A DNA stretch of 40,142 bases. Origin: Gammaproteobacteria bacterium. GTDB lineage: Bacteria > Pseudomonadota > Gammaproteobacteria > Steroidobacterales > Steroidobacteraceae. The notes under the pieces are model-generated. The model had not been told where the DNA came from, did not search any database, and worked only from the letters and a program-made list of their open reading frames with translations. A program made the translations under genes and the position numbers. Positions 1-40,142 of the stretch are shown here, piece after piece (position 1 is the first letter of the stretch; each line of letters opens with the position of its first letter). The stretch lies in assembly GCA_028293725.1 (NCBI GenBank), contig JAQGOE010000291.1:1-40142 (forward strand), read 5' to 3'.

Positions 1-48
1 TGATTCGTAATCAGTAGGTCCGCGGTTCGATTCCGCGAGTCAGCACCA
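1..48 (+). tRNA. tRNA-Thr (CGT), 3' portion
   Basis: The window opens inside a tRNA. The seven-base anticodon loop TTCGTAA (bases 4-10) gives anticodon CGT, which reads the threonine codon ACG. It is followed by a five-base variable region, a T arm with five-base-pair stem and TTCGATT loop (bases 21-37), and an acceptor 3' strand ending in an encoded CCA at 46-48. The D arm and the 5' acceptor strand lie outside the window. The convergent lipoprotein gene ends only 7 bases downstream. Confidence 0.9.
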
Positions 49-55
49 TCCCTGC

Positions 56-355
56 CTACCCCGTGGTGTGATGAGCAAGCTCAGCGTCGAGCTCGTCCTG
101 CGTGAGACAGACTTCAGTCTTCTGTACGTGCGAACCCGAGACCGCCTGCATCCGGCAGAAGTATTCTCCGCCGTTCTTCATCACTCTCCGGTAACCCTTG
201 GGAACCGGGGTCGCTCCCGTACCGGGCGCGGTAGCAACCGGAGCGCTGCCGCTAGCGGCGGCTGTCGCGGTCGAATTCACCGGAGCCTTCGAGGCGCAGG
301 CAACGAGAACCGCTGCACCAACAACCAGCAAAAGCCCTCTCCTGATCTGACTCAT
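56..355 (-). CDS. small secreted lipoprotein, unknown function
   Basis: This is a 99-residue protein of unrecognised family. The N-terminus has basic residues (Arg5, Arg6), a hydrophobic core and a lipobox Leu-Val-Ala-Cys with Cys20 as the probable lipidated residue, so the product should be a membrane-anchored lipoprotein. The mature part begins with an Ala/Thr/Gly/Pro-rich linker of about 40 residues, then a compact C-terminal segment with two cysteines (in EYFCRM and TEVCLT) that could form a disulfide. An in-frame ATG lies 12 codons upstream, but the start at 355 is preceded by GGAGG with 7-base spacing, and only that start puts the signal peptide at the N-terminus. The gene converges on tRNA-Thr. 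No partner gene is visible. Confidence 0.75.
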   Translation of the reverse strand: MSQIRRGLLLVVGAAVLVACASKAPVNSTATAAASGSAPVATAPGTGATPVPKGYRRVMKNGGEYFCRMQAVSGSHVQKTEVCLTQDELDAELAHHTTG

Positions 356-448
356 CACGTGTCCTCCCTCACTCTGTAACGTGTTTGCCATTCTATAGCG
401 CCCCTAACGGTTGTCACCCGTGACGGCTATCGCAGACCATGCGACGGA

Positions 449-480
449 CACCCGATTTTGTCGACGGGTGGTGCTTTTTT
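449..480 (+). terminator. possible rho-independent terminator
   Basis: A six-base-pair stem, CACCCG (449-454) with CGGGTG (465-470), is followed by GTGC and six T residues (475-480). It is oriented to stop plus-strand transcripts. The ten-base loop and four-base interval before the T run make it weak. It is the only structure I see between the lipoprotein start and the VOC relic; the rest of 356-609 shows no gene. Confidence 0.35.
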
Positions 481-609
481 ATCGAGCCGGCGCGGACGAC
501 AATGCGAGTGGCGACATAAGACGGTTCAGCCGGAGCACAGACCATGACCCACAGTCTTCCGCCGATCGTGTCGCGAGCGCCGTGGCGCCGCGCGGGCATG
601 ACGCAAGTC

Positions 610-681
610 TCAGGCCTTTCGATTCATCCGCGAAAAGATGTTGATCAGATTGCCGTCGGGATCACGTAGGGCCACATGCTG
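610..681 (-). pseudogene. relic of a VOC/glyoxalase-family gene (C-terminal end only)
   Basis: Reading the minus strand into the TGA at 612-610 gives about 23 codons that include VALRDPDGNLINIF, the conserved C-terminal strand of VOC (glyoxalase/bleomycin-resistance) proteins, in which DPDGN precedes the metal-binding region. In the same frame a TGA at 684-682 closes the reading just upstream, and I find no convincing VOC sequence further 5' in any frame. It is therefore a degraded or truncated remnant, not a gene. It lies 136 bp upstream of, and divergent from, the SRPBCC gene; VOC and SRPBCC genes are often neighbours. Confidence 0.5.
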
Positions 682-817
682 TCAGTTCCTGGCAGTCGCG
701 TGGCGATCCCAAGATTTTCCGCCCTGTGCCTGTCGGTTCGCCGGACCCTGTTGCGTCCTTGGGAGCACCTGATCAACATTCAGCTCAGCACATCTACCTG
801 GATAGAGGGCCAAGACC

Positions 818-1273
818 ATGTCAGCGACAGACACGAACACGATCCGACTCCACCGAGTGCTCCGCTCCAGCCCGGAGCGGGTGTACCGCGCTTTTCTCGA
901 TCCGGCCGCCCTATGCAAGTGGCTACCGCCAAACGGCTTCACCTGTACGGTGCATCACCTGGATGCGAAGGTGGGCGGGACGCACAAGATGTCGTTCACG
1001 AACTTCTCCTCCGGCAACCAGCACTCGTTCGGCGGCACTTATGTCGAGCTCGTGCCGGGCGAGCGGATCCGCTACACGGACCAGTTTGACGATCCGAATC
1101 TGCCTGGCCAGATGCAGGCGACGATCACACTGAAGAAGGTCTCGGTCGGAACCGAGCTCAACATCGTGCAGGAAGGCGTGCCTGCGACCATCCCGCCTGA
1201 GGCCTGTTACCTGGGATGGCAGGAGTCGCTGGTGCTCCTCGCCAAGCTGGTTGAAGCGGAGATCCCGGGCTAA
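818..1273 (+). CDS. SRPBCC (AHSA1-like) family protein
   Basis: The 151-residue protein is a typical single-domain START-like member of the AHSA1/SRPBCC superfamily. The N-terminus (residues 9-35) has the family pattern of an Arg-rich strand, then a Pro-Glu-Arg-Val-Tyr-x-Ala-Phe helix and a Trp-Leu-Pro-Pro turn. The middle has the GG(T)-x-x-x-SF-x-N strand and the GGTY-EL-PGERI-YTDQF run. The C-terminal helix contains the GWQESL motif. Members form a hydrophobic pocket for small ligands; most have no known reaction, so no substrate can be given. The ATG at 818 has AGAGGG 8 bases upstream. The tandem-YjbR gene follows after 9 bases, suggesting cotranscription. Confidence 0.85.
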   Translation: MSATDTNTIRLHRVLRSSPERVYRAFLDPAALCKWLPPNGFTCTVHHLDAKVGGTHKMSFTNFSSGNQHSFGGTYVELVPGERIRYTDQFDDPNLPGQMQATITLKKVSVGTELNIVQEGVPATIPPEACYLGWQESLVLLAKLVEAEIPG

Positions 1274-1282
1274 GCTCATGAA

Positions 1283-2056
1283 ATGGGAAATGAGCTCGAC
1301 AACGCTGTGCGGAAACTCTGTCTCGCATTCCCTGAGACCGAAGAGCTCATCTCTCACGGAATGCCGAATTTCCGCGTCCGCGGCGGAAAGATTTTCGCCA
1401 TGTATGCAGTGAATCACCACGGGGACGGGCGAATTGCACTGTGGTTGAACACTCCGGATGGCATGCAGGACGCGCATGTGCACGCGGAGCCCAAATACTA
1501 CTTCGTGCCGCAATACGTGGGGCCGAGTGGCTGGCTTGGAGTGCGGCTCGATGTCGGACTCGCATGGAAGCGCCTCGCCCCCATCGTGCGGGCGGCCTAC
1601 GAGCGGGTCGCGCCCGCCAGGCTGAGCAGCCAACTGAAGAAGACCCCTTCCATAGCCGCGCCGAAACGGAAATTCACCGTCGCCGATGTCGATCCCAAGA
1701 ACACGCCGCGCGGAAAACAAATTCTCGCGAGCATGCGGAAGATCTGCCTGGCGCTACCCGAAACGTCCGAAGGCCTGCAGTTCGGTCAGCCGGTCTGGCG
1801 CGCGGGGAAGAAGGTTTTCGCACAAGCGTATTGTTATGAGGAACGCTGGCGGGTGGCGTTCTGGGTGGGTGTCCATGCGCAACTCCTCATGACGGACGAC
1901 CCGCGTTACACGATCCCGCCCTATATGGGCCACAACGGCTGGATCTCGCTCGATGTCGCGAAGACACACAGCGAGCGCGAACTGCAACCGCTGGCGTTGG
2001 AAAGCTATCGCCACTTTGCGTTGAAGAAGATGTTGGCGCAGCTACCCGCGACTTGA
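1283..2056 (+). CDS. tandem MmcQ/YjbR (DUF419) domain protein
   Basis: The 257-residue product holds two copies of the MmcQ/YjbR fold, whose usual members are single domains of about 110-120 residues. Copy 1 spans roughly residues 5-112 (LCLAFPETEE, then the FRVRGGKIFA strand, then a Trp-containing GPSGWLGVRLD). Copy 2 spans roughly 148-255 (ICLALPETSEG, then PVWRAGKKVFA, then MGHNGWISLDV). They are joined by a basic, Pro/Lys-rich linker near 117-145. The fold resembles the CyaY-like DNA-binding fold, but the molecular role is unknown. The ATG at 1283 lies 9 bases after the SRPBCC stop. The two copies differ enough to indicate an old duplication or fusion. Confidence 0.82.
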   Translation: MGNELDNAVRKLCLAFPETEELISHGMPNFRVRGGKIFAMYAVNHHGDGRIALWLNTPDGMQDAHVHAEPKYYFVPQYVGPSGWLGVRLDVGLAWKRLAPIVRAAYERVAPARLSSQLKKTPSIAAPKRKFTVADVDPKNTPRGKQILASMRKICLALPETSEGLQFGQPVWRAGKKVFAQAYCYEERWRVAFWVGVHAQLLMTDDPRYTIPPYMGHNGWISLDVAKTHSERELQPLALESYRHFALKKMLAQLPAT

Positions 2057-2207
2057 CCTGCCGGACCTGCGGCGCTAATTTCTCGCTATGGCTCGAATCA
2101 CGACACGCAAGCAACAACAGCAACCCTCACCGGGGGAGCTGCGCGTGTACGTTTCGAAGACCAGACCTCAAAGTCGAAATCTTTAGCGAATTCACCTCGC
2201 AAAGCAC

Positions 2208-2224
2208 CCCCGCCAACGGCGGGG
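2208..2224. terminator. GC-rich hairpin between genes, possible terminator
   Basis: CCCCGCC and GGCGGGG form a perfect seven-base-pair stem with a three-base AAC loop. There is no T tract on either side, so if it terminates transcription from the YjbR operon it would need another factor. The rest of 2057-2268 contains only a 32-codon ORF without family signal. Confidence 0.3.
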
Positions 2225-2268
2225 CGTCATTGGAGCTTCGCCGGTAACAACACCGAAGGAGCTCAACC

Positions 2269-2697
2269 GTGCCGTATTTCTCCTCTGACGTCGAAATCGA
2301 ACGTATCGGCCGAGGCCTGCTCGACCGCTCGTTGCCCAAGGCCGAATGGACCCACGCGGGCCACTTTGCCGCTGCATTCTGGGTACTCCGGCGGCCCAAC
2401 ATGGACGCCGCGCGCGACATGCCCGGATTGATACGGGCCTACAACGAGGCGACCGGAGTGCCTAACACCGACACAACGGGTTATCACGAAACCATCACCC
2501 TGGCGTCCTTGCGGGCGGCGGGAGCGTGGTTGCGGGGTCGGTCCGGCGTGCCCCTGTATGAGGCTTTGAACGAGCTACTGGCGACAGAGTACGGACGCTC
2601 GGAGTGGCTGCTCGGCTATTGGTCGAGGCCCTTGTTGTTCTCTGTAGCGGCCCGGAGCACGTGGGTTAACCCGGATCTGCGTGAGTTGCCGTTTTGA
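2269..2697 (+). CDS. conserved hypothetical protein
   Basis: The product is 142 residues. I do not recognise a characterised family. The sequence looks like a small soluble, mostly helical protein. It has a W-T-H-A-x-H-F-A-A segment near residues 27-35 and a YNEATGVPNTDTTGYHETIT block near 60-80. These concentrate His, Asp, Glu and Thr residues and are likely the conserved, perhaps metal- or ligand-binding, part. There is no signal peptide or membrane segment. The start is GTG at 2269, chosen because AAGGAG lies 7 bases upstream. It stands alone between the SRPBCC/YjbR pair and the RND operon. Confidence 0.65.
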   Translation: MPYFSSDVEIERIGRGLLDRSLPKAEWTHAGHFAAAFWVLRRPNMDAARDMPGLIRAYNEATGVPNTDTTGYHETITLASLRAAGAWLRGRSGVPLYEALNELLATEYGRSEWLLGYWSRPLLFSVAARSTWVNPDLRELPF

Positions 2698-2867
2698 GTA
2701 CTCAGCGGGCGCCGGCGTAACAAAGGGCGTGTACCTTCCGTTGCCGCGAAATCCGCCGCTCCAAGTCGCGTTTGAGCGCCGTTAAGCGGCCTCGCAGCGT
2801 CCGACCCGCCCCCGGGCACGTCGGCCGGTCGCCCCGAGGCGTCCCTTTGGCGCGTTCATCGCGGCAT

Positions 2868-2897
2868 TTGATTAACGACTGTTTAAACTTTTCGAAT
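2868..2897 (+). promoter_or_regulatory. possible sigma-70 promoter of the RND operon
   Basis: TTGATT (2868-2873), an 18-base spacer and TCGAAT (2892-2897) form a moderate match (4/6 at each box) in a locally AT-rich patch of an otherwise GC-rich 269-bp intergenic region. The patch also holds the eight-base palindrome GTTTAAAC (2881-2888) inside the spacer. Confidence 0.35.
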
Positions 2898-2966
2898 CGG
2901 CCCCGCTTCTAAGTGGGCGCGCTACAGTGAAACGTGAGTCCGCGGCCGGACACAAAGGAATATCCA

Positions 2967-4307
2967 GTGGGTGCCAATCCGGAGCACAAAGTCGAGCATT
3001 CTGGCAGCCATGGGGAGCCAATTGCTTGGATCAGCCGCGAACATGTGTCTATCGAGCGCATTCCCGTCGATAGCGGCGTGGCCCCGGCAACGGATGGAGG
3101 AGCCTCCACAGTTGTTCAGCACCCGGCTGCAGCGGATGCGGGATCGCCAGGTCGGGTGAAGTGGACGCTCGGCGTCCTAGCGATCGTAGTTGCCGTCGCG
3201 GTAGCGGCCGCGGTGTGGATGACCCGTGCCTCGGGTCCATCCGCCACCACCACCCTCGCGAAAGAGCAATCCATCCCCCTGGTGAGCGTCATGTCGCCGG
3301 GCGTAACGGCGGTCACCTCTAACGTCACCTTCACCGGCGCGATCTCTGCTCGCTACGACATGCCGATTGGCATCGACGGCGACGCCGGCAGAATCGTCGG
3401 CATCTACGTCGAAGCAGGCGATCACGTCAAAAAGGGCCAGTTGCTGGCGAAGCTAGATGACTCAGTGCTGATCCCGCAGGTGAACCGCCTGGCCGCCTCG
3501 CTCGAGCAGACGCGCGCTCAAGCGGCATTATCGGCCGCCGAATATCGTCGTGCACAGGCCGTCGCGCCCGCAGGCGCTCTGTCGGCGGAGGACGTCGAAA
3601 AGCGTCGCGCCACGCAGATCACAGACGAGGCCACCGTGAAAGTCGCGGCCGCCCAACTCGCCGAATTCCAAGCGCGGTTGAATCGTACTCACGTGGTCGC
3701 GCCCGTCGACGGGACCGTCCTCATGCGTAAAGCCGAAGTCGGCCAGATCGCCAATTCGGGCGGTGACGCTCTGTTCCGCATCGCCAGCGGCGGCGAAGTT
3801 GAAATGCGGGGTCAGATCGCGGAACAGGACCTCGCGGTTCTCAAGACCGGCCAGCCGGCCGCGGTCTACATCACCGGGCTGTCGCGGCCGTTCGAAGGAC
3901 GCGTGCGCCTGCTCGGCGCCGTCATCGATCCCAACACGCGGCTCGGCGAGATCCGCATCGCGTTGCAACCGGATCCGGCCCTGCGCCCCGGAGCCTTCGC
4001 CCGCGGCTCCGTGGTCGTCGCCAAGGCGGAACGGCCCGTGCTCCCGCAAACGGCGGTCATGTCGGACAGCCAGGGCACTTATGTCTACGTCATAAATGGA
4101 GAGAGCAACGTCGAGCGTCGCGCGGTGAGTGTCGGTGGCACGATCGACGCCGGCGTGATCGTTTCGGCCGGCCTTACGGGAAGTGAGCGGGTTGTGACCA
4201 CGGCGGGCGGATTTCTTCGCAACGGCGAGCGCGTGACCGTTACGCCAGCAGCCTCGTCCGCACCCGATTCCGAGCCGCCACCCCCTGCGAAGGACACGCA
4301 CTCATGA
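2967..4307 (+). CDS. RND efflux membrane-fusion (periplasmic adaptor) protein
   Basis: This is a HlyD/AcrA-type adaptor that links an inner-membrane RND pump to an outer-membrane channel. From the GTG at 2967 it has 446 residues: a cytoplasmic N-tail of about 60 residues, one membrane anchor near residues 65-86, a lipoyl/barrel-sandwich half (GRIVGIYVEAGDHVKKGQLLAKLD), a helical hairpin of about 70 residues, the second lipoyl half (VVAPVDGTVLMRKAEVGQI), a beta-barrel (GLSRPFEGRVRLLGAVIDPNTR) and a membrane-proximal domain. Reading is open to a GTG at 2934, but the GTG at 2967 has AAGGAA 6 bases before it. The anchor is a transmembrane helix, not the lipoprotein signal of AcrA. Its stop overlaps the pump start by 4 bases (ATGA). 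No TolC-type gene is in the window. Confidence 0.9.
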   Translation: MGANPEHKVEHSGSHGEPIAWISREHVSIERIPVDSGVAPATDGGASTVVQHPAAADAGSPGRVKWTLGVLAIVVAVAVAAAVWMTRASGPSATTTLAKEQSIPLVSVMSPGVTAVTSNVTFTGAISARYDMPIGIDGDAGRIVGIYVEAGDHVKKGQLLAKLDDSVLIPQVNRLAASLEQTRAQAALSAAEYRRAQAVAPAGALSAEDVEKRRATQITDEATVKVAAAQLAEFQARLNRTHVVAPVDGTVLMRKAEVGQIANSGGDALFRIASGGEVEMRGQIAEQDLAVLKTGQPAAVYITGLSRPFEGRVRLLGAVIDPNTRLGEIRIALQPDPALRPGAFARGSVVVAKAERPVLPQTAVMSDSQGTYVYVINGESNVERRAVSVGGTIDAGVIVSAGLTGSERVVTTAGGFLRNGERVTVTPAASSAPDSEPPPPAKDTHS

Positions 4308-7300
4308 GAAACATGTCCGCTTGGGCGATTCGGCATCCGATATCGCCCATCGTACTGTTTGTCGTGTTGTTGTTCATGGGCTCCGTCGCGTTCGTTCGGC
4401 TGCCCGTCACGCTCAACCCGGATATCGCCTTTCCACTGGTCCTGGTGCAGGTCCTGCAACCGGGCGCGGCGCCGACCGAGGTCGAAACCCAGATCCTGCA
4501 GAAAGTCGAGGGCAGCGTTGCCGGCATCGGCAACATCCACAACATCACCTCCGTGGCGCTCGAGGGCCAGGGCAGGATCTTCATTGAATTCAACATCGGC
4601 ACGCCGATCGATCGGGCAGTGGCCGACGTGCGCGATGCGGTGGCCAAGGTGCGGGTGAGCCTGCCCGAAGGCATCCAGGAACCGATCGTGCAGCGGCAGG
4701 ACGTCGATGGCGGCGCCATCGTGTACTACGCCCTCAGCACTACCACTCTGTCCGAGCAGGAGCTTTCCTGGTTCGTGGACAACACCGTCACCAAACGGTT
4801 ACTCGGAGTGCCGGGCGTGGCGCAAGTCAACCGCGGCGGAGGTGTGAGCCGGGAAATCCGCGTCGAGCTCGATCCCGCTCGCATGCAGGCGCTCGGCATC
4901 ACCGCTGTCCAGGTCAATCAACAGATCCGGCAGCTCAACCTCGACTCGCCCGGCGGTCGCGCCCAGGTTGGCGGTGGTGAGCAGGCGATCCGCGTCCTCG
5001 GCGGCGCGCACACGGCACTGCAACTCGCGGACACTCAGATCATGTTGCCCGGCAACCGTTTCGCGCGCCTGAGTGACATCGCCGTCGTTCGCGACAGCGT
5101 CGGCGAAATCCGCTCGATTTCCCGACTCAACGGCCGCGAGGCCACTACGTTCGGCGTATACAAGGCGAAAGGCTTCTCCGATGTCACGGTCCTCGATGCC
5201 GTGCACGAAGAGCTAGGTAAGATCGCGAACGAGAACCCACAGGTGAAGCTCACGCAGGTCTTCACCACTGTGGACTACACGAAGAAAAACTACGATTCGG
5301 CATTGAGTGCGTTTCTCGAAGGATCCGTGCTCGCGGTGCTCGTTGTTTGGTTTTTCCTGCGCGACATCCGTGCGACGCTCATCTCGGCGCTGGCAATTCC
5401 GCTGTCCGCGATCCCCACGTTCGCATTCATGCAATGGATGAGTTTCACGCTCAATTCCATCAGCCTGCTTGCGCTGTCGCTCGTCGCCGGCGTGCTCGTG
5501 GACGACGCGATCGTCGAAATCGAAAACATTGTGCGTCACATGCGCATGGGGAAGACCGGCTATCAGGCATCCCTTGACGCTGCGGACCAGATAGGACTCG
5601 CCGTCGTGGCGACCTCCTGCACCATCATCGCGGTGTTTACGCCCGTCAGTTTCATGGGCGGTATTACCGGGCAATACTTCAAACAGTTTGGCCTGACAGT
5701 GGCGGCCGCAGTGTTCTTTTCGCTGCTCGTCGCACGCCTCATCACACCTGTCATCGCCGCCTACACTTTGAAGTCGGAGCGGGTCGCGGTGCACAGCGAC
5801 GGGCCCATCATGGCCTGGTACGTTCGGGCGCTGCGATGGTCCGTACAACACCGCTGGAAAACCATGGCGGCCGGCGCCGTGTTCTTCGGACTCTCCATTG
5901 TTGGCTTGATCCTGATTCCGAAGTCGTTCGTGCCCGAGTCGGATAACAGCAGCGCGGACCTGCAGTTGGAGCTGCCGCCTGGAGTGAGGCTGGAAGACAC
6001 CGCGGCCGCTTCCGCGGCGGCCTATCGCATCGTCTCCCGCCACCCTGAGGTGATGGACGTCGTCGAATCAATCGGCGCCGATGAGTTTGGCGAAGTTCGC
6101 AGCGCGGAACTTTTCGTCACTCTCGTACAGCCCAACAAGCGGCGCGAGTCGCAACAGGAGTGGGAGCGGCGTGTTCTCGTGGAGCTCAAGACGATCCCCG
6201 ATGCTCGCATTCATTTCGAGAAGCAATCGGGCTCCGGCGGCCGTGACCTCACCCTTTACGTCGTTGGCGATCAGCCCGATCTCGTGCAGAGCACTGCCCA
6301 GAAGGTGATAGCCGAAATGCGTCAAATGCCGATTCTCCGTGACGCGCGCATCAACGGTGACATGCAGAGACCGGAAATCATCGTCCGACCGCATCTCGAC
6401 CTGGCGGCCCAACTCGGCGTGACCGTCTCCAGCATCAGCCAGACGATCAGAATCGCGACCCTGGGTGATCTGGACGAGAACAGCGCCAAGTTCTCGCTCT
6501 CGGACCGACAGGTCCCTATCCGGGTGAGCCTCATCGAGGGCACGCGCCGCAATCTGACCACTCTCGAGAACCTACCGGTGCCGACAGGCTCCGGAGGCGC
6601 CGTCCCATTGAAATCAGTAGCCGATATCAGCTTCGGCGAAGGGCCGACCCGCGTCCGTCGCTACAATCAGAGCCGCCGCATCGCCCTCGAGAGCGACTTG
6701 AACGGGGTGACGCTCGGCACGGCACTGAAACAGGTCCATGCCCTACCATCGGTCATGCATCTGCCGCAGGGCGTGCATGTGATCGAGATCGGCGACGCGC
6801 AGGTCATGGGCGAGCTGTTCGTGAATTTCAGCGTCGCCATGACCACCGGCATCCTCATGGTCTTCGCGGTCCTGGTGCTCCTGTTTGCAAGGGTCCTGCA
6901 ACCCATTACCATCCTGTCCTCGCTGCCGCTATCGATCGGCGGGGCGGTCGCAGCGCTCGCGCTGACGAATCATTCGGTCTCACTCGGAGTCATGATCGGT
7001 TTTCTCATGCTGATGGGCATCGTCGCCAAAAACTCGATTCTTCTCGTCGATTTCGCCATCGAAGAGATGCGCGTGGGCAAAGACCGGGCTACCGCGATTA
7101 TCGAAGCGGGGCACAAGCGCGCCCGCCCCATTGTCATGACGACCGTGGCCATGGTCGCCGGCATGCTGCCGGTGGCGATCGGACTCGGTGGCGACGAGGC
7201 GTTCCGCGGACCCATGGCGATCGCCGTCATTGGCGGACTCATCACGTCGACGGGCCTCACGCTGGTCATAGTGCCGGCGGCCTTCTCGCTCATCGATGAC

Positions 7301-7393
7301 ATCGAGCGCTGGCTCGGCCCGAAATTCGGACGGGTTTTGATCGCGCCGCCTCCGCAGGCCACAGCGCCCTCACAGCCTCATCCTGCCGCGTAG
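4304..7393 (+). CDS. RND (HAE1-type) efflux pump, inner-membrane transporter
   Basis: The 1029-residue protein is full length for the AcrB/MdtBC class, which expels hydrophobic or amphiphilic compounds using the proton gradient. It begins with MRNMSAWAIRHPI and a first membrane helix, then a large periplasmic porter loop (QPGAAPTEVETQI and the RQDVDGGAI segment). Next comes a membrane block with GVLVDDAIVEIENI; its two Asp residues match the proton-relay pair of helix 4. A second periplasmic loop follows, then a C-terminal block with MGIVAKNSILLVDFAIE, which carries the conserved Lys of helix 10. There are 12 expected helices. Translational coupling to the adaptor (ATGA overlap) and the acyltransferase 3 bases downstream suggest one operon. 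The substrate cannot be read from sequence. Confidence 0.93.
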   Translation: MRNMSAWAIRHPISPIVLFVVLLFMGSVAFVRLPVTLNPDIAFPLVLVQVLQPGAAPTEVETQILQKVEGSVAGIGNIHNITSVALEGQGRIFIEFNIGTPIDRAVADVRDAVAKVRVSLPEGIQEPIVQRQDVDGGAIVYYALSTTTLSEQELSWFVDNTVTKRLLGVPGVAQVNRGGGVSREIRVELDPARMQALGITAVQVNQQIRQLNLDSPGGRAQVGGGEQAIRVLGGAHTALQLADTQIMLPGNRFARLSDIAVVRDSVGEIRSISRLNGREATTFGVYKAKGFSDVTVLDAVHEELGKIANENPQVKLTQVFTTVDYTKKNYDSALSAFLEGSVLAVLVVWFFLRDIRATLISALAIPLSAIPTFAFMQWMSFTLNSISLLALSLVAGVLVDDAIVEIENIVRHMRMGKTGYQASLDAADQIGLAVVATSCTIIAVFTPVSFMGGITGQYFKQFGLTVAAAVFFSLLVARLITPVIAAYTLKSERVAVHSDGPIMAWYVRALRWSVQHRWKTMAAGAVFFGLSIVGLILIPKSFVPESDNSSADLQLELPPGVRLEDTAAASAAAYRIVSRHPEVMDVVESIGADEFGEVRSAELFVTLVQPNKRRESQQEWERRVLVELKTIPDARIHFEKQSGSGGRDLTLYVVGDQPDLVQSTAQKVIAEMRQMPILRDARINGDMQRPEIIVRPHLDLAAQLGVTVSSISQTIRIATLGDLDENSAKFSLSDRQVPIRVSLIEGTRRNLTTLENLPVPTGSGGAVPLKSVADISFGEGPTRVRRYNQSRRIALESDLNGVTLGTALKQVHALPSVMHLPQGVHVIEIGDAQVMGELFVNFSVAMTTGILMVFAVLVLLFARVLQPITILSSLPLSIGGAVAALALTNHSVSLGVMIGFLMLMGIVAKNSILLVDFAIEEMRVGKDRATAIIEAGHKRARPIVMTTVAMVAGMLPVAIGLGGDEAFRGPMAIAVIGGLITSTGLTLVIVPAAFSLIDDIERWLGPKFGRVLIAPPPQATAPSQPHPAA

Positions 7394-7396
7394 GTA

Positions 7397-8320
7397 ATGT
7401 TGAGAGCGGTATCTTCCGACACAGGTTCTGAGCCTGCAGCAGAGGCCCCAAAGCCCGAGCGTCCGGCCTGGTGGGTGAGGATCGTCTCCCGCATACCCAT
7501 GGTGCTGCTGGACCGCCTTGCGGATCTGCTCGGCTGGCTGGCATTCCGCGTGTTTCCGTACCGGGAGCACGTGGTCCGCGAGAACCTCACCAAGGCCTTT
7601 CCCGATCTCGATGAAGCGGGCCTGCGCAAGGTCATGCGCGCCTATTACGACGGGTTCGCGCAGATGTTCGTGGAGCTACTGAAGGGCGCCACTCTGTCGG
7701 CCGCCGAGATCCAGCGGCGGGTCCGGATCGTCAACCTCGAAAAGGTGCAGGCGTATCTGGCCAACGGGCAGTCGGTACTGGTCGTGGCGGCACACCAGTG
7801 CAACTGGGAATGGATGCTGCTCGGCCTGTCGCTCGAGCTCGGATATCCGCTGGATGCAGCCTATAAGCCGCTGGTCGATAGCTGGGCGGAGCGCGAGATG
7901 AAGAAGCTGCGCAGCCGCTTTGGCTGCCGTCTCATCCCGGCGAAAGAGCTGCTCGCCGACATCATCAAGCGGGGCAAGGTCACGCGCGCCATCGCCATGG
8001 TCGCCGACCAGGAGCCGACTACCAGCGAGCACAAGCACTGGACGCGTTTCCTGAACCGGGACACGGCGTTCTACATGGGACCGGAGGAGATCTCGCGCGT
8101 CACCCGCTTCCCGGTCTTTTTCATCGAAATGCGGCGCACCCGCCGCGGCAACTATGAAATGGCGTTTCAGCCGCTGGCCACCCCGGAGGAAAAACTGAAG
8201 CCGGGGGAAATCACCGAGCGGTACGCCCGCCTGGTCGAAACCCAGATCCGCGCCGCCCCGGCCGACTGGCCGTGGTCGCACAAGCGCTGGAAGCTCAAGA
8301 AGTCGGTCTACAAGCGCTAG
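7397..8320 (+). CDS. LpxL/HtrB-type lipid A acyltransferase
   Basis: The 307-residue protein belongs to the lysophospholipid acyltransferase superfamily, branch LpxL/LpxM/HtrB, which adds secondary acyl chains to Kdo-lipid A at the inner membrane. The catalytic H-x4-E motif is visible as His133-Gln-Cys-Asn-Trp-Glu138 after a hydrophobic strand. Further family blocks are the ADQEP segment near residue 200 and the ITRFPVFFIEMRR-like strand (here VTRFPVFFIE). A hydrophobic stretch near residues 34-53 would attach it to the membrane. The ATG follows the pump stop after 3 bases, an unusual pairing that suggests joint expression of efflux and envelope modification. Whether it acts as LpxL or LpxM cannot be told. 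Confidence 0.87.
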   Translation: MLRAVSSDTGSEPAAEAPKPERPAWWVRIVSRIPMVLLDRLADLLGWLAFRVFPYREHVVRENLTKAFPDLDEAGLRKVMRAYYDGFAQMFVELLKGATLSAAEIQRRVRIVNLEKVQAYLANGQSVLVVAAHQCNWEWMLLGLSLELGYPLDAAYKPLVDSWAEREMKKLRSRFGCRLIPAKELLADIIKRGKVTRAIAMVADQEPTTSEHKHWTRFLNRDTAFYMGPEEISRVTRFPVFFIEMRRTRRGNYEMAFQPLATPEEKLKPGEITERYARLVETQIRAAPADWPWSHKRWKLKKSVYKR

Positions 8321-8391
8321 GACTGGAGCGCTGGGTGAAGTTGCACGAGGCGGCCGCGAAGGATTGACCCCACGCGGCCCCGGAAGGTCCG

Positions 8392-9351
8392 CTACTGCTT
8401 CTCCACCACCACAGACGGCCTGCGCAGCTCGCGCGGAAGCGCGAAATACACGTTTTCCTCGCGACCCTTGACCTCGTTCGGCACCTGCCCACCCCAACTC
8501 CGCAGGCGCTCGACAACCTGCTGCACGAGCAGCTCGGGCGCGGAAGCGCCGGCGGTGACGCCGACGGCCTTCTTGCCGTCGAACCAGTCGCGCTTCAGAT
8601 CATCGGGGCCGTCTACCAGGTAACCCGGAACCCGCGCCCGATCGGCCATCTCGCGCAGGCGGTTGGAGTTGGAGCTGGTGCGGGAGCCGACGACGAGCAG
8701 CACATCGACTTTCTCGAGAAGGGTCTTCACCGCGTCCTGCCGGTTCTGCGTCGCGTAGCAGATGTCTTCCTTGCGCGGGGTAGCAAGGGAAGGAAATTTG
8801 CTCTTTAGAGCCACAACGATTTCCGCGGTGTCATCGACGGACAGCGTCGTCTGCGTAACGAACGCCAGCCGTTGCGGATCGCGCACGGTCAAAGCATCAA
8901 CGTCCTTAACACTCTCGATGAGATGCATGGTGCCACCGAAAGACGTATCGAATCGGCCCGTGGTGCCCTCGACCTCGGGATGTCCGGCATGTCCAATCAG
9001 GATTACGTCGCGCCCATCGCGGGCGTAACGCTGCACTTCCATGTGGACCTTGGTAACGAGCGGGCAGGTCGCATCAAACACCGTCAGCCCGCGAGTCTTC
9101 GCTTCGGTCTCGAGAGCACTCGATACCCCGTGAGCCGAAAAAATGACGGTCCCGCTCGACGGCACTTCGCTCAACTCCTCCACGAAGATCGCGCCGAGCG
9201 CACGCAACCGGTCGACGACGTGCCGGTTGTGGACGATCTCATGACGGACGTAGATCGGGGCGCCGAAAAGCTCGATCGCGCGCTCTACGATATCGATGGC
9301 ACGGTCGACACCAGCACAGAAGCCACGGGGATTGGCGAGAAACACATCCAT
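8392..9351 (-). CDS. ispH: 4-hydroxy-3-methylbut-2-enyl diphosphate reductase
   Basis: IspH (LytB) makes IPP and DMAPP from HMBPP, the last step of the MEP isoprenoid pathway, using a 4Fe-4S cluster. At 319 residues it is full length. The three cluster ligands are present as Cys12, Cys96 and Cys198. The substrate-binding residues His41, His74, His124 and Glu126 match the E. coli numbering closely, and the [10 protein letters not shown] segment (Thr/Ser/Asn site) is intact. It is the last gene of the ribF-ileS-lspA-ispH operon; the lspA TAG directly abuts its ATG. fkpB, which often lies between lspA and ispH, is absent. The products feed ispB, also in this window. Confidence 0.98.
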
Positions 9352-9912
9352 CTAAACACCCACCTTTTTCGCGTTTCGGCTCTCTCGCCAGGCATCCAGG
9401 AGCAACAGGATCGCTCCGACGGTGATGGCCGAATCCGCTACGTTAAACGCCGGAAAATAATGTTCCCTGCCCCAGTGGGCAGAAATGAAGTCGACGACGT
9501 GGCCAATCCGCAGCCGGTCGATCACGTTGCCGAGCGCGCCGCCCAGGATGAGCGTGAGGCTACAACACAACAGCCCCTGCGAGCGCGCCTGGAGGCGCCG
9601 CAGCCAGGCGAGAATGGCCGCTCCCACACCGAGGGCCAACCCCACGAAAACCCACTTCTGCCATCCCGAGGCATCGGACAGAAAACTGAATGCCGCGCCC
9701 GTATTGAACATCAGGGTGATGTCCAGAACCGGCAACAGATGAACACTTTCGTAAATGCGGAAGTGCTGCACCATCCAGGCCTTGGTGGCCTGGTCGAGAA
9801 CGATCACGCCCACGGCAAGCGGCAGCCAACGCCAGCCGTTCGCCTCGCTCGCCGTACGGCGGCGCTCGTTCGTGAGCGGTGCGCTCACGCCTTCTCCAAC
9901 CGGGTCGCTCAT
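9352..9912 (-). CDS. lspA: lipoprotein signal peptidase (signal peptidase II)
   Basis: LspA is the inner-membrane aspartyl protease that removes the signal peptide of prolipoproteins after lipid attachment. The 186-residue protein has four hydrophobic segments. The family signatures are DQATKAW near the start, [25 protein letters not shown] and FNVADSAI; the Asp in NVIDR and the Asp in NVADS are the catalytic pair. The reading frame stays open upstream, but the ATG at 9912 overlaps the ileS stop (ATGA) and gives normal length with a short hydrophilic N-tail, so coupling to ileS is likely. Confidence 0.97.
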
Positions 9913-12731
9913 ACGTACTTCCGCTGTTCGCCGGGACCATCGACGTTCGTAACACAGCGTCCGCACAACTCCGGGTGCTCCACATAGCGCCCTACGTCCG
10001 GACGCCGATTCCAGCAGCGGATGCACTTCGTGTCACTCGAAGGCTTGACCGCAAGCCATACTCCACCACGTCCGGTGTTAGTCGCGAGGACGGCAGTGTC
10101 CGTGGGACTCGCAACCTCATGCACCCGCGCCTGCGATGTGATGAACAGGAAGCGCAGTTCCTCGCCGAGGGCGTTGAAGCGCGCGTACTCATCGGGCGCG
10201 CAGTAGATATCGACCTCAGCATCGAGAGGCGCGCCGATCGAGCCGGCATCGCGTAATTTCTCGAGCTCCCGAACCACGTCAGAGCGCAATTGAATGAGAG
10301 ACGGCCAGTCGATGGGGTCCGACGGCGTCTCGGGCACCGCATGCCACGTCTCGAGAAACACGGACTCACCATGCTCGCCCGGCAGGAAACGCCAGATCTC
10401 CTCGGCCGTAAACGACAGGATGGGCGCGAGCCAGCGCACCATGGTCTCGGCGATGTGATACATCGCAGTCTGCGCCGAGCGGCGTGCGCGACTGTCCACC
10501 CCGGTCGTGTAGAGGCGATCCTTGCTGACGTCGAGGTAGAGCCCGCCCAGATCAACGATGCAGAAGTTATGGATCTTCTGATAGATGAGGTGGAAGGTAT
10601 ATTTCCGATACGCCTCGGTGATCTCGGCCTGCAACGCGCGCGTGCGGGCCAGCGCCCAGCGGTCGAGCGCCAGCATCTCGCCGGGCTTCACGGAGTGTAG
10701 CTTCGGATCGAAGCCATGCATGTTTCCCAGGAGGAAACGCACGGTGTTGCGGATCCGGCGATAGGAATCCGCCATGCGCTTGAGGATCTCTTCGGACACG
10801 CTCATTTCGTTCGCGTAGTCCGTGGACGAAACCCACAGGCGCAACACATCCGCCCCGAGACTGTTCATGACTCTCTGCGGAGAGACGGCGTTGTTGAGCG
10901 ACTTCGACTGTTTGATGCCCTTCTCGTCGACCGCGAAGCCGTGAGTGAGCACAGCCCGGTAGGGAGCGCGCTCATAGAGAGCCTCGGACATGAGCAGGGA
11001 ACTATGGAACCAACCGCGATGCTGATCCGAGCCCTCGAGATAGAGATCGACAGGCGCCGCGATCTCCGGCCGCTGCGTCCCAACACACTCGAACGACAGA
11101 CCCGAGTCCGCCCAGACATCCATGACGTCCGTGACCTTCTCGTAGGAATCGACATCGCTGCCCAACAGCTCGGCGGGCTGCAGCGAAAACCAGGCCTCGA
11201 TTCCGCCCTTCTCCACCCGCGTGGCAACGGCTTCGATGAGATCCTGCGTTCGAGGATGCAACTCGCCCGTCTCCTTCTTCACGAACAACGGTATCGGCAC
11301 GCCCCAGGTGCGCTGACGCGAGATGCACCAGTCCGGGCGATTCTCGATCATCCCGGCGATGCGCTGCTCACCCCACTCCGGCGTCCATTGGGTTTTCTTG
11401 ATGTCGCGCAACGCATGCTCACGCAGCTGCTTCTGCTCCATGCTGATGAACCACTGCGGCGTAGCGCGGAAGATCAGCGGCTTCTTGTGCCGCCAGCAAT
11501 GCGGATAGCTGTGACGGAACGCCACGTGGTGAACCAGGCGGCCGCGCTCCTTCAAAGTCGCAATGATGACGGGATTCGCCTCGTCGACCTTCAGGCCAGC
11601 TACCAAAGGCGTGCTGGCGTAGAAGCGACCATCATTACCGACTGGGTTCGCAACCGGAAGGCGATAGCGCTGCCCAACGGCGAAGTCCTCCTGCCCATGG
11701 CCGGGCGCGGTGTGCACGGCGCCCGTACCGGCATCGAGAGTTACATGCTCGCCGAGGATGATCGGGACCTGACGATCCTCGAACGGATGCTGCAACATCA
11801 AGCCTTCGAGGGCGCTGCCGGTCGTGTCCGCCAGAGTCGCCACGGCGGTCATACCATAGCGCTTCAAACACGACTCGAGTAGGTCCGCGGCCAGGATCAG
11901 ACGATAACGCTCACCGTCCTTGTCAGCTTCGACAAGCACGTAGCGGAAGTCACCACGAAGCGCGACCGCCTGGTTGGCGGGCAACGTCCAGGGTGTCGTG
12001 GTCCAGATGACAACGTCGAAAGGCGCGCCGTTCAAACTTCCGGACGGCAACTCGACCCGGTCCGCCAGTGCCCTGCTGTCGACTACACGAAACGCGACGT
12101 CGATGGCCGGCGAGGTGTGTTCCTGGTATTCAACCTCCGCCTCCGCCAGTGCCGAACGGCAGTCGAGACACCAGTGCACCGGCTTCACCCCTTTATAGAG
12201 GTGTCCGTTGCGGATGACCTTGCCGAAGGCGCGCAATTGCTGCGCTTCGAACGAGGGATCCATGGTGCGATAAGGATGATCCCAGTCACCCAACACACCG
12301 AGGCGCTTGAAGTCAGCGCGCTGCAGGTCGATCTGCTCCTGCGCGTAAACCCGGCAGGCGGCGCGGAAAGCCGCGGCATCGAGCTTCTGGCCCGGCCGAC
12401 CGTGCTTCTTCTCCACCTGCAATTCGATGGGCAGCCCGTGGCAGTCCCAACCCGGAATGAAGGGCGAGTCGAAACCGTCGAGCGAGCGCGACTTGACGAC
12501 GATGTCCTTGAGAATCTTGTTGATGGCATGACCAACGTGAATGACGCCGTTGGCGTACGGCGGCCCATCGTGCAGCACGAAGCGCGGGCGGCCCTTTGCG
12601 GTCGCGCGCATCTTCGCGTAGGTCCCCCGCTCTTCCCAACCTTTCACCATCGCGGGCTCGCGTTGTGCGAGATCCGCCTTCATGGGGAAGTCGGTCTGCG
12701 GCAGGTTGATCGTCTGTTTGTAGTCAGCCAT
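9909..12731 (-). CDS. ileS: isoleucyl-tRNA synthetase
   Basis: Class I aminoacyl-tRNA synthetase that charges tRNA-Ile in the cytoplasm, 940 residues, the normal bacterial length. The ATP-binding HIGH signature is present as HVGH in the [16 protein letters not shown] segment (about residues 60-75). The KMSKS loop is present as the variant KQSKS ([10 protein letters not shown]). The editing domain lies between them. The C-terminal zinc finger is intact, with one Cys pair in CIRCWN and a second in CGRCV. This is the IleS type common in proteobacteria (mupirocin-sensitive class, from general architecture). It follows ribF after 9 bases and overlaps lspA by 4. Confidence 0.98.
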
Positions 12732-12740
12732 GTATTTCGT

Positions 12741-13664
12741 TCAAGTGCTCAATATGCGCCGCGCCTGCGCAGCGTCCCGATGAATCTGCTCGACGAGCGC
12801 GTCGAGTGTCGGGTAATTCTCCTCGTCACGCAGTTTCGCCACGAACTCCACTTCGATCTCCCGGCCATACAGGTCCGAGGAGAAATCGAACACGTGCACC
12901 TCGAGCAGCGTCCGCACCCCTCCAACAGCGGGGCGCGTACCCAGGCTTGCAACACCGCGCAACGGCGTTGCCTCAATTCCGTGCACGCGAACCGCGAAAA
13001 TTCCATGTAGCGGCGTCCGCCGCCGCTCGATGCGCAAATTCGCTGTCGGGAAGCCCAGTTCCCGCCCGAGGCGATTCCCGTGAATTACCGGACCGCGCAT
13101 CGTATAAGGACGACCCAGCCAGCGGCCGGCCAATCCAAAGTCGCCCCGCCACAGCGCGTCGCGCACACCGCTGCTGCTGACGCGCTCGCCGTCAAACATC
13201 ACCGGAGGCACGACATCAACCGCAAAGCCCAACCGCTTGCCCACATCAGCCAACATAGGCGCGGTGGCTTCACCGTTACGGCCGAACCGGAAGTCGTGAC
13301 CGACGACCACCGTCCGGGCGCCCAGATCCTTCGCCAGCAGGCCGGCAAAAGCCTCACCGGTCAGGTTACGCAAGCACTCGCCAAAGCGCAGCAGCAACAC
13401 GCCGTCGAGGCCCATGCCCGAGAGAATCCGCCAGCGCTCCCGCAATGACGTCAGCCGGGCGGGCGGCGCCTCCGGCGCCAGGTATTCCCGCGGCGTGGGC
13501 TCGAACGTCAATACTACAGTCGGCGCGGTCAGTTGCGCGGCGTGCTCTTTAAGACGGCGCAAGAGCGCCTGATGGCCGAGATGGATGCCGTCGTAGGTGC
13601 CGATGGTGACGACGCAGCCACGCTGACGCTCGTGCAGATTTACAAGGCCGCGGATGAGCTCCAT
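12741..13664 (-). CDS. ribF: bifunctional riboflavin kinase / FAD synthetase
   Basis: RibF converts riboflavin to FMN and FMN to FAD. The 307-residue protein has an N-terminal adenylyltransferase domain with the nucleotide-binding motif GTYDGIHLGHQ (residues about 22-32) and the VGHDFRFGRNGEA block. The C-terminal kinase domain shows GPVIHGNRLGRELGFPTAN with the PTAN motif, and the E-V-H-x-F-DF-S-DLYGR strand. It is the first gene of the minus-strand operon with ileS, lspA and ispH. murJ, often upstream in related genomes, is missing; the divergent rpsT lies 229 bases away. Confidence 0.97.
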   Translation of the reverse strand: MELIRGLVNLHERQRGCVVTIGTYDGIHLGHQALLRRLKEHAAQLTAPTVVLTFEPTPREYLAPEAPPARLTSLRERWRILSGMGLDGVLLLRFGECLRNLTGEAFAGLLAKDLGARTVVVGHDFRFGRNGEATAPMLADVGKRLGFAVDVVPPVMFDGERVSSSGVRDALWRGDFGLAGRWLGRPYTMRGPVIHGNRLGRELGFPTANLRIERRRTPLHGIFAVRVHGIEATPLRGVASLGTRPAVGGVRTLLEVHVFDFSSDLYGREIEVEFVAKLRDEENYPTLDALVEQIHRDAAQARRILST

Positions 13665-13817
13665 GGGCCACTTAAGCCACTGATGTTAAAAGGTTAAATG
13701 ATACGGGGTTTTGCCAGGCAAAGCCCGTGGAAGTTTGTCCAAGCCAGCAGTTTATGTGAACCCGCGAGAGGCCGCCCGCCGGTCGCAGGCCCAATCCGGT
13801 TCCGATCACGGCGGCCG

Positions 13818-13846
13818 TTGACAACAGCATGCCCGATAAGCAGACT
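13818..13846 (+). promoter_or_regulatory. probable promoter of rpsT
   Basis: A perfect -35 box TTGACA (13818-13823) is followed after 17 bases by CAGACT (13841-13846), which matches the -10 consensus at 3 of 6 positions. Transcription would begin about 40 bases before the rpsT start, leaving a short leader with a GC-rich CCCC/GGGG hairpin (13854-13867). Confidence 0.5.
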
Positions 13847-13893
13847 ACCGGCCCCCCGCGACCGGGGATTTTCGAGATATTGACGGAGATTTC

Positions 13894-14157
13894 GTGGCCA
13901 ATACCAAGTCCGCCGAAAAAGCTGCCCGCCAGGCCCAGAAGCACCGCGTGCGCAATGTAGCACTGCGCTCCCGGATGCGTACGGCGGTACGCAGCGTGAC
14001 GGCGGCTATTGCCGGCAAGAACAAAGACGCCGCAGTGGCCACTTACAAGGAAGCTGTGCCGGTCATCGACGCATTGGTGAACAAGCAGATCATCCACCGC
14101 AATAAGGCTGCGCGTCATAAAAGCCGGTTGTCGGCTCAGATTCGCGCAATGCAGTGA
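13894..14157 (+). CDS. rpsT: 30S ribosomal protein S20
   Basis: S20 binds 16S rRNA early in 30S assembly. The 87-residue, very basic helical protein starts MANTKSAEKAARQ and has the family's S-x-x-RTAVR-V block and the C-terminal NKAARHKSRLSAQI segment. Initiation is at GTG (13894), with GGAG 6 bases upstream and no ATG nearby. A non-AUG start is also known for E. coli rpsT (UUG), where it matters for autoregulation, so a similar control is possible here. The gene is divergent from ribF and convergent with obgE. Confidence 0.97.
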   Translation: MANTKSAEKAARQAQKHRVRNVALRSRMRTAVRSVTAAIAGKNKDAAVATYKEAVPVIDALVNKQIIHRNKAARHKSRLSAQIRAMQ

Positions 14158-14234
14158 GGCTGAGATGGAAGCTAACGAAAAGGCACGCTGGAACCACGTC
14201 CCAGCAAACCCGCCAGTGAGTCTGAAGCTGAAGC

Positions 14235-15308
<1,074 letters not shown>

Positions 15309-15334
15309 CTACCTAGGCCGAACCGCCAGAGGCT

Positions 15335-15365
15335 AAAAAACAAACCCCGGCGCTCGGCCGGGGTT
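15335..15365 (-). terminator. rho-independent terminator/attenuator between rpmA and obgE
   Basis: On the minus strand a nine-base-pair stem (AACCCCGGC paired with GCCGGGGTT, five-base loop) is followed by a short TG interval and a run of six T (plus-strand A run 15335-15340). It sits 28 bases after the rpmA stop and 36 bases before obgE, a place where it can set the ratio of ribosomal protein to ObgE expression. Confidence 0.88.
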
Positions 15366-15392
15366 CGCAGGACACCGTTCGAACGGCGATCC

Positions 15393-15671
15393 TCAGTGCG
15401 TGGTGGCGGCTTCGCCTTCCGGCAGGACGCTCACGTACAGACGCTGCTCCGCGCCCTTCTTCTGGAACAGCACCTTGCCCGTGATTTTCGCGAACAGGGT
15501 GTGGTCCGTGCCCGTGCCGACGTTCGCACCCGCGCGCACCGGCGTGCCGCGCTGGCGAATGAGGATGTTTCCGGCCAGCACGCGCTCGCCGCCGTAGCGC
15601 TTGACGCCCAGGCGCTTGGATTCTGAATCGCGGCCGTTCTTGGTACTGCCGCCTGCCTTTTTATGTGCCAT
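15393..15671 (-). CDS. rpmA: 50S ribosomal protein L27
   Basis: L27 reaches into the peptidyl-transferase centre of the 50S subunit. The 92-residue protein has the invariant start [16 protein letters not shown], followed by LGVKRYGG and the IRQRGT-hAG-NVG strand ([15 protein letters not shown]). There is no Firmicutes-type N-terminal pro-extension. The ATG has AGGA about 9 bases upstream. It is the second gene of the rplU-rpmA pair, 29 bases after rplU, and is followed by the terminator. Confidence 0.98.
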
Positions 15672-15700
15672 GACTGCTTTTCCTGAAAAAAGTGCTGACT

Positions 15701-16015
15701 TCAGCCCGCGCTGATGTCGGTGATCTTCACCTCGGTGAAGTGCTGGCGATGGGTCTTCTGTCGCAGATAGTGCGCACGGCGCTTGAACTTCACGACGGAG
15801 ACCTTCGCGCCCTTGCCGTGACGTACGATAGTGCCGATGACCTTGCTACCTTTCAGCAGCGGGGCACCGAGCTTGACGTCGGCGCCCTCGCCAACGAGCA
15901 GCACCTCGCCGAATTCGACGGTTGCGCCTGCTTCGCCTTCCAGCTTCTCGACGCGCAGCACGTCGTCTTTGGTGACACGATATTGTTTACCGCCCGTGGC
16001 GATGACTGCGTACAT
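15701..16015 (-). CDS. rplU: 50S ribosomal protein L21
   Basis: L21 binds 23S rRNA in the 50S subunit. The 104-residue protein starts [14 protein letters not shown], has the long basic loop ([29 protein letters not shown]) and ends with the TDI-S-AG strand typical of the family. It is the promoter-proximal gene of rplU-rpmA(-obgE). Upstream is a clear sigma-70 promoter and a leader of roughly 60 bases containing a CGACC/GGTCG hairpin. It is divergent from ispB, the usual gammaproteobacterial arrangement. Confidence 0.98.
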
Positions 16016-16080
16016 AAATAAGAATGCCCTTGGAACGAAATGGTGGAGGGTGCCGCCCCTCGACCGAAGAAAGGTCGCGC

Positions 16081-16109
16081 ATTCTACTGTCGGACCCGAC
16101 TTCGGTCAA
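16081..16109 (-). promoter_or_regulatory. sigma-70 promoter of rplU-rpmA
   Basis: On the minus strand TTGACC (16109-16104) and TAGAAT (16086-16081) are separated by exactly 17 bases: 5/6 matches in each box. It points to rplU and lies 66 bases before its ATG. The start region just downstream is GC-rich, as at growth-rate-controlled promoters. Confidence 0.75.
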
Positions 16110-16226
16110 ACGCGCATTTTCTTCAGGCCCCACGGGGACTTAGAGGGCTATGGAACGTTCCAATCCATTCTCGGCGACGCCCGCGTCGGCTAGGATGCGG
16201 GGCTGCCACCGAGGATCCATTTTCCG

Positions 16227-17195
16227 ATGACCCTGGAAGAGATACGCGCGCTCGTCAAAGAGGATCTTGCGTCGGTCAACGACGTGATCCGCGCGCGCCT
16301 GAAAAGTGCGGTTCCGCTCGTGGACCAGATTGCGGAACACATCATTTCAGGCGGTGGCAAGCGCCTTAGGCCCATGCTGGTCGTACTCGCCGGGCGAGCC
16401 TGCGGCCACAAAGGCAGTGCTCACATAGAGGCGGCGGCCTTCATTGAGTTCATCCATACAGCCACCCTCCTCCACGACGACGTCGTTGATGGCTCCTCCA
16501 TGCGCCGCGGCCGCGACACGGCAAACGAAGTGTTTGGCAACCAGGCCAGTGTTCTCGTCGGGGATTTCGTGTATTCCCGCGCATTTCAGATGATGGCCGC
16601 CCTGATGTCACAACCCGTGATGGAAATCATGGCCGAGGCCACGAACGTCATCGCCGAGGGCGAAGTGCTGCAGCTCATGAACGCGCACGACGCAGACACC
16701 ACTGAACAACGCTATCTCGAGGTCATTTACCGCAAGACAGCGAAGCTGTTCGAGGCGGGCGCGGAAGTCGCAGCGGTGTTGTCCGAAAGCCCGCTGGCCA
16801 TTCGCAAGGCGCTCGCGGATTACGGCAGACATCTCGGCACGGCGTACCAACTCGTGGACGACGTGCTCGACTACCGCTCGAACCCGACCGAGCGCGGCAA
16901 GAATCTCGGCGACGACCTCGCCGAGGGCAAGCCAACCCTGCCGCTGATTCATGCTCTGAAGCATGGCAACGAGCCGCAGCGGGCCGCCATCCGGCTGGCG
17001 ATCGAGAAAGGCGGATTGGCCCAGCTCGAGCCCATCGTGGCGGCCATCGAGGCTACCGGCGGACTGGAATACACGGCGCAGCTGGCCCGCAGCGAGGCGG
17101 AACGGGCGCTCACGGCGCTGGATACGCTGCCGGGATCTCCCTACAAGGATGGGCTCATGGCGTTGGCGCGGTTTTCGGTGGAGCACACCACCTGA
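16227..17195 (+). CDS. ispB: octaprenyl-diphosphate synthase type polyprenyl synthetase
   Basis: Trans-isoprenyl diphosphate synthase that builds the quinone side chain from farnesyl diphosphate and IPP. The 322-residue protein has both aspartate-rich metal sites: DDVVD at residues 84-88 (FARM) and DDVLD at 211-215 (SARM). It also has the GGKRLRP substrate-binding motif (residues 43-49) and the GKNLGDDLAEGKPTLPLI loop. Gene order beside rplU supports the ispB assignment, although chain length cannot be read with certainty. The last 55 bases overlap the convergent TonB_C pseudogene. Confidence 0.95.
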   Translation: MTLEEIRALVKEDLASVNDVIRARLKSAVPLVDQIAEHIISGGGKRLRPMLVVLAGRACGHKGSAHIEAAAFIEFIHTATLLHDDVVDGSSMRRGRDTANEVFGNQASVLVGDFVYSRAFQMMAALMSQPVMEIMAEATNVIAEGEVLQLMNAHDADTTEQRYLEVIYRKTAKLFEAGAEVAAVLSESPLAIRKALADYGRHLGTAYQLVDDVLDYRSNPTERGKNLGDDLAEGKPTLPLIHALKHGNEPQRAAIRLAIEKGGLAQLEPIVAAIEATGGLEYTAQLARSEAERALTALDTLPGSPYKDGLMALARFSVEHTT

Positions 17196-18047
17196 CGGGC
17201 GTGCGCTCCCCCGAGCGCTCCTAAAATTCCAACAGGGTCCCGTACCAGGGTTGGCTGGCTGCGCGGCTTGTTGAGTTGCGGTAAGCCCGCGAGCAGCATG
17301 CCATACAACATCTGGGCACCGGGATCACCCGCTTGCGCCTTCGTCAAAGTCTCGTGCACGAACCTTTCCAACCTCGGGTAATCCTCCTTGGTCTGACCGG
17401 ACACCACGAAACGAAAGAACATCGTGCATTGCGCGGGTTTACTTCCAGGAGACCCCGGCGTGAATTCGGTGTGCAACAGGCTGTCCCGCGCCGCAGAGTC
17501 GAACATGTTCTTGGGCATCGCGAAGATGACGCGCGGATTGCGGCTGCGGCCGTCCGGCCACACCGAGTATTCGACATAAACCTGGCCCTGTATCCCCTCC
17601 ATCAGGGCATCCGCCGGATAGGGGGGCGTGTGAACGTGCTGCGGGTGGCAGCGCGCATGCTCCCCGCTGTCCACACTCTCGTCGGTCACGATTTTTGGCA
17701 GAAGACGCTGATCGAGCACCGCGTGCCCGTACTGCGCCTCGATGTCCGCGGCGATCTGCTCCGATCCCGGAGCGAGCGACAGCGACGGGCGCAGAGTCCG
17801 CCAGCACTTTGGCCTTCTCCAAGCCGTTCTCGGCGGCCAGAGTGGCCCAGGCATAGGCGTAAATGTCGCTCGGCCGGGTGCCCTCCCCCCGGGCCATGCG
17901 ACCTCCTCCTTGCCTCGGGGGAGCATACTTGAGCTTCGCGACGGCTTTCACCTCGCGGAAGCGGGCAAGGCCACTTACCGAAAGCCATTGAAGCCGCAGG
18001 TCCGCTTCAGTACACTTCGCGCCCCCGTTCTTGCCGCCCGCCAGCAC
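17141..18047 (-). pseudogene. frameshifted Sel1-like/TonB C-terminal domain protein
   Basis: Two overlapping minus-strand frames join into one protein. The 5' frame (from about 18047) gives PSDIYAYAWATLAAENG and KAKVLADS, a Sel1-like helical repeat. The other frame continues with LRPSLSLAPGSEQIAADIEAQYG, then a TonB C-terminal domain (TPPYPADALMEGIQGQVYVEY, SVWPDGRSRNP, then a segment ending in HTEFTPG) and a further AGDPGAQMLYGMLL repeat. The switch lies near 17780-17800 and needs one extra or two missing bases. A second disturbance near 17900-17925 is likely, since GKEEVA fits better in another frame. No signal peptide or convincing start is visible, and the tRNA-Pro promoter occupies the expected 5' end. 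It is either a decayed gene or one hit by sequence errors. Confidence 0.6.
17988..18016 (+). promoter_or_regulatory. probable promoter of tRNA-Pro
   Basis: TTGAAG (17988-17993), a 17-base spacer and TACACT (18011-18016) form a good sigma-70 promoter. The discriminator TCGCGCCCC is GC-rich, as in stringently controlled stable-RNA promoters. Transcription would start about 50 bases before the tRNA. Confidence 0.6.
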
Positions 18048-18072
18048 TGAAAGGACGCGGGCTTGCCATTCT

Positions 18073-18149
<77 letters not shown>

Positions 18150-18167
18150 TTCAATCACTGAAGGGCT

Positions 18168-18185
18168 GAGCGCTCGGCAGCGCTC
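18168..18185 (+). terminator. hairpin after tRNA-Pro
   Basis: GAGCGCT (18168-18174) and AGCGCTC (18179-18185) form a perfect seven-base-pair stem with a CGGC loop, 18 bases after the tRNA. No T run follows, so it may be a processing or factor-dependent termination structure. Confidence 0.4.
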
Positions 18186-18608
18186 CGCTTCGGGTGGGCC
18201 TGCGACTCTCGCGCCAACCCTCTCAAAATTTTCTCGAACCGCCCAACGTGAGGATGATGGGGCGCGTTATTGTTTGCTGTGAGGTTCGCTGTTCCAGATT
18301 CTCCGCCAACAACACCGTTTGCTCGTGATTACCTGAGACCTTTTCGAGGTTCGTCCAGTGTTGAGTCACATCCGGAACTGAGTGGACGCGGGCGCGCGAG
18401 GCTTTTACGCTTCGGCAATGCGGGCACCCACTCACATGCGTTTTCCTCTGGGATTCTCGGCACTTTTCCACCAGTCATCCCATTCTGGTTTCGAGCCTTC
18501 GAGTTTTGAACCTGTTTTTGCATTGATGCTGGGCATGTGCATCCTGAACTGGTTTTTGTGTCGACCTACTCTATCTATCGGCGCTCCTTGAATGGCTAGG
18601 AGTGCCGC
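18186..18608. other. 423-bp intergenic region without recognisable gene
   Basis: This stretch has lower GC and less codon-like periodicity than its surroundings. Short open frames on both strands show no family signal. I see no repeat of the tRNA-Pro 3' end that would mark an attachment site. It must hold the promoter of the XRE/FecR-type gene pair, but no good -35/-10 pair stands out. Confidence 0.5.
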
Positions 18609-18905
18609 TTGGGAAAGATCCTTCGTTCGAGCTCAGACATCGCGCTGCGCGCCCTTCTCACCGAGGCGCGAGAAGCGGAAGGGCTGACTCAAGAGCAACT
18701 CGCCCGCAGATTGAGCAAGCCACAGAGCTACGTATGGAAGCTCGAGAACGGCGAGCGCGTCCTCGCGTACGCCGAGGCGCCCGCCTACGCGCGAGCTCTG
18801 GGAATGAAGTTCAGCGAGTTCTCGTTACGGTACGCCGCGCTGTTGCGCATGCAGACGCTGCCGATTCCAAAGCGGCGCAAAACCAAATCGAACGACGATC
18901 TTTGA
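18609..18905 (+). CDS. small XRE-family helix-turn-helix protein
   Basis: The 98-residue protein is essentially one lambda-repressor-like (HTH_3) domain. Residues 13-70 give LRALLTEAREAEGLTQEQLA, then the recognition helix KPQSYVWKLENGER and a C-terminal helix, followed by a basic tail (KRRKTKSNDDL). Such proteins bind DNA as dimers, alone or as antitoxins; there is no toxin-like gene beside it. The start is TTG at 18609, chosen because AGGAG lies 7 bases upstream. The next gene starts 23 bases after its stop with the same AGGAGT ribosome-binding sequence, so the two are probably cotranscribed. Confidence 0.82.
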   Translation: MGKILRSSSDIALRALLTEAREAEGLTQEQLARRLSKPQSYVWKLENGERVLAYAEAPAYARALGMKFSEFSLRYAALLRMQTLPIPKRRKTKSNDDL

Positions 18906-18928
18906 GTAGTGCTTAGGAGTACTCGTCA

Positions 18929-19174
18929 GTGGCTAACCAGCGGAGCATAGAAACAGCCGCAGCTATCAATGACGCCGCCGCAGTCTGGCTTTTACGGTTG
19001 GAAGCGTCGGCCTCTTCAGAGTTGCGGAAGGACTTCCAGAGATGGCTCGACGAAGAACCGCGACACAGAGCTGCGTTTATCAGACTGAGGCTCGCTTGGC
19101 ATACGAGCGAAAAATTCAGGCTCTTCCGGCCAGCCGACGGGAGCGTGGATGAAGATCTCATAACGAAGCTGTGA
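18929..19174 (+). CDS. stand-alone FecR/PupR N-terminal domain (DUF4880) protein
   Basis: The product has only 81 residues and matches the cytoplasmic N-terminal domain of FecR-type anti-sigma regulators: AINDAAAVWLLRLEASA, then DFQRWLDEEPRHRAAF, then a Trp-containing helix (residues about 12-57). Full-length FecR proteins exceed 300 residues and add a membrane helix and periplasmic FecR domains; here a stop follows directly after VDEDLITKL. In the family this domain binds an ECF sigma factor, but no sigma gene or TonB receptor is adjacent. It may be a soluble anti-sigma-like protein or a truncated remnant. The start is GTG, with AGGAGT 9 bases upstream. Confidence 0.75.
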   Translation: MANQRSIETAAAINDAAAVWLLRLEASASSELRKDFQRWLDEEPRHRAAFIRLRLAWHTSEKFRLFRPADGSVDEDLITKL

Positions 19175-19220
19175 TCCCATAGTGGAGCTACGCTTCCGGG
19201 CTGCCCAACTGCCTCATGCG

Positions 19221-20750
19221 TCACGCAGCCTTCAGATCCCGGAACATGACGACCGCGACAGCGGCAGCCAGCAAGACGAGGGCCGCGCCCGCCAAAAACG
19301 TGATACCCACCGCGCTCGTATAGGCGGCTTGCACCGCGGACCGCAAGGCGGCCGCGCCCTCGACATTTCGCGGGAGGCTCGACGCCGCGCCGATGCCGCG
19401 CAACGCCGTCTCGATGGTCGAGGCGGGCGTACCCGTTGGCAGGGTCCCACTGATCCCAGAGCGGTAGAGGAAGGTCGCAAGGCTGCCGAGCAAGGCGATG
19501 CCCAGGGCGCCACCGAACTCAACCGCCGTCTCACTCAGTGCGGAGGCAGAGCCGGACTGCTCCTGGGGCGCCGCGCTGACGACGAGGTTGGAGTTGATCA
19601 CAGTGACCGGAGCCATGCCGACCGCGAACAGCGTGTTCCCCAGGACTACGAGCGACAAGGCGTGCAGGTCCGCGGCCCAGGCCATCACGGCGAGGCCGCC
19701 GGCCCCGAGCGTCAGGCCGAGGCCAAGGGCGTAGGCCGGTCGCATCAGCCTGAGCGCCGGCGACGTCAACAGCGATCCCACGACGAATCCAACTCCGGCC
19801 GGCGTGCTCCAGATTCCCGCCTGCAACACGGTCAGCCCCAGCACCAGTTGCAGATATTGCGCTACGAGAACCAGGATGCCGAAGCCGATGAAGAAGTCGA
19901 CGATGTGAATGGCGAGCGCTGCCGTCAACATGGGATGCCCGAACAGGCGCAGGTCGAGCAGCGGGTCCGCCAGGCTCCTTTGCCGCCTTACAAACAGCAC
20001 GCCAAACACCAACCCCAGGATGATCGCTGAGGCTGCCCGCGAAATGTCGCCGCCTTCAGCGGCGAGCTTGATGCCATAGATGACTGGCAGCACGGCGGCC
20101 AGAGACAAGGCAGCGCTCAGGACATCGAGCCTACCTGCGTTCGGGTTCTTGTGCTCCGGGAGCAGTACCGGCCCGACGATGAGCAACAACACCATGACCG
20201 GGATCGGCGCGAGGAACACCGCCCCCCACCAGAAGTGCGCGAGGATCAGGCCGCCAACGGCGGGCCCGATGGCGCCTCCCAGCGAAAAGCTCGCGACCCA
20301 GACACTCACGGCGAACGTCCTCTCGCGGTCATCGCGGAACATGTTGCTGATCAGCGATAGCGTCGAGGGCGCCAGCGTCGCACCGGCGATCCCTAGCAGA
20401 GCGCGAGCCGCGATGAGCGTCTCGGCACTCCGCGCAAAGGCGGCGACCAGCGACAGGAGCCCAAAGGAGGCTGACCCGATCAGCAGTAGTTTCCGCCGAC
20501 CGATCCGATCGCCGAGAGTGCCCATGACGAGCAGCGATCCCGCGGCCAGAAAGCCGTACACGTCCACGATCCACAATAACTGCGCGGCCGTAGGCTTCAG
20601 GTCGGCGCTGAGAGACGGCACGGCCAGATTCAGGATCGTGAGGTCCATCGCGTACAGGATGCAGGGCAGTGCGATGGTGGCGAGCCCGATCCACTCGCGA
20701 CGGGTCGCCTTGCCTGTGCTCAGGCCGGTGGGGAAGTCGGACGTATTCAT
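19221..20750 (-). CDS. DHA2-family (14-TM) MFS drug efflux transporter
   Basis: A proton-driven multidrug exporter of the EmrB/QacA/SmvA type. From the ATG at 20750 it has 509 residues with about 14 hydrophobic helices. Family motifs are the helix-1 motif ALPCILYAMDLTILNLAVP (motif D1), motif A in the loop after helix 2 (GTLGDRIGRRKLL), helix 4 with ARALLGIAGATLAP, and motif C in helix 5 (SLGGAIGPAVGGLI). Reading is open to a TTG at 20807, but the ATG at 20750 has CGGA 7 bases upstream and a normal N-tail. It follows the alpha/beta hydrolase on the same strand; the 118-base gap holds a candidate 11-codon leader ORF. Confidence 0.9.
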   Translation of the reverse strand: MNTSDFPTGLSTGKATRREWIGLATIALPCILYAMDLTILNLAVPSLSADLKPTAAQLLWIVDVYGFLAAGSLLVMGTLGDRIGRRKLLLIGSASFGLLSLVAAFARSAETLIAARALLGIAGATLAPSTLSLISNMFRDDRERTFAVSVWVASFSLGGAIGPAVGGLILAHFWWGAVFLAPIPVMVLLLIVGPVLLPEHKNPNAGRLDVLSAALSLAAVLPVIYGIKLAAEGGDISRAASAIILGLVFGVLFVRRQRSLADPLLDLRLFGHPMLTAALAIHIVDFFIGFGILVLVAQYLQLVLGLTVLQAGIWSTPAGVGFVVGSLLTSPALRLMRPAYALGLGLTLGAGGLAVMAWAADLHALSLVVLGNTLFAVGMAPVTVINSNLVVSAAPQEQSGSASALSETAVEFGGALGIALLGSLATFLYRSGISGTLPTGTPASTIETALRGIGAASSLPRNVEGAAALRSAVQAAYTSAVGITFLAGAALVLLAAAVAVVMFRDLKAA

Positions 20751-20778
20751 TGCCATGTCCGTAAGGTCGTAACCATGA

Positions 20779-20814
20779 TTACGAGACCGCGAAACATAGC
20801 GTAACAAGTGTCAT
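20779..20814 (-). CDS. candidate 11-residue leader peptide upstream of the DHA2 pump
   Basis: A minus-strand ATG at 20814 follows AAGAGGA (GAGG 9 bases before) and encodes MTLVTLCFAVS before TAA. Its ribosome site is better than that of the pump gene, which begins 28 bases after its stop in a different frame. The transcript can form a CGTAA/TTACG hairpin at the peptide stop. A second stem, CGGAC/GTCCG, would cover the pump start region. This resembles translational attenuation of resistance pumps, but there is no direct proof that it is translated. Confidence 0.35.
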   Translation of the reverse strand: MTLVTLCFAVS

Positions 20815-20868
20815 GATGACATTCCTCTTTTAGATGCGAGACGGGATGGAGGCTATGGGTCTGTCGCT

Positions 20869-21795
20869 TCAAACGCGCCAGACCGGAACCTGCCAGAGCC
20901 GAAGCAATTCAGCCTCTAGAATGTTGGGATACTCTTCGGGCCAAAACAGCTTGCCCTGGGCAACCCGGCGGACGCCGCGCGACTGTGGGAACAGGCGGTC
21001 GAGATAGTGCGCCATCCGGGAATCAAAAATCCCATCTGCCATTCCCCAAACAATCCGCGTGGGCACATGTAGTCGGGCCAGGTGCGTGGCAAGGCCGGCG
21101 AGCACGTTTGACGCGAGCCCTGCGGCGTAGGCATTGAGAAGAGCTTTCCGCTCGGGAGTCGCGACGAGCGGCTGGAGGTAGATGCGGACATTCTCATTGG
21201 TGAGAAATTCGGGATGCTGATAACACAAGCCTCCGAATCCGCTCGGCGCACGCGCCGAGGCCGGGTCGTTAGCCCAGCGCACGAACACCTCGTCGGCCAG
21301 TCGTCCCTCCGTGGCGAGTTGAAGGACCGGCCGGAGCGGCGCGGGAGGGCAATCGGGCTCACTGTCGCCGTTGGTGAGCAGTAAAGTTCTCACACGGCCC
21401 GGATTGTCGACCGCGAACAACTGGGCGATAGCGTTTCCACTGTCGTTGGCTACGAGGTCCACTTCCTGCACGTCCAGATAGTCCAGGAGCGCAGCGAGCA
21501 TTCGTGCTTGGTCGACGGGCGTCATGGCTTGCCCGGGCGCCACCCCAGTCTCGCCGAGTCCCAACAAGTCAGGGGCGAGGCAGCGGCGGAAGGGAGAAAG
21601 CCGCTCGACCGTATGTCGCCACTGGAAGCTGCTGAGTGGGAAGCCGTGGATAAAGAGAGCGGCCGGGCCGGCGCCTCGATCGACAAATGCGACGCGGCCG
21701 CAGGGGAGTGCGGCAACACGCCGCGCGCGACCGCCAGAAGTAGCGCTGGCCATGGTGGAAAGCGCCAGGCTGCTGATGATGTGTCTGCGGTTCAT
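20869..21795 (-). CDS. alpha/beta hydrolase (haloalkane dehalogenase/epoxide hydrolase-like), active site incomplete
   Basis: The 308-residue protein has the alpha/beta-hydrolase core: the oxyanion HGFP motif near residues 50-53, DLLGLGETG, and a nucleophile elbow VANDSGNAIA with Asp118 where dehalogenase-like enzymes have the nucleophilic Asp (HDWGG). The late block WGMADGIFDSR supplies the usual acidic region. At the position of the catalytic His (usually GHF) it reads GKLFWPEEYP, so the His appears to be replaced by Lys. The N-terminus (MNRRHIISSLALS) resembles an export signal with twin Arg. The start at 21795 has AAGGAG 6 bases before it. It is divergent from the MmyB-like regulator and upstream of the DHA2 pump. 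Confidence 0.8.
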   Translation of the reverse strand: MNRRHIISSLALSTMASATSGGRARRVAALPCGRVAFVDRGAGPAALFIHGFPLSSFQWRHTVERLSPFRRCLAPDLLGLGETGVAPGQAMTPVDQARMLAALLDYLDVQEVDLVANDSGNAIAQLFAVDNPGRVRTLLLTNGDSEPDCPPAPLRPVLQLATEGRLADEVFVRWANDPASARAPSGFGGLCYQHPEFLTNENVRIYLQPLVATPERKALLNAYAAGLASNVLAGLATHLARLHVPTRIVWGMADGIFDSRMAHYLDRLFPQSRGVRRVAQGKLFWPEEYPNILEAELLRLWQVPVWRV

Positions 21796-21844
21796 TGGGT
21801 GCTCCTTGGGAGCCGCACAATCAGCGTCAGGCGTCCCCGGATCA

Positions 21845-21861
21845 ATGACGCGATACGTCAT
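21845..21861. promoter_or_regulatory. candidate operator between the hydrolase and its regulator
   Basis: ATGACG and CGTCAT form a perfect six-base inverted repeat with a five-base spacer (CGATA) in the 99-bp divergent region. It lies 33 bases before the regulator ATG and 49 bases from the hydrolase start, a suitable place for the XRE regulator to control both. Confidence 0.5.
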
Positions 21862-21882
21862 GGTTCAGACCACGCGGCCGGC

Positions 21883-21888
21883 TATGAT
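21883..21888 (+). promoter_or_regulatory. -10 box that would give a leaderless regulator mRNA
   Basis: TATGAT (5/6 match to TATAAT) lies only 6 bases before the ATG at 21895, so the usual start point would fall on or beside the start codon. There is no Shine-Dalgarno sequence in that interval, which fits leaderless translation. The -35 region is poor. Confidence 0.4.
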
Positions 21889-21894
21889 CCGGCC

Positions 21895-22719
21895 ATGCCC
21901 GCGCCGATCGCCGCTTCAAAGGTCTCCGCTTCTCCGCTCGGGGCGCGGCTTCGCTACTGGCGAGTGCAACGACGACTGAGCCAACTGGAGCTCGCCCTGC
22001 TAAGCGGTGTCTCAGCCCGACACCTCAGCTGCGCGGAAACCGGCCGGGCCCGTCCAAGCCGCGAGGTGGTTCACGCGCTCGCCGCCGCACTTGATTTACC
22101 TTTGCGCGAGCGTAACGCCTTACTAATGGCGGCGGGCTTCGCCCCAGCCTTTCAGGAAACCGCACTGGGCTCCTACGAGTTTGCGCCAATGCGCCAGGCA
22201 ATCGATCTAACACTGAACGGACACGACCCTTTCCCCGCCTTCGCCTTCGACGGCAGTTGGAACGTACTGCAGGTCAACCGCGCCATGGTGCGGGTATTCG
22301 GTCAGGTCCGGCCCGGCGGCCCGAAGCATGCCAATGTCGTGCGCCAGGTGCTCGATCGTGATGATATGCGACCCTACATCGAAAATTGGGCCGAGGTCGC
22401 GTGGAATCTGCTTGCACACGTGGAGCAAGCCGCGCTTTCGAGACCTTCGGACGCTGCGCTGCAATCGCTATTGGCTGCCGCGCGCACGACCGATGGTCTA
22501 CCGCCCCGGCCCACCCAGCACGCGGCGCCTCCGTGTTCGCCGGTGATGGTTGCGGTCTTCCGGGCCGGTGATCGGAGACTCCGGTTCTTCTCCACGCTGA
22601 CTCGGTTCATGGCGGCTGCCGACGTGGGCCTCGAGGAAGTCGGCGTCGAGTGCCTGCACCCAGTTGATGACGAGACCCGCTGCTTCTGTCGAGAGCTGTG
22701 GGACGCGCCAGGGGAGTGA
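21895..22719 (+). CDS. XRE-family regulator with MmyB-like ligand-binding domain
   Basis: The 274-residue protein has an N-terminal helix-turn-helix (residues 14-70) with the family-typical SQLELALLSGVSARHLSCAE, then TGRARPSRE and LDLPLRERNALLMAAGFAP. A C-terminal MmyB-type domain follows (residues about 100-270), recognised by AFDGSWNVLQVNRA and the end block CREL. This domain is PAS-like and in the actinobacterial MmyB structure binds a fatty acid; its ligand here is unknown. The gene is divergent from the alpha/beta hydrolase, the normal arrangement for this regulator class, and likely controls the hydrolase-pump unit through the dyad at 21845-21861. Confidence 0.88.
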   Translation: MPAPIAASKVSASPLGARLRYWRVQRRLSQLELALLSGVSARHLSCAETGRARPSREVVHALAAALDLPLRERNALLMAAGFAPAFQETALGSYEFAPMRQAIDLTLNGHDPFPAFAFDGSWNVLQVNRAMVRVFGQVRPGGPKHANVVRQVLDRDDMRPYIENWAEVAWNLLAHVEQAALSRPSDAALQSLLAAARTTDGLPPRPTQHAAPPCSPVMVAVFRAGDRRLRFFSTLTRFMAAADVGLEEVGVECLHPVDDETRCFCRELWDAPGE

Positions 22720-22758
22720 GCCAAGTCGCATCAGATATAGGAACCATCAACTCGCGCC

Positions 22759-24159
22759 CTACCCACCCGCGATCGCCTCCAACGCAAGATTCCGGCTCCT
22801 GGGACCAAAGGCAGCGATTGTGACAATCACCACACCCATGCTCGAAGCGATAAAGACGCACACCCCTGGCGTACCTGCTCTCGCCAGCACGAACGCGATC
22901 ATGAAACTCGTGAATATCGTCGAGAGACGGCTGAACGAGTAGACAAAGCCCACCGCGCGTGCCCGGATGTATGTCGGAAACAACTCTGTTTGATAGGCGT
23001 GGTACGCATAAGAGAGCAGGTTGTTACTCAAGGTCACCAGCGCGCCAAAGACGATCAGCAACACAGGGTCTCGCTGTTGCGCGAACAGAAGACCAAACGT
23101 TGCGGTGCCGGCGGCTGCGGCCACGATCTGCCATTTGCGCTCGAACCGGTCAGCGATCAGCGTGAACAGGAAGGGGCCCAGCGGGTAGATCATCGCGATG
23201 ATGAAGGCGTATTTCAGGCTGTTGGTGATCCCGATGCCCTGCGAGCTGATGAGCTTTGGCACCCAGTTGCCGAAGCCGTAGAAACCGATTGCCTGGAACA
23301 GGTGGAAGACAATCAGCATGAGAGTTCGGCGACGGTAGGCGGGTTGGAACAGCTCGCGGTAGCTCGGCCGGCGAGCCGGTCCGGCCGGAGCTACCGTACT
23401 CACCGGGGACGGCAGCTCACGGCCCAGGTCCCGCGCGACGCGCTCCTCTATTGCCGAGGTCACGCGCAGAGCCTCCTCGGACCGGCCTTGCCCTGCCAGC
23501 CAGCGGGGCGATTCGGGAAGGTGACGCCTCATCCACCAGACGAGGACTGCGCTGAGCGCGGGGAACAATGCAACCCAGCGCCAGCCTTCGAGGCCGAGCG
23601 GACTGTAGGGCAGCAATAGCCAGGACAGGAGAGCCACCACCGGGACCGCACAAAACATCACTCCCTGACTGAAGGCAAACGCCCTCCCCCGCACGCTCTT
23701 GGGCACCAATTCTCCGAGGTAGGTGTCAATGGTTACCATCTCGCAGCCGATACCAATACCGGCGAGAAAGCGCCAGATGAAGATGCCCGTCGCGCTCACT
23801 TGAAAGGCCATCACGAGTGTGGCGATGGCGTAAACGAGCAGCGCAAACGTAAAGATGGCACGACGCCCGAATCTGTCCGCGGCGGCTCCCAGGAACAGTG
23901 TGCCCAACCACAGACCCGCGAAGGTCGACGAGGCGAAGGCCGCCTGGTCGGACAATCCGAAGAATGCTCCATGACCCTCCTGAAACGCGCCACTGCGGAA
24001 CAGGCCCGGGCTGACGTATCCGGTCATCAGCAGGTCGTAGATCTCGAAAAACGCTCCCAGCGAGAGCAGCAGAACCAACTTCCACAGGTAGCGGGACGGC
24101 GGCAGTCGATCGAGCCGCGCAGCGATGTCAGCCCCGACGGACGTCGCCGACGTCAGCAT
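22759..24159 (-). CDS. MFS transporter (sugar/aromatic-acid-proton symporter type)
   Basis: A 12-helix importer-type major facilitator, 466 residues from the ATG at 24159. It shows the helix-1 pattern FFEIYDLLMTGYVSPGL, GAAADRFGRRAIF after helix 2 (motif A), RFLAGIGIGCEM in helix 4, the ELVPKSVRGRAFAF loop after helix 5 and LPESPRWL before the central loop. ELFPTYIRARAVGF repeats the motif in the second half. This is the AAHS/sugar-porter set used for carboxylates and sugars. The reading frame extends upstream, but the start at 24159 has a GGAAGGGGGG ribosome site. It is divergent from the lyase/CoA-transferase operon with a LysR-type box between them, so it probably imports that pathway's substrate. 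Confidence 0.87.
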   Translation of the reverse strand: MLTSATSVGADIAARLDRLPPSRYLWKLVLLLSLGAFFEIYDLLMTGYVSPGLFRSGAFQEGHGAFFGLSDQAAFASSTFAGLWLGTLFLGAAADRFGRRAIFTFALLVYAIATLVMAFQVSATGIFIWRFLAGIGIGCEMVTIDTYLGELVPKSVRGRAFAFSQGVMFCAVPVVALLSWLLLPYSPLGLEGWRWVALFPALSAVLVWWMRRHLPESPRWLAGQGRSEEALRVTSAIEERVARDLGRELPSPVSTVAPAGPARRPSYRELFQPAYRRRTLMLIVFHLFQAIGFYGFGNWVPKLISSQGIGITNSLKYAFIIAMIYPLGPFLFTLIADRFERKWQIVAAAAGTATFGLLFAQQRDPVLLIVFGALVTLSNNLLSYAYHAYQTELFPTYIRARAVGFVYSFSRLSTIFTSFMIAFVLARAGTPGVCVFIASSMGVVIVTIAAFGPRSRNLALEAIAGG

Positions 24160-24238
24160 GGAATCCCCCCTTCCAGTCCAATTCGTCAAGGAAGCCATAT
24201 CCGGTCTCATTCGACAAGTCTGGAGTTTCGAGGGCACT

Positions 24239-24255
24239 CATCGTCGGTGACGATG
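24239..24255. promoter_or_regulatory. LysR-type box in the MFS / lyase divergent region
   Basis: CATCGTC and GACGATG form a perfect seven-base inverted repeat with a three-base spacer. It contains ATC-N9-GAT and exactly T-N11-A, the classical LysR-family binding pattern. It shares CATCG-N7-CGATG with the dyad before the lysR gene at 26525-26543. It lies 111 bases upstream of the lyase start and 79 bases from the MFS start. Confidence 0.65.
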
Positions 24256-24366
24256 GCAGCCCCGCGCTGACATCGCGGGCGAAGACCGTGGCCATCGCAA
24301 AGAAGCTCTTCAGCCAGCGCCGGTCGCGTGCCAGGATGCCACCATCGAGGGGTATGAGATCTGCGG

Positions 24367-25290
24367 TTGGCTACAAATGCAATAGAGCTCGTTGAGGTCG
24401 GTCCGCGCGATGGACTGCAGAATGAAGCCGTCCCGGTCACGACACGCGACAAGATTGCTCTCATCGAGCGGCTCATCGGAGCTGGGTTGCGCAGGATCGA
24501 GGCAGTCAGCTTCGTGCACCCAAAGAGAGTGCCGCAGATGGCGGACGCTGAAGCGGTCATGGAGGGGTTGCCTGAGCGCGAGGATGTCACCTACATCGGG
24601 CTCGTCCTCAATGAAAAAGGCGCAGAGCGCGCGGTGCGGACTCGGGTCAGTGAGCTGGGAATCGTCGTTGCCGCCAGCGATACCTTCGGGCGACGCAATC
24701 AGAACCAGACGACCGCAGAAGCTGTTGCCACGGCGCTGAATGTAATGCGTTATGCGCGAGCACACGGACGCACTTCGCAGGCCTGCATTTCGGTTGCGTT
24801 GGGTTGTCCGTTCGAGGGACGTATTCCGTTTGCTTCGGTGGTGGAGATTGCAGAAAGGCTCGTCGTTGGCGAACCCCGCGAGATCGCATTGGCCGACACG
24901 ATTGGTGTCGCCGTCCCCGATGAGGTCGGTGAGCTGATCGGGCGTGTCCAGAGCGCGATCCGACCGATTCCCATTCGGGCGCATTTCCACGATACACGCA
25001 ACACCGCGATCGCTAACGTGTGGGCAGCCATCCGTGCCGGCGCAACGGCAATCGACGCCTCTGTCGGCGGGATCGGCGGATGTCCGTACGCACCGCGGGC
25101 GACCGGCAATGTTGCGACCGAGGATGTCCTGTATCTGTTGAATCACTCGGGCGTGGCGACCGGTGTCGATATCGAGAGCGTAATGCGAACCGCGCAGTGG
25201 TGCGGCGAGCTGTTGGGTCGTCAATTGCCGGGTCGGGTGAGTCGGGCGGGTGACTTCCCGCGCGCGATTTCGCCGGGGCTCGAATCGTGA
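24367..25290 (+). CDS. hydroxymethylglutaryl-CoA lyase family enzyme
   Basis: The 307-residue protein is a TIM-barrel HMGL-like enzyme, which cleaves 3-hydroxy-3-methylglutaryl-CoA (or a related 3-hydroxyacyl-CoA) to acetyl-CoA and a keto acid. The substrate motif GPRDGLQNE puts the catalytic Arg14-Asp15 at the N-terminus. The metal-site block AHFHDTRN (His206, His208, Asp209) follows, and the active-site signature SVGGIGGCPYAP carries the catalytic Cys239. The start is TTG at 24367, the first reasonable codon; no strong ribosome site is visible. The stop overlaps the CoA-transferase start by 4 bases (GTGA), so the two are translationally coupled. Citramalyl-type CoA substrates cannot be excluded. 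Confidence 0.88.
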   Translation: MATNAIELVEVGPRDGLQNEAVPVTTRDKIALIERLIGAGLRRIEAVSFVHPKRVPQMADAEAVMEGLPEREDVTYIGLVLNEKGAERAVRTRVSELGIVVAASDTFGRRNQNQTTAEAVATALNVMRYARAHGRTSQACISVALGCPFEGRIPFASVVEIAERLVVGEPREIALADTIGVAVPDEVGELIGRVQSAIRPIPIRAHFHDTRNTAIANVWAAIRAGATAIDASVGGIGGCPYAPRATGNVATEDVLYLLNHSGVATGVDIESVMRTAQWCGELLGRQLPGRVSRAGDFPRAISPGLES

Positions 25291-26495
25291 CCGGCGAGGT
25301 GAGATCGGGGCCCCTGCGCGATTTGCGCGTCATCGAAGCCGGCCAATTAATTGCCGGGCCCTTCTGCGGACAGCTGCTGGGCGACTTTGGCGCGGAGGTG
25401 ATCAAGATCGAGCCGCCGCGCATAGGCGATCCGCTGCGCGCCTGGCGGCGGATGAATGGCGATGGGCCGTCGCTTTGGTGGCCCATCATTGCACGCAACA
25501 AGAAGTCCATCACTTTGGATCTGCGTCAGAGCGCGGGCCAGGAGCTGGCGCGCCGGCTGATTGGTCGTGCGGATGTGCTCATCGAGAATTTCCGACCCGG
25601 CACGATGGAGAAGTGGAATCTGGGCTATGACAGGCTCGCCGCCGCCAATCCGGGACTGGTGATGGCTCGAATGTCCGGTTTCGGTCAAACGGGTCCTTAC
25701 TGTCAGCAACCCGGCTTCGGGTCGATCGGTGAGGCCATGGGCGGACTGCGCTACGTGACAGGGCATCCTGATCGGCCGCCGTCCCGGGTCGGCATCTCCA
25801 TCGGTGACAGTCTGACGGCTCTGTTTGGCGCGCTGGGCGTGCTGTCGGCGTTGCTTGCCCGTCAGAAGTCCGGGCAGGGGCAGATCGTCGATGCGGCGCT
25901 TTACGAGTCCGTCCTGGCGGTCATGGAGTGCCTGGTTACTGAATTTCAACAGACGGGACAGGTGCGCGAGCGCACAGGCGCGACGCTACCCGGCGTGGCG
26001 CCATCCAATGTTTATCCGTGTTTGGATGGCGTCTCCGTCGTGATCGGCGCCAACGGCAACGCAGTGTTCGCCCGACTGTGCCAAGCCATGAATCAGCCGC
26101 ACCTCGCCTCGGAGGGCCGGTTTGCGACTGATGAGGAACGCGGGGCGCGCCAACAGGAGCTCGATGAGATCATCAGCGCGTGGACCGCGCGTCTGCCCAG
26201 CGCAACTGTGCTCGGCCTGATGCGCGAATTCGCAGTTCCTGCGGGACTGATCTATCGCGCGCCCGACATGTTGACCGATCCCCAGTTCGCGGAACGCTCC
26301 TCCCTCATCGAGGTCCGCGATACGCTACTGGGTACGATCAAGATGCAGGGCGTCTTCCCGCGACTGAGCGCTACGCCGGGCGCGGTACGCTGGTCGGGGC
26401 CTGAGCTGGGCCAGCACAACGATGAGATCTATCGCGACACGCTCGGGCTTTCGGAACAGGAGCTGGCGGACTTGCGCCGTCATCACGTGGTCTAA
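25287..26495 (+). CDS. class III (CaiB/BaiF, formyl-CoA transferase-like) CoA-transferase
   Basis: The 402-residue protein moves CoA between carboxylic acids. Family features are the N-terminal LRDLRVIEAGQLIAGPFCGQ and LLGDFGAEVIKIE, ENFRPGTMEKWNLGYD (residues 100-115), SGFGQTGPY, and Asp174 in GISIGDSLTALFGALG, which takes the place of the catalytic Asp. The C-terminal half has VPAG and LLGTIKMQG segments. It begins with GTG overlapping the lyase stop. Some succinyl-CoA-dependent members of this family act on glutarate or 3-hydroxy-3-methylglutarate, so the pair could activate and then cleave a branched C5-C6 diacid. The exact substrate is inference. Confidence 0.9.
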   Translation: MTGEVRSGPLRDLRVIEAGQLIAGPFCGQLLGDFGAEVIKIEPPRIGDPLRAWRRMNGDGPSLWWPIIARNKKSITLDLRQSAGQELARRLIGRADVLIENFRPGTMEKWNLGYDRLAAANPGLVMARMSGFGQTGPYCQQPGFGSIGEAMGGLRYVTGHPDRPPSRVGISIGDSLTALFGALGVLSALLARQKSGQGQIVDAALYESVLAVMECLVTEFQQTGQVRERTGATLPGVAPSNVYPCLDGVSVVIGANGNAVFARLCQAMNQPHLASEGRFATDEERGARQQELDEIISAWTARLPSATVLGLMREFAVPAGLIYRAPDMLTDPQFAERSSLIEVRDTLLGTIKMQGVFPRLSATPGAVRWSGPELGQHNDEIYRDTLGLSEQELADLRRHHVV

Positions 26496-26524
26496 CCAGG
26501 ATTTCCTCGCGCTCGCCCCTTCTG

Positions 26525-26543
26525 CCATCGCGCTCCGCGATGG
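26525..26543. promoter_or_regulatory. LysR-type box upstream of lysR
   Basis: CCATCGCG and CGCGATGG form a perfect eight-base inverted repeat with a three-base spacer (CTC). It contains ATC-N9-GAT with T-N11-A geometry and the same CATCG-N7-CGATG frame as the box at 24239-24255. It lies 48 bases before the lysR start, as expected for autoregulation. Confidence 0.65.
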
Positions 26544-26591
26544 TAACATCGCAACGTCAGCCCGGCCGGGTTGTGGGGGGGAAGCAGCAGT

Positions 26592-27530
26592 ATGACCTCA
26601 AGATTGGACCTGCAGACTCTGCATCTGTTCACGACGGTGGCCACTGTTCGCAACATCGCTAAGGCGGCCGAACAGGAACACATCGCGGCGTCCGCTGTTA
26701 GCAAGCGTATCTCGGAGTTGGAAGACGCGCTCGCCACGACGCTGTTCTACAGATTGCGACGCGGCGTCGAGCTCGCTCCCGCCGGACAGGCGCTACTGCA
26801 TCACACGACTGCCATCTTCCGCAGCATCGATCGCTTGAAGAGCGACATGGCAGAGTACGCGCAAGGCGTGCGCGGACATGTGCGGATGATGGCCAACCTG
26901 ACATCCATCATGCAGTTTCTCACCAAGGACCTCAGTACTTTTGCTATCGCCCATCCGGAGATCAAGATCGATCTCACCGAGTCGTCTACTCCCGCCATCG
27001 TCAAGGCCGTCTCTGACGGACTGGTCGATTTCGGGATCATTGCCGACGTGCGGGTCAAAGCACCCGGGGACATCGCTCCGGGACTGGCTCTCGAGAACTA
27101 CAGGCACGACAAGATGGCGGTGGTTGTACCGGCCGGCCATCCGCTGAGTAAAAAGAAGTCGGTTGGGTTTCGCGAGGCCGCCGAATACGACTTTGTTGGA
27201 CTGCACGCCCATGGCGGATGGGAGACGCTGATGATGAATGCGGCGCAGGCGGCGGGCTGCTCGCTGCGAATCCGCATTCGGGTGCCCAGTTATGATGCAA
27301 TGTTGCGCCTGGTGGAGGCGGGTCTGGGCATCACGATTGTGCCCCCGGGGGCTTGTGCCTCGCATGATCGCGATCAGATCCGCGTCATCCGGCTGGCCGA
27401 GGCCTGGGCCGAGCGCACTTTGAAAATCTGCTATCGCGACCTCAAGCTGCTTCCCGTCACCGCACGGATGCTCATAGAGCACCTGCGCGCGGAAACGGAA
27501 TCACACGAGACCTCTAGAAGGTTGCCTTGA
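26592..27530 (+). CDS. LysR-family transcriptional regulator
   Basis: The 312-residue protein is full length for the family. The winged helix-turn-helix is in residues 1-60 (LDLQTLHLFTTVATVRNIAK, AAEQEHIAASAVSKRISELE, then LFYRLRRGVELAPAGQ). The effector-binding domain (residues about 90-300) shows the VSDGLVDFGIIADV and VEAGLGITIVPPGA strands. The ATG at 26592 fits the usual N-terminus; GGGGGG lies about 10 bases before it. It follows the CoA-transferase after 96 bases on the same strand, with a LysR box in that gap and a second matching box before the lyase operon, so it most likely controls the lyase, CoA-transferase and MFS genes. Its 3' end overlaps the convergent TonB receptor by 17 bases. 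Confidence 0.92.
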   Translation: MTSRLDLQTLHLFTTVATVRNIAKAAEQEHIAASAVSKRISELEDALATTLFYRLRRGVELAPAGQALLHHTTAIFRSIDRLKSDMAEYAQGVRGHVRMMANLTSIMQFLTKDLSTFAIAHPEIKIDLTESSTPAIVKAVSDGLVDFGIIADVRVKAPGDIAPGLALENYRHDKMAVVVPAGHPLSKKKSVGFREAAEYDFVGLHAHGGWETLMMNAAQAAGCSLRIRIRVPSYDAMLRLVEAGLGITIVPPGACASHDRDQIRVIRLAEAWAERTLKICYRDLKLLPVTARMLIEHLRAETESHETSRRLP

Positions 27531-30500
27531 TGCCGGCGAAGTACTGGCGACCCAGAATATCGTAAGTGGCAGGGTCCGTCGTCAAGGGCGCGCCGCTGAC
27601 CAGGGGCGGGATCTTGTCAGCAAGGTTGGTCACGCCCGCATTGAGTTGCACGTGACTACCGATGCTCCAGCTTGCGTCGAGATCGAAATAGTTATACGCG
27701 GGAACCCCCGGAGTCGTTGCCGTCGGCGATACGATCCGGTCCTGGTGCACCATGCCTCCGATGAACCGCCAGTGCAGCCCCGCACCGATGGGACCGCGCC
27801 GCCATCCCAGTGATGTATTGGCCTTCCAGTGTGGATGGGCTATGTCGTTGCTGACCGCACTGTTGCCGATGCTGCCCGCGAAGTTGAGCGCCGGCGTGCC
27901 AGGGAGGCTGGAGACGTCGAACGAGCGGGTGTAGGTCACGAGTGAGTTCAACCTGATCGAGCCTGCCCCATCGGATAGACCGAGCGCCCCGAGCCCGAAA
28001 CCCCAGTCGGCCTGGAAGTCAATGCCGTCGGTCTTGTAAGTGGCGAGATTCAACAGCAGCTGCCTGCCCAAGATGATGCTGCCGTTCGAGCTGTCACGGG
28101 TGATCAACTGACAGTAGACATTGGAATTCGAATAGCCCGGGTTGCTCGTGCCGTCCACGTTGAAGCAGCGCTGCAGGATGTCCGACAAGGCGATCGAGCC
28201 GATCGCGTCGGCGATCTTGATCCGGAAGTAGTCGATCGACAGGTTCAGCGTACGGGCGAGCGGGCTGTCGAAAGCCGGCGCCCATACGCCGCCAAAGGAG
28301 TAGGTGTCGGCCGTTTCCGGTTTGAGGTTCACGTTGCCGCCGGACTGGCCGGCGATCGAGGACAAGCCATAGGTATAGTTTCCGATCAGGCCGGCCGGCA
28401 CTCCCTGAGCCTGACACAGCGCAATCACTTTGGAAGCATCGGCGCCGCTGCGGAAGAATCCATTTACGTCGCAAGGATCCCCCGTCACGAGCGGATGTCC
28501 GGGCGATGGCGGCGTGCCGGTGGGCAGTTGGGAGGTGATTGTCGGTGCAAACAGCTCCCCGAGACTGGGGGCACGGATGGCGCGCTCGTAGCCTCCGCGC
28601 AAGTGCACGGATGAAACCGGCTGCCAATTCATGTCGATCTTGTAGGTGTTGACTCCTCCAAAGCGGTCGTAGTTCGAACGCCGGTAGCCCAGGTCGAATG
28701 ACAGCGCCTCGACCAACGGCAGTTTGGCGAGCACAGGCACCAGCAGTTCGGAATAGACCTCGCGCACGATCGTCGAGCCCGCCGTCGGCGTGATGAGATC
28801 GAAAGCGTAGCTGTCCGAGAGCGCGAGGTTGTCGTCCGGGCGATAGTCGAAGGTATCCTCCCTGTAGTCTGCGCCCAACGCGAAGCGCAGGTCGCCGGCC
28901 GGCAGGCTGAGGAGCTTGCCCTGGATGGTGCCGACGAAGTTCTTTTCATCCATGCTGTTGACGTTGTGATTCTGGCGGCCCGCGAACTCCAGACAGGCCG
29001 GCGGAATGCCGTTGACTCCGAACGGGTTGTATTCGGTCGCCGGCGTCGCCCCCGGCTGCTGCCAGCCGACACAGCTGCCTTTTCCCCTGTTGCTCGTGTA
29101 GTTGACCGTGCCATTCAACATCGCGGCGTACGCGGACTGGCTCGCATCGTCGTTTTGAACGTTGTTCAGGGTATTCTTGCCATAAGATGCGTACACATCC
29201 CAGCTCAAGTCACTGACTCCGAGCTCGCCCTTGAGTCCCGCGGTCGCCTGGTACACCGAGTACTCGAACGATTCGACGCGGTTGCCCAGCTCCACCAGTT
29301 GTTTGAAGTAGGTGAACGGCGCGGTGGGGTTGGGTCGGGAATTGAGGATCGTGAGCAGATCGGCGGGAATCAGGGGATTGGCCATGCCGTTGAGCACCAC
29401 GGGAATCGTCATTGCACGCGCACTCAGCGCGAACCCCGGCGCGGTCTCGTCCCGCGCCGTCGAGTTCATGAACTGCAACTGGGCGTAGGCGGAGATGTTG
29501 TCGGTCAGTTCGTAACTGCCGCGGCCGAACAGGTTGTACTTTTTCAGCGGGACCTGGAGATCGAAGTACTGGCCGTTGACGACGCTCACCTGTGTTCCAT
29601 TGTTCGTGAGTGCCACGGCCGGCGCACCCACGCCGCGGTAGTTCTGCACCGGACCGAACTGGTCCGTGAAGATCGTGCCCCCGGTGTTGACACCAATCGC
29701 GCCCGGATAAGCGCCGCTACCAGGGAGCTGAGTCGTCCCGGGATAGCCTGGCAGCACACTATTCACCGCCGCGATGGTCGGCGAGTTCGCGCTCGGCGCC
29801 AGAATACCCTCTTGCGGGATATTAACGCTGCGGATGTTGGCGAAAAACGGCCGGTCGCGCCCGTGCACGACGCTGCGATCCGAATAGTCGAGGGCTAGGA
29901 GCACGTTACCGCGATGCTCGGCGACATCGGTACCGATAATGATGCTGGCGAGATCGTTGCTTCCGTCCCCGTGGGTAGTGCCCCCGCGCTGGTAGCTGAA
30001 CTCGGCACCGTTGAATTTCTGACGCAGCTTGAAGTTGATGACTCCCGCAACCGCATCCGAGCCATAGACCGCCGAGGCGCCGCCGGTGATCACCTCCACA
30101 TTCTCGATCATGGACATCGGAATGGTGTTGAGGTCAACGGACCCGTCCGGGTTTGACGGCTGCAAGCGCCGCCCGTCGAGCAGGACCAGGGCTCGGTTTG
30201 AGCCGAGGCCGCGCAGATCGCCATACGCCTGGCCACCCCCGAATCCGGTGGCGCCCTGGACGTCGCCGGTCTCCGTCTGACCTTGGGCGGCGGCAAACTG
30301 CGGCAACTCTCCGAGGGCTCGATCCAGTGTCGGCTGTCCGGCAGCGGTCAGCGATGAGTGATCGATTGTCGCGATCGGAGTGTCGGCAACGGTATTGCGT
30401 CGTGAGATCAAGGACCCGGTGATGACCACCTCTGCCAGAGGACTCTCTGGGCTCGGCGCCGCCGTAGCGGTGGAAGCCGCAGGCTCGGACTCACTCGTCT

Positions 30501-30633
30501 GGGCCAGTGCGGCAATCGGCGCAACTGCGCAGACGATGAGACCAACGACGACCCACGGCTTGAGCCCAGCGGCTGCACTCCGCGGTTCGCACGCGCCGAT
30601 ATGGATGTTTTTGACGATGTTATTCGAGACCAT
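27514..30633 (-). CDS. large TonB-dependent outer-membrane receptor
   Basis: The 1039-residue protein is an active importer of the outer membrane, energised by TonB. It has a signal peptide (hydrophobic residues about 26-44, ending ALAQ), a Pro/Ala-rich spacer, a TonB-box-like EVVITGS near residue 68, and a plug domain of about 120 residues containing LRGLGSNRALVLLDGRR, VEVITGGASAVYGSDAVAGVINF. The long beta-barrel ends in YFAGIKATF with the terminal Phe needed for outer-membrane insertion. The LNAGVTNLADKIPP block is typical of the large oar-like/oligomer receptors. GAGGGGGAGGGG lies 5 bases before the ATG. The substrate is unknown; its position next to the acid-catabolism module makes a related ligand possible. 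Confidence 0.93.
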   Translation of the reverse strand: MVSNNIVKNIHIGACEPRSAAAGLKPWVVVGLIVCAVAPIAALAQTSESEPAASTATAAPSPESPLAEVVITGSLISRRNTVADTPIATIDHSSLTAAGQPTLDRALGELPQFAAAQGQTETGDVQGATGFGGGQAYGDLRGLGSNRALVLLDGRRLQPSNPDGSVDLNTIPMSMIENVEVITGGASAVYGSDAVAGVINFKLRQKFNGAEFSYQRGGTTHGDGSNDLASIIIGTDVAEHRGNVLLALDYSDRSVVHGRDRPFFANIRSVNIPQEGILAPSANSPTIAAVNSVLPGYPGTTQLPGSGAYPGAIGVNTGGTIFTDQFGPVQNYRGVGAPAVALTNNGTQVSVVNGQYFDLQVPLKKYNLFGRGSYELTDNISAYAQLQFMNSTARDETAPGFALSARAMTIPVVLNGMANPLIPADLLTILNSRPNPTAPFTYFKQLVELGNRVESFEYSVYQATAGLKGELGVSDLSWDVYASYGKNTLNNVQNDDASQSAYAAMLNGTVNYTSNRGKGSCVGWQQPGATPATEYNPFGVNGIPPACLEFAGRQNHNVNSMDEKNFVGTIQGKLLSLPAGDLRFALGADYREDTFDYRPDDNLALSDSYAFDLITPTAGSTIVREVYSELLVPVLAKLPLVEALSFDLGYRRSNYDRFGGVNTYKIDMNWQPVSSVHLRGGYERAIRAPSLGELFAPTITSQLPTGTPPSPGHPLVTGDPCDVNGFFRSGADASKVIALCQAQGVPAGLIGNYTYGLSSIAGQSGGNVNLKPETADTYSFGGVWAPAFDSPLARTLNLSIDYFRIKIADAIGSIALSDILQRCFNVDGTSNPGYSNSNVYCQLITRDSSNGSIILGRQLLLNLATYKTDGIDFQADWGFGLGALGLSDGAGSIRLNSLVTYTRSFDVSSLPGTPALNFAGSIGNSAVSNDIAHPHWKANTSLGWRRGPIGAGLHWRFIGGMVHQDRIVSPTATTPGVPAYNYFDLDASWSIGSHVQLNAGVTNLADKIPPLVSGAPLTTDPATYDILGRQYFAGIKATF

Positions 30634-30952
30634 GTCCCCCTCCCCCTCAAGTGACCGCTCGTGGGCTTAATCACTCCCGGTACTACCCGATATGGTCCAT
30701 CGGGCTCGTACCGATTTGCATGTTATGGAGGGGTCCATCACTTGACGAGTGGTGATTTGCGAGCCTTGCCGTCGTGGCCTGCGACGGCAACATCCAGTGG
30801 CCGGTAACGAGGCTTTCATTTGGCCGGTACCTTGCCTATGTGTCCCAGACTCGCTGCAGTGACGTAGGTGTCGCGTCGAAGTGGCAGGAGTGATTACGCG
30901 GCGCTATTGCTTGCGATACTATTCCGGGCATGGTGTTAGACGAAACTATCCT
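30634..30952. promoter_or_regulatory. intergenic region with a three-half-site array upstream of the TonB receptor
   Basis: No gene is visible here. At 30687-30715 three alternating half-sites occur with constant spacing: CCGAT, seven bases, ATCGG, seven bases, CCGAT. The first pair extends to a perfect six-base dyad CCCGAT/ATCGGG (30686-30704). The array lies about 55-80 bases before the receptor start on the minus strand. An imperfect ATCAC/GTGAT pair occurs near 30740. No convincing -35/-10 pair was found. Confidence 0.45.
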
Positions 30953-31699
30953 GTGATTTTTCGGTATACCCGTTGGCTCGTCACCCTCCTTTGCATGACG
31001 CCCGCGTTTGCGTCAGCTGTCGAGTGTTCGGAAATTCAATTTCAAGGCACGCGCTCCACTATTTGCCGGGTAGACCTGCGTACGGACCACCTGCAATTGT
31101 TTCTCAACGACGAGTCCGGCAAGCCGTTCACCTCATTTCGGCGAGTTGCCCAGTCGCTGGCAGCACACGACCAACAATTGGCCTTCGCCATGAACGCCGG
31201 CATGTATCGTGAGGATTATTCAGCCGTTGGCCTCCTCGTCATGGATGGCCACCAGGTTCACCGTCTCAACCTCGCCTCCGGCTTCGGAAATTTCTATCTG
31301 AAACCCAATGGCGTCTTCGTTCTCTCGGCGTCCGGTGCCCGCATCATCGAAAGCTCCGAGTACCGTTCGTTGCCGGAGCCCGCGATTTTGGCGACACAGT
31401 CCGGGCCGCTGCTGCTGCACGCCGGTCAGATCAATCCCAACCTCAGTCCCCAGGGCACCTCGAAGCTGATTCGCAACGGAGTGGGCGTCGTCAGTGCGCA
31501 TGAAGTCGTGTTTGCGATCAGCGAAGACCCGATCAACTTTTACGACTTCACCCTTCTATTCCGCGATCGGCTCAAGTGTGGTGATGCGCTCTATTTGGAC
31601 GGGAACGTGTCCAGCCTGTATTCCAGAGGTCTAGGGCGCGACGACGAACGAGTACCCCTCGGCCCTATCGTGGGCATAACGATGTCCTTACCGAAGTAA
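30953..31699 (+). CDS. phosphodiester glycosidase (DUF2233/NAGPA-like) family protein, exported
   Basis: The 248-residue protein matches the phosphodiester glycosidase domain, whose animal member NAGPA uncovers mannose-6-phosphate by removing GlcNAc from a phosphodiester. Visible family blocks are AFAMNAGMYREDYSAVGLLV (residues about 79-98), KPNGVFVL, a QSGPLLLHAGQ strand and LYLDGNVSSLYSRG near the end, which carries the conserved Asp-Gly and Ser. The GTG at 30953 gives a clean signal peptide (FRYTRWLVTLLCMTPAFASA); the frame is open to a GTG at 30881, which would add 24 residues, and neither has a good ribosome site. The 3' end overlaps the convergent methyltransferase by 12 bases. The natural substrate is unknown. 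Confidence 0.78.
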   Translation: MIFRYTRWLVTLLCMTPAFASAVECSEIQFQGTRSTICRVDLRTDHLQLFLNDESGKPFTSFRRVAQSLAAHDQQLAFAMNAGMYREDYSAVGLLVMDGHQVHRLNLASGFGNFYLKPNGVFVLSASGARIIESSEYRSLPEPAILATQSGPLLLHAGQINPNLSPQGTSKLIRNGVGVVSAHEVVFAISEDPINFYDFTLLFRDRLKCGDALYLDGNVSSLYSRGLGRDDERVPLGPIVGITMSLPK

Positions 31700-32551
31700 T
31701 TCATTCCGGGCCAGTACGATCCAAACGGCGGCAGGCATGCGTATGCCGTTCGGGGTCGAAAACTGTGACAGCGAGTCTCGCACTGCGCCGCGGACACGAT
31801 CCGCGTACTCAGGATGCTCACGAACCGCAGCGCCTAGCGGACCCACTTTCAATCCCAGGGCAACGGTTTGCTCTAAATCGGCACCGCCGATCCGAGTATC
31901 GAACGGGTTTATCGCCAGTGACCCGAATCCGGCTTCGCTCAGAATATTGCGTATGCGATTGGCGTCGGCAAACGCGAACGGTCCTGGCAACGTCGGATCC
32001 GACGGCGCAATGGGTGGAATGAACGGCAGCGCTGCGTCCATCGGAGCTTTCATCCATGGATTCTCGTTGAGCGCCCGCCAGCACACGAAGCCAAGTCGGC
32101 CTCCTGGCTTTAACGACGCACGGATATTGGCAAAGGCAGTCACGGGCTCGCTGAAGAACATCACCCCGAAACGCGAGAAAGCCGCGTCGAATACCCCCTG
32201 CCCAAGGTCTTCGCTTTGGGCGTCGAGTTGCCGAAAATCCGGCCGTCTGACCGCGATGGGAAGCGAGCGTTGACGCGCAATCGCAAGCATTGGTATCGAG
32301 ATGTCGACGCCAACGACGCCGCCGCTGGGTCCCACCCGGGCAGCCAGATCCAGCGACGTCTGACCACAGCCACAGCCGATATCTACGATGTGTTCACCCG
32401 TCACCGGCGCAAGGAGGCGCAGTGCCTCGAGACCCAGCGGCTCAATCTGGGCGTCGAGCTCTGTCTGTAACTGCGCCCAGGTTTGGCCGGCCGTTGCATT
32501 CCAATAGTCGATCTGCGCGGAGTTCAACGAAGGTCCCGACGAGTGCGGCAT
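31688..32551 (-). CDS. class I SAM-dependent methyltransferase
   Basis: The 287-residue Rossmann-fold methyltransferase has motif I as VDIGCGCGQTSLDLA (about residues 55-69), the acidic ribose-binding residue in VVGVDIS, motif II/post II in FDAAFSRFGVMFF, and the LKPGGRLGFVCW strand that defines the UbiE/methyltransferase-11 type. The acceptor cannot be predicted. The ATG at 32551 has only a weak GGGAAA ribosome site. Upstream, 32552-32819 contains no recognisable gene. It converges with the phosphodiester glycosidase gene. Confidence 0.88.
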   Translation of the reverse strand: MPHSSGPSLNSAQIDYWNATAGQTWAQLQTELDAQIEPLGLEALRLLAPVTGEHIVDIGCGCGQTSLDLAARVGPSGGVVGVDISIPMLAIARQRSLPIAVRRPDFRQLDAQSEDLGQGVFDAAFSRFGVMFFSEPVTAFANIRASLKPGGRLGFVCWRALNENPWMKAPMDAALPFIPPIAPSDPTLPGPFAFADANRIRNILSEAGFGSLAINPFDTRIGGADLEQTVALGLKVGPLGAAVREHPEYADRVRGAVRDSLSQFSTPNGIRMPAAVWIVLARNELLR

Positions 32552-32819
32552 GATATTTCCCGGATCAGGGCAGTGGCGACATAACGAGCGGAGTATATCG
32601 GCCTCTCAAGCGTTGAACGTCCGAATTCGTGGTCACCGAGCGCCGAGCGGAACAGCAGGCGCGCTTTCGCCGACTCGACCGGATTCCCATCAAGCCCGAG
32701 CGTGATCTGGCGCCGTCGCAGCTGATCCCCTCCCCTGTGTCCAGGCTGGCGGCGAGCAACGGGAGCATTCTCGTGGAGCGACCTCGGCATATTGAACTGG
32801 AAATAACGAGAATAACCCG

Positions 32820-33155
32820 TCACACCGCCCGTGTCGGCTCGATCAGCACGAAAAACAACTCGGCGTCCTCGAGCGCCGTAGTCGCGTGCGGGTCGCCAGG
32901 CGATCCGACGATGCAATCGCCGGGACCTGCTTCGAATCGCACCGCCTCTGTCTCTATCAACACCCGCCCCGTCAGAACGAACGCGACTTCGTGTCGGGAG
33001 TTGGTATGGAGTCCGGTCGTCGGACTGCGGACGTCGCGGCCGAATCGCACGACGCCGCATTCGATCCGCCTCGTTGGATTCGCGTCGATGGACGCCAGTA
33101 TTTCCAGCGCATACGGCCCCGTGAGCGGCGTTGATTTGCGCAGATACGTGCTCAT
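32820..33155 (-). CDS. small cupin-domain protein
   Basis: The 111-residue protein is a single conserved beta-barrel. Cupin motif 1 is seen as LHTNSRHEVAFVLTGRVLIE (two His and a Glu as possible metal ligands) and motif 2 as AGPGDCIVGSPGDPHATT with the final His. Such small cupins act as sugar or amino-acid derivative binding proteins, isomerases or dioxygenases; no specific activity can be given. It is divergent from the TonB receptor of the hyu cluster, and a second small cupin lies inside that cluster. AGGGGG lies 11 bases before the ATG. An alternative minus-strand frame over the same region shows no family signal. Confidence 0.78.
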   Translation of the reverse strand: MSTYLRKSTPLTGPYALEILASIDANPTRRIECGVVRFGRDVRSPTTGLHTNSRHEVAFVLTGRVLIETEAVRFEAGPGDCIVGSPGDPHATTALEDAELFFVLIEPTRAV

Positions 33156-33298
33156 CGCCAGGCATGCCCCCTGCGCGTTAACGGTGCGCGACGGTGGCGG
33201 CGGTGGGCGATAGCGGTGCGATCGGAATGGGGCACGGAGTCACCTTGGTGCGGATTTGCGTGGCAATCCGCGGCGGCCGGGGCGCGCAGCGGATTTTC

Positions 33299-33328
33299 TT
33301 GACGCTGTCAAAGAATTCATGATATCAA
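33299..33328 (+). promoter_or_regulatory. possible promoter/operator of the hyu-associated TonB receptor operon
   Basis: TTGACG (33299-33304) and TATCAA (33323-33328) are separated by 18 bases. The -35 box overlaps an inverted repeat TTGAC-GCT-GTCAA (33299-33311), and TGATATCA (33320-33327) is a second short palindrome at the -10 box. The region is much more AT-rich than its flanks. The XRE-cupin regulator two genes downstream is the natural candidate to bind here. Confidence 0.42.
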
Positions 33329-33372
33329 CATTTTCAGTATCTGAACAAATTCACAAAAAAGGGGTCCGCATC

Positions 33373-35628
33373 ATGGTTCGACTCTCCTTAGCGCGGTCGT
33401 CTGGCGCGCGGTCCGGTGTCGCAGCCGCCGTGGCCACCGCAATCGCCCTGGCGTCTGCTGCTGCCGCGGCGGCAGAGGTGGATGCGGACGCCGCCACTTT
33501 GGAGGAAGTTGTGGTAACTGCCCGGATGCGCGAGGAAAAGGTCATCGAGGTGCCGATCAGCGAGACGGTGCTGTCGTCGGCCCAGATTGCCGATGCGCGG
33601 ATGAACAACGTCGCGGATTTCGTGGCGCGGTCGCCGAACGTCAGCATCGTCGAAGCGCAGAACGTCGGAACCTCGTTCATGACGATTCGCGGCATCAGCC
33701 AGGTGCGCAACGGCGAGCCTCCTGTCGCGACCGTCGTCGACGGGGTCGAAATCGTCAACGCCGCGCAATTCACGCAGGAGCTGCTCGACATTCAGCAGAT
33801 CGAGGTGCTGCGGGGTCCCCAGGGAGCGATCTACGGCCGCAATGCCTCGGGCGGCGCCATCGTGATCACCACTAAACAGCCGACCAACGACTTTTCGGGG
33901 AAGGTGACGGTGGGCGGTGGTAACGGTGATGACAAAACGGCGGACGCCAGCCTGAGCGGCCCCATCATCGACGACAAGCTGTTGTTCAGGGTGAGCGCCC
34001 GTTATGTGGACCGCTCGGGATACATTGAAAATATCACCGTCGGTCAGCCGGTCGATCCCTACCGTGACCAGTCATACCGCACGCTCCTGAAGTGGCTCAT
34101 CGATGATGGCACCACGCTCGATCTACGCGTCAACGTGGACCGTGTGCGCGATGGCGCCAACAACTACGTATACCAGCCCGCTATCTTCGGGCCCGACGGC
34201 AAGTCGCTCGCGATCGGGCCGTTTCCGTTCGACTTTTCCGCCGCCGGGTTGAACGCGAACCGCACCGACATTCCCTACACACAGCGCTTTCTCGGCTATA
34301 ACAGCCGCGATATCGAGGAGGTGTCGGCGAAGTTCGATCACAAGTTCGCTTTCGGCACCCTGACCTACATTCCCTCGTTCAACAAGATCGAGGAGTTCCT
34401 CAGCACCAAGCAGTATCCCTATACCGCCGGTCTTTCGCAGGTCACTCTGATCGGGCCGGTGGATGGCACCTCGACCCAGTACACGCTGGTGAACGCCTGG
34501 AGCCAGGAGCTGCGCCTCGCATCGCCCTCCGATCAGAAGCTGCAGTGGCTGGTGGGCGGGTACTACCTCCACACCAACCGCTTCATCTCGACGTCCACCG
34601 GTCAGGACCTGGGGAATCCCCTGATTCCCCTCGAGAAGTCGCCTGCCTTCAACAGCGTGACGAATCCGACACTGAGCTGGGATGCGGACGACAACACAAA
34701 CAAGGCGTTTGCCGTATTCGGCAATTCGAGCTACGACATCACCGACAAGCTGGAAGCGGCCTTCGCTCTTCGGTATGACCAGGACAAACGGCAGCAGCGG
34801 GTATCGACCCAGCAGACCGGTGGCGAGCCCGGTGCCATCAATGAGGTGACGTTCTCGAAGACGCAGCCCAAGGTCAGCCTGCGATACAACGTGGATGATT
34901 CAATGTCCGTGTACGGGTCCTGGGGCATTGGCTTCCGCAGCGGCCAGTTCAACCAGAATGGCACTGGCGCGGCGGCGGCGCAGATCGGCCTGCCGGGCGT
35001 GAGCGATGTACTCGGGGCCGAGGAAACGCGAACCGTTGAAGTCGGTATGAAGAGCGAATGGCTGGATCGCCGTCTGCACGTCGACGCTTCCGTCTTCCAG
35101 ACACATCAGACGAATGCGCCCTACTTCGTGTTCGTTGGTGCGATCACCGCGCAGATCCTGGTCGCCATCGACAAAGTCGACCTGTATGGAGGTGAAGTCT
35201 CCGTCACCGGAAACCTGGCACCGGGCCTGGATGCCTACGTCGGCTACGGCTATACGCACAGTGAGATCAAGCGGTACTCCCTCGATCCGGCGGATGTCGG
35301 CAATCGGGCTCCCTATGTGCCGAACGAGACAGTCGATGCGGGCTTGCAGTACAAAGTCGCGGTCAGCACGGCTTTGCGACTGGTGGCGCGTGGAGACTAC
35401 CAGCGGCTGGGTGACCAGTACTGGGACCCGGAGGATTCCACGGACCGTAAGCCGGTAGACCTGCTCAGCGCGCGGCTCGGGCTGGAGACCCTGGATGGCC
35501 ACTGGTCGGTAATGGGAACCATCAACAATCTGACCAACAAGCGCTACAACGCCGAATGGGTCGGCGGCGGCTTTGCCGAGCTGGCCCCGCCGCGCACCTG
35601 GGTGGTCGAAGCCAGTTATCGCTTCTGA
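33373..35628 (+). CDS. TonB-dependent outer-membrane receptor
   Basis: From the ATG at 33373 the protein has 751 residues. It has a signal peptide rich in Ala (cleavage near SAAAAAAE), a TonB-box segment LEEVVVTARMREE, a plug domain (NVADFVARSPNVSI, FMTIRGISQVRN, QQIEVLRGPQGAIYGRNASG) and a 22-strand-type barrel ending in VVEASYRF with terminal Phe. It resembles the Fe-siderophore/vitamin-type group common in catabolic clusters of sphingomonads and Steroidobacter-like bacteria. The frame is open 39 codons upstream, but GGGG lies 8 bases before the chosen start, which directly begins the signal peptide. The XRE-cupin gene follows after 49 bases, so it leads the putative hyu operon. Confidence 0.93.
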   Translation: MVRLSLARSSGARSGVAAAVATAIALASAAAAAAEVDADAATLEEVVVTARMREEKVIEVPISETVLSSAQIADARMNNVADFVARSPNVSIVEAQNVGTSFMTIRGISQVRNGEPPVATVVDGVEIVNAAQFTQELLDIQQIEVLRGPQGAIYGRNASGGAIVITTKQPTNDFSGKVTVGGGNGDDKTADASLSGPIIDDKLLFRVSARYVDRSGYIENITVGQPVDPYRDQSYRTLLKWLIDDGTTLDLRVNVDRVRDGANNYVYQPAIFGPDGKSLAIGPFPFDFSAAGLNANRTDIPYTQRFLGYNSRDIEEVSAKFDHKFAFGTLTYIPSFNKIEEFLSTKQYPYTAGLSQVTLIGPVDGTSTQYTLVNAWSQELRLASPSDQKLQWLVGGYYLHTNRFISTSTGQDLGNPLIPLEKSPAFNSVTNPTLSWDADDNTNKAFAVFGNSSYDITDKLEAAFALRYDQDKRQQRVSTQQTGGEPGAINEVTFSKTQPKVSLRYNVDDSMSVYGSWGIGFRSGQFNQNGTGAAAAQIGLPGVSDVLGAEETRTVEVGMKSEWLDRRLHVDASVFQTHQTNAPYFVFVGAITAQILVAIDKVDLYGGEVSVTGNLAPGLDAYVGYGYTHSEIKRYSLDPADVGNRAPYVPNETVDAGLQYKVAVSTALRLVARGDYQRLGDQYWDPEDSTDRKPVDLLSARLGLETLDGHWSVMGTINNLTNKRYNAEWVGGGFAELAPPRTWVVEASYRF

Positions 35629-35677
35629 GGATGTTGAGGGATGATGGCGATCTTCAAGTCGGAAGAGGGGAGCGGAT

Positions 35678-36289
35678 GTGGGTAGGTTGAAATCGAAGGC
35701 GTTGACGCAGGGGGTCGGGATCGCAGCCCTGCTACGCGATCGGCGTAGGAAGCTCGGAATGACGTTGCAGGTGGTAGCCAAGCTATCCGGTCTATCACCC
35801 TCGTTTCTGTCGCAGGCGGAGCGGGGCAAGGCCATTCCGTCGATTGTGTCGCTTCAGCATCTGGCGAAGGCGTTCGATGTGGACATGTCGTACTTTTTCG
35901 AGGCGCCCAAGGGGACCCAGATCCTGCGCCGTGGCGCCGAGCCTGAATACATCAACGTCGGCTTGCCGGTGACGTACATCCGACTGAGCTCCGGTCTGCC
36001 GGATGAGCGCATGGATGCCCTGATCCTGGTGATTCCGCCAAAACTGGTTTTTCCGCGCGATCGCCGCGAAGGCGAGGCGCTTTACTACGTGCTCGACGGA
36101 CGGCTCCATCTGGAGCTGGGTGACGAGCCGTACGATCTCGGGCCGGGGGACAGTGTGCACTTCAACACGCACATGTCGTATCAAATGAAGGCTCTGGGCA
36201 GTAAACCGGCCCGTGTACTGTGGGTCGGTACACCTCCGCTATTCGATGGCGCGCACCGTCGCAAACAAGGACGGAGAATCACGAAATGA
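35678..36289 (+). CDS. XRE-cupin transcriptional regulator
   Basis: The 203-residue protein joins an N-terminal helix-turn-helix (residues 14-70: IAALLRDRRRKLGMTLQVVA, SGLSPSFLSQAERGKAIPSI) to a C-terminal cupin sensor domain (residues about 105-190: EGEALYYVLDGRLHLELGDE, then LGPGDSVHFNTHMSYQM). This is the PuuR/SutR-like class, which senses small amino-acid-like or amine metabolites. The start is GTG at 35678, with GAGGGG upstream. Its stop overlaps the next cupin gene by 4 bases (ATGA), so it is cotranscribed with the genes it probably controls. Confidence 0.9.
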   Translation: MGRLKSKALTQGVGIAALLRDRRRKLGMTLQVVAKLSGLSPSFLSQAERGKAIPSIVSLQHLAKAFDVDMSYFFEAPKGTQILRRGAEPEYINVGLPVTYIRLSSGLPDERMDALILVIPPKLVFPRDRREGEALYYVLDGRLHLELGDEPYDLGPGDSVHFNTHMSYQMKALGSKPARVLWVGTPPLFDGAHRRKQGRRITK

Positions 36290-36588
36290 AAGTTACCCCG
36301 ATGAATGTCGATCCCGCCACGGTTTTTCTGGACGTGCAGGTGCCCGCGGCCACGCAGATCCGCATGGGGTCGATCTGCTTTCGAGCCGGAGACCGGGTTC
36401 CGGCCAGCGGCAGCTCCCTGCACGAGCAGAGCGAGTACTCCTATGTCGTCACCGGCTCCCTCGAGGTGAATTCCGGCGGCGCGACCCAGGTGGCACGCGC
36501 CGGCGATCTCATCAGCATTCCGCCCGGCGAGAGTCATTTTACCCAGGTAGAAAGTGATTCCTCGGTCATCTACCTGTTGATTGGTTGA
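36286..36588 (+). CDS. small cupin protein of the hyu operon
   Basis: This is a 100-residue single-domain cupin. Motif 1 is LHEQSEYSYVVTGSLEVNSG, with His, Gln/Glu and Tyr positions typical of the fold, and motif 2 is ARAGDLISIPPGESHFTQ with the final His. It is translationally coupled to the regulator (start ATG in ATGA, with GGACGGAG upstream) and followed after 24 bases by hyuA. The function is unknown: it could be an isomerase, racemase-like or binding protein for the operon's substrate. Confidence 0.82.
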   Translation: MKVTPMNVDPATVFLDVQVPAATQIRMGSICFRAGDRVPASGSSLHEQSEYSYVVTGSLEVNSGGATQVARAGDLISIPPGESHFTQVESDSSVIYLLIG

Positions 36589-36612
36589 ACACCCGAGGGG
36601 CGGAGAACAGTG

Positions 36613-38670
36613 ATGCGAGTAGCCACCGACGTCGGCGGGACCTTTACGGACCTGGTCTATTACACAACCGATAAGGCGACCGGAAGCGCCGTACTACGCT
36701 CGGCGAAGGTCGACACCACGCCGCCGAGCTTCGAGCGCGGCGTCATGGCGGCCATTGCCAAAGCCGGCATCGCGCCGGCCGACTTCGCGTTTTTCTCGCA
36801 CGGGACCACCATCGTCATCAATGCGCTGTTATCCCGCAAAGGTGCGAAGACGGCGCTGATCACGACCCGGGGCTTTCGCGACGTGTTGGAGATCGCACGG
36901 GGTAACCGGCCCGACCTATTCAACTTCTACTTCCGCAAGCCACCGCCGTTCGTACCGCGCTCACTGCGTACCGAGATCACGGAACGCGTCGACCATCTGG
37001 GTCATGTTTTGAAGGAGCCGGCCCTCGCTGAGCTGCCGGCGCTGGTGAAGCAGCTTTCCGCCGAGGGCGTGGAGTCTGTCGCGGTCTGCTTTCTGCATGC
37101 CTATCTCAACCCGGTCAACGAGCAGGCGGTCGTGACACGGTTGCGGGAGCTCTGGCCGACCGTTTCGATCATCCCTTCGCACGAAGTCTCGCGCGAATGG
37201 CGTGAGTACGAACGCACGAGCACGACGGTGCTCACGGCCTACGTGCATCCTGTCGCGAAGCGCTATCTGGAGAAACTGCGGAGCGAGCTCGAGCAAAGCG
37301 GCTTCCGCGGCGCGCCCTACATCATGCAGTCGAATGGTGGAATCGAGACGCTTGAAGCGGTCGCACGCAACCCTATCACCATGATCGAGTCCGGGCCTGC
37401 CAGCGGCGTGCTCGGAGCCATCGCATTAGGCCGTGTCACGGGCGATCACAACGTCATCGCACTCGACATCGGCGGCACCACCGCCAAATGCTCTCTCATC
37501 GACAGGGGCAGTGCGAAAGTCACCACCGACTACAAGATCGAGTGGACTCGCACCAATCCGGGCTACCCGATCAAGACACCCGTCATCGATATCGTTGAGA
37601 TCGGCAATGGCGGTGGAAGTATCGCCTGGTTGGATGAGGGGCAGCGACTGCACGTCGGCCCGCAGAGCGCCGGCGCGGATCCGGGCCCCGCTGCCTATGG
37701 CCGCGGCGGCACGAAACCCACGACCACCGATGCCCAACTGGTCGCGGGACGTATCGACCCCAGGAATCTGCTGGGCGGCGAAATCCGTGCGGATATGGAG
37801 AATGTGCGGCGGGCGTTCGCGCCACTGGTGAAACAACTCGGCGGGTCGATGGCAGAGGTCGCGCGTGGCGTGATCCGGATCGCGGACGCCAACATGGTCA
37901 ACGCCCTCAAGTTGATATCGATCAACCGCGGCTACGATCCGCGCGAGTATTCATTGCTTGCGTATGGCGGCGGAGGGGCGATGCATGCCGTGGCGCTCGC
38001 GGCGGAGTTGCAAGTGCCGCAGGTCATCATCCCCGTCAACTCCGCGGTGTTTTCGGCTTGGGGCATGTTGTTGACCGACCTGCGACGCGATTACTTGCGC
38101 ACCCGCGTCACCCCTCTGACGACGTCCTCGCCGGGCGCGATCGCCGAGGTTTATGACGATATGGCCGCTCACGCGCTCGCGCAGTTCAAGGCGGACGGTA
38201 TCGAAATGGATCGCGTGCACCTGGAGCGTTTCGCCGATATGCGTTATCTGGGACAGGAGCATACGGTCAAGGTCCGCTTCCCGGATGGAGAGTTCACAAA
38301 GGAGAGTCTCGCCGAGGCACGGGGGCGTTTTGACGAAGCGCACGAGCGTGGCTATACCTACAAGCTGCCACATGATGTGCAGATCGTGAATTTCCACGTG
38401 GTCGGGTATGCCCTGGTCGACAAACCCGAGCTGCCGAAGATCCCGCCATCGCGAAATTCACCATCGGCGGCCATACGTGGCCGGCGTCAGGTCGACTTCG
38501 AGGCGCACGGCATGGTCGATACACCCATCTACGATCGCCTCGCGTTGGGCGCCGGCGCCGAGTTCGTCGGTCCTGCGATTCTCGAAGAGCCGGCGGCCAC
38601 CACCGTGGTCCCGCCTGCGATGAAGGTCCATGTCGATGAATACGGCAATGTGCGTGTCAAGGTTTCCTGA
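36613..38670 (+). CDS. hydantoinase/oxoprolinase family protein, subunit A (HyuA-type)
   Basis: The 685-residue protein belongs to the ATP-dependent family that includes N-methylhydantoinase A, 5-oxoprolinase and the acetone/acetophenone carboxylase subunits. The N-terminal domain starts RVATDVGGTFTDLV, the first phosphate loop of the actin-like fold. SHGTTIVINALL follows near residue 62, GFRDVLEIARGNRPDLFNF near 100, and the second nucleotide-binding loop ALDIGGTTAKCSLI near 285. The C-terminal domain ends in EEPAATTVVPPAMKVHVDEY. A GTG lies one codon upstream; the ATG has better spacing from GGAG (7 bases). hyuB follows after 9 bases, as expected for a two-subunit enzyme. The substrate cannot be decided from sequence. 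Confidence 0.93.
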   Translation: MRVATDVGGTFTDLVYYTTDKATGSAVLRSAKVDTTPPSFERGVMAAIAKAGIAPADFAFFSHGTTIVINALLSRKGAKTALITTRGFRDVLEIARGNRPDLFNFYFRKPPPFVPRSLRTEITERVDHLGHVLKEPALAELPALVKQLSAEGVESVAVCFLHAYLNPVNEQAVVTRLRELWPTVSIIPSHEVSREWREYERTSTTVLTAYVHPVAKRYLEKLRSELEQSGFRGAPYIMQSNGGIETLEAVARNPITMIESGPASGVLGAIALGRVTGDHNVIALDIGGTTAKCSLIDRGSAKVTTDYKIEWTRTNPGYPIKTPVIDIVEIGNGGGSIAWLDEGQRLHVGPQSAGADPGPAAYGRGGTKPTTTDAQLVAGRIDPRNLLGGEIRADMENVRRAFAPLVKQLGGSMAEVARGVIRIADANMVNALKLISINRGYDPREYSLLAYGGGGAMHAVALAAELQVPQVIIPVNSAVFSAWGMLLTDLRRDYLRTRVTPLTTSSPGAIAEVYDDMAAHALAQFKADGIEMDRVHLERFADMRYLGQEHTVKVRFPDGEFTKESLAEARGRFDEAHERGYTYKLPHDVQIVNFHVVGYALVDKPELPKIPPSRNSPSAAIRGRRQVDFEAHGMVDTPIYDRLALGAGAEFVGPAILEEPAATTVVPPAMKVHVDEYGNVRVKVS

Positions 38671-38679
38671 GGAATCACC

Positions 38680-40142
38680 ATGAGTACCATCGACCCCTAC
38701 ACCATCGAGATCATTCGTAACTCTCTCGAGGCCATCGGCGATGAAATGTTCTCCGCCCTGCAGCGGACCTCGATGAGTCCGATCATCTACGAGACGCTCG
38801 ATTTCTCGGTGGGTGTGACCGATGCGAGCGGAGACCTGATTACCCAGGGGAATGGCACCACCGTCTTCCTGGCGATGATCGACTCACTGGTGCGGGATAT
38901 CCTTGCGAAGTTCGGCAGCAAGGGTGAAATTCATCCCGGCGATGTGTTCATGAGCAACGACCCGTACGAAGGAGGCGGTACTCATTTGTCGGATTTCGGG
39001 TTGGTCGCGCCCGTGTTCCACCAGGACGAGTTGGTCGCGTTCGTGGTCAACAAGGCCCACTGGGTCGATGTGGGCGGCAAGAACCCCGGCAGCTTTTCCA
39101 CCAATGCCACGGAAATCTTCCAGGAAGGCATACAGATCCCCAGCGTCAAGATCATCTCGCGGGGCGTGGTCTACGAGCCGATCCTGGAAATCATCGCCGC
39201 CAACATCCGCTTGCCGAAAGACTCCATGGGTGACTTCTGGGCGGGGGTGGCCGCCAACCGGGTCGGGGAGCGCCGCATCAGCGAGCTCTTCGCGAAATAC
39301 GGGCGCGAGGCCGTGCTGGAAGCCAAGGAACAGTTGCTCACGTATGGCGAGACCATGATCCAGAAGGACCTGGCCGCCTTACCGAAAGGAACCTTCGCCG
39401 CGGAGGATTGGATCGATGACGACGGCATTACCGCGGCGCCCCTGAAGGTGCAGGTGAAAGTGACCATCTCCGATCATGAATTCGTGGCCGACTTCACGGG
39501 AAGCGCGCCGCAGGCACAAGGTCCGATCAACAACTCGCGCACCGGACTCGTGTCGGCGGTGCGCATGATCTTCAAGGCTTTGACGAATCCGCACATACCC
39601 GCCAACGCGGGCTGTTTCCGGATGGTCAAGGTGGTTTGCCCCGATGGCACGGTGTTTACCGCGAAGCGGCCGGCGCCGGTCTCCACGTACTGGGAAACGC
39701 AGATGTACGCGGTGGACCTGATCTGGAAGGCGCTCGCTCCGCACGTACCACAGCGGCTCACGGCCGGCCACCAACTGTCGGTCTGCGCGGTGATCCTCGC
39801 CGGCACGCATGCCGATACGAAGGAATTCGCGCTCCTCGTTTGCCCACTCGTGGGCGGCTGGGGCGCCGGCATCAGCAAGGACGGTGAGTCGGGACAGTTC
39901 AGCGCGGCGGACGGAGAAACGTACAACATACCTGTTGAGATCACTGAAGCCCGTTACGGCGTGCTCGTTGAGCAGTATGCGTTCCACAACGAAAGCGGTG
40001 GCGCGGGCGAATATCGGGGCGGCCGCGGTGTTGTAATGGACTATCGCGTCCGGACCGATGACTTCGTGCTGACCGGCAGTTTCGGCCGCTTCAAATATCC
40101 ACCGTGGTCGATGAACGGCGGCCAGAATGGCTCGCCCAACAA
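38680..40142 (+). CDS. hydantoinase/carboxylase family protein, subunit B (HyuB-type), 3' end outside window
   Basis: An ATG at 38680 with GAGGAA 5 bases upstream opens a frame that runs uninterrupted for 487 codons to the window end. It is a typical HyuB/acetophenone-carboxylase beta subunit: DPYTIEIIRNSLEAIGDEMF at the N-terminus, PGDVFMSNDPYEGGGTHLSD near residues 86-105, NKAHWVDVGGKNPGSF, DFTGSAPQAQGPINNSR near 272-288, and GAGEYRGGRGVVMDY near 442-456. Normal length is about 520-580 residues, so only the last 10-15 percent is missing. Together with HyuA it should form the ATP-dependent ring-opening or carboxylating enzyme of this operon. Confidence 0.93.
   Translation, partial: MSTIDPYTIEIIRNSLEAIGDEMFSALQRTSMSPIIYETLDFSVGVTDASGDLITQGNGTTVFLAMIDSLVRDILAKFGSKGEIHPGDVFMSNDPYEGGGTHLSDFGLVAPVFHQDELVAFVVNKAHWVDVGGKNPGSFSTNATEIFQEGIQIPSVKIISRGVVYEPILEIIAANIRLPKDSMGDFWAGVAANRVGERRISELFAKYGREAVLEAKEQLLTYGETMIQKDLAALPKGTFAAEDWIDDDGITAAPLKVQVKVTISDHEFVADFTGSAPQAQGPINNSRTGLVSAVRMIFKALTNPHIPANAGCFRMVKVVCPDGTVFTAKRPAPVSTYWETQMYAVDLIWKALAPHVPQRLTAGHQLSVCAVILAGTHADTKEFALLVCPLVGGWGAGISKDGESGQFSAADGETYNIPVEITEARYGVLVEQYAFHNESGGAGEYRGGRGVVMDYRVRTDDFVLTGSFGRFKYPPWSMNGGQNGSPN

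Follow-up and report, generated by a model that had tools for sequence, protein, structure and literature searches.

The closest described counterpart of the locus presented here is the sct/ccl gene pair of Chloroflexus, reported in 2006 according to the citing passage of PMC4676930. The two activities of interest, succinyl-CoA:D-citramalate CoA-transferase and (R)-citramalyl-CoA lyase, are numbered EC 2.8.3.20 and EC 4.1.3.46, respectively, in the passage of PMC8307300 that names them. A further pathway is the degradation of itaconate and methylsuccinate (ict-ich-ccl, PA0878-0886), in which, as outlined in the relevant section of PMC9875883, CoA is transferred onto a branched C5 acid and a citramalyl-CoA lyase then acts; both steps are shared with the pathway proposed below, whereas the intermediate given in the corresponding lines of PMC12290011, (S)-citramalyl-CoA, is not. 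Finally, plasmid pBB2 of Cupriavidus necator N-1 carries a cluster annotated as LysR-transferase-lyase-LeuC-LeuD-TctC, for which no function was found in print. Neither the operon analysed here nor the HyuAB cluster discussed below was found described in the literature searched, most subscription journals falling outside its scope. The original prediction knew of no well-described bacterial operon with exactly this layout. The broader view that no comparable system has been described is not supported, since the Chloroflexus pair is a characterised precedent and a related gene cluster exists in Cupriavidus.

As for the window, i.e. the whole stretch of 40,142 nucleotides that was analysed, ORFs and Pfam domains agree with the four genes originally placed in it: a divergent MFS gene, an HMGL-type lyase, a class III CoA-transferase and a LysR regulator (Table 1). 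By sequence, the transferase and lyase are similar to a known pair in a different bacterium, and we propose, with a probability of about 0.55, that the unit would enable the use of a 2-alkylmalate, either (R)-citramalate (2-hydroxy-2-methylsuccinate) or a compound closely resembling it. Import of the acid would fall to the MFS protein, the transferase, by homology to the Chloroflexus enzyme (Sct), would transfer CoA to it from succinyl-CoA, and the lyase would split the CoA ester in a retro-Claisen reaction into acetyl-CoA and a 2-oxo acid, which would be pyruvate in the case of citramalate; the LysR protein may sense the acid or an intermediate and control the unit. The genes and how they are coupled, the families in which they are placed and the neighbourhoods that recur are observed; the enzyme activities are predictions. 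The earlier view that an importer, a CoA-transferase, a lyase and a regulator form one catabolic unit is supported; free 3-hydroxy-3-methylglutarate (HMG, meglutol), the substrate put forward at the time, now appears less likely, and citramalate, then named merely as an analogue, has become the best guess.

Table 1. Features of the four-gene unit, with positions in the window
Feature	Position	Strand	Evidence
MFS transporter (AAHS/sugar-porter-like), proposed importer	22759..24159	-	PF00083, PF07690; longest ORF to 24237
Intergenic region between the divergent genes, presumably regulatory for both sides	24160..24366	.	inverted repeats
HMGL-type (DRE-TIM) acyl-CoA lyase, proposed (R)-citramalyl-CoA lyase	24367..25290	+	PF00682, NF004283, trees, residues
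Class III CoA-transferase, proposed succinyl-CoA:(R)-citramalate CoA-transferase	25287..26495	+	PF02515; C. aurantiacus likeness; tree
LysR-type regulator, proposed regulator of unit	26592..27530	+	PF00126/PF03466; longest ORF from 26571

All four reading frames, taken at their longest extents, are open and intact. The lyase ORF starts with TTG, and the overlap behind the predicted translational coupling was read directly at the lyase/transferase junction, where the sequence GTGA joins the TGA stop of the former with the GTG start of the latter. For the MFS protein, the third Met (ATG at 24159) is the probable start, and for the LysR ORF the in-frame ATG listed in Table 1 was taken as the start. 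Best identities in public protein data were 92% for the lyase and 99% for the transferase, and the existence of such close relatives indicates that both are real genes. The closest relatives, represented by metagenome contigs, have transferases at 69-99% identity.

Concerning the transferase, the Pfam CoA_transf_3 domain was matched at E 1.9e-126 (422.5 bits), and Asp174, which we take to be the class III catalytic Asp, lies within a motif common to the Chloroflexus protein. The protein is 60% identical, over 394 ungapped residues, to a transferase of C. aurantiacus that is the sole transferase match of that genome directly beside an HMGL-type lyase; for this reason, the locus was inferred to be the published sct/ccl. 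The match to this Sct candidate (540 bits in the genome search, 498 bits by BLASTP) is far stronger than that to the solved succinate-hydroxymethylglutarate CoA-transferase 9br6 (195 bits by phmmer), the comparison of 540 with 195 bits being a rough one because different programs were used. In a quick tree with long branches elsewhere, the window and Chloroflexus transferases fell into one clade of 68 rows (SH-aLRT 95), which includes 45 of the 46 lyase-linked transferases and excludes the SmtA/SmtB-like pair; a tree of 17 rows did not resolve the order. Phenylobacterium-type transferases form a sister group in the 68-row clade's tree. The nearest locus in the genomes (Caulobacterales, L087/L155) had no lyase or HyuAB match in a stretch of 19.9 kb around the transferase, and L155, the one Phenylobacterium-type locus opened, thus indicates that in some relatives the transferase functions with no lyase beside it. 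The next nearest group, from sphingomonads, often has HyuAB. On both counts, the unit may act on a different acid.

The lyase belongs to the HMGL family (E 2e-47) and exceeds the cut-off of NF004283 (329.8 vs. 246 bits), a model labelled HMG-CoA lyase that gives the same label to the Chloroflexus lyase (Ccl) candidate. Ccl was reportedly the subject of a 2007 paper, and the citramalyl-CoA lyase of the itaconate pathway is of the CitE type, not of the HMGL type. The best solved-structure match of the window lyase is an HMG-CoA lyase (1ydo, 237.8 bits), and the catalytic residues of HMG-CoA lyases all have their counterparts in the alignment: Arg14, Asp15, Glu45, His206, His208, Cys239, Asn248 and Glu252, which correspond to R41, D42, E72, H233, H235, C266, N275 and E279 in the human HMG-CoA lyase. 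In addition, Asn113, Asp209, Ala214 and Tyr241 match what leucine-type lyases most often have at those sites. On these grounds the unit might degrade free HMG by import, transfer of CoA from succinyl-CoA and cleavage to acetyl-CoA and acetoacetate, which we regard as unlikely given the much greater proximity of the transferase to the Sct candidate, the LeuCD companions of related pairs (see below), which have no evident role for HMG, and the separation of the window lyase group from leucine-type lyases.

This separation was seen in both residues and trees. The window lyase has Leu81, Gln112, Cys140 and Ala176, whereas 20 rows of lyases found near methylcrotonyl-CoA carboxylase-type genes (one gene counted twice, L041 left out) show Pro in 20, Ile/Leu/Val in 20, Tyr in 15 (Ile in 4, Val in 1) and Gly in 19 (Ser in 1), respectively. 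The Ccl candidates have Pro81, as in leucine-type lyases. A grouping of the window lyases with the leucine-type ones was rejected (p-AU 0.005), the groups having been named after a first tree and L041 lying outside the set. In one tree, Ccl was on the window side (support 93), on a long branch, and the transferase-linked lyases did not form a single clade, with 8 of their 47 rows on the leucine side; in a second tree, whose deepest split was weak (support 10), the Cupriavidus and Mitsuaria lyases were on the leucine side. Identity of the window lyase is 40% both to the Ccl candidate and to the Chloroflexus paralogue of the latter, so that this measure does not discriminate. That the lyase is simply the leucine-pathway HMG-CoA lyase of the cell (MvaB/LiuE type), placed by chance beside an unrelated transferase, was judged highly improbable: although it shares fold family, family name and catalytic residues with this enzyme, and although the L041 lyase, which has LeuCD-like as well as carboxylase genes nearby, carries window-type Leu81, Gln112 and Ala176 and is on the window side of the former of the two trees, the p-AU value, the GTGA coupling and the repeated pairing with the same transferase clade all argue against it, as does the lack of carboxylase and acyl-CoA dehydrogenase domains in Pfam scans of the 29 window ORFs.

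The LysR ORF has the HTH_1 and LysR_substrate domains. Its only two strong matches among 4153 ORFs (41-42% identity), from Cupriavidus necator N-1 and Mitsuaria sp. 7, both adjoin homologous transferase/lyase pairs, which supports its assignment to the unit. The MFS protein matched Sugar_tr at E 2.5e-36 and also MFS_1; its best NCBIfam match, TIGR00895 (189.7 bits), is under the cut-off of 418.55, and it is 30% identical (134/452) to an MFS protein of Methylobacterium currus near a LeuCD/CoA-transferase/HMGL cluster. The inverted repeats between the divergent genes include 24232-24245/24249-24262. A scan for sigma-70-like promoters gave no match in this region and a single one overall, vs. 1.1 expected.

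Compared with the window, the pBB2 cluster has a similar LysR (41%), lyase (41%) and transferase (51.5%) and a transporter component, and differs by the presence of LeuCD, by a Tct-type instead of an MFS transporter and by a LysR gene in front. In 6 of the 15 plasmid regions opened, LeuC/LeuD are separated from the transferase/lyase pair by no more than a few genes, and such hydro-lyase neighbours fit a conversion of citraconate to (R)-citramalate and not HMG; Pfam scans of the 29 window ORFs detected neither LeuCD nor any other hydro-lyase. A genome search for the four-gene neighbourhood had been suggested: the pair and LysR do recur, while none of the fetched loci had a divergent MFS gene in exactly this arrangement, within the reach of single-sequence queries.

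A different neighbourhood was found in one gammaproteobacterial order, in 40 loci drawn from 40 of the 99 genomes with a match: a distance of at most 6.5 kb separates the transferase from HMGL in 38 of these 40 loci, from HyuA in 37, from HyuB in 36 and from an isochorismatase-type ORF in 14. In the order of genome G313, none of 20 genomes had a match. At the C. aurantiacus locus, the transferase precedes the lyase, i.e. the reverse of the window order. There is a GntR-like ORF and no LysR, and next come ORFs resembling HyuA, HyuB and an isochorismatase, as well as two that look by eye like ABC transporter ATPases. The substrate could therefore be another tertiary 3-hydroxy acid, e.g. one freed from a cyclic imide, lactam or hydantoin by such an amidohydrolase cluster, with an oxo product other than pyruvate. 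We consider this rather unlikely for the window, as the LeuCD contexts point toward citramalate and the HyuAB pair of the window (36610-40140) is about 10 kb from the unit and of another subfamily (30-37% identity for HyuA and 27-36% for HyuB to those of the transferase/lyase loci). No orthologous HyuA/HyuB adjoins the window pair, and inclusion of the window HyuAB in the unit was rejected on account of this difference in subfamily.

The indole-3-acetate (iad) pathway via dioxindole-3-acetyl-CoA was also considered and dropped: in the relevant part of PMC12633357, IadF is an acyl-CoA synthase and IadG is of the ketothiolase type, and neither "lyase" nor "hydantoin" occurs in the available text of PMC12633357, PMC9613470 or PMC8383072.

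With (R)-citramalate as the favoured substrate candidate, a testable compound is put on a pair that is mostly named formyl-CoA transferase or CaiB-like plus HMG-CoA lyase in the sources. The wider transferase/lyase/HyuAB cluster is a more interesting by-product than the window unit itself, and suggests that the citramalate enzymes of Chloroflexus may physiologically belong to a catabolic amide/imide cluster common to several phyla. It is conceivable, if decidedly doubtful, that the widespread association of Sct-type transferase, HMGL-type lyase, ATP-dependent HyuAB and isochorismatase-type amidohydrolase, C. aurantiacus sct/ccl included, marks an undescribed catabolic pathway leading from a cyclic imide, lactam or hydantoin via a 2-hydroxy-2-alkylsuccinate to acetyl-CoA and a 2-oxo acid, of which the window version would use its non-orthologous HyuAB.

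As a whole, the unit is best read as importing and cleaving (R)-citramalate or a closely similar acid, a reading to which we give a probability of about 0.55. HMG, the substrate first proposed, is possible and distinctly improbable; a different tertiary hydroxy acid, though rather unlikely, has to be taken seriously as a competitor. Its four genes, coding for an MFS transporter, an HMGL-type lyase, a class III CoA-transferase and a LysR regulator, are genuine according to ORF calls and Pfam, and match the original description. The GTG start of the transferase overlaps the TGA stop of the lyase. As for the TonB-dependent receptor next to the LysR gene, no reason was seen to include it in the unit. 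The IleRS sequence places the organism near Steroidobacterales: its top match stands at 90%, and the named matches, at 76-88%, belong to Steroidobacteraceae, Steroidobacterales or simply Gammaproteobacteria/Proteobacteria.

Coordinates of the features in and around the unit
Feature	Position	Strand	Remarks
DHA2-type MFS exporter	19221-20807	-	Top NCBIfam model QepA, 477 bits, under the cut-off of 1075; by this evidence, presumably an ordinary efflux pump
Alpha/beta hydrolase	20869-21861	-	Longest ORF, overlapping the next; real start probably later
MmyB-like XRE regulator	21508-22719	+	Longest ORF; real start probably later
MFS transporter	start probably 24159		
Lyase	start 24367		TTG start codon
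LysR regulator	start probably 26592		
TonB-dependent receptor	27514-30633		Tail to tail with LysR, 17-base overlap; ORF and Pfam
Phosphodiester glycosidase (NAGPA) domain protein	30881-31699	+	Flanked by two TonB-dependent receptors
HTH-cupin regulator	35678-36289		Ahead of HyuA/HyuB
HyuA	36610-38670	+	Pfam Hydantoinase_A
HyuB	38680-40140	+	Pfam Hydantoinase_B; pair cut by the window end

Since class III CoA-transferases cannot be named from their domain alone, a characterised citramalate enzyme was sought; all seven NCBIfam models matching the window transferase were far under their own cut-offs (top score 264 of 750). In Chloroflexus aurantiacus, the transferase at 3,084,345-3,085,526 is 60% identical to that of the window (238/394, without gaps). 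The next gene codes for an HMGL-type lyase, and this is the sole transferase match in this genome to adjoin a lyase match. We take this pair as the probable sct/ccl; the (R)-citramalyl-CoA lyase of C. aurantiacus was reportedly the subject of a 2007 paper. The 2006 sct/ccl work figures as a table entry and a citation in PMC4676930, and the EC numbers of succinyl-CoA:D-citramalate CoA-transferase (2.8.3.20) and (R)-citramalyl-CoA lyase (4.1.3.46) in PMC8307300. Three C. aurantiacus transferase-like ORFs near 220-226 kb agree with the smtA/smtB gene numbers in PMC3150298. In an 84-row tree, one clade of 68 rows (95*) groups the window and C. aurantiacus transferases with 45 of the 46 lyase-linked transferases, the exception being the second pair of locus L095; SmtA/SmtB-like proteins fall outside this clade.

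The window lyase possesses the catalytic residues. In a quick tree of 98 rows (95 different), 14 of the 15 lyases neighbouring carboxylase-type genes lie on one, leucine-type side (24 rows, split support 93), together with 8 of the 47 transferase-linked rows, while the window lyase lies opposite, with the Chloroflexus Ccl candidates and the other 39. The exception, L041 (Hydrogenibacillus schlegelii), is a lyase with window-type residues whose gene has LeuCD-like as well as carboxylase-type neighbours, and it misfits this two-type split. Constraining the window group together with leucine-type lyases was rejected (p-AU 0.005) in a 47-row set; five loci whose rows were long or odd had been removed from it, and it included neither L041 nor the majority of rows from other contexts. 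The window lyase shows 40% identity to both the Ccl candidate and its Chloroflexus paralogue, which does not discriminate, and its residue signature is only partly common to Ccl, which has Pro81. Once three plasmid lyases were added (53 rows), the deepest split became weak (support 10), with the lyases of Cupriavidus and Mitsuaria placed among the leucine-type ones. These splits suggest that the transferase was probably paired with HMGL-family lyases more than once, and the substrate cannot be read from the lyase by itself.

The best evidence that the LysR regulator would belong to the unit is its matches beside transferase/lyase pairs. Among 4153 ORFs of at least 200 residues from all loci and the window, it has, after itself, two strong matches, one in Mitsuaria sp. 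7 (42%) and one in Cupriavidus necator N-1 (41%), which span about 297 residues and each adjoin such a pair; the remaining matches at E 1e-5 show only 27% over about 130 residues, a thin background since LysR proteins are scarce in the set. Among solved LysR structures, none matched the window regulator at E 1e-20. On C. necator plasmid pBB2, the order is LysR-transferase-lyase-LeuC-LeuD-TctC. A single GntR query matched in 25 of the loci then in the set, and a single LysR query in one.

Conversion of citraconate to (R)-citramalate would need LeuC/LeuD-type hydro-lyases. Fifteen plasmid regions were opened among 20 matches listed, from 125 records with a match. By their gene tables, which are incomplete, 11 regions have an annotated HMGL a few genes away at most, six have LeuCD and three HyuAB, and an MFS transporter is annotated beside the lyase in regions H1, H2 and H20. 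No annotated HMGL was found in the incomplete tables of H5, H7 and H14, and H11 is without annotation. At loci L081 and L221 (Methylobacterium plasmids) and L049, LeuC, LeuD and a protein of the ICL/PEP-mutase family accompany the transferase/lyase pair, a set which presumably resembles the dimethylmaleate hydratase/dimethylmalate lyase pair.

Concerning genomes, the best 80 of 583 lyase matches were taken as loci, several of them on stretches stopping at contig ends; a transferase of at least 45% identity is present in 29, 16 of them with HyuA or HyuB too. Within a single order of Gammaproteobacteria, the transferase was detected in 99 of 246 genomes with an E-value no higher than 1e-130; in 40 of these (the 20 best and 20 others), the genes found within 6.5 kb were HMGL (38), HyuA (37), HyuB (36), an isochorismatase-type ORF (14), LeuC (3), a GntR match (2) and a weak LysR match (1). 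The transferase-lyase-HyuA-HyuB cluster occurs at L156 4524-12256, where it surrounds the Chloroflexus pair itself with HyuAB/isochorismatase-type genes, and at L001, L022, L098 and L182-L220; it recurs in Chloroflexota, Actinomycetota and Pseudomonadota, partly with isochorismatase-like and GntR ORFs. No description of the cluster with isochorismatase was found in the literature searched, and it is the part deserving more attention. The window HyuA/HyuB pair, with caprolactamase as its top NCBIfam match (under cut-off), belongs to another subfamily than the HyuAB in these lyase clusters.
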